A stretch of DNA of 64,000 nucleotides from Myceligenerans pegani (GTDB taxonomy: Bacteria > Actinomycetota > Actinomycetes > Actinomycetales > Cellulomonadaceae). The stretch is from NCBI RefSeq assembly GCF_014892515.1, contig NZ_JADBGR010000077.1, forward strand, positions 1 to 64,000. Direction: 5' to 3'. Of this stretch, positions 1 through 64,000 are shown piece after piece. The position numbers and the translations under genes were made by a program. Numbering within the stretch: position 1 is the first letter of the stretch; the number at the start of each line of letters is the position of its first letter. The notes under the pieces are model-generated. The model was not told the origin of the DNA, searched no databases, and was given only the letters and a program-made list of their open reading frames with translations.

Positions 1-140
1 ACGCCGCTGCGCGGCGCTCCCGCGCTCAGTCCCGGTTCGCCCGGAGCCTCGCGCGCACGGCCATCAGGGCGAGGCCCGTCAGAGCAGCCCGAGCGCCGCC
101 CAGACCGGCGCCTGGCCCCGGCCCCGCCGTCAGCCGCCGC

Positions 141-932
141 TCATCGCGACAGCCTCCGGTAGGCCCGCGCCGCGAGCGGCGCGAACACGGCCACGAGCAC
201 CGCGGGCCACAGCACCGCGAGCAGCACGGCGTTGTCCGCGAGGAACCCGCCCGATGTGCCCGCCGGGTTGCCGAACAGTTCCCGGCTCGCGGCCGCCGTC
301 GCCGACAGCGGGCTCCACTCCGCGAGGAACCCGAGCCACGCGGGCATCGACTCGGGCGCCACGAACGCGTTGGACAGGAAGCCTGCCGGCCACACCAGCA
401 CCTGGACGGCCGTCACACCGCCCTCGCCGCGGATCGTGAGCCCGAGGAACACCCCGACGACCAGCATCGCGAAGCGGAACCACAGCAGCAGCCCGACCGC
501 CAGCAGCGCTCCCCCGGCGCCCCCGGTGGCACGCCACCCGATCAGCAGTCCGCCCACCAGAAGCACCGCGAGCTCGACCGCGGAGTTGAGCAGGTCCGCC
601 CCCGCCCGGCCGAGCGGCACCGCCGCCCCGCTGATCGGCATCGAGCGGAAGCGATCGGTGACGCCCTTCTTCGAGTCGTTCGCGACGGCGGTCATCGTCG
701 CCTCGATCCCGAACATCATCGACAGCGCGAAGACGCCGGGCAGCAGGTAGGGCAGGTAGTCGCCCCCGCCCGGGATCGTGATCGCCCCGCCCAGGAGGTA
801 CCCGAACATCAGCACGAGCATCACGGAGAACAGGACGGAGAAGATCGGCGCCCACGGCTCCCGCTGCCAGTGCTTGAGGTCACGCTGGGTGATGATCCAG
901 CTCTGCTGCAGGGTCGCGGCGATGGCGGTCAT
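141..932 (-). CDS. ABC-2 type exporter permease (DrrB-like)
   Basis: A 263-aa integral membrane protein with a short cytoplasmic N-terminus, a first helix near residues 28-50 and about six hydrophobic segments in all, ending in a basic tail. This is the layout of ABC-2 permeases of the daunorubicin/multidrug export type. It should form the membrane channel for the ATPase encoded immediately upstream. The ATG overlaps the ATPase stop by four bases (ATGA), so the two are translationally coupled, and a GGAGG-like ribosome site lies about 6 nt before the start. The exported substrate cannot be read from the sequence. Regulation is probably through the divergent TetR gene. Confidence 0.88.
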   Translation of the reverse strand: MTAIAATLQQSWIITQRDLKHWQREPWAPIFSVLFSVMLVLMFGYLLGGAITIPGGGDYLPYLLPGVFALSMMFGIEATMTAVANDSKKGVTDRFRSMPISGAAVPLGRAGADLLNSAVELAVLLVGGLLIGWRATGGAGGALLAVGLLLWFRFAMLVVGVFLGLTIRGEGGVTAVQVLVWPAGFLSNAFVAPESMPAWLGFLAEWSPLSATAAASRELFGNPAGTSGGFLADNAVLLAVLWPAVLVAVFAPLAARAYRRLSR

Positions 933-1909
933 CGCTGCCCTCCTTCGGTCGTCGGGGTGGAAGCGGCCGGAGCGGGCGCCGTCGTCCCCGCGCCCGTGAG
1001 GCTCAGGAACACCTCGTCGAGGGTCGGGCGGCGCAGCAGGATGTCGTCGACGACGACGCCCTCGGCGTCGAGCGCCCGCACGACAGCGGTGACCGCGGCG
1101 GCCCCGCCCTCCGGCCCGGCCTCGATCACCACCTGCCGCAGCTCGTGCTCCGCGACGCCGCCGAGCTTCGTGGCGAGCGCCTCGAGGTCCGCGCCCAGCG
1201 GGGCCGTCACGAGCACCCGGTCGCCGCCCAGGCGCCGCTTCAGCTCGGCCGGCGACCCCTCGGCGACGACCTTGCCGTGGTTCATCACGGTGACCCGGTC
1301 GGCGAGCTGGTCGGCCTCGTCGAGGTACTGGGTGGTCAGCAGCACCGTGGTCCCCGCGGCGACGACCTGCCGGATGGTCTGCCAGACCTCGTTGCGGGCG
1401 CGGGGATCGAGTCCCGTCGTCGGCTCGTCGAGGAACAGCAGCACCGGGCGGCGGATGAGGCCGGCCGCGATGTCGAGCCGGCGGCGCATCCCGCCGGAGT
1501 AGGTGGACACCTTCCGATCGGCCGCGTCGGCGAGACCGAACGACTCCAGGAGTTCGTCGGCGCGCTCGCGGGCGGCGGGGAGCGACAGACCGTGGAGGCG
1601 CCCGAACATCACGAGGTTCTCGCGCCCGAACAGCACCTCGTCGAGCGCCGTCCCCTGGCCGACGAGCCCGATGGCGGCACGTACGGCCGCGGCATCCCGG
1701 CGCACGTCGTGGCCGGCGACGCGCACCTCGCCGTCGTCGCAGCGGGTGAGCGTGGCGAAGACGCCCACGGCGGTGCTCTTGCCCGCCCCGTTCGGGCCGA
1801 GCAGCGCGTGCACGGCGCCGGGGGCGACCTCGAGGTCGAATCCGTTCAGGGCGACCGTGTCGCCGTATCTCTTGCGCAGGCCGCGGGCGATCAGAGGTGG
1901 TGCGGGCAT
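929..1909 (-). CDS. ABC exporter ATP-binding protein (DrrA-like)
   Basis: A 326-aa ATPase with Walker A GPNGAGKST at about residues 38-46, an ABC signature YSGGMRRR near residue 140, Walker B LLFLDEPTTGLDP shortly after, and a C-terminal extension ending in the LDEVFLSLTG motif typical of DrrA-type drug or lipid export ATPases. It powers the permease downstream. The start at 1909 was preferred over an in-frame start at 1933 because AAGGAG sits about 7 nt upstream of it. The 1933 start would also lie within the operator-like region. The operon is divergent from a TetR regulator. Confidence 0.92.
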   Translation of the reverse strand: MPAPPLIARGLRKRYGDTVALNGFDLEVAPGAVHALLGPNGAGKSTAVGVFATLTRCDDGEVRVAGHDVRRDAAAVRAAIGLVGQGTALDEVLFGRENLVMFGRLHGLSLPAARERADELLESFGLADAADRKVSTYSGGMRRRLDIAAGLIRRPVLLFLDEPTTGLDPRARNEVWQTIRQVVAAGTTVLLTTQYLDEADQLADRVTVMNHGKVVAEGSPAELKRRLGGDRVLVTAPLGADLEALATKLGGVAEHELRQVVIEAGPEGGAAAVTAVVRALDAEGVVVDDILLRRPTLDEVFLSLTGAGTTAPAPAASTPTTEGGQR

Positions 1910-1926
1910 GCCGAAGCTCCTTTTCT

Positions 1927-1939
1927 CGTACACAGTACG
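1927..1939. promoter_or_regulatory. TetR-type operator half of a pair (O1)
   Basis: Palindrome CGTAC-ACA-GTACG between the divergent ABC operon and the TetR gene. A second element with identical arms and the same 3-bp spacer lies at 1971-1983, 44 bp away. Placement next to both start codons suggests that TetR represses the exporter and itself. The binding protein is inferred, not shown. Confidence 0.65.
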
Positions 1940-1970
1940 GCTTTCAACACGCCCACCCTAGCACTTATTC

Positions 1971-1983
1971 CGTACGTCGTACG
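1971..1983. promoter_or_regulatory. TetR-type operator half of a pair (O2)
   Basis: Palindrome CGTAC-GTC-GTACG with the same arms and spacer length as the site at 1927-1939. It lies just upstream of the TATCGT -10-like element (1991-1996) of the TetR gene, where a bound repressor would block both divergent promoters. Confidence 0.65.
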
Positions 1984-2003
1984 CGAAAGTTATCGTGGTG
2001 GGC

Positions 2004-2756
2004 ATGGCACACCAGCCCGACCCGGTCCTGCGCCTCCTGTGGCGGCACGGCCTCGACGAACCGCCCGCACCCCGGCGCGGCCGCAAGCAGAGCCTCACCG
2101 TGGACGACGTGGTCGACGCCGCGATCAAGATCGCCGACCGCGACGGCCTGGACGCGCTCACGATGCGGCTGCTGGCCACCGAGCTCGGGATCGGCGCGAT
2201 GAGCCTCTACACCTACGTCCCCGGCCGCAAGGAGCTCCTGGCACTGATGGCCGACCAGGTGTTCCGGCGTCGGACGCTGCCGCCGATGCCCGCGGACCTG
2301 CGCGAGCGCCTCGCGCTCATCGCCCGGACGCACTACGAGATCTGCCGCGAGCACCCGTGGATGCCGGACGTGATGGCGCTGCAGAACGGGATCGGGCCCG
2401 GGGTGTCGGACCTGTACGAGTGGCAGCTCTCCGGGATCGAGGACATCGGCCTCGACGACCTGGAGATGGATCAGACGGTCGCCGTGCTCATCGGGTTCGC
2501 GGGAAACATCGCCCGCTCGCAGGAGCGCATGCGGCAGGCCGAGCGGGAGTCGGGCATGTCCGAGGCCGAGTGGTGGGAGGCGAACGCCGCGGAGCTCGGC
2601 ACGCTGATGGCGGGGCGCGAGTACCCGATCGCCGCCCGCGTGGGCGCGGCGGCGGGGACGGCGTACCAGGCGTCGGCGGACCCGTCGGCGGAGCTCGAGT
2701 TCGGACTGGCGCGGATCATCGACGGCGTCGTCGCCTACGTGGACCGAAGGTCCTGA
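2004..2756 (+). CDS. TetR/AcrR family repressor
   Basis: About 250 aa. The N-terminal TetR helix-turn-helix is at roughly residues 30-75 (VDAAIKIADRDGLDAL, then LGIGAMSLYTYVPGRKEL). The C-terminal ligand domain resembles that of TetR-class proteins with the C-terminal tetracycline-repressor-like fold. It is transcribed divergently from the ABC exporter and probably controls it. The ATG at 2004 was chosen because a TATCGT -10-like hexamer ends exactly 7 nt before it and no ribosome site is present, suggesting a leaderless mRNA. GTG codons at 1995 and 1998 are the alternatives. The inducer is unknown; the exporter's substrate is a likely candidate. Confidence 0.88.
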   Translation: MAHQPDPVLRLLWRHGLDEPPAPRRGRKQSLTVDDVVDAAIKIADRDGLDALTMRLLATELGIGAMSLYTYVPGRKELLALMADQVFRRRTLPPMPADLRERLALIARTHYEICREHPWMPDVMALQNGIGPGVSDLYEWQLSGIEDIGLDDLEMDQTVAVLIGFAGNIARSQERMRQAERESGMSEAEWWEANAAELGTLMAGREYPIAARVGAAAGTAYQASADPSAELEFGLARIIDGVVAYVDRRS

Positions 2757-2842
2757 GGCCCGGGCGCCGCCACGCGCCCACGCCCGGCCCGCCACGTTCG
2801 CCGTCGTCCCTGGGGCGCGCTGACCTGCGTGAGGATGAGTCC

Positions 2843-3805
2843 ATGCGTGACTTCTACCCGGCCATCGAGCCGTACGACTCCGGAATGCTCGACGTCGGCG
2901 ACGGCAACCACGTCTACTGGGAGACCTCCGGCAACCCGGACGGCAAGCCCGTCGTCTTCCTGCACGGCGGCCCGGGCGGCGGGACGACACCGGACCACCG
3001 GCGCCTGTTCGACCCCGACGCGTACCGGATCGTGCTGCTGGACCAGCGCGGATGCGGCCGCAGCACACCGCACCTGAGCGATCCGGACGTGGACCTCGCG
3101 GCGAACACGACGTGGCACCTCGTCGCCGACCTCGAGCTGCTGCGGGAGCGGCTCGGGATCGAGCGATGGCAGCTGTTCGGCGGGTCGTGGGGCTCCGCGC
3201 TCGCGCTCGCGTACGCCGAGACCCACCCCGAACGGGTCACCGAGCTCGTGCTGCGCGGCGTCTTCACCCTCCGCCGGCGGGAGTTCGACTGGGTCTACGG
3301 CGGGCAGCTGGCGTCGCTCTTCCCCGAGGCCTGGGAGGAACTCCTCGCCGCCGTCCCGGAGGGCCGCGACACGGGCGACCTGCTCCGGACGTTCGCCGAG
3401 CTGGTCGACGACGCCGACCCGGCCGTCCGGGAGACCGCCGCCGCGGCCTGGTCCCGCTGGGAGGCGAAGACCGTGACGCTCGTGGAGCGGCCCGAGCTCG
3501 TGGCGCACTTCGTCGAGCCGAGAACGGCGGCGGCGTTCGCCCGGATCGAGCTCCACTACTTCACGAACGGCGGCTGGCTGGAGGAGGGCCAGCTCATCCG
3601 CGACGTCGGCAAGCTCGACGGCATCCCGGGCGCCATCGTCCAGGGGCGGTACGACGCCGTCTGCCCGCCCGTCACGGCGTGGCAGCTGCACCGGGCCTGG
3701 CCGGGCTCGGAACTGACCGTGGTGCCGGACGCGGGCCACGCGTTCGACGAACCCGGGATCCTGCACCACCTGATCGAGGCGACGGACCGGTTCCGGAGGC
3801 GCTGA
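2843..3805 (+). CDS. pip: Proline iminopeptidase (S33 family)
   Basis: A 320-aa alpha/beta-hydrolase that releases N-terminal proline from peptides in the cytoplasm. The oxyanion motif HGGPGGG is at residues 41-47, DQRGCGRS at 67-74 (diagnostic of Pip), the nucleophile in GGSWGS is Ser115, the acid in GRYDAVCPP is Asp271 and the base in DAGHAF is His299. The length matches bacterial Pip enzymes (about 310-320 aa), and the family's all-helical cap lies between the nucleophile and the acid. It stands alone, downstream of TetR and upstream of a channel gene. The start is set by homology with MRDFYPAIEPYDSG, the usual Pip N-terminus. Confidence 0.95.
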   Translation: MRDFYPAIEPYDSGMLDVGDGNHVYWETSGNPDGKPVVFLHGGPGGGTTPDHRRLFDPDAYRIVLLDQRGCGRSTPHLSDPDVDLAANTTWHLVADLELLRERLGIERWQLFGGSWGSALALAYAETHPERVTELVLRGVFTLRRREFDWVYGGQLASLFPEAWEELLAAVPEGRDTGDLLRTFAELVDDADPAVRETAAAAWSRWEAKTVTLVERPELVAHFVEPRTAAAFARIELHYFTNGGWLEEGQLIRDVGKLDGIPGAIVQGRYDAVCPPVTAWQLHRAWPGSELTVVPDAGHAFDEPGILHHLIEATDRFRRR

Positions 3806-3921
3806 CGGCGGTGCCGGCAAAGGCGCCGGGCCGGCGGCACGACCGCGCGCTTGCACCGGACCTGCCGCGGCCGCCGTCGGTCACGGTGGCCGGGCGGACG
3901 GCGGCGACATAGTGTCCTGAC

Positions 3922-4284
3922 ATGCTGGGGCTCGTGGTCATGATCCGGCGCTTCGTCGCCGCAGCCCGCACCGCGTGGCGGGACGGGACGTTTCGCGGAG
4001 CGGTGAGCGGGATTCTGATCCTCCTGGTCAGCGCGACGATCTTCTACACGCTCGCCGAGGGCTGGCCTGTTCTGGACGCGGTCTACTTCTCGATCGTCAC
4101 CGGGCTGACGATCGGCTACGGGGACCTCGTCCCGACCGGACCGGTCTCGAAGATCTTCACCGTGCTCTACGCCCTGCTGTCGGTGGGGCTGTACGTCCTG
4201 GTCGCGGCCTCGCTGGCGAGCGCGCTGACCAAGGACGCCGCGGACCGGCGGGCCCGGCGGAAGCATCGCCGCTCGGAGGATTGA
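3922..4284 (+). CDS. Two-helix potassium channel family protein
   Basis: A 120-aa protein with two membrane helices (about residues 26-44 and 75-98) around a pore loop carrying the K+ selectivity signature TIGYGD at residues 63-68. It ends in a short basic/acidic tail. This is the Ion_trans_2 architecture of small KcsA-like channels; four subunits would form the pore. There is no regulatory RCK domain. TAGTGT ends six bases before the ATG and no ribosome site is visible, so the mRNA may be leaderless. No functional link with the neighbours is evident. Confidence 0.9.
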   Translation: MLGLVVMIRRFVAAARTAWRDGTFRGAVSGILILLVSATIFYTLAEGWPVLDAVYFSIVTGLTIGYGDLVPTGPVSKIFTVLYALLSVGLYVLVAASLASALTKDAADRRARRKHRRSED

Positions 4285-4318
4285 CACGGGCGGACGTCGG
4301 AGCGGCGGCCGGGAAGCG

Positions 4319-4831
4319 CTACCGCGCGACCGCCTCGGGAGCCGGTCGTGCTCCGGCAAGCGCCCGCGACCAGGCGACCTCGCGTGCGAGCTGGCCCGAC
4401 TCCTGGAACAGCCGGACCTGGTGGGTCCCGGCGAGGACCGCGGCCAGCTCCTCGCGGTCGGCCGGCTCGAAGCCCAGCGTCTGCCAGAACGGCCCAGACC
4501 GGCGGCTGAACAGCCAGGCCCGCACCACGCCGGCATCGGCGGCGGCCTCCAGCGCGAACCGCGCGAGGGCGCTGCCGTAGCCCGCGCGCCGGGCGTTCGG
4601 ATGCACGGCGACGCTCCGGACCAGGGCATGCCGGCCGTCCTCGCTGAGCTCGAAGCCGGTGCTGCCGGTGATGGCGCCGTCGTCGTCCCGGTCGATCCAG
4701 AGCCGTACCGCCGGGGAGTCGAGCCCGCTCAGCGTGAGGTCGACGTCGTGGAGGAAGCCGGTCAGGTGCTCCAGGTCCGATCCGGCGACGCGGCGGAGGC
4801 GGGGCAGGTCCGGAGAACTCATGCCGGGCAT
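4319..4831 (-). CDS. GNAT family N-acetyltransferase
   Basis: A 170-aa protein with the GNAT acetyl-CoA binding motif A (VRSVAVHPNARRAGYGSALA) and motif B (WLFSRRSGPFWQTLGFEPADREEL), resembling the ArsN2-like group of single-domain acetyltransferases. The substrate cannot be told from the sequence. Two in-frame ATGs (4831 and 4822) are possible and neither has a clear ribosome site. The gene is convergent with the channel gene and divergent from the DUF2867 gene. Confidence 0.82.
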   Translation of the reverse strand: MPGMSSPDLPRLRRVAGSDLEHLTGFLHDVDLTLSGLDSPAVRLWIDRDDDGAITGSTGFELSEDGRHALVRSVAVHPNARRAGYGSALARFALEAAADAGVVRAWLFSRRSGPFWQTLGFEPADREELAAVLAGTHQVRLFQESGQLAREVAWSRALAGARPAPEAVAR

Positions 4832-4945
4832 CGTGCCACGTGAACTCGTCACGACGTCAGCAGCAGGGCCAGGTGCGCACGCCGCACGGCGGCCGCGGTC
4901 TCGAGGTCGGAGTGGGGCGGCAGCAGCCGCCAAGTCTACGCTCGG

Positions 4946-4967
4946 ATCCATACGGAACCGTATGGAT
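4946..4967. promoter_or_regulatory. Perfect 22-bp palindromic operator
   Basis: Perfect inverted repeat with arms ATCCATACGG and CCGTATGGAT around a 2-bp AA centre. It lies directly upstream of the probable start of the DUF2867 gene at 4980 and in the divergent region with the acetyltransferase gene. Its size and symmetry suit a dimeric TetR or MarR-like repressor, but no such gene is adjacent. Confidence 0.6.
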
Positions 4968-4979
4968 ATGGAGACCGCG

Positions 4980-5558
4980 ATGCGCGTACCCGTGAGCACC
5001 CACACCGAGCGCAACTGGCTCATCCACGAGATCGCCCCGGACTTCGAGGTGGAGGACGTCTGGGAGATCCCGGCCCGCCTCACCCCTGAGACGTTCCCTC
5101 GCGCCGTCCGGGACATGGCCGACGGAGACCCGAACCGCTCGCCGTCGGCCATCTCGCGATTCCTCTTCGCCGTCCGGTGGCGGCTCGGAGAACTCCTCGG
5201 ATGGGACGACGACGGCCATGGCACCGACGGGCGCGTCGCGAGCCTGGCCGAACGCGTTCCGGCGGAGCTGCGGGGCACACCCCCCGAGGCCGGTCCGGCG
5301 TCGCCCTTCACACCGCTCTACCTCACCGACGACGAGTACGCGGCCGAGCTCGCCAACGCCACGGTTCACGGGGTCCTGCACCTCAGCATCGCGCCGGACG
5401 ATCGCGGCCACGTCACGCGCATCGCGGTGCTCGTGCGGACGAACGGCTGGTTCGGGCGTTTCTACATGGCGCTGATCAAGCCGTTCCGCTACCTGTTCGT
5501 GTACCCGCCGCTCATGCGAGAGCTCGGCGCGCGGTGGAGCCGTGACAGCACGACGTAG
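4980..5558 (+). CDS. DUF2867 domain protein
   Basis: A 192-aa protein recognisable as DUF2867 from the block VEDVWEIPARLTPETFP, the middle EVSNATVHGVLHL-like segment (here LANATVHGVLHLSIAPDD) and the C-terminal WFGRFYMALIKPFRYLFVYPPLM, a hydrophobic stretch typical of this family. No enzymatic function is established for the family. The ATG at 4980 is preferred because GGAG lies six bases upstream; ATGs at 4962 and 4968 would place the start inside the palindrome at 4946-4967. The gene is probably controlled through that palindrome. Confidence 0.85.
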   Translation: MRVPVSTHTERNWLIHEIAPDFEVEDVWEIPARLTPETFPRAVRDMADGDPNRSPSAISRFLFAVRWRLGELLGWDDDGHGTDGRVASLAERVPAELRGTPPEAGPASPFTPLYLTDDEYAAELANATVHGVLHLSIAPDDRGHVTRIAVLVRTNGWFGRFYMALIKPFRYLFVYPPLMRELGARWSRDSTT

Positions 5559-5588
5559 ACGGATGATCCCGACCGGTCGCCCCGGCGA

Positions 5589-7280
5589 TCACTCCCGCAG
5601 CCAGGCCGTCGTCGCGCCGGGGAGGCGGCCGTCGTCGTCCAGCGGGGCGCTGGTGAGCAGCACCTCACCGGCGGGCAGTTCGACAGCGTCGGCGCCGAAG
5701 TTCGTGACGCACAGCCACCCGCCCGGGCGGCCGAAGGCGAGCACGTCGTCCCCGTCGACGTCGAGCCACGTCAGCCTCTCGGCCGTCTGCAGCTCGCGGC
5801 GCAGGGCCAGCGCCCGGCGGTAGAGGGTCAGCGTCGAGGCGGGGTCGCCGTCCTCGGCCTCTACCGCATGGTCGGCGAACCAGGCGGGCTGCGGCAGGTC
5901 GGCGGGCGCGTCGCCGAAGCCGAACGACACGCCGTCGCGCGTCCACGGCAGGGGGACCCGGCAGCCGTCCCGGCCGACGTCGAAGCCGCCGCTGCGGAAG
6001 AACGTCGGGTCCTGGCGGGCCTCGTCGGGGAGATCGGGCACCTCGTGCAGCCCGAGCTCCTCGCCCTGGTAGAGGTAGGACGACCCCGGCAGCGCCAGCT
6101 CGAGCAGGGTCCCGGCGCGCGCCCGGCGCAGCCCGAGCGCACGCTCCAGCACGGGCTCGGCCCCTCGGGCGAGCAGCCACTGCCGGCCCTGCTTCTCCGC
6201 GGTGTGGTCGCCGCCTCCCGCGCCGGGTCCGCGCGGTGGCAGGCCGTAGCGGGTCGCGTGCCGGACGACGTCGTGGTTGGACAGCACCCACGTGGTCGAC
6301 GAGCCCGACGCCTTGGCCAACTCGAGGTTGAACGTGATGATCTCGCGGAACTGCGCGGCGTCGAAGTCCGCCTCGAGGAGGTCGAAGTTGAACGCCTGCC
6401 CGAGCCCGTGCGCGCTGGCGTAGCGCGCACGACGGTCGGCGGCCACCCAGGCCTCGGCGACGGCGGTGCGGGGCGGGTCGTAGGAGTCGAAGACCTTGCG
6501 CCAGCCGGCGTAGATCTCGTGCACGTCGTCCCGGTCCCACAGCGGGTGGTTGCCGTCCTTGGGCAGGGCGTCGAGCTCGGCCTGGTTGGGGAGCGTCGGG
6601 CCGAGGTTCTTGGCGAGGCCGTGCGCCACGTCCACGCGGAAGCCGTCGACGCCGCGGTCCGACCAGAAGCGCAGCGTGTGCAGAAAGTCCTCGCGCACCT
6701 CGGGGTTGTTCCAGTTCAGGTCCGGCTGCTGCACGGCGAAGTGGTGCATGTACCACTGCCCGTCCCCCACCGGCTCCCAGGCGGACCCGCCGAACACCGA
6801 CGTCCAGTCCGCCGGCGGCTCCGCGCCGTCCGGGCCCTTGCCGTCCCGGAAGATGTACCGATCGCGGGCGGGCGAGCCCTTCGGCGAGGCCAGCGCCTCC
6901 CGGAACCAGGTGTGTCGGTCCGAGGTGTGGTTGGGGACGAGGTCGACGATCAGCTTGATACCGGCGTCGTGCAGCGCCGCCACCAGCGTGTCGAAGTCGT
7001 CGAGCGTGCCGAGCCGTGGGTCCACGTCCCGGTAGTCGTCGACGTCGTACCCGCCGTCGGCCAGCGCGGACGGGTAGAACGGGCTGAGCCAGACGGCGTC
7101 GATCCGGAGGCTGCGCAGGTACGGCACGCGGCTCGTGATGCCCGGCAGGTCCCCCATGCCGTCGGCGTTCGAGTCGGCGAAGGCCCGCGGGTAGATCTGG
7201 TAGACGGCGGCCTGGCGCCACCAGGTCGCCTCGCCGCCCGTCTCGTCGGGGGTCAGGTCGGTCTCGAGAACTTCGGTCAC
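5589..7280 (-). CDS. GH13 alpha-glucosidase (oligo-1,6-glucosidase type)
   Basis: A 563-aa cytoplasmic GH13 enzyme that hydrolyses terminal alpha-glucosidic bonds of maltose- or isomaltose-type oligosaccharides. Family regions in order: VYQIYPRAFADSNADGMGDLPGI at the N-terminus, DLVPNHTSD (region I), DGFRVDVAHG with nucleophile Asp217 (region II), TAVAEAWV with acid/base Glu276 (region III) and LSNHDVVRHATR with Asp337 (region IV). The length fits bacterial alpha-glucosidases. The start is a GTG at 7280, since upstream in-frame sequence has no family similarity. It stands alone with no transporter attached, and is convergent with the DUF2867 gene. Confidence 0.94.
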   Translation of the reverse strand: MTEVLETDLTPDETGGEATWWRQAAVYQIYPRAFADSNADGMGDLPGITSRVPYLRSLRIDAVWLSPFYPSALADGGYDVDDYRDVDPRLGTLDDFDTLVAALHDAGIKLIVDLVPNHTSDRHTWFREALASPKGSPARDRYIFRDGKGPDGAEPPADWTSVFGGSAWEPVGDGQWYMHHFAVQQPDLNWNNPEVREDFLHTLRFWSDRGVDGFRVDVAHGLAKNLGPTLPNQAELDALPKDGNHPLWDRDDVHEIYAGWRKVFDSYDPPRTAVAEAWVAADRRARYASAHGLGQAFNFDLLEADFDAAQFREIITFNLELAKASGSSTTWVLSNHDVVRHATRYGLPPRGPGAGGGDHTAEKQGRQWLLARGAEPVLERALGLRRARAGTLLELALPGSSYLYQGEELGLHEVPDLPDEARQDPTFFRSGGFDVGRDGCRVPLPWTRDGVSFGFGDAPADLPQPAWFADHAVEAEDGDPASTLTLYRRALALRRELQTAERLTWLDVDGDDVLAFGRPGGWLCVTNFGADAVELPAGEVLLTSAPLDDDGRLPGATTAWLRE

Positions 7281-7330
7281 GGATGCCAACGTATCCCGCA
7301 CCGGCTCAGCGCACGATGGCGGCCCTTCGA

Positions 7331-8095
7331 TCAACCGCGCAGCCGCACCGAGAGGCACGTGACGCAGCCCTCGAGCTTCTCGAACTCGGTCATGTCGACC
7401 GCGACGACCCGCAGGCCGCGCGCCTCGAGGAGCTCCTTCGTCCGGGGCGCACTCGTCGACATCAGCACGGTCCTCTCGTCGAGGAGCACGACGTGCGCAC
7501 CCTCCTCCTCCGGCACCGCCAGGAACGTCGGCCACACGGACGGATCGTCGACGAGCGGCTCGTAGCCGACGACGGTGCCGTCGGGCAGCGCCGTCACCGC
7601 GGACTTGAGATGGAGCACCTTGGTGAGCGGCACGCCGATCACCGTGGCCCCGAGCGGCTCGAGATGCACGGCGAGCTGGTCGACGCCCTCCTGGTTGGTC
7701 CGCCCGCCGAGGCCGACCCAGACCGTGCCGCCGTGCTTGAGCACGTCCCCGCCGTCCAGCGTGCCGGGCGCCTCGATGTGCGCGATGCGGTAGCCGAGGT
7801 CACGGAGCGTGCGCTCCGTGCCCGCGGTCTCGGGCTTGCGCTCGTCGGCTCCCGGCCGGGAGATCACGGCGAGGTCGCCGTACACGAGCACGGTGTCCTC
7901 GACGAACACCGAGTCGGGGCAGTCGTCGGCCGGCGGCACCTCGATGGTCTCCCAGCCCTCGGCACGCAGCGCCGCGACGTACGCCTCCCACTGGCGGCCG
8001 GCCAGGTCGACGTCGACCGGCCGGCGGTCGATGTGGGTGACCAGGCCTTCGGCGAGGCGAGGGCTGGGGCGGCGGACGAGGGCTCGGGGTGTCAT
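7331..8095 (-). CDS. ddaH: Dimethylarginine dimethylaminohydrolase
   Basis: A 254-aa member of the amidinotransferase superfamily that hydrolyses N-omega-methylated arginines to citrulline and methylamines. Visible are the acidic substrate loop DDCPDSVFVEDT (residues 57-68), the TLDGGDVL motif near 112-119, catalytic His162 in KVLHLKSAVT and the nucleophilic Cys near residue 247 in GCVTCLSVRL. Length and motifs match DDAH rather than the longer arginine deiminase. GAGAGGA lies upstream of the ATG. A dicarboxylate/amino-acid symporter gene follows upstream on the same strand with a 23-bp gap, so the two may be co-transcribed. Confidence 0.93.
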   Translation of the reverse strand: MTPRALVRRPSPRLAEGLVTHIDRRPVDVDLAGRQWEAYVAALRAEGWETIEVPPADDCPDSVFVEDTVLVYGDLAVISRPGADERKPETAGTERTLRDLGYRIAHIEAPGTLDGGDVLKHGGTVWVGLGGRTNQEGVDQLAVHLEPLGATVIGVPLTKVLHLKSAVTALPDGTVVGYEPLVDDPSVWPTFLAVPEEEGAHVVLLDERTVLMSTSAPRTKELLEARGLRVVAVDMTEFEKLEGCVTCLSVRLRG

Positions 8096-8118
8096 GCCGA
8101 AATCCTCTCAGGCGGCGG

Positions 8119-9417
8119 TCAGTCCGCGTCGTCCGCCCGCGCGAACTCCTCCTCGAGGTCGGAGGTGTCGACGTGCGCCGCCGCGACGGTCTTGCGGTCG
8201 TCGTAGACCTCCCGGTCGAGCTCGTCGCTCGCGTTCGCGACGAGCATGGCGACGAGCGTGTCGCCGTTGACGTTGAGGAACGTCCGGAAGATGCCGGTGA
8301 ACCAGTCCACGGCGATGAGCAGCCCCACGGCCTCGAACGGTAGCCCGAGCGACGTCGCGAGGAACATCGCGACGACGGGGAACCCGCCCGGGACCGTGAT
8401 GGTGCCCATGTTGAGGAGCACGGCGAGCGCCATCCCCAGGACGATCTGACCGGCCGTCAGGTCGACGTCGCCGGCCTGGGCGAGGAACATCACGACGATC
8501 ATGTAGTTGAGGACGGCGCCGTACGAGCCCATCGTGAGGCCGACGGACAGCGTGAAGTTCGCGACGCGCCGGCTGATGCCGACCTTTGCCACGGCGTTGC
8601 GCAGCACCGTCGGGAAGGTGACGGCCGAGCTCGTGGTGGTGACGGCGATCGCCGTCTGCTCGGCGAGCTTGCGCGGCAGCCTCCACGGGCTGAGCCGGGT
8701 GCGCAGGGCGACGATCGCGACGAACAGCACGATCAGGATGACGACGCCGAGGAGTGTCGTGCCGAGGTAGCTCAGCGCCGTCGTCACGACGGCGAACCCG
8801 ACGTCGCCGGTGAGCGCCGCCAAGAGGCAGAACACGCCGACGGGCGCGATGTGCATGACGAGCCGGATCATCGCCAGGACGACCTGCTGCACCTGGTCGA
8901 AGAATCGGAGCACGAGCCGGTTGCCCGTCCTGGCGACATAGCCGTTCAGCGCCGCTCCGAACAGCAATGAGAAGACGATGATCGGCACCATGTCGGCCGT
9001 CGACATCGCCTCGACGACGTTGGTCGACACGAAGCCGAGCACCGTGTCCTGCCACCCCGAGGCCTCCGCGGCGGAGTCCTGCAGCGTGGGGTCGAGCTCG
9101 CCGTCGAACACCATCCCGGCCCCCGGCCGGATCAGGACGCTCAGGATCCAGGCGAGCACCGCCGCGACGACGGAGAGCGAGATCATCCAGGCGAAGGTGC
9201 GCGCCGCGAGCCGGCCCGCGCCCTTGCCGCTCATGGAGCCCGTCGCGACGATCACCGACGCCATCACGAGCGGCACGATCGACATCTGGATGAGGCGGAT
9301 GAAGAGGTCGCCGACGAACTTCAGGTTGGCCGCCCACTCGCCGGCGAGGAGCCCGAAGGCGACTCCGGCCACCGCCGCGACACCGATCTGCAAGGCAGGG
9401 TTTCTCCAGGCCTGCAT
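8119..9417 (-). CDS. Dicarboxylate/amino acid:cation symporter (DAACS family)
   Basis: A 432-aa polytopic transporter of the glutamate/C4-dicarboxylate symporter family. It carries the serine-rich re-entrant segment TTTSSAVTFPTVLRNAV and the NMGTITVPGGFPVVAMFLA segment. It imports acidic amino acids or dicarboxylates with Na+ or H+. The start is taken at the ATG 9417 (MQAWRNPALQIGVAA), which begins the first helix; an upstream extension would be unlike the family. It lies 23 bp upstream of the dimethylarginine hydrolase gene on the same strand. Confidence 0.92.
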   Translation of the reverse strand: MQAWRNPALQIGVAAVAGVAFGLLAGEWAANLKFVGDLFIRLIQMSIVPLVMASVIVATGSMSGKGAGRLAARTFAWMISLSVVAAVLAWILSVLIRPGAGMVFDGELDPTLQDSAAEASGWQDTVLGFVSTNVVEAMSTADMVPIIVFSLLFGAALNGYVARTGNRLVLRFFDQVQQVVLAMIRLVMHIAPVGVFCLLAALTGDVGFAVVTTALSYLGTTLLGVVILIVLFVAIVALRTRLSPWRLPRKLAEQTAIAVTTTSSAVTFPTVLRNAVAKVGISRRVANFTLSVGLTMGSYGAVLNYMIVVMFLAQAGDVDLTAGQIVLGMALAVLLNMGTITVPGGFPVVAMFLATSLGLPFEAVGLLIAVDWFTGIFRTFLNVNGDTLVAMLVANASDELDREVYDDRKTVAAAHVDTSDLEEEFARADDAD

Positions 9418-9616
9418 GGGACCTCCCGGTACTCGGAGCGGCCGGGCGGCCGCTTTCGGGGGAGGGTAGGGAGGTGCCGTTATATCGATGAAGACGTGGC
9501 GTTTCCGACGCATTTCGGGGTGTCTCGCCGGTGACCGGCCGCCGCGCGGACATTCGGAGGGCTCGGCGTGAACCTCGCGGGCACGCCGCGCGACTGTACG
9601 GGTGAGGGGAGGCGAG

Positions 9617-10174
9617 ATGAGCGACGAGCTACTGGTGGTACGGGCCCAGCTGGGCGACCGGTCCGCTCTGGAGGAACTCGTGGCGCGGTGGCAGACGCCC
9701 GTATGGACGTACGTGCGGCGGATGCTGGACGCGCAGCGCGCGGACGACGTCGCGCAGGACGCCTGGCTCGCGATCGTGCGCGCGCTGCCGCGGCTGCGGG
9801 AACCGGAGCGGTTCGCCCCGTGGCTCTTCACGATCGTGCGGCGTGCGGTGGCCAACCACCTGCGTGACCGGTACGCCTCGCGGACGCACCAGACGGTGCG
9901 GGATCTCGACGACCTCGATCCGTCCGACACCCTGTCCGACACCGCCCTCCACGACCCGATCGGCGGCCTGCTCGACCGGGCGGAGGCCGTCGCACACCTC
10001 GCCGACCTCCCCGTGCCGGAGCGTGAGGTGCTCGTCCTGCACTACCTGGAGGACCTCTCGGTCGCGGACTGCGCACGGGTGTGCGACGTGTCGGTGGGCA
10101 CGGTGAAGTCCCGGTTGCACCGCGCGCGGCGGCTGCTGCGCGAACGGCTGGAGGAGAAGGGAATGGAGGCATGA
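9617..10174 (+). CDS. ECF-type RNA polymerase sigma factor
   Basis: A 185-aa sigma-70 family protein with only regions 2 and 4. Region 2 includes DVAQDAWLAIVRALPRLREPERFAPWLFTIVRR and region 4 includes REVLVLHYLEDLSVADCARVCDVSVGTVKSRLHRAR, with its helix-turn-helix. GGAGGCG precedes the ATG. The stop overlaps the next start (ATGA), so it heads a coupled three-gene operon with two membrane proteins. The middle gene occupies the position usually held by an anti-sigma factor, which suggests membrane-linked control. The gene is divergent from the symporter gene across about 200 bp. Confidence 0.92.
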   Translation: MSDELLVVRAQLGDRSALEELVARWQTPVWTYVRRMLDAQRADDVAQDAWLAIVRALPRLREPERFAPWLFTIVRRAVANHLRDRYASRTHQTVRDLDDLDPSDTLSDTALHDPIGGLLDRAEAVAHLADLPVPEREVLVLHYLEDLSVADCARVCDVSVGTVKSRLHRARRLLRERLEEKGMEA

Positions 10175-10662
10175 CACAGGAGATGCCCGGCGTGCCGGCC
10201 CACGAGGTCGTGGCACGACTGGGGCCGGCGCTGTCGGCCCGCGCCCGGGTCCGGGCGGTGGCCATGCTGGTGCTCGGCCTGGCCGGGGCGGTGTTCGTGA
10301 CCGCGCTGTGGTGGACCGAGCCGGGGCCGCTGCCCGTGCGTACCCAGGTGGGATTCGCGCTGCTGAGCGCCGTCTGCCTGGCGTGGGCGGGCTACGGAAG
10401 TTGGCTGTTGCGCAGGAAGGTGCCGCTGTTCGCCGCCGACCAGGTGGTGGCGGCGTGGATCGGCCTGGTCGCGTCGCTCGCCACGTCGGCCCTGCTCGTC
10501 GTCGTGACCGTGCAGCGGGGTGCCGGTCCCTGGGCGCCGCTCCTGGTCGGCGCGGCGCTGACCGTCGTCGCCGCCACGCTGCTCGTCCGTGCCCGACGAC
10601 GGCGAGCCGCGCTGCTGCGCCGCGAACGTGAACTGACCGCACGAGACCTGGAGACGCCATGA
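10171..10662 (+). CDS. Four-helix membrane protein, possible anti-sigma partner
   Basis: A 163-aa protein of no recognised family. A hydrophilic N-terminus of about 28 residues is followed by four hydrophobic helices (about 30-47, 58-78, 89-112 and 118-137) and a strongly basic C-terminal tail rich in Arg. The typical zinc anti-sigma motif HxxxCxxC is absent. ATGA overlaps join it to the sigma gene before and the microprotein gene after it, so all three should be made together. A role in controlling the sigma factor is inferred only from this position. Confidence 0.75.
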   Translation: MTQEMPGVPAHEVVARLGPALSARARVRAVAMLVLGLAGAVFVTALWWTEPGPLPVRTQVGFALLSAVCLAWAGYGSWLLRRKVPLFAADQVVAAWIGLVASLATSALLVVVTVQRGAGPWAPLLVGAALTVVAATLLVRARRRRAALLRRERELTARDLETP

Positions 10663-10772
10663 CCCACAACGCCAAGCTCATCCGCCGCCGCTTCGGCCCG
10701 AAGGGACTCGCGATCGCCGTCATCGCGGCCGCCGTGATCCTCACCGGAGGAGTGTTCCTCCTGCTGACGTGA
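10659..10772 (+). CDS. 37-aa single-helix membrane microprotein
   Basis: The ORF starts MTHNAKLIRRRFGPKG and ends in one hydrophobic helix (about residues 17-36, LAIAVIAAAVILTGGVFLLL) directly before the stop. Its ATG overlaps the stop of the previous gene by four bases, the same coupling used between the first two genes of this operon. The basic N-terminus followed by a helix is a signal-anchor arrangement with the N-terminus inside. No family is recognised. The terminator at 10796-10828 closes the operon 24 bp downstream, which supports this being the last gene. Confidence 0.7.
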   Translation: MTHNAKLIRRRFGPKGLAIAVIAAAVILTGGVFLLLT

Positions 10773-10795
10773 CCCGGACCGGCCCGGAACACGGA

Positions 10796-10828
10796 CGGCG
10801 CGGCCCACTGAGCAGGCGGGCCGCGCCG
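10796..10828 (+). terminator. Rho-independent-like hairpin after the sigma operon
   Basis: An 11-bp perfect stem, CGGCGCGGCCC (10796-10806) with GGGCCGCGCCG (10818-10828), and an 11-nt loop. There is no T-run, as is usual in high-GC actinobacteria. It lies between the microprotein gene and the next gene. Confidence 0.65.
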
Positions 10829-10863
10829 CCGGAGTAGTCACCCGGGTAGGGCAAGATCACCAG

Positions 10864-11406
10864 ATGCCCAGCGACTTCCTCATGCGCATCCACAGCCCCG
10901 AGTTCCAGGCCATGTCCGAGAGGGTCCTGCGAGCCACGGAACTGACCTCCCGGCTCAACGTCCTGCCGTTCGACGACGACGCCGGCAAGGCCGCGCTGTT
11001 CACGGAGATCCTGGGCCGACCGCTGCCGCCGCGCGCCACGATCTACCCGCCGTTCTACACGGATCACGGCCTCAACCTGGACCTCGGCGAGCGAGTCTTC
11101 ATCAACCAGGGCTGCACCTTCCTGGACTACGCCGGCATCCGGCTGGCCGACCGCGTGATGGTCGCGCCGAAGGTCACGTTCGTCACCGTGGGCCACCCGG
11201 TCGACACCGACGACCGCAAGGTCTGGCTGACCGGCGGCCCCATCGACGTGGCGGAGAACGTCTGGATCGGTGCCGGTGCCACGATCCTGCCCGGCGTGAG
11301 CATAGGCCGCGACGCCGTGATCGCGGCCGGATCGATCGTGGCCGACGACGTCCCGGCGCGGACTCTCGTGACGGGCACAAAGGCAGCGGTGCGGCGCACG
11401 TGGTGA
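10864..11406 (+). CDS. Maltose/galactoside-type O-acetyltransferase
   Basis: A 180-aa left-handed beta-helix acetyltransferase of the Maa/LacA/NodL group. An N-terminal helical cap (residues 1-55) is followed by hexapeptide repeats; FINQGCTFLDYAGIRLADRV and VWIGAGATILPGVSIGRDAVIAAGSIV are typical. The catalytic His is expected in VTVGHPVD. It transfers acetyl groups from acetyl-CoA to a sugar hydroxyl. Because it lies apart from the sugar loci, its acceptor is unknown. It is convergent with the XRE-cupin regulator. Confidence 0.9.
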   Translation: MPSDFLMRIHSPEFQAMSERVLRATELTSRLNVLPFDDDAGKAALFTEILGRPLPPRATIYPPFYTDHGLNLDLGERVFINQGCTFLDYAGIRLADRVMVAPKVTFVTVGHPVDTDDRKVWLTGGPIDVAENVWIGAGATILPGVSIGRDAVIAAGSIVADDVPARTLVTGTKAAVRRTW

Positions 11407-11464
11407 TCGCAGGCACGCCTGGACACGACTCCTCGCGAGCTGAGGTCCCGAGGCCCCATCCAGG

Positions 11465-12058
11465 TCACTGCCGCAAGCGATCCGACCTCCCGGCCTCTCC
11501 CCCGCGCTGGTGGCCGCGCCGGGCGTCGCGGTCGAAGATGCCGAGTACCTCGCACGGTCCGCCCTCGGCTCCGATGGCGTGCGGGAGCATCGTGGGGAAC
11601 TCCGCCGCCTGGTTGGTCTCGATGCGCAGGCGCCGACTGCCCAGGAGCAGCGTCGCCGTGCCCGAGATGACGACCAGCCACTCGCGGCCGGGGTGGGCGC
11701 GCATGCGGGAGGGGTTGTCGGGCGGCGGATCGGTCATGCGCTGGCGTACCACGGTCATGCCCGGCTGGGCCTTGATCGGCCAGCGCAGTCCGCCGTGCGC
11801 CCCCTCGCTCGTCGCGTTGGAGACGACGTCGTCCACCTCGGTCTCCACGAGCTGATCGAGGGACGTGTCCAGCGCCCGGGCCAGGGTGACGAGCTGGTCC
11901 AGGGCCAGACGTCGCCGGCCGTTCTCGATGCGGCTGAGCGTGGACTGGCTCACGCGTGCGCGGGCGGCCAGTTCTTCGAGGGACCAGCCCTGGGCCACGC
12001 GCAGAGCGCGGATGCGTTTGCGCACCAGGCCGTCCAGCCCGCCATCTTCTTGCGTCAT
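11465..12058 (-). CDS. XRE-cupin transcriptional regulator
   Basis: A 197-aa regulator with an N-terminal XRE helix-turn-helix (about residues 12-66, LRVAQGWSLEELAARARVSQSTLSRIENGRR) and a C-terminal cupin barrel (about 100-175, HPGREWLVVISGTATLLLGSRRLRIETNQAAEFPTM). Such proteins sense small molecules and repress nearby transporters. It is divergent from an MFS exporter, its likely target. A TACAAT hexamer ends 7 nt before the ATG with no ribosome site, indicating a leaderless mRNA. Palindromic elements at 12062-12081 overlap this promoter, so autoregulation is likely. Confidence 0.9.
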   Translation of the reverse strand: MTQEDGGLDGLVRKRIRALRVAQGWSLEELAARARVSQSTLSRIENGRRRLALDQLVTLARALDTSLDQLVETEVDDVVSNATSEGAHGGLRWPIKAQPGMTVVRQRMTDPPPDNPSRMRAHPGREWLVVISGTATLLLGSRRLRIETNQAAEFPTMLPHAIGAEGGPCEVLGIFDRDARRGHQRGGEAGRSDRLRQ

Positions 12059-12061
12059 AAG

Positions 12062-12081
12062 CAATATTGTATGCCTGCATA
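12062..12081. promoter_or_regulatory. Operator-like palindromes between XRE-cupin and MFS genes
   Basis: Two adjoining palindromes: CAATATTG (12062-12069) and TATGC-CT-GCATA (12070-12081). On the minus strand the TACAAT -10-like element of the XRE-cupin gene lies inside them. This is the natural binding place for the regulator on the divergent region. Confidence 0.55.
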
Positions 12082-12166
12082 GCAATCCGTGGTTAGCGTC
12101 CTGTCCCGTTGCCCGGCGCCGCAGCGCCCGCTCCGGCGCCGTCCCCGCACGCCATGAGAGGACCCG

Positions 12167-13750
12167 ATGACCACGAACAGCACCGCTCCCCGCCCGAAAG
12201 CGCCCGACGCGCGACAGCGCCGCACGATCCTGATCACCGTCTGCCTCGCCCTGATGGCCGTCATCGCGTCGGTCTCCGGGCTCAACGTCGCCCAGCCCGA
12301 CCTCGCCGTCACCTTCGGCGTCTCCCAGAGCACCGTCCTGTGGATCATCAACATCTACACGCTCGCCCTGGCCGCGCTTCTCCTGCCCCTCGGCGCGGTC
12401 GGTGACCGCCTCGGCCGCAAGCCCGTGCTGCTGGCCGGCCTGGCCGTCTTCGGCATCGCCAACGCGACGGCGGCACTGGCGCCCTCCGCCGAGATCCTGT
12501 TCGCCGCTCGCCTGTTCGCCGGCGTCGGCGCCGCGATGATCATGCCGATCACCCTCGCTGTCATCACGTCGACCTTTCCCGATGAGGAGCGCGGGCAGGC
12601 CATCGGCATCTGGACCGGCGTGGCCGGCGGGGGCGGCATCCTGGGCATGTTCCTGTCGGCCGCGCTGGTGGACCTGGCGAACTGGCGCTGGCTGTTCGCC
12701 CTGCCCGTCGTCCTCGTCGTCGCCTCGGCCGCCATGGCGATCCGGTCCGTTCCCGACTCCCGTGAGACCTCCACGTACGGCTTCGACATCGGCGGCGCCG
12801 TGACGTCCGCCGTGGCGGCGACCGGGCTCATCGTCGCCCTCCAGGAAGGGCCGGAACGAGGCTGGTCCGATCCCACGACGCTGCTCGGCCTGTTCGTGGG
12901 CGTCACCGCCGCCGTCGGCTTCGTGCTGTGGGAACGGCGACGGCGGGACGCCGCACTGCTGGACGTGCGCCTGTTCGGTGAGCGCGCCTTGGCAGGCGGA
13001 TCGATCACCCTGCTGGCGGTCTTCGGGGTCCAGGCGGGCATTTTCGTCGTCCTGTTCCCGTTCCTCCAGGTCGTCGTCGGCTGGTCGGGGCTGGTATCCA
13101 CCGCGGCGCTGATGCCCATGGCCGTGCTGATGATGGTCACGTCGGGCCTCGCGCCCCGGCTGGCCGCGCGCATCGGCGCCCGCGCGACCATGGCCGCCGG
13201 GGTCGCACTGGCCGGAGCCGGGCTCGCCCTCATGGCCTCCGGGGTCTCCGTCGACGGCGGATACCCCTCGATCCTTCCCGGCATGCTCGCGATGGGAGCC
13301 GGCATGGGCCTGGCCATGACGCCCTCCACCGAGGCCATCACCAGCGCCCTGCCCCGCCACCGGCAAGGGGTCGCCTCCGCGCTCAACGACATCACCCGCG
13401 AGCTCGGCACCGCCCTCGGCGTGGCCCTGCTCGGGGCACTCCTCTCCGCCGGCTACCGCGACGCCGTCGACGGCCGGCTCACCGGCGTCCCCCTGGAACA
13501 GGCCGACGCCGCGCGGCAGGGCGTCGCCAACGCCCTGGACGCCGCACGCCACGCCGGCCCCGACGCCCAGGCCTTGATACGCGCCGCCCAGGAATCGTTC
13601 GTCGACGGCTGGCAGCAGGCGATGTGGGCCGGCGTCGTCGTGATGGCCGCGCTGTTCCTCTACGTCGTCGCTCGCGGTCCACGCCGTCCCGCCGAGGAGA
13701 CGGAGGCGGCCCGGAACCTCGCGGTCACCACGCGCCGGGCGGGCGGGTGA
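12167..13750 (+). CDS. MFS multidrug exporter, DHA2 (EmrB/QacA-like)
   Basis: A 527-aa membrane protein with about 14 helices. Motif A GAVGDRLGRKPVLLAGL follows helix 2, and motif C (VAGGGGILGMFLSAALVDLANWRWLF) with its glycine-rich turn marks a drug:H+ antiporter of the 14-helix type. It exports hydrophobic drugs or antibiotics in exchange for protons. GAGAGGA lies five bases before the ATG. It is divergent from the XRE-cupin regulator, which probably controls it, and convergent with a second XRE gene. Confidence 0.93.
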   Translation: MTTNSTAPRPKAPDARQRRTILITVCLALMAVIASVSGLNVAQPDLAVTFGVSQSTVLWIINIYTLALAALLLPLGAVGDRLGRKPVLLAGLAVFGIANATAALAPSAEILFAARLFAGVGAAMIMPITLAVITSTFPDEERGQAIGIWTGVAGGGGILGMFLSAALVDLANWRWLFALPVVLVVASAAMAIRSVPDSRETSTYGFDIGGAVTSAVAATGLIVALQEGPERGWSDPTTLLGLFVGVTAAVGFVLWERRRRDAALLDVRLFGERALAGGSITLLAVFGVQAGIFVVLFPFLQVVVGWSGLVSTAALMPMAVLMMVTSGLAPRLAARIGARATMAAGVALAGAGLALMASGVSVDGGYPSILPGMLAMGAGMGLAMTPSTEAITSALPRHRQGVASALNDITRELGTALGVALLGALLSAGYRDAVDGRLTGVPLEQADAARQGVANALDAARHAGPDAQALIRAAQESFVDGWQQAMWAGVVVMAALFLYVVARGPRRPAEETEAARNLAVTTRRAGG

Positions 13751-13778
13751 GCGGTGGCACGGCCCGCGCCGTCGAATC

Positions 13779-14081
13779 CTAGGAGGCCAGCCGCTCCGGT
13801 GCGCCGGTACCGGAGCGGGCCGGCGCGGCATCCGGTTCGGCCCGGCTGATCTCGGCCCAGACCGCGTCGAGGGAGAGGCCGAGGACGTCGGCGATCGCCG
13901 CGATGGTCGGGAAGGCGGGGGTGGCCACGCGGCCCGACTCGATCTTCCGGAGGGTCTCCGGCGAGACACCGGCGTCGAGCGCGGTCTCGAGGATCGAGCG
14001 CGCTCCCCTCGCGCGTCGCAGGAGGGCACCGAGGCGCTGGCCGCGTTCGACGTCGGCGGGGGTGAGCGGCAACCTGACCAT
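13779..14081 (-). CDS. Small XRE-family regulator
   Basis: A 100-aa protein that is mostly one XRE helix-turn-helix domain (about residues 14-75, with ETALDAGVSPETLRKIESGRVATPAFPTIAAIADVLGLSLDAVWAEI). It is divergent from a methionine aminopeptidase gene, a pairing seen repeatedly in actinobacteria. A TAGAAT hexamer ends exactly 7 nt before the ATG without a ribosome site, so the mRNA is probably leaderless. The palindrome and direct repeats at 14096-14121 lie between the two genes and probably serve as its operator. Confidence 0.88.
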   Translation of the reverse strand: MVRLPLTPADVERGQRLGALLRRARGARSILETALDAGVSPETLRKIESGRVATPAFPTIAAIADVLGLSLDAVWAEISRAEPDAAPARSGTGAPERLAS

Positions 14082-14095
14082 GGGTCCGATTCTAG

Positions 14096-14121
14096 TACCG
14101 GTATAGTATTCCCGGTATAGT
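14096..14121. promoter_or_regulatory. XRE/map divergent promoter and operator
   Basis: CCGGTATAGT occurs twice as a direct repeat (14098-14107 and 14112-14121, 14-bp period), and the first copy also forms the palindrome TACCGGTA (14096-14103). Each copy contains TATAGT, one base from the -10 consensus, in the direction of the aminopeptidase gene. Operator and promoter therefore coincide. Confidence 0.6.
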
Positions 14122-14148
14122 TATTGGACGCACGGGAAGGTGCCCCGC

Positions 14149-14946
14149 ATGATCGAGATCCTCACCCCCGCCGAGCTGACCCGTGCCCGGGAAACCGGCG
14201 CCCTGGTCGCCCACATCCTGCAGACCCTCAGGGGCCGCAGCACGGCCGGCACGAACCTCCTGGACATCGACCGCTGGACGAAGGAGATGATCGTCGAGGC
14301 GGGCGCGACGTCGTGCTACGTCGACTACGCCCCGTCCTTCGGGCGCGGGCCGTTCGGCAACTACATCTGCACGGCCGTCAACGACGCCGTACTCCACGGA
14401 ATGCCCCACGACTACGCACTGGCCGACGGCGATCTCCTGACGCTCGACCTCGCCGTCTCCCTTGGCGGCGTCGCCGCGGATTCCGCGATCAGCTTCGTCG
14501 TCGGCGGCTCGGGGTCCCCGGAGAGCGTCGCGCTGATCGACGCCACGGAACGCGCCCTGGCCGCCGGGATCGCCGCCGCCGGTACCGGCGCTCGCCTCGG
14601 TGACGTCTCCCACGCCATCGGCACGGTCCTCGGCGCGGCGGGGTACCAGATCAACACCGAGTTCGGAGGTCACGGGATCGGCTCGAGGATGCACCAGGAG
14701 CCTTCGATCCCGAACACGGGACGCCCCGGCCGCGGCTACAAGCTGCGTCCCGGGCTGCTGCTCGCCCTGGAGCCGTGGGTCATGGCGGACACGGATCAGC
14801 TCGTCACCGACGCCGACGGCTGGACGCTCCGCAGCGCGACGGGCTGCCGGACGGCGCACAGCGAGCACACGATCGCGATCACCGACGACGGCGCCGAGGT
14901 CCTCACGGAGCCGGCCTCCCTCACCACGACCAGCCGCGCGAGCTGA
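14149..14946 (+). CDS. map: Type I methionine aminopeptidase
   Basis: A 265-aa pita-bread metalloprotease that removes N-terminal Met from nascent proteins. The metal ligands are visible: the Asp pair in LTLDLAVSLGGVAADSA, His in GGHGIGSRMHQEP, Glu in LALEPWV and Glu in AHSEHTIAI. The ATG at 14149 has GGAAGG 8 nt upstream; the in-frame GTG at 14140 has no such site. Its own XRE regulator and isolated position suggest that this is an accessory copy rather than the essential one, which in this group usually sits in the ribosomal-protein region. Its last 26 bp overlap a convergent gene. Confidence 0.93.
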   Translation: MIEILTPAELTRARETGALVAHILQTLRGRSTAGTNLLDIDRWTKEMIVEAGATSCYVDYAPSFGRGPFGNYICTAVNDAVLHGMPHDYALADGDLLTLDLAVSLGGVAADSAISFVVGGSGSPESVALIDATERALAAGIAAAGTGARLGDVSHAIGTVLGAAGYQINTEFGGHGIGSRMHQEPSIPNTGRPGRGYKLRPGLLLALEPWVMADTDQLVTDADGWTLRSATGCRTAHSEHTIAITDDGAEVLTEPASLTTTSRAS

Positions 14947-15223
14947 GCTCCAGCTCCTCCCGCAGACGCTCGTCCGCCACGGAGTGCTCGGTCGCCCGCA
15001 GAGGTGCAGCCTCCGTCGGGACTCCGGCAAGGCGGCAGGCCTCGCGCAGCAGTGCGTCGTACGCACTCTGCACGGCGTGCCAATGATGGGCGCGCGCGTA
15101 CAGACCAGGATCCTCTTCGACATGGCGCAGCTCGGACGCGAGATCTCCGAGCCGGGTCTGCAACCGCAGAGTGACCAGCGGGTCCGGCGCCCGCCTGGTC
15201 CGCGTCCGGAAGGTCCACGCCAT
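14921..15223 (-). CDS. Conserved actinobacterial hypothetical protein
   Basis: A 100-aa protein, mostly helical by composition, beginning MAWTFRTRTRRAPDPLVTLRLQTRL and containing VEEDPGLYARAHHWHAVQSAYDALLREACRLAG. It has no signal peptide or membrane helix. I recognise the pattern as a conserved but uncharacterised small actinobacterial protein; no function can be assigned. Its 3' end overlaps the end of the convergent aminopeptidase gene by 26 bp. Confidence 0.6.
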   Translation of the reverse strand: MAWTFRTRTRRAPDPLVTLRLQTRLGDLASELRHVEEDPGLYARAHHWHAVQSAYDALLREACRLAGVPTEAAPLRATEHSVADERLREELELSSRGWSW

Positions 15224-15319
15224 GACTCGCCACCGCCACGTCGTCGTAGAACGAGGGACACGCCCAGCCTAGAACCACGAGAACGTGAAGGCCATGCCGG
15301 TCGCGGGCTCGCGGGCGTC

Positions 15320-15610
15320 TCAGGCACCCTCCCGGACGAGCTTGAAGAAGGTGCTGTCGCCGCCTCCCGAGCGTTCCGCCTGGTAGAGGAACGCCAGCCC
15401 GGCGTCGTCGAACTTCTTGAACCAGCTGTCCCAGCTGATCGGCTCGAGTTCTTCCTCGCCGGCACCGCCGGGGAAGTCGATACGCAGCACGCCGGCGTCA
15501 CCGCCCTCGGCCGTGCCGCGCACGCTCGCCGGGCTCCCGCCGTTCTGCTCGACCCAGCCGCGGATCTCGTCGTGGTCGGTGGTGGTTCTGCTCTGGGACT
15601 TGTCAGCCAT
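15320..15610 (-). CDS. Small conserved acidic protein of unknown function
   Basis: A 96-aa protein with a hydrophilic N-terminus (TTTDHDEIRGWVEQNGGSPA) and the segment GVLRIDFPGGAGEEELEPISW, followed by WFKKFDDAGLAFLYQ. Proteins with this pattern are widespread and uncharacterised. GGGAGG lies four bases before the ATG. It is next to the DUF892 ferritin-like gene on the same strand (37-bp gap), so the two may be co-expressed, perhaps in stress; that is inference. Confidence 0.75.
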   Translation of the reverse strand: MADKSQSRTTTDHDEIRGWVEQNGGSPASVRGTAEGGDAGVLRIDFPGGAGEEELEPISWDSWFKKFDDAGLAFLYQAERSGGGDSTFFKLVREGA

Positions 15611-15647
15611 GATGCCTCCCGGTCTACGCAGCGGACTGCACACTGGA

Positions 15648-16130
15648 CTATGCGGCGTCGGCGAGCGCCGTGCGGACGGCGCCCGGCAGCTTCTGCTCGA
15701 GGAACTTCGCCATGGCCTCCTCCTCGCGCAGGATCTCGGTCAAGCGGACGGCCACGTCCTGGGCGTCGATCTCCTCGCACGCGTCGATGAGGGCGCGGTA
15801 GCAGGCGATCTCGAAGTGCTCGGCGGCGTAGTCGGCGATGGCGTTCTTGACCATCGTGTCGGCCATCGGCCGGTTGGCCATGCCCTGCATCGCCCCGAAC
15901 ATCTTGGCGAACAGGTCCTTGCCGGCGGAGAGCTCGCCGCCGAGCGTCTCGATGCAGCCGCGCACGGTCTCCGCCTGCCGCCGGGTCTCCTCGACGTGTT
16001 GTTCGATCCTGGCCTGGACCACCGCGTCGCCCTCGGCGTCCTTGGCGTGGCGGGTCAGGTTCTCCTCGAGGGCCAGCTCCATCGCGTGCGCGTCGTTCAG
16101 CCAGTCGATGATCTTCTCGCGTGACGTCAT
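15648..16130 (-). CDS. DUF892 ferritin-like protein (YciE/YciF type)
   Basis: A 160-aa four-helix ferritin-like protein. The helices carry the expected Glu/His pattern: HAMELALEENLTRHAKD, RIEQHVEETRRQAETV, ADYAAEHFEIACYRALIDAC and LTEILREEEAMAKFLEQKLP. Members bind di-iron and are linked with oxidative or osmotic stress, but the activity is not firmly established. It is divergent from the DUF4383 membrane protein and upstream of a small acidic protein on the same strand. Confidence 0.85.
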   Translation of the reverse strand: MTSREKIIDWLNDAHAMELALEENLTRHAKDAEGDAVVQARIEQHVEETRRQAETVRGCIETLGGELSAGKDLFAKMFGAMQGMANRPMADTMVKNAIADYAAEHFEIACYRALIDACEEIDAQDVAVRLTEILREEEAMAKFLEQKLPGAVRTALADAA

Positions 16131-16362
16131 GTCGATCCTCCGTTCGGGCCGACGCCGTCGCGCACAGGTCCGCGGCGCGCGGCGTCGCTTCACGCGCGTC
16201 GGCCTGATTCTGGACCTGATTCCCACCGTAGGGAGACGACGCCCACTGGCAACTCGCCCGCGACCGCCCGGGCCGTCGCCGGTGGATCGCGCGGGCGGTT
16301 GCGAGTGGATCTCCTCCCCCGAAGGCTGGTCGTACGACCACCACTCAGAATGGAGAAGCGCC

Positions 16363-16815
16363 ATGACGCAATCCATGCACACGACGCGTACGCGAGCACC
16401 GTTCCAGTGGCTCGCCCTGGCGATCGGCGCGGTCTATCTCCTGGTGGGCATCGCGGGATTCTTCGTCACCGGATTCGAGGGATTCGCCGAGCACGAGGAC
16501 GGCCAGACGCTGCTCGGCTTCGCGATCAACCCGTTGCACAACATCGTGCACCTGCTGATCGGCCTCCTGGGGGTCACGCTGTGGGTGAGTCCCGGCGGGG
16601 CACGCACCTTCGGCTGGCTGCTCGCCGTGGGCTACGGTGCGGCCTTCGTCTACGGCCTGTTCGCGGTGAACGACCCGGCGATCAACGTGCTCAACATCAA
16701 CACCGCCGACAACTGGCTGCACGCTCTCAGTGCCGTGGCCGGTCTCGTCATCGCACTGTGGCCCCGGCGACGGCCCGGCGCCACGACGGCGGGGCCGACG
16801 TCGCCGGGCGGGTGA
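16363..16815 (+). CDS. DUF4383 membrane protein
   Basis: A 150-aa protein with four membrane helices (about residues 13-34, 56-76, 84-104 and 118-138) and the family signature NPLHNIVHLLIGLLG plus DNWLHALSAVAGL, where His and Asn lie in helices. The function is unknown. GGAGAAG lies upstream of the ATG. The stop codon is inside the loop of a 16-bp hairpin terminator. Its neighbours suggest a stress-related setting, but that is speculative. Confidence 0.85.
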   Translation: MTQSMHTTRTRAPFQWLALAIGAVYLLVGIAGFFVTGFEGFAEHEDGQTLLGFAINPLHNIVHLLIGLLGVTLWVSPGGARTFGWLLAVGYGAAFVYGLFAVNDPAINVLNINTADNWLHALSAVAGLVIALWPRRRPGATTAGPTSPGG

Positions 16816-16834
16816 CAGCCCGCCCGGCGACGTC
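16797..16834. terminator. Perfect bidirectional hairpin terminator
   Basis: A perfect 16-bp stem: left arm 16797-16812 (GACGTCGCCGGGCGGG), right arm 16819-16834, with a 6-nt loop that includes part of the TGA stop of the DUF4383 gene (16813-16815). It separates two convergent genes, so it can end transcription from both sides. Confidence 0.75.
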
Positions 16835-16863
16835 CCGCGAGGACTTGTCCGGAGTGTGCCGGG

Positions 16864-18522
16864 TCAGGGCGCCGGAAGGGTCCAGGTCTGGGTCCAGAGC
16901 CCGTTGCAGTCGTAGATCTGCAGGTCGGTGCCCACGACGGCGTTGCCCTCGGGGATGTCGAGGCAGCGGCCCGACTGCGGGTTCACGAGAGAGCCGTTGT
17001 CGCCCGCCTGCCACTGCTGCGCGCCGGAGCCGTTGCACTCCCACAGCTGCACCGGGGTGTGGTTGGCGGTGCCGTTGGCGTCCACGTCCAGGCACTTGCC
17101 GAACGCCCGGATGGTTCCGTCCCCGCCGATGGACCACGACTGCCCGGTCGCCTCGTTGCAGGTCCACAGCTGTGCCGCGTTGCCGTTGGCGGCCGTGTTG
17201 GTGTCGACGTCGAGGCAGAGACCGTCCGGGCCCTCGATGTGCCCGGTCGGACCGGGCAGGGCGCCGATCCCGAAGCGCACCTCGCACTGGTTGCCCGTGC
17301 CGAGCCAGGTGGCGGCGAGATACAGGTAGCTGGTGCCGTCCTCGCGGGGGATCGCCGGGGTGGAGTATCCCGGGCACGAGGGCACGCCCGGCGCGTAGCC
17401 GCCGGTCGGGTCGACGGTCACCGGCGTGGCGGCCTCCGTCCAGGCCCCCGTCCCGAGGGCCGTGTTCGCGAACAGCACGGTCCCGGACTCCTCGAGCACC
17501 GTCTTGCCGCCCGTCGGGCCGGAGACGACCCGCTGGCCGGAGAGAAGGACCGTCCCGTCCGGCCCGCCGCCGGGGATCCAGGAGATGTACGGCGTGTGGA
17601 GCAGTTCGCGCTGGTCGGCGGTCCGGACGATGGTTCCGGCGTCTCCCGCGGCGCCCCAGTCGTAGCCGTTCGCGCTGCGCTTGACGTACACCTCGCAGGC
17701 ATGGTCCGGGTCGGTGGCGTCGCGGCACATCTCGTACGCCATGACGTACTCGCCGTTCGGCAGCTCCGCGAAGGTCTGCATCCCGGGCCGGCGCAGGTTG
17801 TCACCAGGGAACGAGACGTCGACGGTCATGTCCGGGCTCCAGGTGACACCGCCGTCCGACGACGTGTAGTGGCCGATGACCTGGTTGTTGGTCGGGCTGC
17901 CGGCGGGGCGCTCGTCGGAGATGAAGCACGCCAGCCGGTCGTCGTCGGTGACGAGGAAGACCGGCTCCCAGATGCCGTGTCCCCAGGTGTCCGGGAGTCC
18001 GGACGTCTGGGTGCAGACCGAGAGGTACTGCCAGGTGGCGCCCTGGTCGGTCGAGCGGAAGACCTCGACCTTCTGGGCGCTGTAGTCGCCGACGTCCCAG
18101 GCCGTGCCGGCCGCCAGGATGTCGCCGGCGTTCAGTCCGGTGATGTCGCGGGGGACCTCGTAGAGGGTGGGGGCCTCGAGGTCCCAGCCGGGGGTGTTCG
18201 AGCCGAGCGTCGAGACGTGGTTCCAGCTCTGGCCGCCGTCCGTGCTGCGGTAGACGGGCAGCACCGTGTTCGGCTCGACCCCCGCCCGGGCGAACGTCGC
18301 GAGCATCGTCGGGTCGGGGCTCTGGTCGTGGTCGAGGCGGATCGCCCGGGGGTACCCGGCCGTGCCGGAGGGGTGTTGGTTCAGGTCGGGGCTGTAGAGC
18401 ACGTCGCCCGGTTCCGCGGCGGCCGCTTCGGGCGCCGCGGTGGCGGCGGGCACGCCCACCACCGCGAACGCCAGGGCCGCCAGGGTGGCGAGCAGGCGCC
18501 TGGTCCTGTCGTGCGAAGTCAT
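16864..18522 (-). CDS. Secreted sialidase-fold hydrolase with ricin-type lectin domain (GH93-like)
   Basis: A 552-aa secreted protein. A Sec signal peptide (residues 1 to about 36, basic start then LLATLAALAFAVVGVPAATA) precedes a six-bladed BNR propeller with Asp-box-like repeats (STDGGQSW, STDQGATW, SSDGGVTW). A C-terminal ricin B domain follows from about 425, with three QxW repeats (QSW, QQW, QTW). The stretch RRPGMQTFAELPNGEYVMAYE and IWEPVFLV resemble GH93 exo-arabinanases; a general exo-sialidase-type enzyme is the alternative. The ricin domain should bind galactose- or arabinose-containing polymer. Two operators (18570-18619) upstream place it under the neighbouring LacI regulator. 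AGGAGG precedes the ATG. Confidence 0.75.
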   Translation of the reverse strand: MTSHDRTRRLLATLAALAFAVVGVPAATAAPEAAAAEPGDVLYSPDLNQHPSGTAGYPRAIRLDHDQSPDPTMLATFARAGVEPNTVLPVYRSTDGGQSWNHVSTLGSNTPGWDLEAPTLYEVPRDITGLNAGDILAAGTAWDVGDYSAQKVEVFRSTDQGATWQYLSVCTQTSGLPDTWGHGIWEPVFLVTDDDRLACFISDERPAGSPTNNQVIGHYTSSDGGVTWSPDMTVDVSFPGDNLRRPGMQTFAELPNGEYVMAYEMCRDATDPDHACEVYVKRSANGYDWGAAGDAGTIVRTADQRELLHTPYISWIPGGGPDGTVLLSGQRVVSGPTGGKTVLEESGTVLFANTALGTGAWTEAATPVTVDPTGGYAPGVPSCPGYSTPAIPREDGTSYLYLAATWLGTGNQCEVRFGIGALPGPTGHIEGPDGLCLDVDTNTAANGNAAQLWTCNEATGQSWSIGGDGTIRAFGKCLDVDANGTANHTPVQLWECNGSGAQQWQAGDNGSLVNPQSGRCLDIPEGNAVVGTDLQIYDCNGLWTQTWTLPAP

Positions 18523-18569
18523 CTCGCAAGACCTCCTCGTCGTGCGTATGCGCAGGGGACAACCGTCCG

Positions 18570-18587
18570 TTTGCGGACGTTGCAAAG
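18570..18587. promoter_or_regulatory. LacI-type operator 1 (TTGC/GCAA class)
   Basis: TTTGCGGACGTTGCAAAG, one of four copies of this motif around the sialidase-fold, LacI and ABC genes (also 18602-18619, 19684-19698 and 19710-19727). The central ACGTTGCAA is kept in all copies. It lies in the leader of the secreted hydrolase. Confidence 0.7.
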
Positions 18588-18601
18588 AACTGTCGCAGGC
18601 A

Positions 18602-18619
18602 TTTGCGCACGTTGCAAGA
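18602..18619. promoter_or_regulatory. LacI-type operator 2 over the -35 of the secreted hydrolase
   Basis: TTTGCGCACGTTGCAAGA. The TTGCAA at 18612-18617 reads as a -35 on the minus strand, with a weak GACAGT -10-like element 17 bp further on. The repressor site and -35 therefore overlap, as at the divergent ABC promoter near 19684. Confidence 0.65.
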
Positions 18620-18632
18620 CCCAGGACGGAAC

Positions 18633-19646
18633 TCAGCGGCGGCTCGTGCTCTCCCGCTCCACCACGATGTGCGGCGCCTTGACCTGGATCGCCGGGGTGT
18701 CGGGCTCGGCGATCCGGGCCGAGATCCGGGCGATCGCCTGCTGCGCGATGAACGGCGTGTCGAGCGAGACGCTGGACAGGCTCGGGTGGGCGTACCTGCC
18801 CTCGTCGATGTCGTCGATGCCGATCACGGCGACGTCGTCCGGCACGCTGCGGCCGGCGTCGAAGACGGCGCGCATCGCACCCATGGCGAGCAGGTCGGAG
18901 TAGCAGAAGATCGCGTCGGGCGGATCGGGCAGCCGCAGCAGCGCGGTCGTGGCGGCGTACCCGTCGGCGCGGCTGTAGTGGGCGGCGGGCCGGAGGAGTC
19001 CGGGGTCGGGCGTCAGCCCGGCGTCGCGCAGCGCGCGCTCGTAACCCACGGTCCGCTGGCGCGGGGTGCTGTAGTCCTCGGCCGGCTGCGCACCGATGGC
19101 CGCGACCCGGGTGCGGCCGGTCGCGACGAGGTGAGCGGTGGCGTCGTAGGCGGCCTGGACGTTGTCGATGGCGACATGGTCGTACCGGCCGTCGAAGTCG
19201 TGCTCACCGAGCAGCACGAGGGGCATCGAGGTGCTCGGCTCCATCTGGCCGAGCTCGTCGGGCGTGACCAGCGGGCTGAACAGGATGCCGTCGAAGAGCA
19301 TCGTGCGGTCCGCCCCGGTCAGGAGGAGCCGTTCGCGCTCGTGGTCGTGGCCGGTCTGGTCGATCATGACGCGGTATCCGACCGCGGCCGCCGCCTCGAT
19401 CACCTCGCGCGCGAGCTCGGCGAAGTACGGCACGTCGATCTCCGGCACGACGAGCGCCAGAACGCCCGTCCGCCCGGTGCGCAGGGTGCGCGCCACGGGA
19501 TTGGGCCGGTAGTCGAGCTCCGCGATCGCCTCCTCGACCCGGCGCCGCGTCCGCTCGCTGACGTGCGTGTACCCCGCAACGACGTTCGAAACGGTCCTCA
19601 CCGAGACCTGGGCCCTCTGAGCGACGTCGCGCAGTGTGACCGGCAC
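18633..19646 (-). CDS. LacI family transcriptional regulator (first sugar locus)
   Basis: A 337-aa repressor. The N-terminal LacI helix-turn-helix and hinge (VTLRDVAQRAQVSVRTVSNVVAGYTHVSERTRRRVEEAIAELDYRPN) is followed by a periplasmic-binding-protein-like sugar domain (VLALVVPEIDVPYF to the C-terminus, with DAIFCYSDLLAMGAMRA and VAVIGIDDIDEGRYAHPSLSSV). The start is a GTG at 19646 with GAGGAGGG upstream. It lies between the secreted hydrolase and the ABC importer, and four copies of one palindrome flank it. It should repress both until an oligosaccharide binds. Confidence 0.93.
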   Translation of the reverse strand: MPVTLRDVAQRAQVSVRTVSNVVAGYTHVSERTRRRVEEAIAELDYRPNPVARTLRTGRTGVLALVVPEIDVPYFAELAREVIEAAAAVGYRVMIDQTGHDHERERLLLTGADRTMLFDGILFSPLVTPDELGQMEPSTSMPLVLLGEHDFDGRYDHVAIDNVQAAYDATAHLVATGRTRVAAIGAQPAEDYSTPRQRTVGYERALRDAGLTPDPGLLRPAAHYSRADGYAATTALLRLPDPPDAIFCYSDLLAMGAMRAVFDAGRSVPDDVAVIGIDDIDEGRYAHPSLSSVSLDTPFIAQQAIARISARIAEPDTPAIQVKAPHIVVERESTSRR

Positions 19647-19683
19647 GTTCCCTCCTCGTGTCGACGTGTTCCAAGGATAGGCC

Positions 19684-19727
19684 TTGCAACGTGCGCAAAA
19701 CAGGGCTAGTTTGCACACGTTGGCAAA
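19684..19727 (+). promoter_or_regulatory. Promoter with two operators for the first ABC importer operon
   Basis: TTGCAA (19684-19689), a 17-bp spacer and TAGTTT (19707-19712) form a promoter toward the binding-protein gene. The operator TTGCAACGTGCGCAA (19684-19698) covers the -35, and a variant TTTGCACACGTTGGCAAA (19710-19727, one extra G) covers the end of the -10 and the start point. Both match sites at 18570-18619. Confidence 0.7.
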
Positions 19728-19770
19728 TCGCTCGGCGCACGCCGCGCCGGGCACGCACAAGGGAGTGCCC

Positions 19771-21168
19771 ATGCACCCGAAGACCCCCCGGCGGCGCGCA
19801 GCCGCCACCCGGCGACGCGCGGCGGGTGTCGCGGCCGGGATCCTCGCCGCGACGTCCGCCCTGACGGCCTGCGGCCCCGCCATCTCCAGCGGCGAGCCGG
19901 GCACGGCGTCGGACACCGCCGCCGCGGACCGGCTCCAGGCTCCGGCCGAGGAGTCGCCGCGGGGCGAGATCACGATCTGGGACCGCTCAGGCGACCTGTT
20001 CAACGTGTTCGACGCCGTCATCGACGACTTCAACGAGGTCTACCCGGACGTCGTCGTGCATCACGAGGCCGTCGACATCGACGCGAAGCTGCAGAACACC
20101 CTGATCACCGAGACCGACGTGCCCGACGGCGTCTTCCTCGACGACGCCAAGGTCGCCGGCTTCGCCGACCACCTCTGGGACCTGTCCGGCGTCATGGCGC
20201 CGTACCTCGATGACATCGCGCCGCAGAAGGTCGACGTCAACTCGCTCGACGGCGGCATCTACGGCGTCCCGTTCGATCTCGACCCCGGGCTGCTCTACTA
20301 CAACGAGAAGGCGCTGACCCGGGCCGGCATCGACGCCACGGAGATCGAGACCTACGACGACCTGCTCGACGCCGCCCGCGCCTACCAGGACGAGAACCCC
20401 GGCTCGGCGCCGATCCACCTGGAGCAGAGCCCGTTCCTCGGCCAGCTCCAGCTCGAGATGTACGCGAGCCAGCTCGGCACGAGCCTCGCCGACGAGAACG
20501 GGGAGCTGCGCCTCGACAGCGACGAGTACCGGCAGATCCTCGGCTGGCTCGACACCGTCGACGACGAGGGCCTGGGCACCCGCGCCGAGTACCTCTCCCC
20601 CAGCGACGTCGGCGCCCTGGAGTCCGGCGACCAGGTCTTCTACCCGTGGGCGATCTGGTTCAGCTTTGCCCCGGAGCAGCAGCTCACGAAGACGAGCGGC
20701 GACTGGCGCGCCATGCCCCTGCCGGCGTGGGAGGAGGGCGGCGCCCGGTCCGGCGCCATGGGCGGCTCGTCCTTCGTGCTGCCCCGGGCCGGCGAGAACG
20801 CCGATCTGGCCTGGCTGTTCTACGAGTTCCTCATGTTCCACGAGGACGGCTGGTCGGCGGTGTGGGGCGCGAACGACACCTATCCGAACGGCCTGGCGAC
20901 GTCGATCCCCGCCTACATCCCGGCGGCCGATCCCGCCACGCCGCTGTTCGGCCCCGTCGAAGGGCTGGGCGGCCAGGACCTGTGGACCACCGCCGTGGAG
21001 GCGGGCGCGGAGATCCCCGGCGGCGCCCCGACCCCGTCCTGGTGGGCCGGGGCGGTCGACTACCTCGGTACGAACCTCCAGCGTATGTACGACGGCGACA
21101 TGACCCCGGACGAGGTCATCGAGCAGTCCGACGCGGACATCCGGACGAACCTCGTCGACCGGCAGTGA
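19771..21168 (+). CDS. ABC sugar-binding lipoprotein (first locus)
   Basis: A 465-aa extracellular solute-binding protein (family 1). A basic N-terminus and hydrophobic stretch lead to the lipobox LTAC with Cys at about residue 34, so it is anchored to the outer face of the membrane. Typical features include GEITIWDRSGD, NSLDGGIYGVPFDLDPGLLYYNEKAL and YPWAIWFSF. It binds an oligosaccharide and delivers it to the two permeases encoded next. The GTGA overlap couples it with the first permease. GGGAG lies upstream of the ATG. No ATPase gene is present; a shared MsiK-type ATPase encoded elsewhere is likely (inference). Confidence 0.92.
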   Translation: MHPKTPRRRAAATRRRAAGVAAGILAATSALTACGPAISSGEPGTASDTAAADRLQAPAEESPRGEITIWDRSGDLFNVFDAVIDDFNEVYPDVVVHHEAVDIDAKLQNTLITETDVPDGVFLDDAKVAGFADHLWDLSGVMAPYLDDIAPQKVDVNSLDGGIYGVPFDLDPGLLYYNEKALTRAGIDATEIETYDDLLDAARAYQDENPGSAPIHLEQSPFLGQLQLEMYASQLGTSLADENGELRLDSDEYRQILGWLDTVDDEGLGTRAEYLSPSDVGALESGDQVFYPWAIWFSFAPEQQLTKTSGDWRAMPLPAWEEGGARSGAMGGSSFVLPRAGENADLAWLFYEFLMFHEDGWSAVWGANDTYPNGLATSIPAYIPAADPATPLFGPVEGLGGQDLWTTAVEAGAEIPGGAPTPSWWAGAVDYLGTNLQRMYDGDMTPDEVIEQSDADIRTNLVDRQ

Positions 21169-22094
21169 GCGATCCGGCCGTGAGCAGTTTCGTCCTGGGT
21201 GCGCCACCGAGCCGGGGCCGTGTGCTCACGCGGCCCCGGCTGCCCCGCCGCGTCGCCCCGTACCTGTTCGTCGCGCCGTTCGTCGCGCTGTTCTGCGCCT
21301 TCGGCGTCTACCCGATGCTCTTCACGCTGCGCCTGAGCTTCACCGACTGGCGCGGCTCCGGCGCGGCCACCTGGGTCGGCTGGGACAACTACGCCTACCT
21401 GCTGGGCAACGAGATGTTCTGGGGCTCCCTGGCCAACTCCGGGGTGATGTGGCTGCTGGTCGTGCCGGCCCAGATGGTGCTGGCGCTGCTGGTCGCGGTG
21501 CTGCTGAACAGCGCGAGGATCCGGATGCGGTCGTTCTACCGGATCGCCTTCCTGGTCCCGTTCGTCACGCCGCTCGTCGCGGTCGCCCAGATCTGGGTCG
21601 TCGTCTTCGACCGCGACTACGGCGCCGTCAACGGCCTGCTGAACCTCGTCGGCCTGCCCGACGTCGGCTGGCTCACCACCAGCGAGTTCGCCAAACCCAC
21701 CCTGGCGCTGCTGTTCGGCTGGAAGACGACCGGGTTCATCGTGATCATCCTGCTGTCCGGCCTGCAGTCCATCGACGCGGGGGTCTACGAGGCCGCGGCG
21801 ATCGACGGCGCCTCGCGGGCGCGCCAGCTGTGGAGCATCACCGTTCCGCTGGTCCGGCGCACCCTCATGTTCTCGATCGTGATCCAGACCCTGGCCGTCT
21901 TCCAGATGTTCGCGGAGCCGTTCGTCGTCACCGACGGCGGGCCCTACAACTCCACGACCACGGCCGGCCTCTACCTGTACGAGCACATCACGCGCGCCGA
22001 CCTGGGCACCGGATCGGCGAACTCGTTCCTGCTGGTGATCATCGTGATGGCGCTCTCCCTGATGTTCGTCCGGCTGCTGCGGACGGAGGACTGA
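21165..22094 (+). CDS. Sugar ABC importer permease 1 (MalF-like)
   Basis: A 309-aa permease with six helices and the EAA loop EAAAIDGASRARQLWSITVPLVRR that docks the ATPase. The start is GTG overlapping the previous stop (GTGA). Together with the next gene it forms the membrane channel for the oligosaccharide bound by the lipoprotein upstream. Confidence 0.93.
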   Translation: MSDPAVSSFVLGAPPSRGRVLTRPRLPRRVAPYLFVAPFVALFCAFGVYPMLFTLRLSFTDWRGSGAATWVGWDNYAYLLGNEMFWGSLANSGVMWLLVVPAQMVLALLVAVLLNSARIRMRSFYRIAFLVPFVTPLVAVAQIWVVVFDRDYGAVNGLLNLVGLPDVGWLTTSEFAKPTLALLFGWKTTGFIVIILLSGLQSIDAGVYEAAAIDGASRARQLWSITVPLVRRTLMFSIVIQTLAVFQMFAEPFVVTDGGPYNSTTTAGLYLYEHITRADLGTGSANSFLLVIIVMALSLMFVRLLRTED

Positions 22095-22095
22095 C

Positions 22096-23022
22096 ATGAC
22101 CGCCACGACCACGGCCCGCCGGGACCCCGCCGTCGCGCCCCGCGTCGCCCCGCCGCGTGCCCCCGCCCCGCTCATGGGCCGCGTCCTGAGGGCCGCGGGA
22201 GCCCAGGGCTTCCTGCTCCTGTTGGCCGTCGCCGCGCTCGCCCCGATCGCGTGGGCGCTGGTCTCGGCCTTCAAGCCGGCCGCCGAGATCGTCTCGGACC
22301 CCCTGGGGCTGGACGTCACGACGCTCACGGTCGAGAACTACCGGCGGATGTTCGCCGACGTCCCGATCGGGCAGGGCTTCCTCAACACTGCCGTCGTTCT
22401 GGTGGCCAAGGGCAGCCTCACCCTGTTCTGCGCGCCGCTGGCCGCCTACGCCTTTGCGAAGTACCGGTTCGCCGGCCGCGAGCTGCTCTTCGGGACCGTG
22501 CTGATCACCCTCATGCTCCCCACCATCGTGCTCATCATCCCGCTGCTGCTGGAGATGAAGGCGCTGGGCTGGGTGAACACCTACCAGGCACTGATCCTGC
22601 CCGGGGCGGTCGACGCCTTCGCGATCTTCTGGATGCGCCAGGTGATCGCCGCCGTGCCGGACGAACTGATCGACGCGGCACGGGTCGACGGGTGCGGCGA
22701 GCTGGGCATCTTCACCCGGATCGTGCTGCCCGTGATCCGCCCCGCCATGGCCGGTCTCGCGGTGCTCACCGTCATGAACATCTACAACGACTTCGTCTGG
22801 CCGGTGGTCGCCGCCAGCTCCGAGCGGATGGCCACGCTGCAGGTCGTGCTGTCGACCCTCGCGCAGAACATCACCGGCAACCGCATCGGCGCCGACTACG
22901 CCACCGTCACCGGCGAGCTCCTGGCCGCCGCGTCCGTCGCCCTCGTCCCGCTCCTGATCCTCTTCATCGCGCTCCAGAAGCACTTCATCAACGGCATCCT
23001 CGCCGGAAGCGTCAAGGGCTGA
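22096..23022 (+). CDS. Sugar ABC importer permease 2 (MalG-like)
   Basis: A 308-aa permease with six helices and the EAA loop DAARVDGCGELGIFTRIVLPVIRP. It ends in the typical INGILAGSVKG tail of MalG-like permeases. Only one base separates it from the first permease stop, and 27 bp separate it from the GH2 gene that follows. Confidence 0.93.
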   Translation: MTATTTARRDPAVAPRVAPPRAPAPLMGRVLRAAGAQGFLLLLAVAALAPIAWALVSAFKPAAEIVSDPLGLDVTTLTVENYRRMFADVPIGQGFLNTAVVLVAKGSLTLFCAPLAAYAFAKYRFAGRELLFGTVLITLMLPTIVLIIPLLLEMKALGWVNTYQALILPGAVDAFAIFWMRQVIAAVPDELIDAARVDGCGELGIFTRIVLPVIRPAMAGLAVLTVMNIYNDFVWPVVAASSERMATLQVVLSTLAQNITGNRIGADYATVTGELLAAASVALVPLLILFIALQKHFINGILAGSVKG

Positions 23023-23049
23023 GCCCTCCCACCACCGAAAGGCATCTCC

Positions 23050-25173
23050 ATGACATCGGCCCCGCTGCCACGCCAGGAGAACTCCGGCACCGAGAACTCC
23101 GGCCCGGAGCAGACCCGTCCCGCCGTCCCGCGCGCCGGGTACCCCCGACCCGACCGCGACCGGTCGGCCCGCTGGCTGTCCCTCAACGGCACCTGGGACC
23201 TCGACCTGCCCGACGGCGTCGTGCCGGTCACCGTCCCGTTCGCGTGGGAGACCGCCGCCTCCGGAGTCGGCCGCACGTGGCTCGAGCACGCCACGTACCG
23301 ACGCCGGATCGCCGTCCCCGCCGGCTGGGACGGGCACCGCGCCGTGCTGTGCTTCGGCGCCGTGCACCACCACGCCGTCGTCCGGGTCGACGGGCGGGTG
23401 ATCGCCGAGCACACCGGCGGCCACACCCCGTTCGAGGCCGACCTCGACGGCGTCCTCGAACCGGGCGCCGACGGCCTGCTGGAGGTCGAGGTCCACGCGC
23501 CCGCCGACAAGCGCGCCATCCCCCACGGCAAGCAGCGGTCCATCCCGCGGGACGACTACGACGGCGTGTCCTTCGCCCCCACGTCCGGCATCTGGCAGCC
23601 GGTGTGGCTCGAGGCCCGCGGCCGGACGTACGCCCGCCGGATCGACCTCACCGGCGACTCGCTCACCGGGTTCGACGTCGGCGTCGAGCTGTCCGGTGAC
23701 GCCCCGGCGGGCGCGACGATCACCGTCGAGGTGACCTCCGGGTCCCGCGCGCACGAGCGGATCGACCTGGTCGCCGACGGCCGCGGCACCGCCGTCGGAC
23801 GCCTCCCCCTCACCGAGCCGCGGCCGTGGAGCCCGGCGGACCCCCATCTGTACGTCGTCACCGTCACCGTCGCGGCCGCCGGGAACGACGCCGCCCCCGA
23901 CGTCGTGCACGTCACCGCGGGCCTGCGCCGGTTCGAGGCGCGCGGCGAGCAGTTGTTCCTCAACGACGAGCGGATCTACCTGCGCGGCGTCCTCGACCAG
24001 GGCTACTGGCCGACGTCGGGCCTCACCGCACCCGACGACGACGCCCTCGTCGCCGATCTCGACCACGCCCGGGAACTCGGCTACAACCTGGTGCGCAAGC
24101 ACCTCAAGCTCGAGGAGCCCCGCTGGCTCCACCACGCCGACCGCACCGGGATGCTCGTCTGGGCCGAGCCGCCCGGCCCGAGCAGGTTCGGCACCGAGGC
24201 CGCCGCCGCGTTCGAGGCGCAGCTCCCCGCCATGGTCGAGCGCGACGCGAACCATCCCGGCGTCGTCATCTGGGGCCTCTACAACGAGGAGTGGGGCCTG
24301 GACTGGGACATCCCGGGCAGCCCGGAACGGGCGGACGCCGCCCGGGCCGCCTACGACCTGCTGCGCCGCGAGGACGACACGCGTCCCGTCGTCGAGAACT
24401 CGGGCTGGGCCCACGTGCGCACCGACCTGGTCGACTGGCACTACTACGACGAGGACCCCGCCGCCTGGGCCGCCAACGTCGCGGCGCTGGCCGACGGCAC
24501 GCGGGAGGACTTTCCCGTCCGGCTCGCCCCCGACTTCCTCGCCAGGAAGGCGCTCTACGCCACCGACGCCCACCCCCGCACCGGGCTCCCGCTCCTCAAC
24601 AGCGAGTACGGCGCCGGGTTCACCAGCCTCGAGCGCGCCTGGCACCTGCGGTGGCAGACCCAGGAGCTCCGCCGCCACGACCGGTTCGCCGGCTACGTCT
24701 ACACCGAGCTCACCGACGTCGAGCACGAGATGGCCGGGCTGCTCGACGCCGACCGGCGACCGAAGGACCGCGGCGGGCTCGACCCCCGGGACGTCAACGC
24801 CGACACCGTCCTGGTCGTCGACCTCGTCCCCCGCCACGCCGGCGCGGACCTCCCGGTGCCGGACGACGAGCTCACCCTCGACGTTCACGTCTCCCACCAC
24901 GGATCCGGCCCGGTGACGGGGCGGATCCGGGCGGCATGGGTCCCCGCCGGCGCCCCGTTCGGCGCCGCGCCGGTGGCGCACCACGGGGCGTCGGGACCGG
25001 TCGAGGCCAAGCCGTTCGTGCTGAGTCCGGCCGTCTCCGTCACGGTGCCGGCACCGGGCGGCCCGGCCCGGCTCCGGCTCTGGCTGGTCGACGACGACGG
25101 TTCCGTGCGGGCACGCACCTTCGTCGACGCCGCACCCGTCGAGGAACCCAACCGTCGCGGCGAGAGGTGGTGA
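23050..25173 (+). CDS. Glycoside hydrolase family 2 (beta-galactosidase/glucuronidase type)
   Basis: A 707-aa enzyme without a signal peptide, thus cytoplasmic. The jelly-roll sugar-binding domain (about 40-190, SLNGTWDL to SGIWQPVWLE) precedes an immunoglobulin-like domain, a TIM barrel (about 285-590) and a C-terminal beta domain. The acid/base is Glu413 in LYNEEWG and the nucleophile is Glu519 in LNSEYGAG. It is short for LacZ (about 1000 aa) and closer in size to beta-glucuronidase-type GH2. It lies last in the ABC importer operon, so it probably cleaves the imported oligosaccharide. Whether the sugar is galactose or glucuronic acid cannot be settled by eye. Confidence 0.9.
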   Translation: MTSAPLPRQENSGTENSGPEQTRPAVPRAGYPRPDRDRSARWLSLNGTWDLDLPDGVVPVTVPFAWETAASGVGRTWLEHATYRRRIAVPAGWDGHRAVLCFGAVHHHAVVRVDGRVIAEHTGGHTPFEADLDGVLEPGADGLLEVEVHAPADKRAIPHGKQRSIPRDDYDGVSFAPTSGIWQPVWLEARGRTYARRIDLTGDSLTGFDVGVELSGDAPAGATITVEVTSGSRAHERIDLVADGRGTAVGRLPLTEPRPWSPADPHLYVVTVTVAAAGNDAAPDVVHVTAGLRRFEARGEQLFLNDERIYLRGVLDQGYWPTSGLTAPDDDALVADLDHARELGYNLVRKHLKLEEPRWLHHADRTGMLVWAEPPGPSRFGTEAAAAFEAQLPAMVERDANHPGVVIWGLYNEEWGLDWDIPGSPERADAARAAYDLLRREDDTRPVVENSGWAHVRTDLVDWHYYDEDPAAWAANVAALADGTREDFPVRLAPDFLARKALYATDAHPRTGLPLLNSEYGAGFTSLERAWHLRWQTQELRRHDRFAGYVYTELTDVEHEMAGLLDADRRPKDRGGLDPRDVNADTVLVVDLVPRHAGADLPVPDDELTLDVHVSHHGSGPVTGRIRAAWVPAGAPFGAAPVAHHGASGPVEAKPFVLSPAVSVTVPAPGGPARLRLWLVDDDGSVRARTFVDAAPVEEPNRRGERW

Positions 25174-25186
25174 GGCGGAACCGGGG

Positions 25187-25516
25187 TCAACGACCGTGCG
25201 GCACGGGCAGGACCGCCAGCGGCACGTGGTGCTGGCCGGCGTGGATGTCCCGGTCGTGCAGCGATCCCTGCGGCACCGGGCGGGGGAAGGAGATCTTCAC
25301 GACGTTCAGGTCGGGCAGCCGGAACATGCGGATGGTCGCCAGGTCGACACGGTAGAGGTCGGCGACGGTCCGCTCGTTCAGGAACGACTCGTCGGCGACG
25401 ACCTCGAACATCTCGCCGTCCTTCACGAAGATGTCGATCGTGACCCAGAACGGGCCGGCGTTCTTCGAGCGGACCTCGTGGCAGACGTCGGCGAGGGTGA
25501 GCGTGTTCTCAGGCAT
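25187..25516 (-). CDS. DUF4387 protein
   Basis: A 109-aa protein matching DUF4387 (LADVCHEVRSKNAGPFWVTIDIFV; VVKISFPRPVPQGSLHDRDIHAGQHHVPL). This domain is found either next to or fused with AtuA/DUF1446 proteins, as here, where its start overlaps the AtuA-like stop by eight bases. They probably form one enzyme. The reaction is not known to me. It ends 13 bp from the convergent GH2 gene. Confidence 0.88.
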   Translation of the reverse strand: MPENTLTLADVCHEVRSKNAGPFWVTIDIFVKDGEMFEVVADESFLNERTVADLYRVDLATIRMFRLPDLNVVKISFPRPVPQGSLHDRDIHAGQHHVPLAVLPVPHGR

Positions 25517-26903
25517 GGGCGGGGGCTCCGTTCTCGATACGGAACAGCGCGGTCGGCGTCGGGCTGTCGACCACGTGGTTGAGGACGAACTCGTAGGCGG
25601 CGCCGCGCTCCAGTTCCGACGGCGAGGTGGCGAACGCGAAACTCGGCAGGTAGTCCATGTCCGGCGTCGGCATGTGCAGCAGGTAGGGGTTCATGGCCTT
25701 GGCGACGGCGGTCGCGGTCTCCTGGTCGGCGGCGCTGACGATCAGCATGACGCCGAGCTCGCGCGGGGCGCCGCGGCCCGGGTCCAGCTCGCCGAGGACG
25801 GCGTTGTGCCCGTAGAGGCGCAGGTCGAAGTCGAACTGCTCCTCGGTCATCCCGAGCGCCTGCTCGACCCGCAGGAAGAGGTACTTGCGCAGGACCTCCA
25901 CCCACTGCTCGGGGTCGGCGAGCACGAGCGGCTCCCGGACCCCGACGAACGACACGGTCTGGTATCCGGCGATCCGCGCGCCCTCGAGCTTGATCGTGTG
26001 CTGGTCGACGTGGTGGAACTCCGAGCCCTCGACGCGGACGCGCCGGTCGTCCAGGGCCCGGTAGGTCGCGTTCCGGACGTCGAGCACGCCGTCGGGCTCC
26101 GTCAGCAGGAACGGGTCGGCGTTCTCGTAGAGCATGTGGGCGGCGACGGAGGTCGGCGTGCAGGCGGTGTCCGGGTCGACGGCCTCGATGGTGAAGCCCG
26201 CATGGTCGATCGTGGCGAAGATGCCCCCGGTGCGGGGGTTCGTCGTCGCCTGCGCGCCGCACTCGACGATCTTGCCCGCGTGCCAGGTCGGCCCGGCGGG
26301 CATACCGCGCAGGAGCGGGACGGCCGCGGCGACGGCGGTGTCGGTGGCCCGGCCGGCGAGCACGACCTGCGCCCCGTTCTCCAGGGCCTCGACGATCGGC
26401 TCGTGTCCCATCAACCCGACGATGTGGGTGCAGGAGTCCAGCGTCTCCGGCGCCAGTTCGCCGAGCGGCGGAAGCGGGTGGATGCGCCCGGCCGCGAGAT
26501 GCCGTCGCAGGTCCTCGGCGCGCTGCTCGCTGTAGATGCGCGCGACCGGCAGGTCGAGCCCTTCCTCGGCCATGATCGCGGCGGCGATCCCGGCGACCCA
26601 GTCGACGCCCGCGTCCGTGCCGCTGGTCCCGCACGATCCCACGATCAGGGGGATGTCGGCGCGGGCGGCCGCCCGCAGGAGCAGCCGCAGGTCGCGCGCG
26701 ATGGACGCCGCCGGCGACTTCGCCGTGGCGGAACCGAGGTAGTGGGGTCCGGAGTCGGTGGAACCGCCGTCGACGGCGATGACGTCGGGGCCGAGCTCGA
26801 GGCCGCGTTCGACGACGGACTCGGCGAAGCCTCCGCCCAGCATTCCGATCGGCACGAAGACCCTGACCGACTCGCGGGTGGATCCGGTGGTGGTGGTCGA
26901 CAC
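25509..26903 (-). CDS. AtuA-like (DUF1446) protein
   Basis: A 464-aa protein of the acyclic terpene utilisation AtuA / DUF1446 family. Typical blocks include DVIAVDGGSTDSGPHYLG (residues about 40-57), LIVGSCGTSGTDAGVDWV, VLAGRATDTAV and LYGHNAVLGELDPGRG. AtuA is required for citronellol/geraniol catabolism in Pseudomonas, but most family members lie in unrelated organic-acid clusters. The combination here (DUF4387, RraA-like aldolase, hydroxyacid dehydrogenase) suggests an isomerase- or hydratase-like step on a hydroxy or keto acid (inference). The start is GTG. Three GGGCGGTTCT repeats precede it. Confidence 0.85.
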   Translation of the reverse strand: MSTTTTGSTRESVRVFVPIGMLGGGFAESVVERGLELGPDVIAVDGGSTDSGPHYLGSATAKSPAASIARDLRLLLRAAARADIPLIVGSCGTSGTDAGVDWVAGIAAAIMAEEGLDLPVARIYSEQRAEDLRRHLAAGRIHPLPPLGELAPETLDSCTHIVGLMGHEPIVEALENGAQVVLAGRATDTAVAAAVPLLRGMPAGPTWHAGKIVECGAQATTNPRTGGIFATIDHAGFTIEAVDPDTACTPTSVAAHMLYENADPFLLTEPDGVLDVRNATYRALDDRRVRVEGSEFHHVDQHTIKLEGARIAGYQTVSFVGVREPLVLADPEQWVEVLRKYLFLRVEQALGMTEEQFDFDLRLYGHNAVLGELDPGRGAPRELGVMLIVSAADQETATAVAKAMNPYLLHMPTPDMDYLPSFAFATSPSELERGAAYEFVLNHVVDSPTPTALFRIENGAPAHA

Positions 26904-26934
26904 GTCTGCTCTCTTCTTCTCGGTTCTTCTCGGT

Positions 26935-26968
26935 GGGCGGTTCTGGACGGGCGGTTCTGGGCGGTTCT
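26935..26968. repeat. Three direct copies of GGGCGGTTCT
   Basis: Copies at 26935-26944, 26949-26958 and 26959-26968 fill the gap between the esterase stop and the AtuA-like start. The last two are in tandem. On the transcribed strand they read AGAACCGCCC. It could be a regulatory site or a slippage product. Confidence 0.7.
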
Positions 26969-27813
26969 CAGCGGGCGGGGTCCGGCGCGTGCAGCGCCCT
27001 GCGCAGGAAGTCGGTCACGGCCGGAGCGACGGCGTCCGCGTCGTGGCCCGCGCCGGGCACGACGGCCGTCTCAACGGGGACACCGAGCTCGATGAGCTCC
27101 CCCGCGAGGCGCAGCGCCCGGTCCACGCGGGTGGCTCCGGCGCGTGCCTCGCGCGGGTCGTCGGCGACGGCGGCCAGGAGGTCCCCGGCGAGGTCGGCGC
27201 TGCCGACGACGACCTGGTAGGGCACGTCCGCCAGACCCGCGGGAGACGCCTCGGTCCCGAGCCGGTCGCGGACGCCGCCGAGGCCGAGGGGCCACGGCGC
27301 GTCGTCCGGGAGGGTCACGCGCCCCGGAGCCCCGACGGACACCGCCCGCAGCCGGTGCGGGTGGAGGTAGGCGAACCGGTGGGCGAACTGCCCTCCGCCC
27401 GAGAAGCCGGCGAGCAGGAACCTCTCGGTGTCGATCCGCCAGCGCCGCGCGGCCTCGTCGACCATCGCGAGCAGTGCCTCGTCGAACCGGAGGCCGCCGT
27501 GGTGCAGCTCCTTGTAGTTGTGGACGTCGTCCGGACCGCCGAGTCCGCAGGGGAACAGGGGCGCGAGGACCGCCAGGCCCTGCTCGTCGGCGAGTGCGGC
27601 GTACCGGTCGCGGGTCTCCTCCACGCGGCGGCCGGTGCCGTGCACGGCGACGAGCAGGCGCAGCGGTTCCGTGCGGTCGCGGTAGGACGCCGGGACGTAG
27701 GTGGTGAAGGAGAGCCGCGGTTCCGCGGCGCTCGCCTGGAAGGGGGTCGCGCCGAGCAGGAGGTCCCACGCGGGATGCCCGGGCGGGAAGTCGTCGAGTC
27801 GCACCGGTCTCAT
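26968..27813 (-). CDS. Alpha/beta hydrolase, PHB-depolymerase-like esterase
   Basis: A 281-aa cytoplasmic alpha/beta hydrolase. The oxyanion region LRLLVAVHGTGR (around residue 55), the nucleophile elbow GFSGGGQFAHRFAYLHP (Ser near residue 136) and the final GAGHDAD histidine are visible. It resembles the esterase D/poly-hydroxybutyrate depolymerase-like families and should cleave an ester or lactone. Its ATG overlaps the MFS stop (ATGA), coupling uptake with hydrolysis. The presence of an esterase at this point suggests that the imported compound is an ester or lactone. Confidence 0.85.
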   Translation of the reverse strand: MRPVRLDDFPPGHPAWDLLLGATPFQASAAEPRLSFTTYVPASYRDRTEPLRLLVAVHGTGRRVEETRDRYAALADEQGLAVLAPLFPCGLGGPDDVHNYKELHHGGLRFDEALLAMVDEAARRWRIDTERFLLAGFSGGGQFAHRFAYLHPHRLRAVSVGAPGRVTLPDDAPWPLGLGGVRDRLGTEASPAGLADVPYQVVVGSADLAGDLLAAVADDPREARAGATRVDRALRLAGELIELGVPVETAVVPGAGHDADAVAPAVTDFLRRALHAPDPAR

Positions 27814-29090
27814 GCCGTCCCTCCCTCGGCCAGCTGCCCGTCGCTGATCTCCCGGCGGACGAGCAGGAAGAGCAGGAGCGCCACGACGCCGACCAGGCTG
27901 GAGTGGAGGAAGAGGAACCTCCACGCCGTCAGGTCGACCAGGCCGCCGATCAGGGCCGGACCGGCCGACGCGCCGACGGCGGCGGCCACCGCGTACAACC
28001 CGCTGTAGGCACCGGTGACCGAACCGCTGGGGGCGAGGTTCCACATCAGCACGACGCCGTTGACCGAGAACGCGGCGTAGCCGATCGACGCGATGACGAT
28101 CCCCGCGATCGTCGTGGGCAGGCTGGGCAGCGTGAAGGCGATCAGGCAGCCGGCGATCATGACGATCAGGCCCAGGCGGATCATCCTGCGCCGGCCCGCC
28201 CGGTCCGAGACGAACGAGAGCGGGAGCGCCGCCGCGATGAACGCCAGGCCCGCGGGGAGGGTGAGGGATCCGGCGGTGCCGCGACTGACGTCGAGCACCT
28301 CCATGGCGTAGGGCGTGAGCTGCGAGCGCATCGCCGCCCAGGTGCCCGACGTCGCCACGATCCCGAACAGCAGGAAGATCCTGCTGCGGTCCGCGTCGCG
28401 GAAGAGCTCGCCCACGACACGACGGAAGCTCCATCCGCCGCCGTCGTCGGCCTCGCCCTCCGCGACCGCGCGGCGGTACCCGGGAGAACGTGTCTCGTGG
28501 ATGGTGAGGGCGACGATCACCATGGCGCAGACCATCATCACCGCGGGGATCGCGAAGGCCAGCTCCAGGCTGCGGTCGACCACGAGCAGGCTGATGAGCG
28601 CCGAGACGATGATGGTGAGGCTCGTCGCCATCTTGGCGATGCCGTTCGCGAGGCTGCGGCGCGCCGGGGCCTGGAAGTCGGGGGTCAGCGCATCGGTGAG
28701 CGGCTTGAACGCGTTGGCGACGACGGCGAAGAGGAACATGCAGACGATCAGCGCGCCGAACGAGCCCGCGAACGGGATGAGGGCGAAGAACACCGCCGCG
28801 ACGGGCGCGCCGATGACGAGGTAGGGGACGCGTCTCCCCCATGGTGTGCGCGTCCGGTCGGAGAGATGGCCGACCAGTGGCTGCAGCACGATCCCGAGCG
28901 CGTTGTCGACGCCCATCAGCAGCCCGATGAGGGCGGCACTCGTCGTGTACTCGGCGATCGACGCCGGCACCTGCGCGTCGTAGAAGTTCCAGACCGACTC
29001 CTGCGCGAAGACGGCCAGCGCGACCAGCATCGCGGCGCGCGTGTTCAGCCTCGTGCGCACGGCGGGCCGCTCCGGGATCACGGTGTTCAT
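27810..29090 (-). CDS. MFS transporter, GPH/SLC45-like
   Basis: A 426-aa transporter with 12 helices. The loop after helix 2 reads VGHLSDRTRTPWGRRVPYLVIG, the form of motif A seen in glycoside-pentoside-hexuronide (GPH) symporters and sucrose-type carriers. It likely imports the substrate of the cluster. It is the first gene of the minus-strand operon (MFS, esterase, AtuA-like, DUF4387) and divergent from the RraA-like gene. Confidence 0.88.
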   Translation of the reverse strand: MNTVIPERPAVRTRLNTRAAMLVALAVFAQESVWNFYDAQVPASIAEYTTSAALIGLLMGVDNALGIVLQPLVGHLSDRTRTPWGRRVPYLVIGAPVAAVFFALIPFAGSFGALIVCMFLFAVVANAFKPLTDALTPDFQAPARRSLANGIAKMATSLTIIVSALISLLVVDRSLELAFAIPAVMMVCAMVIVALTIHETRSPGYRRAVAEGEADDGGGWSFRRVVGELFRDADRSRIFLLFGIVATSGTWAAMRSQLTPYAMEVLDVSRGTAGSLTLPAGLAFIAAALPLSFVSDRAGRRRMIRLGLIVMIAGCLIAFTLPSLPTTIAGIVIASIGYAAFSVNGVVLMWNLAPSGSVTGAYSGLYAVAAAVGASAGPALIGGLVDLTAWRFLFLHSSLVGVVALLLFLLVRREISDGQLAEGGTA

Positions 29091-29124
29091 CAGACTCCCT
29101 TGTCCGCGGACTTCCTTGTCCGCC

Positions 29125-29142
29125 TTTGCTATTTGCTATAGC
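29125..29142. promoter_or_regulatory. Direct repeat plus palindrome in divergent control region
   Basis: TTTGCTA occurs twice in tandem (29125-29131, 29132-29138), and the second copy runs into the palindrome GCTATAGC (29135-29142). This is the AT-richest spot between the two arms of the catabolic cluster and the likely site of promoter and GntR binding. Confidence 0.5.
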
Positions 29143-29240
29143 GTAACGTAGGTCAGGCGCAGCCCGAAGGCAACCACCCGTCCCACGAGTGGCCGGGCTC
29201 GCCCCCACCGACCGCGACGACGCCGGAGGCCCGGGCCATC

Positions 29241-29966
29241 ATGACCACTGACGCACGCACACTGACCGACACCGAACTGGACTTCCTCGCCGGGGTCGAC
29301 AGCCCGACGATCGCCAACGCCGTCGAACGACTCGAACTGCGCGACCGTGGCACGGGCTACGTCGGCGGACGGGTGCGGTGCGACTTCCCCGAGCTCGGGA
29401 CCATGGTGGGCCGGGCACTGACCGTGACCGTGTCCGACGCGATCGGCCGGCCCGCGCGACAGGACGGCTACTGGGAGCTCTGGGAACGCCTCGACGCCAT
29501 GACCGGACCCGTCGTGATCATCATGAAGGACGCGAGCACCACCCCGAGCCGGGTCGCCTACGCGGGCGAGATCATGGCCACGCTCGGTCAGCGCCTCGGC
29601 GCGGTCGGCTTCGTGACCGACGGCGCGCTCCGCGACGTGGCCGAGGTCCGCGCCAAGGGCATCCACTACTTCTCGCGCTACACCGTCGCCTCGCACGCCA
29701 ACTTCGAGCTGACCCGGGTGGGCGATCCCGTGCTCCTCGACGGCGAGCGGATCGCGACCGGCGACATCCTGCACGGCGACGCGAACGGCCTCGTCGTCGT
29801 GCCGTGGGACGCGCTGGCGGACCTGCCGGCCGCGGTGGAACGTGTACGGGACGGCGAGGCCCGTGACCTCGCGTACATCGAGGGCCCGGACTTCACCCTG
29901 GCGGGCTACCGCCGGCAGCGCACCTACGGCACCGCCGACGCGGGCCCCGCCGCACCGGCCCGGTGA
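29241..29966 (+). CDS. RraA-like aldolase/decarboxylase family protein
   Basis: A 241-aa member of the RraA/HMG-aldolase fold family. The conserved core appears as SPTIANAVERL at the N-terminus, VIIMKDASTTPSRVAYAGEIMATLGQRLGAVGFVTDGALRDV (metal- and pyruvate-binding loop with GxxxxxxD and R) and GDILHGDANGLVVVPWD. Enzymes of this fold cleave 4-hydroxy-2-oxo acids or decarboxylate oxaloacetate; others (true RraA) bind RNase E. The catabolic neighbours favour an aldolase or decarboxylase role. It starts the plus-strand arm of the cluster. Confidence 0.85.
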   Translation: MTTDARTLTDTELDFLAGVDSPTIANAVERLELRDRGTGYVGGRVRCDFPELGTMVGRALTVTVSDAIGRPARQDGYWELWERLDAMTGPVVIIMKDASTTPSRVAYAGEIMATLGQRLGAVGFVTDGALRDVAEVRAKGIHYFSRYTVASHANFELTRVGDPVLLDGERIATGDILHGDANGLVVVPWDALADLPAAVERVRDGEARDLAYIEGPDFTLAGYRRQRTYGTADAGPAAPAR

Positions 29967-30033
29967 GCCGCCGACGCCGAGGAGCTCGTGCCCGCTCCGG
30001 GAACGATCACCCCACAGCCGGCGAGCTCACGGC

Positions 30034-31458
30034 ATGAACCGTCCGGCAGACGGCTTCGGCGCCCGTTTCGCGCTCCCGCTCGTCCTCGGGCCCGCACTGA
30101 ACTCCATCAACACGACGATGATCTCGGTCGCGCTGGTGCCCATCGCGGACGCGACCGGCACCTCCGTCTCCCAGGTCGTGCTGCTCGTCGCCGGCCTCTA
30201 CCTCGCCAGCGCGGTCGCGCAGCCCGTGATGGGCAAGCTCGTGGACCTCTACGGCCCCCGGAAGATCTATGTCACCGGGATGGCCCTCGCCGCGCTCGCC
30301 GGTCTCGTCCCGCTGTTCGCACCGACGTTCGCGGGGGCGCTGGTGTCACGGATCGTCGTCGGCGTCGGCACGTCGGCGGCCTATCCCGCGGCCATGGCCT
30401 CGATCCGGGTACAGGCGACGCGCGTGGGACGCGAACCGCCGCGTGAGCTGTTCTCGGCGTTGTCGGTCTCGAGCCTCACGAGCGCCGCGGTCGGGCCCGT
30501 TCTCGGTGGTGTCCTCGTCGCCGGGTTCGGCTGGCCGGCGATCTTCGTCGTGAACGCGCCGTACGGCGTCGCCGCGATCGCGTTCGCGCTGCGGTGGCTG
30601 CCCGGGGACCGGGATCGGCCGCGAGTGGCCGACGGCGGCGCGGGGGGCCGCGGGAGCCTCGACGTCTCCGGACTGGTGCTGTTCGCCGTGGCCGTCGGTA
30701 CCGCGCTGGTGTTCGCCCTCGGCCTGTGGCCCGGCCGGTACTGGCTGCCCGCCGTGACCGCCGTGGCGGTCGCCGCGCTGGTCTTCTGGGAACGACGGCA
30801 TCCCGAGCCGTTCCTGGACGTCCGTACGCTGACCGCCCGCCCGGCACTCGTGCGCACGTACGCGCGGCTCTTCCTCGTGTACTCGTGCATGTACCTCGTG
30901 ATCTACGGCATGACGCAGTGGCTGCAGGCCACGGCGGGCTACACCGCCGACGCCGCCGGCTGGATGCAGCTGCCCGCCGTGGTCCTCGCCGGGGTCGCCG
31001 CCGCGCTCGTGTCACGCGGCCGCGGCATCCGCCTCCCGCTGCTGCTGGCCGCCGCGATCCCGGCCGCCGGCGGGCTGCTCCTCACGACGCTCTCCCACGA
31101 CTCGCCGACCTGGGTGATCCTCGCCGCGATCGCCCTGTTCGGGCCGCCGCAGGGCCTCGCCGCCGTGTCCAACCAGGTGGCGCTGTACCGCCAGGCGCCG
31201 GACAGGCAGATGGGCGTGTCCGCCGGGATGTCCCGCACCGCCGTCCAGCTCGGCGCGATCGCGGCCTCCAGTGTGATCGGCCCCCTCTTCGGCCGCGGTG
31301 CCACCGACGCGGACCTGCACGTCGTCGGCTGGATCATCACCGCACTCGCCGCGGCGGCACTGCTGCTGACCGCCACCGACCCGGCGCTGCGGCGCGGCCG
31401 TCCGCCGGGCGACCCGCCCGTCCCACCGGACCACGACCCGAGAAGGAGCCCGCGATGA
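30034..31458 (+). CDS. MFS transporter, DHA2-like
   Basis: A 474-aa transporter with 12-14 helices. Motif A appears as GKLVDLYGPRKIYVTGMAL, and the gene continues with the characteristic long second half. A hydrophilic tail rich in Pro and Arg ends the protein. It overlaps the next gene by four bases. It is the second MFS carrier in this cluster; one may import substrate and the other export a product, but direction cannot be read from sequence. The start at 30034 gives a normal N-terminus (MNRPADGFGARFALPL). Confidence 0.88.
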   Translation: MNRPADGFGARFALPLVLGPALNSINTTMISVALVPIADATGTSVSQVVLLVAGLYLASAVAQPVMGKLVDLYGPRKIYVTGMALAALAGLVPLFAPTFAGALVSRIVVGVGTSAAYPAAMASIRVQATRVGREPPRELFSALSVSSLTSAAVGPVLGGVLVAGFGWPAIFVVNAPYGVAAIAFALRWLPGDRDRPRVADGGAGGRGSLDVSGLVLFAVAVGTALVFALGLWPGRYWLPAVTAVAVAALVFWERRHPEPFLDVRTLTARPALVRTYARLFLVYSCMYLVIYGMTQWLQATAGYTADAAGWMQLPAVVLAGVAAALVSRGRGIRLPLLLAAAIPAAGGLLLTTLSHDSPTWVILAAIALFGPPQGLAAVSNQVALYRQAPDRQMGVSAGMSRTAVQLGAIAASSVIGPLFGRGATDADLHVVGWIITALAAAALLLTATDPALRRGRPPGDPPVPPDHDPRRSPR

Positions 31459-32402
31459 TGTCACTCGTCCTGCCCACCGAGGACCTGCGACGGCGACTCG
31501 AGCCGCGCCTGGACAACACCCGGATCCAGGTGTGGCGGCCCGGCGCGCCCCGGCCGCCTGCCGACCCCGTGGACCTGCTGGTCCTGCCCTACATGATCCC
31601 GGCCGCCGAGCTCCGGGCCCTCGCGGAGCTGCGTGTGTCCGTCGTGCAGAGCCAGACCCTGGGGTACGACCACGTCGCGGAGCACCTGCCGGCCGGTATC
31701 GCGTACTGCAACGCGGTCGGCGTGCACGAGGGCTCCACCGCGGAGCTCGCGGTAGCGCTCGTTCTCGCGGCGCAGCGCGGCATCCCGGAGGCCGTCCGCG
31801 ACGCCGATCGGGGCCGGTGGCACCATCGCCGCCGTCCCGGGCTCGCCGGCAAGCGCGTGCTGGTGGTCGGCGCCGGCGGCGTGGGCTCCGAGCTCGCCCG
31901 GCGCCTGGCGCCGTTCGACGCGCACGTCGACCTGGTCGCCCGCACGCCCCGCGCCGGGGTCCACGGCCCGGCGGACCTGCCCGGACTCCTCGCCGGAGCG
32001 GACGTCGTCGTCATCGCGGTCCCGCTCCGCGCGGAGACACGAGGGCTGGTCGACGCCGGCTTCCTCGCGAGAATGCGGGACGGGGCGCTGCTCGTCAACG
32101 TGGCCCGCGGCGAGGTCGTGGACACCGGCGCGCTCGTCGCCGAGCTGCGACGCGGGCGACTGCGCGCGGCGCTGGACGTCACGGACCCCGAACCGCTCCC
32201 GCCCGGCCATCCGCTGTGGGACCTGCCCGGCGTCCTGATCACCCCGCATGCCGGTGGCGACGCCGACGCGATGGACGAACGCATCGACCGCGTCGTCGTC
32301 GAGCAGGTACGCCGCCTGCGCGCCGGCGAACCGCCCCGGAACGTCGTGGCGGGCAGCCGTCCCGGAAGGGTCTCGGCAGGGGGCGGAGGCGGCCGGAGGT
32401 AA
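31455..32402 (+). CDS. D-2-hydroxyacid dehydrogenase family protein
   Basis: A 315-aa NAD(P)-dependent dehydrogenase. The Rossmann nucleotide loop VLVVGAGGVGSELA is near residue 136, and the catalytic trio is visible: Arg in NVARGEVVDT, Glu in DVTDPEPLPPGHPLW and His in ITPHAGG. It interconverts a 2-oxo acid and a D-2-hydroxy acid. Translational overlap (ATGA) joins it to the MFS gene. In this setting it probably oxidises or reduces the product of the RraA-like enzyme (inference). It has an unusual Gly-rich C-terminal tail. Confidence 0.92.
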   Translation: MMSLVLPTEDLRRRLEPRLDNTRIQVWRPGAPRPPADPVDLLVLPYMIPAAELRALAELRVSVVQSQTLGYDHVAEHLPAGIAYCNAVGVHEGSTAELAVALVLAAQRGIPEAVRDADRGRWHHRRRPGLAGKRVLVVGAGGVGSELARRLAPFDAHVDLVARTPRAGVHGPADLPGLLAGADVVVIAVPLRAETRGLVDAGFLARMRDGALLVNVARGEVVDTGALVAELRRGRLRAALDVTDPEPLPPGHPLWDLPGVLITPHAGGDADAMDERIDRVVVEQVRRLRAGEPPRNVVAGSRPGRVSAGGGGGRR

Positions 32403-32454
32403 GGTAACAGCGACGGACGGCGGACGACGCCGGGCGGACGAGAGAGCGAGGACC

Positions 32455-33132
32455 GTGAACCTTCAGGACTCACTGCCTCGCGTGTCCCGGGTCGGCTCGC
32501 TCGCCGAGCAGGTCTACCACTCCGTCCGGGCGAGCATCGCGGACGGGCGGCTCGCTCCGGGCAGCCGGGTCACCGAACGGCAGCTCGCCGAGGCGCTCGA
32601 CGTCAGCCCGACGCCCGTGCGCGAGGCGATCGGCAAGCTCGAGCACGAGGGACTCCTCGAGCGGGTCGGCGCCCGCCGCCTGCAGGTCGTCGACCACCCC
32701 GCCGAGACGCTCCAGGAGCTCATGGAGGTCGAGGTCATGCTGCGCGGGGCGGAGGCGCGCTTCGCGGCGCGCAAGATCACCCCGGAAGGGGTCGCCCGGC
32801 TGCGGGGATACCTCGACCAGCACCTCGCGGGCGGCGACGACCTGACCCTGCGGGAACGGTTCGAGCTCGCGCAGCTCTTCGACGCCGAGATCGCGCGGGC
32901 GGCCGACAACGCCGCGCTCCGCAGCCTGATCGACAGCTACGCCATCTACGGCGACTACCGCCTCGCGCGGGCCGAGGCGCATGCCGACGACCCCGCGTGG
33001 ATCTCCGCACGCCTCGCCGACCACGTCGCCATCGCCGACGCGCTGGAGGCCGGGGACGAGGACGCCGCCGAGCGGCTCATGCGCGCCCACGCCCGCTCCG
33101 CCATCCGCGGCCTCCAGCACGACGTGCCCTGA
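32455..33132 (+). CDS. GntR/FadR (FCD) family regulator
   Basis: A 225-aa regulator. The N-terminal winged helix (SLAEQVYHSVRASIADGRLAPGSRVTERQLAEALDVSPTPVREAIGKLEHEGLLER) is followed by an all-helical FCD ligand domain with the metal-binding pattern seen in this class (EVEVMLRGAEARFA; HVAIADALEAGDEDAAERLMRAH). Such regulators respond to organic acids or keto sugars. The start is GTG, and a TAAGGT element lies about 50 bp upstream, so it may have its own promoter. It is the likely regulator of both arms of the cluster. Confidence 0.9.
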   Translation: MNLQDSLPRVSRVGSLAEQVYHSVRASIADGRLAPGSRVTERQLAEALDVSPTPVREAIGKLEHEGLLERVGARRLQVVDHPAETLQELMEVEVMLRGAEARFAARKITPEGVARLRGYLDQHLAGGDDLTLRERFELAQLFDAEIARAADNAALRSLIDSYAIYGDYRLARAEAHADDPAWISARLADHVAIADALEAGDEDAAERLMRAHARSAIRGLQHDVP

Positions 33133-33218
33133 CGCGGTTCCTGCCCCCGCCGGCGGCCACGTCGGCCAGGAGCGCGCGACGCACGCCGGACCCGGCGCCG
33201 CCACGGGATCCACCACGG

Positions 33219-34451
33219 TCAGAGCGTGATCGGGATCCGCGTCGTCAGGAGGCCGACGTCGGTCAGGAACCGCTCCAGCGCGATCGCCGCGACGCCCGTC
33301 GCGACCATGTTGCCGCGGACGGTCGAGACCTCGAGGCGCACGTCGTCGGCGGACCGGCCGGGCGCCTGATCGACCAGCCGGGCGCGCGTCGCGGGCAGCA
33401 GGTGCTCGCCGAGCGCCCACGTGGTCCAGCCGGTCAGCGTGACGACCTCCGGGTTGATGACCGCGACGAGGTCCGCGAGCGCCGACCCGAGGTAGTAGGC
33501 GGTGCGCTCGATGGTGCGCTCGACGGCGGGGTCGGCACCGGGCCGGGCCGCGGCCTCGGCCATGGCCTCGATGACGTCGCGCTGCATGGCGAGGTCGGCG
33601 AGGGGGTGGGCGGGCTGGATCTCGCGGAGGGTCTGCTGGATGCCGGGTGCGCCGACGTAGGCCTCGACGCAGCCGTGCCGACCGCAGCGGCACTCGCGGC
33701 CGTCGAGCACGAGCAGGGAGTGGCCCCATTCGCCGGCGGAGTTGGTCGCACCGCGCAGGATGCGGCCCTCGAGCACGATGCCGGCGCCGACGCCGGTGCC
33801 GAGGTTGATGGTGACCATGCTGGAGCAGTACCGGCCGCGGCCGAGCCAGAGCTCGGCGGTGGCCATGACCTTGAGGGGGTTGTCGACGATGAGCGGCAGG
33901 CCGACGCGTTCCCGCAGCCGTTCGAGCTCGACCCGGTGCCAGGTCCAGTGGGGAACGACGACGGACGTGCCGGAGGTGCCGCGGACGAGCCCGGGGAGGG
34001 AGATTCCGACGCCGAGGACGTCGTCGCGGGTGACGCCGCCCTGCTCGAGGACGTGGTCGAGGGCGCCCGCGATCCCGTCCAGGACGGTGCCGGGGTCGAG
34101 GACGTGTTCGTCCCGGGGTTCCTCGACGGACGCGACCTGGTGGAGGGCGGCGTCGAACAGGACGGCGCGGACGTAGGTCTCGGCGACGTCGATGCCGACG
34201 ACCCGGCCCCGGGCGGCGTTCATGGTGAGGGTCGCGGTGGGCCGCCCGACTCGTCCGGCGGTCCGCTTCGTCTCGGCGACGATGCCCTCGGTGATGAGTT
34301 CGCCGACGACGGTGGCGACGGTGGACGGGCTGAGCCCGGTGACCCTGGTGACCTCGTTCCGTGTGGTCTCTCCGGCGACGAGGACCGCGTGGAGGACGTC
34401 GAGCCGGGACTCGCTGCGGATGTCGCGCGACGTCCGCCTGGGGGTAGTCAT
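33219..34451 (-). CDS. ROK family transcriptional regulator
   Basis: A 410-aa regulator. The N-terminal winged helix (LHAVLVAGETTRNEVTRVTGLSPSTVATVVGELITEG) is joined to a ROK sugar-kinase-like domain with GIDVAETYVRAVLFD and the zinc motif CRCGRHGCVEAYVG. It is the NagC/XylR-type repressor of the second sugar operon and lies last in it, so it is probably autoregulated. An alternative GTG at 34457 overlaps the GH35 stop (GTGA); the ATG at 34451 was used because it is the more usual start. The gene is convergent with GntR. Confidence 0.92.
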   Translation of the reverse strand: MTTPRRTSRDIRSESRLDVLHAVLVAGETTRNEVTRVTGLSPSTVATVVGELITEGIVAETKRTAGRVGRPTATLTMNAARGRVVGIDVAETYVRAVLFDAALHQVASVEEPRDEHVLDPGTVLDGIAGALDHVLEQGGVTRDDVLGVGISLPGLVRGTSGTSVVVPHWTWHRVELERLRERVGLPLIVDNPLKVMATAELWLGRGRYCSSMVTINLGTGVGAGIVLEGRILRGATNSAGEWGHSLLVLDGRECRCGRHGCVEAYVGAPGIQQTLREIQPAHPLADLAMQRDVIEAMAEAAARPGADPAVERTIERTAYYLGSALADLVAVINPEVVTLTGWTTWALGEHLLPATRARLVDQAPGRSADDVRLEVSTVRGNMVATGVAAIALERFLTDVGLLTTRIPITL

Positions 34452-34453
34452 GT

Positions 34454-37147
34454 TCACTCACTCACCGCGGTGGCTCGCACGCGTCCGAGCTGCGGGGACT
34501 CCTCCCCTCGCGTCGCGCGGACCATGAATCGGACCGCCCCAGTATTCCATGCGGCGGGCAGCCAGATCCGGGTGGAGTCGCCGCCGGTGAAGCGCGGCCG
34601 GGCGGGGTCGTCGAGCCAGACCCGGCCGAGGAGTTCGCCGGCCGCGAAGGCGCTGACGCGGATCTGCCGGCCCTCGAGGCGGAGCGAGAGTCCGCCGGTG
34701 GGGACCTCGACGTCGAACCAGGCTTCGTCGCCGGGGGCGAGGTCGAGCGGGAGGCGCACCCGTTCGCCGGTGGCGGCGGTCGCGGCGAGGGCGAGGAGGG
34801 CGTCGTCGGGCTGCGGCTCGACGTCCCAGCCGCGCACGGGTTCGAGCCGGAGCAGTTCGGCGCGCAGCGCGGCGCCCGGGCGGTGCGGCACGGTGACGGC
34901 GACGTCGGAGCCCTCGCCGGGGGCGAGGGTGAGCCAGGGCTCGTCGGCCGTGACGAGGTGCGTGACGCCGTCGACGGCGACGTCGGCCGGGCCGTCGAGC
35001 CCGTCGAGCCGCAGCGCGTGGTGCGATGCGCCGTCCGTGGGCAGGCCGCGCCGGTAGGTGACGGGTGTGCCGGCTCGCGTGCTGCTCCAGCCCGCGAGGC
35101 CGCGCAGGGGCGCGGGGTCGCCGGGCCAGGTTCCCGGCCCTGTCACCTCCCACAGCGCGGACACGTCGGTGCGCCCGGTGACGGACCACACCCGCCCGAT
35201 CCCGCGGAGCGAGCCCATCCGCAGCGCGGGCAGTCGCACGTCGTCGAAGTTGGCGTGGCCCCAGGTCTCGACGGTGGCCTCCAGCCGGCGCGCGCCGGCG
35301 ACGGGCACCAGGGTCGTGGCGCCGAATCGTGCGAGGGCGGGCCGGGCGTCGTCGTCCAGCGTGAGGTCCGCGATGTCCGACGTGCCCTGGAGCAGCAGTT
35401 CGGCCAGGCCGCCGATGTCGGCGCCGTAGTGCGTGCGGCCCCGGAAGACGCCGAGCGCCTCGGACGACGGCGGCAGGTCGTGCCGGGTGGTCGTGCCGGT
35501 CCGGGTGGCGAGGTCGAGCCGGGTGGCGGTCTCGACGACGGTGGGGTCGCTCCCGGTGGGCGCGGTGGCGGACGCCTCGCCGACGTCGTCGGGGTGGAGG
35601 ACGATGACGGGCCAGGTCGCGCCCGCGGCGGTGAGCGTGGTGCGGACCGGGGTGCCGGGAGCGGGGGCGGCGAGTTCGGCGGACGCGGCGGCGCCGGGGG
35701 TCGCCGCACGGCGCCACGCCGAACGGGTCCCGCGATCGAGCGTCTCGACCGCCTCGACTGCATCGAGGACGAGGGCACTGGTGCCGCGGGCCGAGAGCGT
35801 GAGGCCGTCCGGGCCGGCGCCGACGAGGTCGGCGGTGGTGAGGCGGAGCGTGCCGGGCAGGCCGAAGCCGGCCAGCGGCAGGTCGCGCAGGACGAGCAGG
35901 CAGGATGCCGGCGGGAGCGGGACCGTCACCGACCCGTCTTCGGCCACCGGCGCCGAACCGTTCTCCGACGCCGGCATGCTCCGGGCCGCGTCCCCCTCCG
36001 CAGGCGCAGGCAGCGTGACGGTCCCCCACTCCTCCGTGAGGTTCGGGACGCCGAGGAGTTCGCCGCCGCCGTCGAGCACGAGGCGCGACGGCGACGCGCT
36101 CGTGGCGACGTCGGTGGTGTACGCCCCGGGTGCGGCCTCGGGCGTGGCCCGGGCGAGCGCCGGGCCGAGCGTCCGCAGGACCGCGGACAGGACGCGCGCC
36201 TCCGCGTGCTCGGGGCGCGGGGCGCCGACGGGGTCGAGGTAGCCGCCGAAGTCGTAGTCGTGCGACATGAAGCCGCCGGGGTCGCCCCAGTTGCCGACCG
36301 AGGGCGTCCAGCCGAAGTCGTAGCCCGACGCCTGCAGGTAGGGCGCGACGACCTTCGCGCCGCTGACCACCAGCCGCCGGAGCGTGGCGTGGCGCCGGTT
36401 CGTCTCGGTGACGAGCAGCGGCAGCCTGCGGCGGGCGGTGAGATCCGCGTAGCGCCGCACCTCGGGCTCGACGAACGGCGAGCGGTCGTCGGGGTAGAAG
36501 TTGACGGCGGGCACGACACCGTCCACGTCGCCGGTGGCGCCGGTCAGGTCGCCCTGCCCGGCGCACGCGACGAGGGGGACGCCGATGCCGTGCCGCAGGG
36601 CGAGGTCGCGCAGCCGGCCGACGTACCCGGCGCGGTCCTCGCAGTCGAAGAAGTCGAGCTCGTTCTCGAGCTGGACGGCGACGACCGCGCCGCCGCGGCC
36701 GTGCTCGCGCGCGGCGAGCAGCGGCAGGATCCGGTCGAACCACGCCTCCACGTGGGCGAGGTAGCGGGGCTCGTGCTGCCGGAGCCGCAGCCCCTCCTCG
36801 AGGGCGAGCCACGCGGGCAGGGCGCCGCCGTCCCACTCCGAGCAGATGTACGGGCCGGGGCGGGCGACCACCTTCAGCCCGACGGCGTGCGCGAGGTCGA
36901 GGAACGCCGCGACGTCGCGGCGCCCCTCGAAGTCCCACCGGCCCGGGGCGATCTCGTGGAAGTTCCACGGGACGTAGACGTCCACGAGGTCGTAGCCCGA
37001 CGCGCGCACGGCCGCCAGGCGGGAGGGCCACGACTCGCGGGGGACGCGGAAGTAGAAGAGGGAGGCGCACAGGCGCACCCGTTCGCCGCCGTCGAGCACG
37101 AGCCCGGAGGGGCCCAGGGAGACGGCGGTCGCGGTCGTCTCGGTCAC
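34454..37147 (-). CDS. GH35 family beta-galactosidase-like enzyme
   Basis: An 897-aa protein without a signal peptide. The catalytic barrel fills about residues 10-330: FYFRVPRESWPSRLAAVRASGYDLVDVYVPWNFHE is the GH35 hallmark, acid/base Glu163 is in QLENEL and nucleophile Glu248 is in LLVTETNRR. Several beta-sandwich domains follow, including galactose-binding-like regions near 650-880. GH35 enzymes release terminal beta-galactose. Its place in an importer operon means it acts on imported oligosaccharides. The start overlaps the DUF624 gene by four bases. Confidence 0.9.
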   Translation of the reverse strand: MTETTATAVSLGPSGLVLDGGERVRLCASLFYFRVPRESWPSRLAAVRASGYDLVDVYVPWNFHEIAPGRWDFEGRRDVAAFLDLAHAVGLKVVARPGPYICSEWDGGALPAWLALEEGLRLRQHEPRYLAHVEAWFDRILPLLAAREHGRGGAVVAVQLENELDFFDCEDRAGYVGRLRDLALRHGIGVPLVACAGQGDLTGATGDVDGVVPAVNFYPDDRSPFVEPEVRRYADLTARRRLPLLVTETNRRHATLRRLVVSGAKVVAPYLQASGYDFGWTPSVGNWGDPGGFMSHDYDFGGYLDPVGAPRPEHAEARVLSAVLRTLGPALARATPEAAPGAYTTDVATSASPSRLVLDGGGELLGVPNLTEEWGTVTLPAPAEGDAARSMPASENGSAPVAEDGSVTVPLPPASCLLVLRDLPLAGFGLPGTLRLTTADLVGAGPDGLTLSARGTSALVLDAVEAVETLDRGTRSAWRRAATPGAAASAELAAPAPGTPVRTTLTAAGATWPVIVLHPDDVGEASATAPTGSDPTVVETATRLDLATRTGTTTRHDLPPSSEALGVFRGRTHYGADIGGLAELLLQGTSDIADLTLDDDARPALARFGATTLVPVAGARRLEATVETWGHANFDDVRLPALRMGSLRGIGRVWSVTGRTDVSALWEVTGPGTWPGDPAPLRGLAGWSSTRAGTPVTYRRGLPTDGASHHALRLDGLDGPADVAVDGVTHLVTADEPWLTLAPGEGSDVAVTVPHRPGAALRAELLRLEPVRGWDVEPQPDDALLALAATAATGERVRLPLDLAPGDEAWFDVEVPTGGLSLRLEGRQIRVSAFAAGELLGRVWLDDPARPRFTGGDSTRIWLPAAWNTGAVRFMVRATRGEESPQLGRVRATAVSE

Positions 37148-37842
37148 GTCGTACCTGCGCTTTCCACGGGGTCGGCCGCGGCGGGTGCGGCGGCAGCGGC
37201 GGATTCGGCGTCGGCGGGCGGGATGTAGGTGCCGAAGACGCTGGTGAACACGCGGGCGTTCACGAAGGCGATCCCCGCGAACCCGATGAGGAACCAGGCC
37301 AGGCCGTAGGCCGTGGCCGCCGGGTAGAAGACCGTGACGACGACGGGCAGCGTGGTGACGAGGAGGATCGCCAGCGACGCGAACAGGTGCCGGATCGACA
37401 TCTTGCGCGCGTTGTTCAGCACCTCCGGCACGGTGTTCTCGAACTTCGCCAGGTAGGGGAACGCGTACAGCGCCACCAGCACCACCCGGAACGCCATCAG
37501 GTAGCAGGTCGCCTGCAGGACGAACCGGACGACGACGGAGACGTCGAGGACCTCGACCGCCACGTACCAGGCGGCGGGGACCAGCCCGAGGAATCCCACG
37601 GCCAGGCCCAGCAGGGTCGCCTGCCGGAAGTTCTCGCGGAACGACCGGAGGTAGTCACCGGTCACCGACTCGTGCGCGTCGGCCGCGATCCTCATGGCGG
37701 TGTAGTTCAGGGCGGTCAGCGACGCGCCCAGGGTGACGACCGGGAGGGACGTGGCGAGGAACACCACGTTGAGGATCATCAGGTCGGCGACCCTGGTCAG
37801 GAACCGCAGGAGCGGCGAGTCCGCGTGGAAGATCCCGCTCAC
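37144..37842 (-). CDS. DUF624 (YesL-type) membrane protein
   Basis: A 232-aa protein with five or six hydrophobic helices. The conserved N-terminus reads LTRVADLMILNVVFLATSLPVVTLGASLTALNYTAMRI, typical of the YesL family found with importers for rhamnogalacturonan and related sugars in Bacillus. Its function is unknown. It lies between the binding-protein gene and the GH35 gene, after the hairpin at 37869-37908. Confidence 0.9.
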   Translation of the reverse strand: MSGIFHADSPLLRFLTRVADLMILNVVFLATSLPVVTLGASLTALNYTAMRIAADAHESVTGDYLRSFRENFRQATLLGLAVGFLGLVPAAWYVAVEVLDVSVVVRFVLQATCYLMAFRVVLVALYAFPYLAKFENTVPEVLNNARKMSIRHLFASLAILLVTTLPVVVTVFYPAATAYGLAWFLIGFAGIAFVNARVFTSVFGTYIPPADAESAAAAAPAAADPVESAGTT

Positions 37843-37868
37843 GCCTCCCCCTTTCTCTCACGGACGGG

Positions 37869-37908
37869 GCCGTGCGGGCCCGGCGTTCTGCGCACGGGCC
37901 CGCACGGC
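37869..37908 (-). other. Intra-operon hairpin downstream of binding-protein gene
   Basis: A perfect 14-bp stem (37869-37882 with 37895-37908) and a 12-nt loop between the binding-protein stop and the DUF624 start. The first bases are GCCGTGCGGGCCCG. It may act as a partial terminator or an RNA-stability element that raises binding-protein expression over downstream genes. Confidence 0.65.
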
Positions 37909-37920
37909 TGAACCGGTCGG

Positions 37921-39483
37921 TTACTTCAGACCGCGCTCCTCGGCCCAGGCGTCCATGTCGGACTGGATGGAGTCCCGCGCGTCCTCGTAGCCCGCGTCGA
38001 GCAGCTTCTGCCGCATCTCGTCGATCGCGGCCGCCGGGTCGTCGAACTTGCCGTACTGGAGCTGCGGGATGTACTCGGACAGCACGCCCCCCATGGCCGC
38101 CAGCGTGGGATCGATCAGGTCCTTGTTCGGCACGAACGTCGAGTACGGGTACTCCTTCGCCACCGCGTCGAGCCCGTCGTAGATCTCCTGCTTGTTCGGG
38201 GCATCGGTGACCCGGTCCAGCTCGAACTCGTCCATGCGGCCCGCCCAGAAGTTCGACCCCAGGGCGTCCGTGGAGGAGTCGTAGCCCTCCGGGTAGCCGA
38301 GCTCGCCGTCCTCCGTGATGACGTAGTCCGTGCCCTCGATGCCGGCCGTGAGCAGCATGTAGGCCTCCTGGTCGTTCCGGATGACGTCGTACACCTCGAG
38401 CGCCTTCTCGGGGTTGTTCGAGGTGGCGTTCACGGCCATGGCGCCGTGCGTGAGGATGTCCCGGAAGACGTTCCCGTTCTCCTGGCCCCAGTAGAAGAAC
38501 TTCGGGTCCGAGCCGGGCTGCTTCTTCGTCATGTTGTCGACGATCGTGCCGACGTACGTCTGCGTGTGGTGCTGGTCCACGCCGGACAGGCCCGCGAAGA
38601 ACTGCTCACGTGTCTGGCCGTCGTAGTTCAGCGCGTCCTCGCGCCAGACACCGATCTCGTTCCACTCCTTCGCGAGCTCGGCAGCCTCGAGGAGCTCGTC
38701 GCCCTCCATGTACCAGGACGTCACCGTGTAGGGGTCCGCCTCCGTGGTCTGGAACGGGAAGTAGTTGCCGGCGGTGAGCTGTCCGATCGTCTGGCCGTCG
38801 GTGTGGCCCTGGAGGTACCCGATCAGGGCGGCCTCGTTGGCTCCCGCGACGTCCCAGGGGTAGGCGTCCGGCTGATTCTCCTTGACCCACTCGAAGTAGG
38901 TGGTGAAGTCCTCGAACCTCGTGATCGTGCCGTCCTCGAAGCCGGCCTCGGCGGCCCAGTCACCACGGTAGAAGAAGCCGTGGTTCGTCCACTGCGTGAA
39001 GTTGTCCTCGGGGATGAAGTAGATCTGGCCGTCGTCGAGCTTGGTCAGCTCCCAGTGCCCCTCGGCGTCCACCTGCTCCCAGGTGCGCGGCGCGTGCTCC
39101 TGCAGCATCTCCTCGGACAACGGCAGGAACGCACCCTTCTCCGCGTTCTCCCAGGCGAAGAGCCAGTCCGTCGCCGTGGTGATCAGGTCGATGCTGTCGT
39201 CGCCCGCCAGGAGCTGGGTGTTGTACTGGGTCTGCCAGTCGGCCCATTCCACGTAGAACAGGTCGAGGTTGGCGTTCACCTCTTCCTCGAGCAGCGGGTT
39301 CAGCTCCTCCAGCATCGCCTCGAGGCGACCGTTGGTGGGCTTGTCACCGAGCACGAGCATGGTGATCGTCGTCGGCTCCCCGGACTCGGTGCCGTCGCTC
39401 GGGCCGCACGCGGCGAGGGTCGTCGTGGTCACGGCCAGGGCGAGGGCCGCGGCCGCGGCCCTGGCGAGTCGATTTCTCATCAT
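37921..39483 (-). CDS. ABC sugar-binding lipoprotein, LipO/YtcQ-like (second locus)
   Basis: A 520-aa extracellular lipoprotein with lipobox LAAC (Cys near residue 26). The C-terminal DUF3502-like region and blocks such as WADWQTQYNTQLLAGDDSIDLI are typical of the YtcQ/LipO group that pairs with LplB/YtcP permeases. It binds a larger oligosaccharide. The start is at the ATG ATG pair; a 60-bp degenerate tandem repeat lies upstream. It has no ATPase in the operon and so probably shares one encoded elsewhere. Confidence 0.92.
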   Translation of the reverse strand: MMRNRLARAAAAALALAVTTTTLAACGPSDGTESGEPTTITMLVLGDKPTNGRLEAMLEELNPLLEEEVNANLDLFYVEWADWQTQYNTQLLAGDDSIDLITTATDWLFAWENAEKGAFLPLSEEMLQEHAPRTWEQVDAEGHWELTKLDDGQIYFIPEDNFTQWTNHGFFYRGDWAAEAGFEDGTITRFEDFTTYFEWVKENQPDAYPWDVAGANEAALIGYLQGHTDGQTIGQLTAGNYFPFQTTEADPYTVTSWYMEGDELLEAAELAKEWNEIGVWREDALNYDGQTREQFFAGLSGVDQHHTQTYVGTIVDNMTKKQPGSDPKFFYWGQENGNVFRDILTHGAMAVNATSNNPEKALEVYDVIRNDQEAYMLLTAGIEGTDYVITEDGELGYPEGYDSSTDALGSNFWAGRMDEFELDRVTDAPNKQEIYDGLDAVAKEYPYSTFVPNKDLIDPTLAAMGGVLSEYIPQLQYGKFDDPAAAIDEMRQKLLDAGYEDARDSIQSDMDAWAEERGLK

Positions 39484-39510
39484 TGAGACTCCATCGATGT
39501 GTTGGGTACT

Positions 39511-39570
39511 GCGTTCCTTGAAATATTGCTCGAAACGTGATCCGAAAGGTTCGTCGAAATGTTCCTTGAA
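39511..39570. repeat. Five-unit degenerate 12-bp tandem repeat
   Basis: Between the permease stop and the binding-protein start, five contiguous 12-bp units end in GAA on the plus strand: GCGTTCCTTGAA, ATATTGCTCGAA, ACGTGATCCGAA, AGGTTCGTCGAA, ATGTTCCTTGAA. The first and last share GTTCCTTGAA. Read on the transcribed strand each unit begins TTC and the array is in frame with the binding-protein gene, but no ATG or GTG start lies upstream. Confidence 0.75.
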
Positions 39571-39577
39571 GTGCCGG

Positions 39578-40498
39578 TCAGCCCTTGACCGCCCCGACCG
39601 TGATCCCGCTGACGAAGTACTTCTGGACGAACGGGTACACGAGCACGATCGGCCCTGTCGCCACCACGGCGCTCGCCATCTTCAGCGTGTTGCTCGGCAG
39701 TTCCGTGATGCTCACGTTCGAGCCGGCCACGGAATTCCTCAGTGCGTTCGCGGTATTGATGATGTTGTACAGGTGGTACTGCAGGGGCTTGAACTCCACC
39801 GTGCTGCCGAGGTACAGGGAGGACAGGTACCACTCGTTCCAGTACGCGAGGGCCAGGAACAGCCCGATCGTGGCGAGCGCCGGTTTCATCATCGGCAGGA
39901 CGAGCCGGAGGAAGATCCGGAAGTCCCCCGCCCCGTCGACCTTCCCGGACTCGACGATCTCGTACGGGATCGAGCGCATGAAGTTCTTCATCAGGATGAT
40001 CAGCCACGGGGTCATGAGCAGCTGGAGGAACACCGCCAGATAGCTGCCCCTCAGCTCGAGGTAGCGCGAGACCCAGATGTACGTGGGGGCGAGCCCCGCG
40101 GAGAACAGGGTCGTGAAGTAGATGAAGAAGGAGATCCCGTTGCGGAACGGGAAGTCCCTGCGGTTCAGGGCGTACCCCGTCATCGCGATGATGAACAGCC
40201 CGATGGCTGTGCCCGAGACCGTCATCACGATCGTGACCACGTACGAGCCGATGATCTGCCGCGGAGCCCGGAAGATGTACTCGTAGGCGGCGAACGTGAA
40301 CTCCTTGGGCAGCAGGCCGAAGCCGTCCCGCATGATCGCCGTCTCGCTGGACAGCGACGCCGAGAGGATCAGGACGAAGGGCAGCGTGCAGAAGGTGGCG
40401 AACAGCGTGACCGTGAGGTACGAGATGCCCCGCAGTACGTAGTCGCTCCGGTCGAGCCTGACCTTGCGCGGCGCCCTTGCCGCGGCGACGTGACTCAT
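39578..40498 (-). CDS. Sugar ABC importer permease 2, YtcP/LplC-like (second locus)
   Basis: A 306-aa permease with six helices and EAA loop ESGKVDGAGDFRIFLRLVLPMMKP. It ends with SGITVGAVKG. AAAGG lies about 7 nt before the ATG at 40498, which excludes longer in-frame starts. It is downstream of permease 1 with a 34-bp gap. Confidence 0.93.
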   Translation of the reverse strand: MSHVAAARAPRKVRLDRSDYVLRGISYLTVTLFATFCTLPFVLILSASLSSETAIMRDGFGLLPKEFTFAAYEYIFRAPRQIIGSYVVTIVMTVSGTAIGLFIIAMTGYALNRRDFPFRNGISFFIYFTTLFSAGLAPTYIWVSRYLELRGSYLAVFLQLLMTPWLIILMKNFMRSIPYEIVESGKVDGAGDFRIFLRLVLPMMKPALATIGLFLALAYWNEWYLSSLYLGSTVEFKPLQYHLYNIINTANALRNSVAGSNVSITELPSNTLKMASAVVATGPIVLVYPFVQKYFVSGITVGAVKG

Positions 40499-40532
40499 CT
40501 CGTGCCTTTCTGCGTCAGAAGAGCGCATGGTG

Positions 40533-41510
40533 TCAGAAGAGCGCATAGTCTTCGTTGATCCGTCGCACGATCCAGTTGGCCAGGAGCACGAGCGCGAACC
40601 CGAACAGGGACTGGTACAGCCCGACCGCCGTGGAGGACGTGAAGTTGTTCTGGGACAGGATCATCCGGTACACGGAGGTCTCGATGATGTCGGTCGTGGA
40701 GAACAGCGCCGCGTTGTTCCCGATCAGGTTCCAGAACAGCCCGAAGTTGCCGTTCATGATCCCGCCCAGCGAGAACAGCAGAAGGATGATGAACGTGGGT
40801 TTCAGGCTCGGCAGGATGATGTACCGGATGCGCTGCCACGCCGAGGCGCCGTCGATCGCCGCTGCCTCGAACAGCGAGTTGTCGATGCCCATGATCGCCG
40901 CGAAGTAGACGATGGATCCGTACCCGGTGCTCTGCCACAGCTGGAACAGGACGATGATGATCGGCCAGGCGCCGGCGATGCTGTAGATCTTGATCGGATC
41001 CCCGCCGGTCTGCTGGATGAGCGCGTTGACGTACCCGGTGTCGTAGTTCAGCAGGTTGAAGGCGATGACGCCGATGAGGACGACGGAGATGAAGTACGGC
41101 AGGAACATGACGGCCTGGCTGATCTTCTTGAAGTACTTCGCCCTGATCTCGTTCAGCATGATCGCCAGCGCGATCTGGAGGATGTTCCCCAGCACGATGA
41201 AGGCCAGGTTGTAGAGGACCGTGTTCCTGGTGAGCAGCCACAGCTGTCCGGACTGGACGAGGAACTCGAAGTTCCTCAGGCCCACGAACGGACTCCCGAA
41301 GATGCCGTCCCGGTAGTTGAAGTTCGTGAACGCGATCCACGCGCCCGGCATCGGGGCGTAGCTGAAGACGACGAAGAACGCGATGGCCGGAAGGCACATG
41401 AGGAGCAGCGTCCGGTTCCGGCCGATCCGTCGCAGCAGCGACGCCCGCGGCCGGGTCGGCACGGGGTCGTGCTCCTCGACGTCGGTGCGCGTCGCCGCGC
41501 TCGCCTGCAT
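40533..41510 (-). CDS. Sugar ABC importer permease 1, LplB-like (second locus)
   Basis: A 325-aa permease with six helices, EAA loop EAAAIDGASAWQRIRYIILPSLKP and the LplB-type segment PGAWIAFTNFNYRDGIFGSPFVGLRNFEFL. It ends in INEDYALF. The start is uncertain: the ATG at 41510 follows two GTG codons, and AGAGGCGG lies some 15 nt upstream. It is the first gene of the second sugar operon, preceded by a clear promoter at 41584-41613. Confidence 0.9.
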   Translation of the reverse strand: MQASAATRTDVEEHDPVPTRPRASLLRRIGRNRTLLLMCLPAIAFFVVFSYAPMPGAWIAFTNFNYRDGIFGSPFVGLRNFEFLVQSGQLWLLTRNTVLYNLAFIVLGNILQIALAIMLNEIRAKYFKKISQAVMFLPYFISVVLIGVIAFNLLNYDTGYVNALIQQTGGDPIKIYSIAGAWPIIIVLFQLWQSTGYGSIVYFAAIMGIDNSLFEAAAIDGASAWQRIRYIILPSLKPTFIILLLFSLGGIMNGNFGLFWNLIGNNAALFSTTDIIETSVYRMILSQNNFTSSTAVGLYQSLFGFALVLLANWIVRRINEDYALF

Positions 41511-41583
41511 CACCACGGCAAGCCGCCTCTCTGCGGTCGGGCACCGGCCTCGTCGCCGGCGCCGCCTGGTTGCAATGCGGCTA

Positions 41584-41613
41584 AAACTAACCGTCGGGAA
41601 AATCGCTTGACAA
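41584..41613 (-). promoter_or_regulatory. Promoter of the second sugar operon
   Basis: On the minus strand, TTGTCA (41613-41608), an 18-bp spacer and TAGTTT (41589-41584) precede the LplB-like gene, giving a leader of about 65 nt. It is close to the consensus for a vegetative promoter. Confidence 0.6.
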
Positions 41614-41621
41614 CAGCCTGG

Positions 41622-41654
41622 GGTCACGAAATGGTCACGATGTTTGCGTTAACA
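41622..41654. promoter_or_regulatory. Possible regulator sites upstream of the second sugar operon
   Basis: GGTCACGA occurs twice with an 11-bp period (41622-41629, 41633-41640), followed by TGTTTGCGTTAACA (41641-41654), whose TGTT/AACA ends and CG centre resemble a LacI-type half-site pair. They lie just upstream of the -35. The ROK protein encoded at the operon end or an unlinked regulator could bind here. Confidence 0.4.
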
Positions 41655-41720
41655 TGCGTCACGTAAGCTGGCGAGGGCCGCGCGCCGGCCCGGCCGCCGA
41701 GGCCGACCGGCGTCCCGGGC

Positions 41721-42403
<683 letters not shown>

Positions 42404-42407
<4 letters not shown>

Positions 42408-43753
42408 GATGCCCCGCCGGGACTCCCCGGGCCCGCCGGGACGGCCGCGCTGACGGCCGTGCCCTCGCCCGGCGCCGTCTCGACCGTGAGGGAGCCGCCC
42501 ACGCCGGCGAGCCGTCGCCGCATCCCGGCGAGCCCGAAGCCGCCGGCCTCCCCGGGCTCCGCCGGCCGGGCCGTGTCCGCGTTACGGAACCCCGTACCGT
42601 CGTCCCGCACGTCCAGCAGCACCGTGTCCTCGGTGTAGCTCAGGGTGACCCCTACCCGGGCCGCGCGGGCGTGTCGGGCCACGTTCGTCAGAGACTCCTG
42701 GGCCGTGCGGAACAGCGCGATCTCGGCCGAGGGCGGGAGCATCACCGGCGTCCCGGTGACCTCGAATGCGGCCGGGAGGTCGTGGTCCGCGGACCAGCGG
42801 TCCGTCAGCGACATCAGTGCCTCCGGGAGCCGGCTCTCCACCAGCTCGGCCGGGTGCAGCGCCTGGACCGACCGGCGCGCCTCGCCGAGGGACTCGCGGG
42901 CGAGAGCCAGCGCCCGGTCCACGTGCGGCCGGGCACGCCCCGGGTCCTCCCACACGCGCTGCGCGGCCTGCACCTGGGTGACGATACCCGTCAGGCCCTG
43001 GGCCAGCGTGTCGTGGATCTCCCCGGCGAGACGCCGGCGCTCGTCCGCGCCGCCGGCCTCCCGGGCCTGCTCGACGAGCAGCACGTGCAGGCGCTCGTTC
43101 TCGGCGAGCGCCGCCGCGAGCCGGCGCACGGTGTCGGCCTGCCGGTCGTGGCGCTCGAGCTCCTTGGCGGAGAAGACGTAGCCCCCGGTGATCGCGGCGG
43201 ACTGGACCAGGACGACGGTCACGAACACGCCGACGGAATGCGGCACCGGATCCAGCGGGGAGAAGGTCATCCCGTTGACGACCAACGAGGTGGCGAGGAC
43301 GGCCGCCCCGGTGAGCGGCCATGGACGCAGGTGGTAGCTGTGGAAGAAGCCGGTGATGGCGAAGATCACGTAGAGGTCGTCGTACCGGATCAGGGCCGCG
43401 GACAGCGCCAGCAGCCCGGCGAGATGGACGGCGGCACCGGGCACGGTGCGCCGGGAGGGGTCCACCCGCGTGTGGCCCAGGTAGACCCATGCGCCGGCCG
43501 CGGCGGTCAGGCCCGCGCCGAGAAGCCGGGTGGTGAGGTCGCCGCCGGTGAGCGTCTGGTCGAGCACGAGCGGAACCGCGAGCAGGATCCACGGGAGTGC
43601 GACCAGTGCGGCCTCGAACCGCACGCTCCAGTCGGGACCGGTGAGGTCCGCACGCCACTGCCGCACCGACCACCGCCGCGGCGCCGCCCGGTCGGTGGGC
43701 CAGGCCGGCGCCGCGGACACGGCCGGGGCGTCGGGTGCCGTCGTGTCGCTCAC
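42404..43753 (-). CDS. Sensor histidine kinase (HisKA_3 type)
   Basis: A 449-aa kinase. The N-terminal half carries about six hydrophobic helices (residues 45-215), then comes a coiled region. The phospho-acceptor His lies in GEIHDTLAQGLTGIVTQVQ and the HATPase motifs lie in ESLTNVARHARA and LDVRDDGTGF. It autophosphorylates and signals to the NarL-type regulator. The start is a GTG at 43753. It lies 29 bp downstream of the acyltransferase gene. Confidence 0.92.
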
Positions 43754-43782
43754 CGTCCCATCCTGCCGCGCGGGCACACCGT

Positions 43783-45045
43783 TCAGAACACCCGCTTGGC
43801 CCCGGGAATGCTCCGGACCGCCCAGGCGACGGCCCAGCACACCGGGAGCGCGGCGACGGCGAGCAGCACGAACTTCGCCGGTCCCGGCGCATCGAGCGGG
43901 GCGAGCAGCCTGCCGATGGCGACGAGGACCAGGCCGTGCACGACGTACACGGCATAGGTGTGCGCCGACAGGAACCGCAGCAAGGCTCCCTGCCTCGCGA
44001 ACCGGGAGCGGAACAGCGCGAGGGCGGCGACCGTCGTCCCGATCGCCGTGGGGACGAGCCCGGCGGCGACCACGAACGACTGCCACGTCCCGCCGCCGGA
44101 CGCCTCGGGAGCGGCGATGACGGCGAGCTGGACGAGAGCGCCGGCGACCGCGGCCCCCGCACCGATCCAGCCCGCACGGGGAGTCAGGGCGGCGAGCCGG
44201 CCGCGACGCAGCGCGAGCGTGCCGAGCACGAAGAACGCGACGTAGAGCGGCAGATGGTCCGGCGTGGGGAGCCCGGCGACCGGCCAGTACGTGCCGGACG
44301 GCACCACGATGCGCCACAGATACGTCACGACGACCAGGCCGGCGCCGAGTGCGACGACCGTCCACGCGCCCGGGACGGCGCTGCTCGCACCCGGCTCGGG
44401 CGTGACGGGGCCGGGAGTTCCCGGCGCACGCCCGTGGGAACGCGCACCGGCCGCGTGCGGCTCGGCGGAGGCGCGGCGAGCGCGCGCCGTTCGCCAGGCG
44501 GCGTAGACGACGCACATGATCAGCAGCACCTCGACGAACCACATCCAGATCGGCCGAGCCGTCTCCAGGTAGAACGCGGCCGGCGACAACTCGGTCCCCG
44601 CCGCGGCGGCGTCCCGGGCCGCCTGGTACCTCTGCCCGTCCACGAGCGGGCGCAGCGCCACGACGACCAGCAGCAACGGCAGGCCGAGCCGCCACAGGCG
44701 GTCGACGACGAACCGGCGAGCGCCCTTGCGTTCGTAGGAACCGGGCACGAACAGGCCGGACACGAAGAAGAAGGCACTCATGAACCACATCTGGTTGAGC
44801 ACTCCGAACAGTAGGAGGAGGTCACCGCCCGGCCCGTGATCGGGCTCCCGGTACGGCCAGGCCGGGAAGGGGGCGTAGGTGAACGCGGCGTGGTGCAGCA
44901 CCACGAGCGCGGTGAGCCAGATGCGGAGGTTGTCGATCCACGCCAGACGCGGCGCGGGCGCAGCGGCGGCGGACGGCGGACCGGCGACGGGAGGGGCGGC
45001 CACGGCCGTGCGGGCGGGCAGGACCTGGTCCGGGGGTGTCGTCAT
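43783..45045 (-). CDS. Acyltransferase 3 family membrane protein
   Basis: A 420-aa integral membrane acyltransferase with 10 or more helices. The N-terminal motif RLAWIDNLRIWLTALVVLHHAAFTYAP contains the conserved His, and FFFVSGLFVPGSYERKGARRFVVDRLWRLGLPLLL is typical of the OafA/OpgC/acyltransferase-3 group. It acylates a cell-surface carbohydrate or polymer. It is upstream of the two-component genes and possibly co-transcribed. The start at 45045 follows an Ala/Pro-rich cytoplasmic leader. Confidence 0.88.
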   Translation of the reverse strand: MTTPPDQVLPARTAVAAPPVAGPPSAAAAPAPRLAWIDNLRIWLTALVVLHHAAFTYAPFPAWPYREPDHGPGGDLLLLFGVLNQMWFMSAFFFVSGLFVPGSYERKGARRFVVDRLWRLGLPLLLVVVALRPLVDGQRYQAARDAAAAGTELSPAAFYLETARPIWMWFVEVLLIMCVVYAAWRTARARRASAEPHAAGARSHGRAPGTPGPVTPEPGASSAVPGAWTVVALGAGLVVVTYLWRIVVPSGTYWPVAGLPTPDHLPLYVAFFVLGTLALRRGRLAALTPRAGWIGAGAAVAGALVQLAVIAAPEASGGGTWQSFVVAAGLVPTAIGTTVAALALFRSRFARQGALLRFLSAHTYAVYVVHGLVLVAIGRLLAPLDAPGPAKFVLLAVAALPVCWAVAWAVRSIPGAKRVF

Positions 45046-45163
45046 GGCGTCCAGCGTGGCCGCGCCCGGGCGAACAGGGATCAACCAGACGGGCATCGAT
45101 CGGATGATCCCGTGTCGCCCGATCGGTTGATCCCGCCGCGACCGGGCGGGCCTGCCTGCGAAC

Positions 45164-46111
45164 TCAGTGGACGCGCACCGCACCTGGTTGGACGGTGACG
45201 CGGAACCGGGTCGTCTCGCCGAGCTCCTCGCCGTCGATCTCGACCACCCGCGGCTCCGCCAGCTCCAGCTCGAGGCTGCGCAGGCGGACGTGCACGGCGC
45301 TGGCGCTGCTCTCGGCCGCCGACCGTCCCGTGACGAGCCGCTTGATGCCGTTGTCCCAGACCATGTTGCGCAGCGTGTCGGCCCATCCGGCGGCGCCGGC
45401 CGCGCTCAGGGCGAGCAGGTCGAGCTCACCGTCGCCCGGGTCGGCCTCCGGGAGGAGGTTGATCCCGCCCTGAAGGGTTCCGCAGTTGCCGACGAGGAGC
45501 GTGTGCACGTGCTCGTGGCGGGGCCGCCCGCCGTCGGCGGTGATCCGGACGTCGAGGGTGTCGCTGGCGGAGAGCGCACGCCCCATCGACTCCACGTAGG
45601 CCAGCCAGCCGACGCTGTCCTTCAGGTCGTCGTCGGTCTCGGTGATCATGTGCGCGTCGAGGCCGAAGCCGGCCATGACGGCGAACGCGTGACGTTCGGT
45701 GCCACCGGGGAGGTCGATCTCGAGCCGGCCCAGATCGACGGCCCGCGGCTCGGAGGCCAGCACCCGGGCGAAGGCGCCCGCGACGTCCCCGAGAGGCACG
45801 CCGAGATTCCTCGCCAGGAGGTTTCCCGTGCCGAGCGGCACGATCCCCAGCGCCACCTCGGCGTCCGCCGCCGCGAGACGCTCGGCGACCGCCCGGACCG
45901 TGCCGTCGCCGCCCGCGGCGACGATCACGTCGACACCCTCCTCGAGCGCTCGCGCCGTGGCGCCCTGGCCGGGATCGTCCTCGCTCGTCTCCACCCACAG
46001 GGCTGCGGGCGCCGGCGACGCCGAGGAGCCCGCTGCCCCGAGCGCGCGCTCGAGGTCCTCCCGGTTCGTCTTGGCGGGGTTCCAGACGACGCCGACGCGA
46101 AGTGCGGACAT
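45164..46111 (-). CDS. Diacylglycerol kinase-like lipid kinase (YegS/DgkB family)
   Basis: A 315-aa lipid kinase. VGVVWNPAKTN at the start, VIVAAGGDGTVRAVAERLA (GGDGT nucleotide motif) and LGIVPLGTGNLLARNLGVP are diagnostic of the DAGK catalytic domain. The C-terminal beta domain includes EIDGEELGET. It phosphorylates a lipid such as diacylglycerol. AGGGG precedes the ATG. Confidence 0.92.
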   Translation of the reverse strand: MSALRVGVVWNPAKTNREDLERALGAAGSSASPAPAALWVETSEDDPGQGATARALEEGVDVIVAAGGDGTVRAVAERLAAADAEVALGIVPLGTGNLLARNLGVPLGDVAGAFARVLASEPRAVDLGRLEIDLPGGTERHAFAVMAGFGLDAHMITETDDDLKDSVGWLAYVESMGRALSASDTLDVRITADGGRPRHEHVHTLLVGNCGTLQGGINLLPEADPGDGELDLLALSAAGAAGWADTLRNMVWDNGIKRLVTGRSAAESSASAVHVRLRSLELELAEPRVVEIDGEELGETTRFRVTVQPGAVRVH

Positions 46112-46153
46112 GTGCGCCCCTGCTTCCGTTGTCGGTGGGACGACGGGGCGCCG

Positions 46154-47164
46154 CTATCGCGGCGTCTCGTCCTTCTTCCTGACGCTCGTGATGCTGAGCG
46201 ATCCGGCGTGGGCCTTCTCGTACGCGAGACCGCGGGTCTTGACGAGGCTCGCGACGGTCACCACGGCCAGGATGCCGAGGACGACGCCGAGGCTCAGCGA
46301 GGTCGGGATCTCCGGGATGGACTCGTCGATGTCGACGTGAGCCCAGTGCAGGATCAGCTTGACGCCGATGAACGCCAGGATGAGCGCGAGTCCCGCCGAG
46401 AGGTACACGAGCCGGTCGAGCAGGCCCTTGACGAGGAAGAACAGCGCCCGCAGCCCCAGCAGCGCGAAGGCGTTCGCGGTGAAGACGACGTACGCCGACT
46501 CGGTGACGCCGAAGACGGCGGGGATCGAGTCGAGCGCGAACAACAGGTCCACGCTGCCGATCGCGATCAGCACGATGAACAGCGGGGTGACGACCCGGCG
46601 GCCGTTCTCCCTGGCGAAGAGCCTGCCCCCGATGTAGCCGTCGCTGACGGGCAGGAAGCGCCGGGCGCCGCGCACCATGAGGTTGCTCTCGATGTCGGGG
46701 TCCTCGTTCCGGTGCCGGAACAACTGCACGGCCGTGTAGAGCAGCAGCAGCCCGAACAGCAGGAACGTGAACGAGAACAGGCTGATGAGGGACGCGCCGA
46801 GGGCGATGAAGACGGCGCGCATGAGAAGGGCGAGCACGATGCCGAAGACGAGGACCTTGTGCTGGTGCACGTCCGGGACCGCGAAGGTGCTCATGATGAT
46901 GACGAACACGAACAGGTTGTCGACCGACAGGCTCTTCTCGATGATGTAGCCCGCGAAGTACTCCGTGCCCGCCGCGTTCCCGTACTGCAGTCCGAACCAG
47001 ACGCCGAACCCGATCGCCACCGCGATGTAGAACACCGACCACGCGGTGGCCTCCTTGAACCCGACGTGGTGCGGGCGGGCGGCGGCGAGGACCAGATCCA
47101 CCGCCAGCAGCACGATGATCAGACCGATGGTCAGGGCCCAGGTGAGTGGGCTGATATCGAACAC
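46154..47164 (-). CDS. TerC family integral membrane protein
   Basis: A 336-aa protein with nine or so helices. The TerC signature appears in EKSLSVDNLFVFVIIMSTFAVP and in SVDLLFALDSIPAVFGVT, each with conserved Asp. Members are linked with metal efflux or tellurite resistance (Mn2+ export via the Alx/MeeY branch). The start is a GTG at 47164 with GGAGGAAGC upstream. Confidence 0.93.
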   Translation of the reverse strand: MFDISPLTWALTIGLIIVLLAVDLVLAAARPHHVGFKEATAWSVFYIAVAIGFGVWFGLQYGNAAGTEYFAGYIIEKSLSVDNLFVFVIIMSTFAVPDVHQHKVLVFGIVLALLMRAVFIALGASLISLFSFTFLLFGLLLLYTAVQLFRHRNEDPDIESNLMVRGARRFLPVSDGYIGGRLFARENGRRVVTPLFIVLIAIGSVDLLFALDSIPAVFGVTESAYVVFTANAFALLGLRALFFLVKGLLDRLVYLSAGLALILAFIGVKLILHWAHVDIDESIPEIPTSLSLGVVLGILAVVTVASLVKTRGLAYEKAHAGSLSITSVRKKDETPR

Positions 47165-47257
47165 GCTTCCTCCGTCACGACGCCGGCACAAGGGCTGCGC
47201 GTCCGACATTATCGGAGAACTGTTCTCGCCGGCCGGGGCGGCGGGCCCGTCGCCCGC

Positions 47258-48538
47258 TCAGCCGAGGTCGATGACCTCCGTCGTCGTCACGAACGCGTCG
47301 AGTGCCCCGTAGCGGTGGCGCGCCTTGTCGAACCACTCCGGGTACGTTCCGGTGGCGGTGACCCGGACGACCTTGCGCCCGGCGGGCAGCGGCGGGCTGA
47401 CGTAGCGCAGGCCGTGGTCGGGAGCCTTGCTGTAGAAGTCGACCAGCAGGGAATGCAGCACCTGTCCCCGCTCTCCGTCCAGGATCTCGACCCGCCCGTA
47501 GCCGCCCCGCTCGTCCGAGTCGCCCACCACGGCCACGCGGTGGCCCGTGAAGACGGCCTCGGCGGCATTCCCGGCACGATTGCTCCGGAACGCCAGCGGC
47601 GCGGCCCGGCCCGCCAGGTCGGCCGGCGCGCCGGTCCGCGGCGACCAGGACGGCAGGTAGGAGCCCAGCGTCAGCGTGTCGCCGTCGACCGTGAGGGGTT
47701 GCCACACGTACGTGGCCGCCGATCCCTGACGCGGGAACGACCAGCGGTCGCCCATGTACAGGTGGACGACGGCGCCGTCGAGGCGCAGGTCGAGCACGAA
47801 GGTGCACTGCGAGTTGAACGTGAGGGACCCGGCGGGCGCGAGGAGTCCGCGAGACGTCCACGGCCCGGTGATCGCGGGGGCGGAGAGGTAGTAGTTGTCG
47901 TTCCTCTCCCAGCTCGTCTTGTTCGAGAACAGCAGGAAGTAGGTTCCGTCGTGCGTGAGCATCGCGGGGGACTCGCCGCCCTCGGCGACTCCCGAGACGA
48001 CCTTCTCCTCGGCGTGCGTGTAGTCGTCGCTCAGCCGGAAGACGTCGCCCTCGTGCAGCAGCAGGTAGCCGGTACCGTCGGCGTCCTGGAAGGTGCCCAT
48101 GTCCCAGCCGGGCAGCGGTGCTCCCTCGAAGGGCAGCGCGCCGTGGAACGTGTATTCCCCGGCGATCGAGTCGCAGCTGGCCAGGCCGATCCAGGCGTCG
48201 GTGTGGGTGCGGTCGTCGGTGTGCATGTACATCATGAACCGGCCGGTGGACGGGCACCGCATCACCTTGACGCGCTCGCCGAGGCGATCCGGCCCGAGCA
48301 GCCCGCCGGGCTGCTGCGGCAGCACGATCCGCTCGAACTTCCAGGTGACCAGGTCCGTGGAGGAGTAGCAGCTGAACCCGATGAAGGCGTTGAAGTCGTC
48401 GGATCTGTACTCGCCGAAGAGGTAGTACGCGCCGCCCTCCTCGACGATGCACGCGCCGTGCGCGTTGACGGGACGGCCGTCGGTGTCGAACCAGGGGACG
48501 CCGTTGACGATCAGGGCCTCGTCCGGGCTGCCGGTCAT
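47258..48538 (-). CDS. GH43-like glycosidase (exo-beta-1,3-galactanase-like)
   Basis: A 426-aa five-bladed-propeller glycosidase without a signal peptide. The N-terminus DTDGRPVNAHGACIVEEGGAYYLFGEYR with FSCYSSTDLVTWKFERIVL resembles subfamily 24 of GH43, whose studied members are exo-beta-1,3-galactanases acting on arabinogalactan. The proposed general acid lies in the central AEGGESPAML segment. The C-terminal part (residues about 300-426) is a beta-sandwich that may bind sugar. It is last in the third importer operon, after the hairpin at 48565-48595. Confidence 0.75.
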   Translation of the reverse strand: MTGSPDEALIVNGVPWFDTDGRPVNAHGACIVEEGGAYYLFGEYRSDDFNAFIGFSCYSSTDLVTWKFERIVLPQQPGGLLGPDRLGERVKVMRCPSTGRFMMYMHTDDRTHTDAWIGLASCDSIAGEYTFHGALPFEGAPLPGWDMGTFQDADGTGYLLLHEGDVFRLSDDYTHAEEKVVSGVAEGGESPAMLTHDGTYFLLFSNKTSWERNDNYYLSAPAITGPWTSRGLLAPAGSLTFNSQCTFVLDLRLDGAVVHLYMGDRWSFPRQGSAATYVWQPLTVDGDTLTLGSYLPSWSPRTGAPADLAGRAAPLAFRSNRAGNAAEAVFTGHRVAVVGDSDERGGYGRVEILDGERGQVLHSLLVDFYSKAPDHGLRYVSPPLPAGRKVVRVTATGTYPEWFDKARHRYGALDAFVTTTEVIDLG

Positions 48539-48564
48539 GCGGGGATCAGCCTTCCTGTCAGGGT

Positions 48565-48595
48565 GTGGTGCCGGGATCCGGGACCCCGGCACCAC
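48565..48595 (-). other. Intra-operon hairpin downstream of binding-protein gene (third locus)
   Basis: A perfect 11-bp stem, GTGGTGCCGGG (48565-48575) with 48585-48595, and a 9-nt loop between the binding-protein stop and the GH43-like start. It occupies the same position as the 37869-37908 hairpin of the second locus. Confidence 0.65.
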
Positions 48596-48614
48596 GTGTT
48601 CGTGAGGGGGCAGG

Positions 48615-49919
48615 TCAGCCGATGGCCGCCTCGGTCTCGGCGATGAGCTGGTCGGCCGCCGCGTCGGGTGACAGGTTGCCGTACAGGACCTCCTGCGAGA
48701 GGCGCAGGAAGATGGCGTTGATCTCGCTCGCCCCCTCGGGGGGCAGCGGACGCGGGTTCTCCGGCTCCGCGAGCCGCTCGGCGAGGTAGGCCGCGGCCTT
48801 CTGGTCGGCCACGCCCAGGTCGCCCTGGATCTCGGCGAGCACCTCGGGGTTCGGCGGCAGGCCGCGGTCCGCGCCGAGGATCGCGCCCGCCTCCGGCGAG
48901 TTGACGATGAAGTCGATCAGCCTCGCCGCGGCCTCCTTGTGCTCGGAGCTCTCCGCGATGGAGTAGTGCATCGACGGCTTCACCCAGTCGCCGCGCGCCT
49001 CCGCGCCGTCCTCCCCCGGCATGCGCAGCAGCTGCAGGTCGACCTCGTCGTTGAGCGCGCCGACCTGGCCGAGCTGGGTCGCCCACCCCGGCTTGAACGC
49101 CATCTCGCCCCGCGCGAACGCGTCGCCGTCGTGGGTGTTCTCCTCGATCGAGCGCTCGGGCGACAGCATGCCGCCACTCTCCGTGAGGTCGGCGACGTAC
49201 TCCCACCACTCGACGAGGGTTTCCTTGCTGAAGCCCAGCCCGCCGTCGTCGCTCCACAACTGCTCGCCGTGCTGGCGGGCGAAGAGGGTGAAGGGCTCCG
49301 CGTAGAACGACATCTGGCCCGAGCCCACCGCGTCCGGCACGGCCTCGGGGACCTCCGTCGTGAGCTCGGCGTAGTCCTCCCACGACCACGTGTCGTCGTC
49401 GGGCATCTCGAGGCCCGCCTCCTCGACCACGTCGGGGTTCGTCCAGACCGAGTAGGTCGTGAGGCCGCCGGGCACGCCCCAGACCTTGCCGTCCTCGGAG
49501 CTGTCGGTGAGGATCGCCTCGCCGTAGGGGGACAGGTCGAGCACGTCGCCGAACTGCGTGAGATCGGCGAGCTGGCCGTTGCGGCCGTACTCGAGCACGT
49601 AGGGGTCGACCGTCTGGACGACGTCGGGCATCTCGCCGGTCGCGGCCTTCGTGGCCAGCGCATCCCAGTACGCGTCCCAGGTACCGGGCTCGGTCTCGAC
49701 CGTGATGTCCGGGTTCTGCTCCTCGAAGAGGTCGATCATCTCCTCGGTCATGGCGTGCCGGGAGTCGACTCCCCACCACGCGAAGCGCAGGGTGACCTGC
49801 CCGTCGTCGCCACCCTCGCCGGTCCCCTCGTCGCCGCCGGCGCACCCGGCGAGCGCCAGGGAGACGCTGGTCAGGAGCGCCGCCGCCCGGATGCCTCGTT
49901 GCATGTTGTTCCGTGACAC
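48615..49919 (-). CDS. ABC sugar-binding lipoprotein (third locus)
   Basis: A 434-aa solute-binding protein, family 1. The lipobox LAGC has its Cys near residue 25. Segments VTLRFAWWGVDSRHAMTEEMIDLFEEQNPDI and FARGEMAFKPGWATQLGQV fit the family. It delivers an oligosaccharide to the permeases encoded upstream. The start is a GTG at 49919 with AAGGA about 8 nt before; an ATG at 49904 is possible. Confidence 0.92.
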   Translation of the reverse strand: MSRNNMQRGIRAAALLTSVSLALAGCAGGDEGTGEGGDDGQVTLRFAWWGVDSRHAMTEEMIDLFEEQNPDITVETEPGTWDAYWDALATKAATGEMPDVVQTVDPYVLEYGRNGQLADLTQFGDVLDLSPYGEAILTDSSEDGKVWGVPGGLTTYSVWTNPDVVEEAGLEMPDDDTWSWEDYAELTTEVPEAVPDAVGSGQMSFYAEPFTLFARQHGEQLWSDDGGLGFSKETLVEWWEYVADLTESGGMLSPERSIEENTHDGDAFARGEMAFKPGWATQLGQVGALNDEVDLQLLRMPGEDGAEARGDWVKPSMHYSIAESSEHKEAAARLIDFIVNSPEAGAILGADRGLPPNPEVLAEIQGDLGVADQKAAAYLAERLAEPENPRPLPPEGASEINAIFLRLSQEVLYGNLSPDAAADQLIAETEAAIG

Positions 49920-49938
49920 TCTGTATTCCTTTCCTGAC

Positions 49939-49957
49939 GCCGGCCGGAAGGGCCGGC
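49939..49957 (-). other. Short hairpin between permease and binding-protein genes
   Basis: A stem of GCCGGCC (49939-49945) with GGCCGGC (49951-49957) around a 5-nt loop, inside the 42-bp gap between permease 2 and the binding-protein gene of the third locus. It could modulate mRNA stability. Confidence 0.45.
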
Positions 49958-49961
49958 ATGT

Positions 49962-50873
49962 CTACTTGAGGCCCGTCGTCGCGATGCCCTTGACCAGGAA
50001 TCGCTGACCGACGAGAAAGACCACGAAGAGCGGGATCAGCGTGACGACCGACATCGCGAAGAGCGCGCCCCAGTTGGACTCGGACGTGGCGTCGACGAAG
50101 TTCCGCAGCGCGACGGAGACGGTCTGCGTCTCGGGCTTGGTGAGGAACACCAGTTGCGTGTAGAAGTCGCTCCACGTCCAGATGAAGGTGAAGATCGCGG
50201 TCGTGGCGAGCGCCGGGACCGTGAGGGGGAGCATCACCTGGAGGAAGGTACGCCAGTAGCCCGCGCCGTCGATGCGCGCCGCCTCCTCGAGCTCCCTGGG
50301 GATGCCGCGGAAGAACTGCACCATCAGGAACACGAAGAACGCGTCGACGGCCAGGAACTTCGGGACGATGAGCGGGAGGAAGGTGTTCACCCAGCCGATC
50401 GACGTGAACATGATGTACTGCGGCACGATGAGCACGTGGATCGGCAGCATGAGCGTGAGCAGCATGGCCGAGAACAGGACCGGCTTCGCCCGGAAGCTCA
50501 GCCGCGCGAACGCGTAGGCGGCCGTGGTGCACGACACCAGGTTTCCGATCAGGGCGCCGAGAACGATGATCGCCGAGTTCAGGATGTACCGCCCGAAGGG
50601 GTAGGTGAGCCCGTTCCAGCCGTTGGTGTAGTGCTCGAGCGTGATCTCCTCGGGAATCAGGCCGGGGCTGAGGAAGATCAGGTCGTTCGGCTTGAAGGAT
50701 CCGACCAGCATCCACAGCAGCGGGTAGATCATCAGGACGCCGACGACGACCAGCAACGCGTGCTGGAGGACCTTGCGCACCCCGCCCCGCCGCCGTCGTC
50801 CCTGCCGCAGGCTTTCTCCGGGCGCACGACGGGGCGCGACCACGCTGCCGGTGTTCTTGACGTCAGTCGTCAT
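49962..50873 (-). CDS. Sugar ABC importer permease 2 (MalG-like, third locus)
   Basis: A 303-aa permease with six helices after a cytoplasmic basic N-terminus. The EAA loop reads EAARIDGAGYWRTFLQVMLPLTVP, and the C-terminus is VKGIATTGLK. It overlaps the first permease gene by 11 bp. It forms the translocation channel with that partner. Confidence 0.93.
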   Translation of the reverse strand: MTTDVKNTGSVVAPRRAPGESLRQGRRRRGGVRKVLQHALLVVVGVLMIYPLLWMLVGSFKPNDLIFLSPGLIPEEITLEHYTNGWNGLTYPFGRYILNSAIIVLGALIGNLVSCTTAAYAFARLSFRAKPVLFSAMLLTLMLPIHVLIVPQYIMFTSIGWVNTFLPLIVPKFLAVDAFFVFLMVQFFRGIPRELEEAARIDGAGYWRTFLQVMLPLTVPALATTAIFTFIWTWSDFYTQLVFLTKPETQTVSVALRNFVDATSESNWGALFAMSVVTLIPLFVVFLVGQRFLVKGIATTGLK

Positions 50874-51813
50874 AGTGGACCCAATACTTCGAGACGAGGA
50901 AGTTGATCGCGGTGAAGGCCCCGATGATGAGGAGGAGCAGCCAGGCCATCGCGGACGCGTACCCCATCTGGTAGTCGGTGAAGCCGCGCTGGTAGAGGTA
51001 CAGCGTGTAGAAGAGCGTGGAGTCGACCGGCCCCCCGGTGCCGCCGCTGACCACGAACGCCTGGGTGAAGGACTGGAAGGCGTTGATGATCTGCAGCACG
51101 AGGTTGAAGAAGATCACCGGGGTCAGCAGCGGGATCGTGATGCTGCGGAACTGCCGCCAGCGGCCGGCACCGTCGATCGCCGACGCCTCGTAGTACATGT
51201 CGGGGATCTGCCGGAGCCCGGCGAGGAAGATGACCATCGACGAGCCGAACGTCCACACGTGCAGCAGGACGAGCGTGCCCAGGGCCGTCTCCGGGTTCGA
51301 GATCCAGCCCGGGCCGGTGACGCCGAAGAAGCCCAGCACCTGGTTGATCAGGCCGTTGACGCCGAAGAGCTGCTTCCAGAGCACCGCGATCGCGACGGAT
51401 CCGCCGAGCAGCGAGGGCAGGTAGTAGACGGAGCGGTAGAACGCCAGCCCCTTGAGGCCGCGGTTGAGCACCATGGCGAGGAACAGCGCGGTCGCGAGCT
51501 GCAGCGGAACACCGACCAGGACGTAGGTGAAGGTCACGCCGAGCGACTTGTGCAGCCGGGCGTCGCCGAGCATCCGCTCGTAGTTCTCCACTCCGACCCA
51601 CGACGGTTCACGCAGCAGGTTGTAGTCGGTGAACGAGAGCACCAGCGAGGCGATCATCGGGCCCAGGGTGATCAGGACCATGCCGACGAACCAGGGGAAC
51701 AGGAAACTCCACGCCGCGCGCTCCTCCTTGCGCTCCGCGTCCGTGCGCCGGCGGCGGGGGCCGCGCGTGCCGCGTGCGTCGCGCAGATGCCGGAACTCCT
51801 CGACGACGGCCAT
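50863..51813 (-). CDS. Sugar ABC importer permease 1 (MalF-like, third locus)
   Basis: A 316-aa permease with six helices and an unusually basic N-terminal 30 residues. The EAA loop is EASAIDGAGRWRQFRSITIPLLTP. It is the first gene of the third importer operon. The promoter/operator pair at 51938-51998 lies about 130 bp upstream, leaving a long leader. Confidence 0.92.
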   Translation of the reverse strand: MAVVEEFRHLRDARGTRGPRRRRTDAERKEERAAWSFLFPWFVGMVLITLGPMIASLVLSFTDYNLLREPSWVGVENYERMLGDARLHKSLGVTFTYVLVGVPLQLATALFLAMVLNRGLKGLAFYRSVYYLPSLLGGSVAIAVLWKQLFGVNGLINQVLGFFGVTGPGWISNPETALGTLVLLHVWTFGSSMVIFLAGLRQIPDMYYEASAIDGAGRWRQFRSITIPLLTPVIFFNLVLQIINAFQSFTQAFVVSGGTGGPVDSTLFYTLYLYQRGFTDYQMGYASAMAWLLLLIIGAFTAINFLVSKYWVHYDD

Positions 51814-51937
51814 CAGCGTCCGGCGTCCCTGGACCGGGCCGCGAGCTCGGGCGCCGCGGGAACAGGCAGAAATGCCGCGGGTACGGCGGAGGCTGGCATA
51901 AGGTTCGACACGTGATACTCCGTCGGATCAGCGCGAC

Positions 51938-51953
51938 TAGTGATCGTTCACTA
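51938..51953. promoter_or_regulatory. Third-locus LacI operator A
   Basis: TAGTGATCGTTCACTA, one of five copies of a TAGTGAWCGWTCACTA palindrome in this locus. It lies downstream of the importer promoter and 20 bp from operator B, so a tetramer could bridge the two. Confidence 0.75.
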
Positions 51954-51966
51954 ATCAGGTTGCCGG

Positions 51967-51998
51967 TCAACTTAGTGAACGATCACCACGTGTGTCAA
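51967..51998 (-). promoter_or_regulatory. Promoter with operator B for the third importer operon
   Basis: On the minus strand TTGACA (51998-51993), an 18-bp spacer and TAAGTT (51974-51969) form a strong promoter. The operator (plus strand TAGTGAACGATCACCA, 51973-51988) occupies most of the spacer and shares its TA with the -10. The site also abuts the start of the divergent LacI gene. Confidence 0.75.
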
Positions 51999-51999
51999 C

Positions 52000-53052
52000 A
52001 TGAGCGATGAGAAGGCCGACCGAGAAGCGATGAGGACAGGGAGCGACGTGACACGATCTTCGACGCGGCGAGCCACGATCATGGAGGTCGCGCGCCTGGC
52101 GGGTGTCTCGCACCAGACGGTGTCGCGGTACCTGAAGTTCAACGGCGAGGGCCTCAAGCCCGTCACCCGCGAGCGGGTGGAGGCCGCGATCGACGAGCTG
52201 AACTACCGCCCGAACCTGCTGGCGCGCTCCATGCGCACCCGGACCACGGGCCGGGTCGCGGTCCTGATCCCGACGCCGGCGTTCAACCCCGCGCGCATGC
52301 TCGCCGGCGCCACCTCGGCCGCGCACGAGGCCGGCTACAGCGTCGAGGTGATCAGCCCGGAGGGCGGCGCCGCCGCGCGCACGGATCGCATCCTGGAGCT
52401 CGCGGACACGCGCCAGGTGGACGGCATCGTCTCCCTGTCCCCCGTGCACGGCGCCCGGATCGAGGAACTGGCCTCCGACATCCCCGTCGTCGTCTCGGAG
52501 GACTTCGACGACGAGATGCGCAGCATCGGCGTGCTGGCGGACGCGGCCCCGGTGACCGAGATGGTCACGCACCTCGCCGAACTCGGGCACCGGCGCTTCT
52601 TCCACGTCAGCGGTTCGGCGCAGTTCGCGTCCGCCCGCGCGCGTGCCGAGGTGTTCCGCGAGTCGGTGGAGCGCCTGAGGCTCGAGAACGTCGGCGTCCA
52701 CGAGGGCGACTGGACCGGCGAATCCGGCATCGAGGCCGTGCGCTCCCTGCCGGCCCGCGGCGCCCCGACCGCCATCATCGCGGCCAACGACCTGGTCGCG
52801 GCGGGCGTCATGCGCGGAGCCGTCGAGCGCGGCTGGGACGTCCCGGGAGACGTGAGCGTCACCGGCTGGGACAACAACCAGATCGGCCTGTTCATGACGC
52901 CGTCGCTGACGACCGTCGACGTCAACCTCGAGCAGATCGGCGCACGCGCGATGACGCGCCTCATCGCGACCCTCCGCGACGAGGAGCCACGGCTCGACGA
53001 CGAGCCCCTGAACCGGATCATCTGGCGCGAGTCGACGGCCGCGCCGCGCTGA
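52000..53052 (+). CDS. LacI family transcriptional regulator (third sugar locus)
   Basis: Up to 350 aa. The helix-turn-helix TIMEVARLAGVSHQTVSRYLKFN (about residues 26-48) and hinge ELNYRPNLLARSMRTRTTGRVAVLIP are followed by the sugar-binding domain (IIAANDLVAAGVMRGAVERGWDVPGDVSVTGWDNN). It is divergent from the importer operon and upstream of GH115. Five copies of one palindrome surround these genes. The start is uncertain: GTG at 52048 has GGGAG close upstream and would still include the whole DNA-binding domain, while the ATG at 52000 has no ribosome site. Confidence 0.9.
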   Translation: MSDEKADREAMRTGSDVTRSSTRRATIMEVARLAGVSHQTVSRYLKFNGEGLKPVTRERVEAAIDELNYRPNLLARSMRTRTTGRVAVLIPTPAFNPARMLAGATSAAHEAGYSVEVISPEGGAAARTDRILELADTRQVDGIVSLSPVHGARIEELASDIPVVVSEDFDDEMRSIGVLADAAPVTEMVTHLAELGHRRFFHVSGSAQFASARARAEVFRESVERLRLENVGVHEGDWTGESGIEAVRSLPARGAPTAIIAANDLVAAGVMRGAVERGWDVPGDVSVTGWDNNQIGLFMTPSLTTVDVNLEQIGARAMTRLIATLRDEEPRLDDEPLNRIIWRESTAAPR

Positions 53053-53108
53053 CAACCTGCGCGGGCGTTGCCCCGCGCGCGTGCCCGCACGCGCCCGATC
53101 CACCGCGA

Positions 53109-53138
53109 TTGACACAAAACGTGATCGATCACTACGCT
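53109..53138 (+). promoter_or_regulatory. Promoter with operator C for the GH115 gene
   Basis: TTGACA (53109-53114), an 18-bp spacer and TACGCT (53133-53138). The operator ACGTGATCGATCACTA (53119-53134) lies in the spacer and shares TA with the -10, exactly as at the other two promoters of this regulon. Confidence 0.75.
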
Positions 53139-53139
53139 A

Positions 53140-53155
53140 TAGTGAACGATCACAC
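53140..53155. promoter_or_regulatory. Third-locus LacI operator D
   Basis: TAGTGAACGATCACAC, immediately downstream of the GH115 -10. It is the fourth copy of the palindrome; its right end is degenerate. Its centre is 21 bp, about two helix turns, from operator C. Confidence 0.65.
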
Positions 53156-53215
53156 TTTTCCTGTCGACGACCCGTCACGGTCGCCCGCTGCGGGCGAAGC
53201 ACCTGAAAGCAGGCC

Positions 53216-56200
53216 ATGATCCCTCCTTCTTCTTCCTCGCGCGGGTACCTGATGGACGACGCCGGCGGCGGCGTGACCGTCGCCGAGCGCGGGCACGCCG
53301 TCGGAATCGCCGTCGACGGGGCCGAGACCGCCGCAGTTCACCGGGCTGCGGAGGATCTCGCGGCCGATCTCGCCACCGTCTGCGGTGCCCGCGCGACCGT
53401 CGTCGACCACCCCTCGTCCGCACGCGTCGTCGTGGGCACGCTGGGGCGATCGGCGGCCGTGGACGCCGCGGTGGCGGACGGCACCATCGACGTCGCCGCG
53501 CTGCGCGACCGCGACGGAGCACCGCGCTGGGAGGCCTTCCTCGTCACGGTGCGCGACGACGTGCTCTACCTGGTGGGATCCGACCGGCGCGGCACGATCT
53601 ACGCGATCTACGACTTCGCCGAGAGCGTCGGGGTGTCGCCGTGGCACTGGTGGGGGAAGGTGGAGCCACGACGCCGTGACCACGTCACGGTCGCCCCTGG
53701 CACGCACCACGCCGACTGGCCGTCGGTGCAGTACCGGGGCGTGTTCCTGAACGACGAGGAGGAGTTGTTCCACTGGGCGCGCGCCCACACCGGCGACGGC
53801 ACGATCGGCCCCGAGACCTACCGGCGCGTGTACGAGCTGATCCTGCGCCTCAAGGGCAACTACCTGTGGCCCGCGATGCACGTGGGCGCGTTCAACCACG
53901 ATCCGGAGAACGGCCGCCTCGCCGAGGAGATGGGCGTGGTGATCGGGACCAGCCACTGCGACATGCTGCTGCGCAGCAACGAGCACGAGTTCCGGCCGTG
54001 GGCCGCACGGCAGCCGGAGCCGGTCGAGTACGACTACTCCCTGCCGGGACGCAACCGCGAGAAGCTCCGCGAGTACTGGCGCGGCAGCGTCGAGCAGAAT
54101 CGCGACTACGAGGTCACGTGGACCGTCGGGATGCGCGGCGTGCACGACACCGGCTTCCGGACCGCGGCCATCGACGGGGACGACTCGCTCGACGACGAGC
54201 AGAAGTTCCGCGCGCGCGTCGAGCTGCTGCAGACCGTCATCGACGACCAGCGCTCCCTCCTCGGCGACGTCCTGCAGACGGATCCGGCCTCGCCTCCGCA
54301 GTTGTTCGTCCCCTACAAGGAGGTCCTGCCGCTGTACGACGCCGGCCTCCAGGTCCCCGACGACGTGACGCTGGTGTGGACCAACGACAACTTCGGCTAC
54401 ATCCGCCGGTTCCCGTCGGAGGCGGAGCGGGCACGGTCCGGCGGACACGGCCTCTACTACCACTCGTCGTACTGGTCGAACATGACCACGAGCTATCTGG
54501 CCACGTCCTCGACACCGCCGGCACTGATGAAGTCCGAACTGCGCAAGGCATGGCAGCGCGGCATCCGCACGCTGTGGGTCGACAACATCGGCGGGCTCAA
54601 GCCGCTCGAGCTCGAGACGGAGTTCTTCCTGCGCAGTGCGTGGGAGGCGGGCAAGGAGTCGCGCACCGCGGACGTCCAGGAGTTCACGGCGGCCTGGATC
54701 GACGAGAAGTTCACCGGCGGGCACGGGCGCGCCGCCGCAGCCATTTCTACCGCCTACTACCAGCTGAACAACCAGCGCAAGATCGAGCACCTCACGTCCG
54801 GCGTGTTCTCCCAGACCGCGTACGGCGACGAGTCGCAGCGGCGTCTGGATGCGCTGCGCGACCTGTTCGACCGCACGAACGACATCCTCGCGGCGCTGCC
54901 ACCGGAGCAGCGCGACGCCTTCTTCCAGCTGTTCGCGGTGAAGATCCACATGGCGTACCTCCTGAACGCCCAGTTCGCCCATGCGGATCGCAGCACCCTC
55001 GCCCACCGCCAGGGGCGACTCGCGGCCGCCGACCACCATCTCGAGGTCTCGCGCCGGTTCGACGAGTACAAGCGCGCGCTCATCCACTACTACAACCGCA
55101 CGATGTCGGACGGCGCGTGGGACGGGATGTTCACGCCCGAGGACTTCCCACCCCCGGTCATGCCGCTCCATCCCCCGGCCACGCCGGCGCTGCGCCTCGA
55201 CGACGCGCCCGGCCTCGGGGTCGCCGTGTGGGGCGACGACCTGCCCTCGCCGGCGCCCGCGCTGACGTTCTGGCCGCACGGCGTGACCGACAAGTGGATC
55301 GACGTCTTCAACACCGGCGGCGGCGAACTCGCCTGGACGATCGACGCCGATCCGTGGATCGAGGTGTCGCCCCGATCGGGCGCGACCCGCACCGAGCAGC
55401 GGATCGCCGTGCGGGTCCCCGCCCCCGCCCAGGAGGCCGGACGCTCGGGCACCGTGCGGGTCCGCCGCCCCGACACGGGCGACGAGGTGACCGTCACGGT
55501 CGCGGTCGCCTCCGCCCCGGCGCTCGAGGACGGCTTCACCGGCGCGGTCGAGGCGGACGGTTGGGTCAGCCTGGACCCGTCCCGAGCCGACGCCGTCGTC
55601 GACGGCACCGGCTCGGCGTGGGCCGTCGTGCCGCACCTGGGACGGTACGGGAACGCCGCGGTCGAGGCGCGTCGCACGACGCCCGGGGACGACGGCGAGC
55701 CCGCCCGGCTGGAGCACCGCTTCCACCTGCGCACCGCGGGCGCCCACCTCCTCGAGCTCCATCGCCTGCCCACGCTGAACGCAACGGGCACCATCCGTGT
55801 GGGCGTCGGCGTCGACGGACACTCCCCCACGGTCGTGTCGAGCCCGATCACCGACGAGCACCGCGGCGACTGGGAGCGCGGCATCCAGGACAACGTCGAG
55901 CGGCTGACCGTCCGGCTCCCCCACCTCGGCGAGGGGGCGCACGTGCTGCGCCTGCACGTGATCGACGAGGACGTGACCGTGTCGAAGCTCGTGATCTACA
56001 CCTCGGACATCAGGCCGACGGCGCTGGGCCCGGACTTCAGCGCCCACGTCACGACGGCGCAGGACGACACCACGACGCCCGTCGGTGCCACGACGCCGCG
56101 CGTGTCGCCGTCCGATCCCGCCGATCCCCGGCTGCCCGCCGTCGAGCACGCGGCACGGGAGTTCTACCGGACCGATCCCGCGGTCGTCCCGCCGCCCCCG

Positions 56201-56926
56201 CAGGTCTACGCCGGCCCCGGGTTCTGGGACGGGGACACGACGTTCCGCCGTAACCAGGTCGTGCTGCAGACGGCGCTCGGCCCCGCGCGGCACCGGACGT
56301 ACGCCGGCGGCGGCAAGGACGTGGTCGCCGGACTCGGCTCCGGCGCGGTCGCCGAGCGCGGTGGACGCGTCGCCATCGAGGCGGAGTACGTCCTCGCGCA
56401 GGACGCCGGCGCATGGACCTCTCCCGCCGACGACCCGCACGAGCTCACGTGGACGCACACACAGGCCGAGACAGACGGCCGTACCGGCCTGGCGATGCAC
56501 GTCGTGCCGCGCGGCCTGCGGTGGGAGGATCCGGAGACGGCGCCCGGCATGCACTTCGCGCTCGACGTCGCGACGCCCGGCCGCTACCACGTCTGGCTGC
56601 TCGTGAAGTACGACGACCGCACCGACGACGCCTGCCTCATCGCGCTCGACGGCGCCGTGCAACCGGCGTCCGAGCAGTTCTCCGGTGGGGAGATGTGCAC
56701 CTACGGCACCCGGCAGGTCTGGCTGTGGGCGCTGGTCTCCGATCTGGAGATCACCGCGGGCCGCCACATCCTGTCGGTGCTCGCGCGCAAGTCGGGGCTG
56801 CGCGTCGATCGCCTCTACCTCACCACCGGCGACGAACTGCCGCCGATCGACGCGGGGTGGCGGCCGAGCCCTCGCACCGCGAGCACCCACACCGCACTCG
56901 ACGCCGACGCGGCCGTCGTCCGGTAG
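53216..56926 (+). CDS. GH115 alpha-glucuronidase
   Basis: A 1236-aa enzyme with no signal peptide. GH115 features in order: a small N-terminal alpha/beta domain, SPWHWWGKVEP near residue 141, WPSVQYRGVFLNDEEELFHW, LKGNYLWPAMHVGAFNHDPEN near 217 and VWTNDNFGYIRRFP. C-terminal beta-sandwich domains begin after about residue 700. Family members remove (4-O-methyl-)glucuronic acid from xylan or, in some branches, from arabinogalactan. It acts inside the cell on imported oligosaccharides. It is longer than most described GH115 proteins (about 800-1000 aa) because of an extra C-terminal sandwich after about 1020. Confidence 0.9.
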   Translation: MIPPSSSSRGYLMDDAGGGVTVAERGHAVGIAVDGAETAAVHRAAEDLAADLATVCGARATVVDHPSSARVVVGTLGRSAAVDAAVADGTIDVAALRDRDGAPRWEAFLVTVRDDVLYLVGSDRRGTIYAIYDFAESVGVSPWHWWGKVEPRRRDHVTVAPGTHHADWPSVQYRGVFLNDEEELFHWARAHTGDGTIGPETYRRVYELILRLKGNYLWPAMHVGAFNHDPENGRLAEEMGVVIGTSHCDMLLRSNEHEFRPWAARQPEPVEYDYSLPGRNREKLREYWRGSVEQNRDYEVTWTVGMRGVHDTGFRTAAIDGDDSLDDEQKFRARVELLQTVIDDQRSLLGDVLQTDPASPPQLFVPYKEVLPLYDAGLQVPDDVTLVWTNDNFGYIRRFPSEAERARSGGHGLYYHSSYWSNMTTSYLATSSTPPALMKSELRKAWQRGIRTLWVDNIGGLKPLELETEFFLRSAWEAGKESRTADVQEFTAAWIDEKFTGGHGRAAAAISTAYYQLNNQRKIEHLTSGVFSQTAYGDESQRRLDALRDLFDRTNDILAALPPEQRDAFFQLFAVKIHMAYLLNAQFAHADRSTLAHRQGRLAAADHHLEVSRRFDEYKRALIHYYNRTMSDGAWDGMFTPEDFPPPVMPLHPPATPALRLDDAPGLGVAVWGDDLPSPAPALTFWPHGVTDKWIDVFNTGGGELAWTIDADPWIEVSPRSGATRTEQRIAVRVPAPAQEAGRSGTVRVRRPDTGDEVTVTVAVASAPALEDGFTGAVEADGWVSLDPSRADAVVDGTGSAWAVVPHLGRYGNAAVEARRTTPGDDGEPARLEHRFHLRTAGAHLLELHRLPTLNATGTIRVGVGVDGHSPTVVSSPITDEHRGDWERGIQDNVERLTVRLPHLGEGAHVLRLHVIDEDVTVSKLVIYTSDIRPTALGPDFSAHVTTAQDDTTTPVGATTPRVSPSDPADPRLPAVEHAAREFYRTDPAVVPPPPQVYAGPGFWDGDTTFRRNQVVLQTALGPARHRTYAGGGKDVVAGLGSGAVAERGGRVAIEAEYVLAQDAGAWTSPADDPHELTWTHTQAETDGRTGLAMHVVPRGLRWEDPETAPGMHFALDVATPGRYHVWLLVKYDDRTDDACLIALDGAVQPASEQFSGGEMCTYGTRQVWLWALVSDLEITAGRHILSVLARKSGLRVDRLYLTTGDELPPIDAGWRPSPRTASTHTALDADAAVVR

Positions 56927-56951
56927 GCGCGTGGCCACCGTCCGGTAGGCG
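56917..56951. repeat. 13-bp direct repeat around the GH115 stop codon
   Basis: CGTCCGGTAGGCG occurs at 56917-56929, including the TAG stop, and again at 56939-56951, a 22-bp period. It looks like a small duplication of the end of the gene. Confidence 0.75.
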
Positions 56952-56952
56952 G

Positions 56953-56992
56953 GTGAGCCGCCCGCGCGCAGGTTCACGCGCGGGCGGCTCAC
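56953..56992. terminator. Perfect bidirectional hairpin terminator
   Basis: A perfect 16-bp stem (56953-56968 starting GTGAGCCGCC, with 56977-56992) and an 8-nt loop between the convergent GH115 and multimodular genes. It can terminate both. Confidence 0.8.
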
Positions 56993-57007
56993 TCGTGGCG
57001 CGGAGCG

Positions 57008-60000
57008 TCAGCAGGGCCTGGCGGAGTGCGGGAGCCCGCGGGCGACCGGACGCGCGTCGCCGGCCGCCGCCGGGAGCATCAGCGTCCCGTCGGTGCAGCG
57101 AGCACCGACAGGAGCGTCGGCGCCGGGAGCGTCGGCGCCGTCCTCCGCTTCCGCCGACGCGGCGACGTCGAGGAGCGCCTGCGACACGATCGGCGCGTAG
57201 AACTCCTCGATCGCGGGGAAGTTGGGATGGGTTCCGCTGGGGCGGTTCCCGGAGTCCCACGATCCGGTGGTCTCGGCCGTTCCCGGCAGGCCGTTGTCGG
57301 GCTGGAGGGAGTCGAAGGAGTAGGTGACGCGCATGTCGTCGTCGGTCGTGTCCAGCCCGCTCGTGTACACGTCGGCCACGGGGACGTCCCACTTGGCGAG
57401 GATCTCCAGCTCGAGGTCTCGCAACGTCTCCTGGACCGCGACGTCGCGGGCGCCGAGCTTGGCGACGGCGAGGTAGACGACGTCGGCCGTCGGGTACTTG
57501 GCCTTCAGCCGGGCGATGAGGTCCTCGAAGGCTCCCGCGAACGTGGTGGTGTCGAACGGGCCGTCGAAGCCCTCGGTGACCGTGCCGAGCTTGTCGAGCG
57601 TCTCGGGGTACGCGTCGTTGGTGCCGCCGTCGAAGAGGACGTAGTCGGGGTCCTCGCTCGGCGCCGCCTGCACCTGGGCCGCGATGTCGTTGGCGTCGTC
57701 GATCACCGAGGCACCGTTGACGGCGAACTTGCGGACCGTCATCTGCTCCTGATCGGCGACGAACTCACCGACCCCGGCACGGCGGTACATGTGTCCCGCG
57801 ATGATGCTGTCGCCGAACGTGTACATCGTGGATCCGCTCAGTGCCGCCGGGGTCGCATCCCCGCGGCCGCGGATGACCAGGTCGTCGACCTCCTGGGCGT
57901 TCGTCGTCGTCCGGTACGCGCTCGTCGCGACGATCCGGTGCAGTTGCGCCGCACGGAGGGGCACGCCGGTGTTCTCGACGAGCGTCGCCGAGCCGTCCGA
58001 GATCCGGTAGCTCACCGTGCCCGCGGCGAAGTCGGCCCGCACACGTACCTGGTACGTGTGACCGACGGTCAGCGGCACGGACCGCCAGGTGGGTTCGACC
58101 GCGTACTTCGAGCTCGTGGAGTCGGAGTCGGTCGAGGTGGTCGAGTACCGCAGCTCCCGCGTGCCGTCCGTCTTCGTCGCGCCCTGCAGGGCGAAGACGA
58201 GGCGGCCGTAGCGATCGCGGAACTCGAGTCCGCCCTTGGAGTTCGACTCGCCGTGGTACGACCAGTCGAACGAGACGTCGGCCAGCGAGTCGCGCGCGAC
58301 CACGGGAGCGAACTTCTTCACGGCGACGCCCTCGTTCGACAGACCGTTGGTGAGGCGTAGCACGCCGTCGGCGATCGCCGCGTCACGATCGAAGCCGAAG
58401 GCGGGCACGGCCGCCGGGGAGTCGAACGACTCCGACAGCAGCACGGTGGTCGCCTCGGTCGCCTCGGCCACCTCGCGCAGCGTGATCACGTCCACGCCCA
58501 GACCGTAGCCGCTGCTCGCCGGGTTCTTGCCGGCCACCGTGTACCGGAGGGTGATCGGGCCGGGCTCGGCCACGGTGATCGTGCCGGCCGTGACCGACGG
58601 GAACGCCGCGGTCTCGGCGTACAGGTCGTAGGGCTCCCCCAGGTCGACGCCGTCGACGGAGGCCTGCGCGATGCCGCGGATGCTCGCCGTCCGGTACGTG
58701 GTGCGCAGCTCGTAGGTCCCCGCCCGGGGCACGTCGAGGGTGTACTCGATGTAGTCGCCGACGGCGGTCGCGAGCAGCTTGTTCCAGGCGCCGCCCGACG
58801 CGCCGTCGTCCCACGTCTCGATCGGCTGGTTGGCGACCGGGCTCGACGACTCGGCCTCGAAGCGGTACTCGGCCACGGCCGGCGGGATGTCGGAGGTGGT
58901 CAGCACCCGTGCGACGTCGCCCGCCGGGACGGTGACGACGAGGTCGTCGCCGTCCGTGGAGGTCACGGCGTCGCCCAGCTTCGTCCAGGTGTTGTCCGTC
59001 CGGGCGTTGCCGGTCGTGACGTCCCCGTCGCTCGCGTCGGCGTCATAGGTGCCGAGCTCGACGCTCGCGACGTCGCCGGCGAGGCCGGACAGGCGGAACG
59101 TCGTCTCCTCGGTCGTGCCCAGGGCGACCTCGTCGGCCGCGCGCTCGATGGCGAAGCCGCGGGAGTTCGTGTCGAAGCCGTCCGGATCGCTGACGACGGC
59201 GTAGGAGATGTTCACCGACCGGATCGACTGCTCGACCTCCTCGCCCTGCGGGGCCACGCCCTTCGGGTCGAAGAACTTCAGCGTCGAGCCGCCGACCGCG
59301 TCCGTGTTCCGGGTCGCGAGGTCGTAGCCGACCTTGTTGTAGAGGTTGTTGACGAGAGCGACGCGTGCGATCTTCTGCGCGAAGGTCATCGTTCCCGGCG
59401 TCCCGTCGCCCGTTCTCGCGTCGGCGGGCCGGTCGGTCCGGCCGCAGGCGTCGTCCGGGTTGAACGAGTCGTAGAGGCCGTCACCGTCGAACGAGCACGC
59501 GTTGTAGCCGTTGTGGAGGGCTCCCCCGGCGACCGTCGCGAACTTCTTCTCCGCGGCGTACGTGTTGTTCATACCGTCCTCCATGACGACGGGGAGGTTC
59601 TCCCCCTTGTCGATGTTGAACGGGTGCCGCCCGTTGCCGATGTTGTACATGCGCTCCACGGAGACGTTGTACGTGTCGATGCCGACGGAGTCGAGGTACG
59701 TGCCCACGTCGGGGTTCGCTCGCATCGCCTCGTTGATGTCCACCATGTACGTCGGGGCGTTCTGCTGGTGGTTCACCCGGGTCCACACCGGCAGCGAGCT
59801 CTCCTTGACGCGCCTGCTGAGGTAGTCGTTGTAGTACCAGGTCTGGTACTTGCGGAACTCGGTGTCGCTGGTCACGAGATACCCACCGTGGTCGGCATCC
59901 CCCTCGGTACGCCAGAGGTCGCGCTGCGCGAGCGAGATCGGTGAGCGGGAGATGCTGTCGGTCGCGAGCCCGTCGTCGTTGTCCGGCCACTTGATCGGCG

Positions 60001-61441
60001 TCCCGTTGAGCCTGCCGTTGTGCGGCTCGTTCTGGGTCTGTACCCCGATCAGCGTGTCGCCGATGTTCTCACCGTTCTCGTCGGTGAGGCCGGCGGTGTG
60101 CTCCACGATGGCGTGGAGCATGTCGCCCTCCTTCTCCATGAGCCCCCGGTCCGCGCGGTCGCCGAGGAACGTGTACATCGAGTTCGGATCGCCGATCTTC
60201 TTCTCGAAGAGCGGCGTCCCGATCGAGCCGTTGTAGAGCACGTTCTCGGGGTCCTGGTCCACGGTGGTCATCTGGTAGTCGTGGAACACGTAGAACGGCA
60301 CGCGGTAGTCGGAGGCCCATCCGGTGGAGTCCGAGCCGAACCAGATCACCTCGAACTTCAGCCCGTACTTCTCGGCGTAGCGCACGAGCTTGTCGTAGTA
60401 GGTCCAGTCGATGTTCTCCAGCCTCGCGTCCGAGAAGAACATGCGGGGCCGGAGCGGCTGCTTGAGCCAGCGGCTGTTGGTGTCGCTGTCGTCCCGCGTC
60501 GACGCCGCCGTCTCGAAGGACACCGTCTCGGCGGCGACCGCGGCCTTGTCGGTGCGCTCCGGCGGCGTCGAGGAGGCGACGAGGAAGCTCACGCTCTGCT
60601 CGCCGGCGGCGTGAGCCTGCGCGACATGGTCGGTCACGTCGAGGTCGTAGAAGTACGTCCGCTTGACCCGGTCCCACTTCGGCGTCACCGAGGTGGGCTC
60701 GATGACCGAGCCGTCCGCCGCCTCCAGCTCCGTGCCGTCGTAGGTGATCTCGCCGAGGCCGGCGTCGTCCCAGGTGAGGTCCTCGACGTTCCGGTCGGAA
60801 GGTACAGCGTACAGATTCAGGTAGTGGCTGTAGTACATCCCGCCCGTCCCTGGGAACTCTCCCTGACGCGGGTCGGAGCTGTTCACGTACAGCCGGATCT
60901 TCGACCCGTCCACGTTCTCGACCTCGTCCGGGATGTCGAACCGCACGTAGCCGAGCTGCTGCGCCGAGGCGTCGTCCTCGACCCAGCCGGTCTGGAACGT
61001 CGTCAGGTCGGCCGGCGAACCGTCCGCCGAGATCGTGGCCGTCTGCGTCTGCTCCGGAGTCGTCACCTTGTCCTTCTGCAGGTCGGACCACAGCACCTGG
61101 ACGTTGACGGTGTTGTATCCGTCCTCGGCCACCTGCTTGAAGATCTGCTCGAGGCTCCGCTTCTGCGGGTCGGACGGATCGTGCTCCTCGATGGGCACGT
61201 CCGCCCGGTAGCCGATCTGGGTCAGCAGCTTGTCGGCGCGCAGCTGGATGCCGCTGTACCAGAAGGGTTCTCCGTCGACCAGCAGCACCTGGTCGCGGTC
61301 GAAGCCGCTGCCCGCCGACTTCAGCGCCACCTCGGCGTGAGCCCGCCCGTCCTGCGCCGCCGCCGGGGCTACGACCCCGCCGGCCATCGCCAGCACCACG
61401 GCGCCTACGGCCACGGCACTGCCCGTCGCTTTCGTTCTCAT
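57008..61441 (-). CDS. Secreted multimodular enzyme: clan GH-A-like barrel, CBM and SGNH esterase
   Basis: A 1477-aa secreted protein. Domains in order: signal peptide (1 to about 29); start of a GH35/GH42-like barrel (about 50-120); an inserted beta-sandwich (about 130-330, resembling DNRLRE/CBM96 domains, with YVRFDIPDEV and KIRLYVNSSD); the rest of the barrel with likely acid/base Glu472 in QNEPHN and nucleophile Glu621 in VMEDGM; a CBM35/CBM6-like domain (about 858-988); a LamG-like sandwich (about 999-1194); and an SGNH hydrolase with Ser1212 in FGDS, GGTND and His1405 in GTHPNF. It therefore joins a glycosidase with a likely carbohydrate esterase. The ATG at 61441 has GAGGGAGC upstream. 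Its promoter carries operator E. Confidence 0.82.
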   Translation of the reverse strand: MRTKATGSAVAVGAVVLAMAGGVVAPAAAQDGRAHAEVALKSAGSGFDRDQVLLVDGEPFWYSGIQLRADKLLTQIGYRADVPIEEHDPSDPQKRSLEQIFKQVAEDGYNTVNVQVLWSDLQKDKVTTPEQTQTATISADGSPADLTTFQTGWVEDDASAQQLGYVRFDIPDEVENVDGSKIRLYVNSSDPRQGEFPGTGGMYYSHYLNLYAVPSDRNVEDLTWDDAGLGEITYDGTELEAADGSVIEPTSVTPKWDRVKRTYFYDLDVTDHVAQAHAAGEQSVSFLVASSTPPERTDKAAVAAETVSFETAASTRDDSDTNSRWLKQPLRPRMFFSDARLENIDWTYYDKLVRYAEKYGLKFEVIWFGSDSTGWASDYRVPFYVFHDYQMTTVDQDPENVLYNGSIGTPLFEKKIGDPNSMYTFLGDRADRGLMEKEGDMLHAIVEHTAGLTDENGENIGDTLIGVQTQNEPHNGRLNGTPIKWPDNDDGLATDSISRSPISLAQRDLWRTEGDADHGGYLVTSDTEFRKYQTWYYNDYLSRRVKESSLPVWTRVNHQQNAPTYMVDINEAMRANPDVGTYLDSVGIDTYNVSVERMYNIGNGRHPFNIDKGENLPVVMEDGMNNTYAAEKKFATVAGGALHNGYNACSFDGDGLYDSFNPDDACGRTDRPADARTGDGTPGTMTFAQKIARVALVNNLYNKVGYDLATRNTDAVGGSTLKFFDPKGVAPQGEEVEQSIRSVNISYAVVSDPDGFDTNSRGFAIERAADEVALGTTEETTFRLSGLAGDVASVELGTYDADASDGDVTTGNARTDNTWTKLGDAVTSTDGDDLVVTVPAGDVARVLTTSDIPPAVAEYRFEAESSSPVANQPIETWDDGASGGAWNKLLATAVGDYIEYTLDVPRAGTYELRTTYRTASIRGIAQASVDGVDLGEPYDLYAETAAFPSVTAGTITVAEPGPITLRYTVAGKNPASSGYGLGVDVITLREVAEATEATTVLLSESFDSPAAVPAFGFDRDAAIADGVLRLTNGLSNEGVAVKKFAPVVARDSLADVSFDWSYHGESNSKGGLEFRDRYGRLVFALQGATKTDGTRELRYSTTSTDSDSTSSKYAVEPTWRSVPLTVGHTYQVRVRADFAAGTVSYRISDGSATLVENTGVPLRAAQLHRIVATSAYRTTTNAQEVDDLVIRGRGDATPAALSGSTMYTFGDSIIAGHMYRRAGVGEFVADQEQMTVRKFAVNGASVIDDANDIAAQVQAAPSEDPDYVLFDGGTNDAYPETLDKLGTVTEGFDGPFDTTTFAGAFEDLIARLKAKYPTADVVYLAVAKLGARDVAVQETLRDLELEILAKWDVPVADVYTSGLDTTDDDMRVTYSFDSLQPDNGLPGTAETTGSWDSGNRPSGTHPNFPAIEEFYAPIVSQALLDVAASAEAEDGADAPGADAPVGARCTDGTLMLPAAAGDARPVARGLPHSARPC

Positions 61442-61509
61442 GCTCGTGCTCCCTCGCACCTCATGGATGGACGACGCGAATGTGAACGTTCATGATTTGC
61501 GCTGCAGCG

Positions 61510-61539
61510 AGATTAGTGATCGATCACCATTGCTGTCAA
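61510..61539 (-). promoter_or_regulatory. Promoter with operator E for the multimodular enzyme
   Basis: On the minus strand TTGACA (61539-61534), an 18-bp spacer and TAATCT (61515-61510). The operator (plus strand TAGTGATCGATCACCA, 61514-61529) fills the spacer and shares TA with the -10. The gene lies about 9 kb from the LacI gene but has the same promoter plan. Confidence 0.78.
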
Positions 61540-61649
61540 CGATCCGGGCGACGCCCGATCGGGCAGGGCTGGCCGTGATGTTCCGGCCCGGCCACGCAGG
61601 GCGTCGCCTACCCTCTTCCACGGGGCCCGACGGGAAAGGGTGGGTGGAC

Positions 61650-64000
61650 ATGGTCTGGTTTCAGCTGCTCGGCGAGGTCTCCGCCCGCGACGAGCGCGGT
61701 GCCGCCGTGCCGCTCGGTCCTGCGCGTCAGCGGGCGGTGCTCGCGGTACTGCTGGTGGAACCGGGCGCCATGGTCTCGCTCGACCAGCTCGCCGACCGGG
61801 TGTGGGGGGCGAGGCCGCCGCGGAGTATCCGGCAGACCCTCCACACGTATGTCTCGCGGCTGCGGAGCGCGTTGGGTGACGCCGGCGGGCCTCGCCTGGA
61901 GCACAGGTCCGGCGGCTACGTCCTGAGCGCCGAGGAGTCCGCCGTCGACCTGCACCGGTTCCGGGCGCTGGTGGCCGAGGCCCGAGGCGCGGACGACGAC
62001 CGCGCGGCCGTCCTGTGGCCCGAGGCACTGGGGTTGTGGCGGGGCGAGCCGTTCGCGGGACTGGACAGCGACTGGTTGCGGTCGGTCGCGGTCGCTCTGG
62101 AGGGCGAGCGTCTTTCCGCCGTCCTGGACCACCATGAGGTCGTGCTCCGGTCCGGGCAGCACGCGCGCCTGCTGCCCGCCGTCACCGAGGCGTCGGCCGC
62201 GTATCCGCTGGACGAGCGCCTGGCGGCGCAGCTCATGCTCACCCTGTACCGGTGCGGGCGTCAGGCCGAGGCGTTGGAGCACTACGAGGAGATCCGGCGA
62301 CGGCTGGACGACGAGCTCGGGACCGATCCCGGTCCCGAACTTCGCGACCTGCATCAGCGGATCCTGCGACACGACCCGCGGCTGACGGCACCGGCTCGTG
62401 CCGCGAACCCGGATCCCGGTGGCGCAGTCGGGGCGGGCCCGTCCGACCGGCCGACCCCGGCTCAGCTGCCCCTGGACGTCGCCGGGTTCACCGGGCGCGA
62501 CGACGACCTCCGGCGGCTGGACCAGCTCGTGTCCGGTCCGGCGTCCGATCCGGTGTCCGGTGCGAGCCCTGGTTCGATGTCCGGTCCGGTGTGGGGTCGG
62601 GTGGCGGGTCCGGCGCGGCAAGACCTCACGCCACCCGGCCCGGGCGGTTCGGCGCGGCCGGTGGTGATCGCCACGATCAGCGGCACGGCCGGGGTGGGCA
62701 AGACGGCCCTCGCGGTGCACTGGGCCCATCGGGTCGCGGATCAGTTCCCGGACGGGCAGCTGTACGTGAATCTGCGCGGCTACGACCCGGACCAGCCGAT
62801 GCGGCCGGCCGACGCCCTGGCACGTTTCCTGACCGCGCTCGGCGTCCCGGAGCGCGACATCCCCCTGGACGACGACGAGCGCGCCGCCCGCTACCGCAGC
62901 GAGCTGGCCGGCCGCCGGATGCTGATCGTGCTGGACAACGCCGGGAGCGTGGCCCAGGTGCGGCCGCTGCTCCCCGGCGGTGGCTCGTCACTCGTCGTGA
63001 TCACCAGCCGGGACAGCCTGGCCGGACTGGTCGCCGTCCACGGCGTCCACGAGGTCCGCCTCGACCTGCTGTCCCCGGGCGAGTCGGTGGGCCTGCTGCA
63101 CCGCCTGATCGGCGACCGCGTGGCGGCCGAGCCCGCGGCGGCCGCGACCCTGGCCGAGCAGTGCGCCCGGCTGCCGCTGGCGCTGCGGGTCGCCGCCGTG
63201 CTGGCCACCTCCCGCCCGGAGCGCCCCTTGGCCGAGGTGGTGGCCGAGCTGACCGACCGGCAGGACCGCCTCGAACTCCTGGACCCGGGCGGCGACCCGT
63301 ACGCGGCCGTGCACGCGGTGTTCTCGTGGTCCATCCAGCACCTGCCCGAACAGGCCGCCCACACCTTCCGGCGCCTGGGCCTGCATCCCGGCCCCGACCT
63401 CGACCCCTACGTGGCCGCCGCCGTCACCGGCCTCGCCCCCCAACGCGCCCACCGCATCCTCGACGCCCTCGTCAACGCCCACCTGCTGCACCGCACCGGC
63501 CCCGACCGCTACGCCATGCACGACCTCCTGCGCGCCTACGCAACCCACCTGACCACCAGCCAGGACACCGGCGAGGAGCGCGAGGCGGCAGCGCGACGGC
63601 TTCTCGCCTACTACCAGGACGCGGCGGTCTCCGCGATGGACGCCCTGCATCCCGCCGACGTGCTCCATCGGCCCGAGGCCACGACGCCAGGGGTCCTGAT
63701 CCCCGATCTGAGCAGGCCGGACGCGGCTCGCCGCTGGCTGGAGTCCGAACGGTTCTGCGTGATCGCGATCGCGGAGCACGCCGCGGAGCACCACCTGTCG
63801 GCGTACGTCTCCGGGCTCGCCCGGATCCTGCACCGCTACGTCGGAGACACGCACCTCACGGACCTCCTCACCATCAACGGCTACGCTCTGCGCGCCGCCG
63901 AACGCACGGGCGACCGGACCGGCCGGGCCTATGCGCTCCTCCAGCTCGGCACCGGCTACACCAGGGTGACCGAGTACGAGCCCGCCATCGACCATCTCCA
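61650..64000 (+). CDS. AfsR/SARP family regulator (3' end outside the window)
   Basis: An open reading frame of 783 codons still open at the window edge. The N-terminal OmpR-type winged helix (residues 1 to about 90, FQLLGEVSARDERGAAVPLGPARQRAVLAVLL) and BTAD domain (about 95-240) are followed by an NB-ARC ATPase with Walker A GTAGVGKT (345-352) and RMLIVLDNAGSVAQVRPLLPGG. Arm/TPR-like repeats start near the edge. Such STAND regulators activate secondary metabolism or other operons. A linker at about 290-320 has repeated SGP/SDPVSG units. GAAAGGG precedes the ATG, and TACCCT at 61609-61614 may be the -10. Its targets lie outside the window. Confidence 0.9.
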   Translation, partial: MVWFQLLGEVSARDERGAAVPLGPARQRAVLAVLLVEPGAMVSLDQLADRVWGARPPRSIRQTLHTYVSRLRSALGDAGGPRLEHRSGGYVLSAEESAVDLHRFRALVAEARGADDDRAAVLWPEALGLWRGEPFAGLDSDWLRSVAVALEGERLSAVLDHHEVVLRSGQHARLLPAVTEASAAYPLDERLAAQLMLTLYRCGRQAEALEHYEEIRRRLDDELGTDPGPELRDLHQRILRHDPRLTAPARAANPDPGGAVGAGPSDRPTPAQLPLDVAGFTGRDDDLRRLDQLVSGPASDPVSGASPGSMSGPVWGRVAGPARQDLTPPGPGGSARPVVIATISGTAGVGKTALAVHWAHRVADQFPDGQLYVNLRGYDPDQPMRPADALARFLTALGVPERDIPLDDDERAARYRSELAGRRMLIVLDNAGSVAQVRPLLPGGGSSLVVITSRDSLAGLVAVHGVHEVRLDLLSPGESVGLLHRLIGDRVAAEPAAAATLAEQCARLPLALRVAAVLATSRPERPLAEVVAELTDRQDRLELLDPGGDPYAAVHAVFSWSIQHLPEQAAHTFRRLGLHPGPDLDPYVAAAVTGLAPQRAHRILDALVNAHLLHRTGPDRYAMHDLLRAYATHLTTSQDTGEEREAAARRLLAYYQDAAVSAMDALHPADVLHRPEATTPGVLIPDLSRPDAARRWLESERFCVIAIAEHAAEHHLSAYVSGLARILHRYVGDTHLTDLLTINGYALRAAERTGDRTGRAYALLQLGTGYTRVTEYEPAIDHL

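Follow-up and report, generated by a model that had tools for sequence, protein, structure and literature searches.

A predicted GH35/GH42-like barrel, interrupted by a binding-type module and fused to an SGNH hydrolase, in Myceligenerans pegani: apparent co-regulation with a GH115 alpha-glucuronidase

Analysis of a stretch of 64,000 nucleotides from Myceligenerans pegani (contig NZ_JADBGR010000077.1, positions 1 to 64,000; here called the window) revealed a fusion protein, P0001, in which a glycosidase-type barrel is interrupted by a CBM96/DNRLRE-like insert of ~220 aa and is followed by a CBM, an all-beta stretch and an SGNH hydrolase (Table 1). The original prediction, made from the sequence alone, that a split barrel, an inserted sandwich, a CBM and an SGNH domain are joined on one chain was borne out by profile and BLASTP matches. 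Judged by sequence comparison, the barrel is a divergent GH35/GH42-like domain, and motifs upstream of the gene suggest that it appears to be co-regulated with the GH115 alpha-glucuronidase gene and the ABC/GH43 operon. With a probability of about 0.4, we infer that P0001 is a secreted enzyme with two activities, acting in a LacI-controlled system for a glucuronate-decorated plant polysaccharide, most likely acetylated glucuronoxylan.

The open reading frame of P0001 is real, as indicated by the ribosome-binding-like GAGGGAG located seven bases upstream of its ATG start codon (position 61441), by its codon usage, which gave the top score among the 53 genes called in the window, and by the occurrence of relatives in two other genera. 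The frame contains no internal stops, and P0001 is present at full length as a single copy in the 5.9-Mb genome. The protein probably carries a Sec-type signal, as read by eye, and is probably secreted. Its final ~47 residues (window 57011-57151) had no counterpart in the aligned relatives. Elsewhere in the window, a predicted tRNA-Ala (13479-13559, minus strand) lies inside an ORF of 527 aa (12167-13750, plus strand); one of these two calls may be wrong.

Table 1. Features of the P0001 gene and its neighbourhood (window coordinates)
Feature	Position	Strand	Basis
Whole gene, 1477 aa	57008..61441	-	ORF and translation; relatives L008, L009
Signal peptide, residues ~1-29	61355..61441	-	By eye: charged start, hydrophobic stretch, APAAAQ in translation
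Barrel, first piece, residues ~46-122, to second strand	61076..61306	-	BLASTP to L043 residues 42-119, E 5e-8; GH35_fam across junction after insert removal
Inserted CBM96/DNRLRE-like domain, residues ~123-344	60410..61075	-	Pfam CBM96 over cut-off; most of insert in both relatives; absent from L043
Barrel, second piece, plus the beta region behind it, residues ~345-852	58886..60409	-	BLASTP of 345-595 to L043 131-347, E 1.3e-8; conserved in three split proteins
Glu472, candidate acid/base, GVQTQNE	60026..60028	-	hhalign with VMVQVENE of GH35 protein; GVQIENE of L043
DUF4978 (PF16349) match inside barrel, residues 541-651	59489..59821	-	Profile search
Glu621, candidate nucleophile, LPVVMED	59579..59581	-	Invariant in three split proteins
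CBM, residues 857-989	58475..58873	-	phmmer: Paenibacillus xanthan lyase 6f2p, 3.6e-14; MiXBM 7ehg, 6.6e-12
All-beta region, residues ~999-1192	57866..58447	-	No family over cut-off; strands in low-confidence model; conserved in relatives
SGNH/GDSL hydrolase, residues ~1205-1430; Ser1212, Asn1275, His1405, possible Asp1377	57152..57829	-	PF13472, alignment, residue positions
Promoter-like stretch: TTGACA, then an 18-base spacer whose last part is the palindromic LacI-type operator GTGATCGATCAC (61516-61527), then TAATCT	61510..61539	-	By eye and comparison
Second operator copy, one mismatch	61482..61493	-	Motif search
Operator pair before GH115	53121..53153	+	Motif search
Operator pair between ABC operon and lacI	51940..51986		Motif search
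GH115 alpha-glucuronidase gene	53216..56926	+	PF15979, 5e-110; closest solved 4zmh; no signal sequence by eye
LacI-family regulator	52000..53052	+	Profile match
Genes of an ABC sugar importer (two permeases, solute-binding protein) with GH43, treated as a single operon	47258..51813	-	Profile matches

The barrel had been predicted to be split after its second strand and to resume near residue 345. Both points were confirmed by comparison with L043, a protein from a genome of the same phylum and another class (G112), which contains a DUF4978 barrel without the insert. BLASTP aligned P0001 with L043 in two HSPs (residues 30-122 and 345-595) flanking residues 123-344, and their counterparts adjoin in L043 (42-119 and 131-347); when the insert was excised from P0001, a single HSP was obtained (E 9.5e-20). 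The relative L008 gave the same picture as P0001, both intact and after excision. In the other relative, L009, the BLASTP blocks overlapped and were not cleanly split, and its excised form gave one HSP (2.8e-17). In a four-way MAFFT alignment the initial strands of L043 fell within the insert, and BLASTP and excised sequences were used instead.

The GH35_fam profile (NF051902) behaved likewise. It gave no match in intact P0001 at E 0.1 and, in the intact relatives, matched only C-terminally of the insert. After excision it crossed the junction in P0001 (E 1.9e-7), and the E values of the two relatives changed from 1.4e-7 to 5.4e-12 and from 1.2e-7 to 5.3e-13. The scores of excised P0001 (30.2 bits) and of L043 (84.5 bits; E 6.4e-24) both lie below the cut-off of this profile (500), and Pfam Glyco_hydro_35 had no match in P0001. 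At E 1e-40, GH35_fam was detected in 1 of 118 genomes of the class and in none of 246 genomes of the phylum.

Comparison with solved structures pointed in the same direction. A profile of the three split proteins with the insert excised matched 12 sequences of the PDB (E limit 10); among the best eight of these, seven are named beta-galactosidase and one glycoside hydrolase (E 4.6e-5 to 0.04). When the insert was kept, the profile found two sequences with an E limit of 5, and none of those eight was among them. L043 gave 12 PDB matches, including the same eight enzymes (E 4e-17 to 5e-10). In hhalign, the match to the single GH35 protein used in this comparison (L023) was 77.7% (E 1.9e-5) and covered the second piece only with the insert in place, rising to 93.5% (E 2.3e-7) with both pieces aligned when the insert was removed; the best of 52 other window proteins, included as a control, reached E 0.036. 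The window's own GH35 protein, which belongs to a different branch, matched the barrel no better than unrelated proteins did. Structure predictions were too poor to use (pLDDT 32.8 for the barrel alone, and 36.1 for the all-beta and SGNH part plus one relative). The sequence matches suggest a TIM-barrel fold of the clan GH-A type.

The second half of the barrel matches DUF4978 instead of GH35. PF16349, an uncharacterised domain, scored 27.0, 27.5 and 27.9 bits on P0001, i.e. under the gathering score of 29.3, and 31.0 bits, over this score, in the genome search; the relatives L009 and L008 (51.3 and 50.4 bits) as well as L043 were over the cut-off. DUF4978 was detected in 2 of 321 genomes of the phylum, namely the window's own and that encoding L043. 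The terms DUF4978 and PF16349 were absent from the open-licence papers searched, in which no characterised enzyme with this barrel was found. Asn471 and both candidate catalytic glutamates (Table 1) are invariant across the three split proteins. The BLASTP alignment of P0001 with L043 included the counterpart of Glu472 without resolving the nucleophile position of L043, and Glu621 was not aligned to the GH35 protein.

The insert had been described as a DNRLRE/CBM96-like sandwich of ~200 residues, and this description held, DNRLRE passing its cut-off in the relatives only. Pfam CBM96 (PF24517) scored 31.4 bits on P0001 against a cut-off of 26, with the best stretch confined to residues 262-293, and 42.2 and 44.8 bits on the relatives, in both of which it covered ~162 of 195 insert residues. 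For NCBIfam DNRLRE (NF033679; cut-off 34), the scores were 17.7 bits in P0001 and 42.8 and 34.6 bits in the relatives. The founder of CBM96 is described, in the available part of the source, as binding alginate (PMC9971899), which does not fix the ligand in P0001. The predicted CBM was found at residues 857-989, which resemble the C-terminal module of the xanthan lyase and align with the xanthan-binding module MiXBM (7ehg) over nearly its whole length. Xanthan as a substrate, suggested by this CBM alone, was considered and rejected. The label of a LamG-like domain, given originally to residues ~999-1192, could not be retained, as Pfam and NCBIfam gave no LamG match and no family passed its cut-off there; a sub-threshold CBM_4_9 match was seen at residues 1089-1145 (E 0.0075), and a low-confidence model suggests that the region is all-beta.

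The SGNH domain is matched by the Pfam families PF13472 (9e-13) and PF00657. Its Ser/His motifs had been called complete, and this proved true of GDS (Ser1212), NGAS, GGTND (Asn1275) and His1405, all conserved in L001 and L009, but not of the Asp of DxxH: the position three residues before His1405 is occupied by Ser1402, and Ser was also found there in L003 and L004. This Asp is kept in all seven distant SGNH relatives from viral contigs (two of them identical). Asp1377, in the motif YSFDSL, may substitute for it, and phmmer aligned FDSLQP of P0001 with the DTLHP-type motif of 3dc7. The pairing of a glycosidase with an SGNH domain was likewise supported by the domain matches, while its reading as a polymer deacetylase stays provisional, since SGNH domains cleave many kinds of ester. 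According to the accessible parts of two reports, members of CE2 and CE20 depart from the classic Asp-His pair (PMC9487903, PMC12313940). The seven viral contigs (L024-L030, two with identical stretches) encode proteins of 25-30% identity to this domain, in which DxxH is contiguous.

At E 1e-15, matches to P0001 were found in 4 of 221 genomes of the same family. Three of these contain the barrel, i.e. the window's own genome, that of Isoptericola halalbus (G433) and one of a second genus (G482), and the fourth (G493) matched through the CBM region only. In the phylum, 2 of 296 genomes matched at E 1e-20, one of them via the SGNH domain only. The barrel profile had no match in 394 genomes of the class (E 1e-10) besides the window's own, and barrel relatives were absent from the viral contigs and plasmid records searched. 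A contig search of genomes for relatives returned one locus, that of the I. halalbus esterase. G482 carries barrel, insert, all-beta region and SGNH domain in a single open frame of 1329 aa. In I. halalbus the parts are located on separate proteins: the barrel protein ends before any SGNH domain, and the gene of the separate esterase (domain order all-beta, SGNH, CBM) lies ~38 kb from the barrel gene. GH115 was present in 15 of 220 family genomes, including all three with the barrel, and the chance of such a coincidence is 455/1750540 = 2.6e-4 (calculated by hand with relatedness ignored, the barrel and GH115 searches having drawn 221 and 220 genomes, respectively).

The link between P0001 and GH115 is reinforced by short upstream motifs. 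The pattern GTGAWCGWTCAC, derived from the operator sites listed in Table 1, occurs in five exact copies in the window versus 0.02 expected, and at eight places in the whole 5.9-Mb genome (reversed control, 0). A pair of these separates the ABC operon from lacI, a second pair precedes GH115 and a single copy precedes the P0001 gene; of the remaining three, one marks the start of a GH2 gene that neighbours a LacI gene, one the start of an uncharacterised ORF, and one falls within a LacI-like ORF. Both this pattern and AACGGTTCCA (see below) were first found by inspection, so the chance expectations hold for patterns chosen afterwards. The layout of TTGACA and operator is the same before GH115, the ABC operon and the P0001 gene; in I. 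halalbus, GH115 and the esterase gene are preceded by it with TTGACA slightly displaced. The LacI protein encoded here would be the one that binds the operator. A scan of 56850-61700 for consensus promoters and terminators found 0 and 0. The P0001 gene is divergent from a large BTAD/NB-ARC regulator gene (window 61440-63998), and, depending on the start of the latter, the operator of the P0001 gene lies between the two genes or in the BTAD/NB-ARC leader.

A similar arrangement was observed in I. halalbus, where seven of nine GTGAWCGWTCAC places fall within a lacI/ABC/GH43/GH115 cluster (identity to the window: LacI 91%, GH43 62%, GH115 84%) or before the separate esterase gene, which has a GH115-type operator pair upstream. 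From this pair towards the esterase start (L001 9630-9803), 58 residues match the GH115 C-terminus (58.6% identity, E 2e-19). The stretch L001:9618-9887 combines a GH115-type promoter, an operator pair and what is left of a GH115 C-terminus, as would be expected of a second GH115 gene whose main part has disappeared. At G433:C20:25130-25761, a further two GH115 matches, which are partial and overlap each other, are probably another broken GH115 copy in I. halalbus. No GH115-type operator was found, within one mismatch, in the 20-kb stretch around the I. halalbus barrel gene, which is preceded by AACGGTTCCA (L012, 10386; once more upstream at 8810) and may answer to another regulator. The motif AACGGTTCCA was noticed by comparing the regions upstream of the fusion gene and GH115 in G482; it is present twice before each of these genes, giving four copies in 20 kb versus 0.02 expected. 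The link between fusion and GH115 therefore appears under two different motifs, GTGAWCGWTCAC here and AACGGTTCCA in G482.

At least one exact GTGAWCGWTCAC site was also present in 7 of 14 other GH115 genomes, the surroundings having been examined in that of I. halalbus. In a further genus, two operator copies lie ~9 kb from a GH115 gene (G312:C15:308280-308360). Behind another operator copy (L042, 9653), two short ORFs (8759-9570), one with an arabinofuranosidase C-terminal domain and the other GH51-like by eye, are probably a broken GH51 gene.

The original prediction listed pectin, xylan and arabinogalactan alike as possible substrates. The operator common to the P0001 and GH115 genes narrows this list in favour of a polymer decorated with glucuronate, with xylan as the foremost candidate. 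Extracellularly, the SGNH domain would remove O-acetyl groups, which hinder alpha-glucuronidases when situated beside glucuronate. The clan GH-A-type barrel would release a terminal beta-galactose- or alpha-L-arabinopyranose-type sugar, with Glu472 as acid/base and Glu621 as nucleophile; this activity is a guess from the nearest relatives. Beta-galactosidase-like enzymes can accept alpha-L-arabinopyranosides. The CBM96-like insert, predicted to emerge from the loop that follows strand 2, at the barrel face that carries the active site, would hold the polymer together with the second CBM. The products would be taken up by the ABC importer, and GH115 and GH43 would complete their breakdown inside the cell. 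Neither GH43 nor GH115, unlike P0001, has a signal sequence by eye, which makes plausible a division of labour with deacetylation and trimming outside, import, and glucuronate removal inside. A precedent is the SGNH esterase FjoAcXE, which is encoded in a GH115 locus and is reported to remove acetyl beside methylglucuronate and to raise GH115 activity ninefold (PMC5863359, as far as the available text goes). The accessible part of another source describes, in some primary-wall xylan, a pentose on the glucuronate that is probably alpha-L-arabinopyranose (PMC4528235).

The same protein and mechanism might instead be directed at a plant gum or an arabinogalactan that bears glucuronate; the barrel would then attack galactan side chains as a beta-galactosidase, and acetyl groups would be removed by the SGNH domain. 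We consider this rather doubtful, although several observations would suit it: the barrel is closest to beta-galactosidases, a GH2 matching beta-glucuronidases is encoded near the G482 fusion gene, and the operon GH43 has 3nqh, an entry titled simply Glycosyl hydrolase, as its first match, followed by exo-beta-1,3-galactanases, which are thus among its closest solved relatives. Moreover, a GH115 enzyme, BtGH115A, is described as acting on arabinogalactan in the available portion of PMC13059095; the same portion presents SdeAgu115A as a five-domain enzyme set apart from BtGH115A, and it is to SdeAgu115A (4zmh, 398 bits) rather than to BtGH115A (5by3, 333 bits) that the GH115 of the window is closer. 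Two GH10 genes, located ~7-10 kb beyond the P0001 gene on the same contig, also speak against this alternative, though no exact operator copy was found there. Acetylated xyloglucan, in which the esterase would deacetylate galactose before the GH35-like barrel removes it, is distinctly improbable as the target. The solved sequences nearest to the barrel include Bgl35A (4d1i) and the GH35 entry 7kmn, and a Xanthomonas GH35 enzyme is reported to cooperate with the CE20 acetylesterase XacXaeA on xyloglucan, a polymer that can carry acetyl on its galactose (PMC8245568, in the part available); against this, the operator ties the P0001 gene to GH115, and no xyloglucanase, GH31 or GH95 was over the cut-off among 21 scanned proteins of the window, contig and neighbourhoods (a GH65 protein of I. 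halalbus gave a sub-threshold GH95 match).

The organization of the I. halalbus genes bears on two further explanations. Since its esterase has a GH115-type operator and no barrel, and its barrel protein, ~38 kb away, has no SGNH domain, the barrel could be inactive as a glycosidase in this system, a binding scaffold or a recent fusion, with only the SGNH domain being of importance. This is unlikely in view of the invariance of N471, E472 and E621 and of the motif that the G482 fusion has in common with its GH115. The separate proteins of I. halalbus could also suggest that P0001 was joined artificially from two adjacent genes during assembly or annotation; this was rejected as extremely improbable, because G482 carries the same parts in one frame and the frame in the window is free of internal stops.

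Several elements of P0001 are already known from other systems. Glycosidases fused to carbohydrate esterases, such as GH5 with an SGNH-type CE2, have been described, and so has a binding module inserted in a TIM barrel. The latter is the case in CITase (PMC5408701), where a CBM35 beta-sandwich in a barrel loop takes part in substrate binding; in contrast to P0001, CITase is a GH66 enzyme with its insertion in the seventh loop, and the available part of the report mentions no esterase. The GH35/GH42-type beta-galactosidases (3u7v, Bgl35A 4d1i, 7kmn; NF051902) resemble P0001 in the first barrel half, from the VDG-PF to the NE motif, once the insert is removed, but P0001 scores far below the GH35_fam cut-off, has a DUF4978-type second half and carries ~220 aa after strand 2. 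The xylan esterases FjoAcXE (PMC5863359) and CE20 (PMC12313940), and likewise CE2 (PMC9487903), are SGNH acetyl esterases, the first and some of the second being encoded in GH115 loci; a GH35-like barrel on their chain is not mentioned in the portions of these sources that were available. The combination, the barrel family and the insertion site did not turn up in searches of open-licence papers, none of these searches being aimed directly at the full domain order.

DUF4978 gains a testable identity from these results as part of a GH35/GH42-like barrel. One speculative extension, to which we would give only small odds, is that DUF4978 barrels found a new glycoside hydrolase family and remove a pyranosyl cap (alpha-L-arabinopyranose or beta-galactose) from the glucuronate side chains that primary-wall xylan carries; with neighbouring acetyl cleared by the esterase, these otherwise resistant side chains would be opened to GH115. 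P0001 also adds to the sites at which such a barrel can accommodate a binding-type module, and the operator common to GH115 provides a substrate lead. If both halves work, one protein would perform two steps of hemicellulose debranching, which would be useful for enzyme cocktails and in finding enzymes against capped glucuronate side chains.
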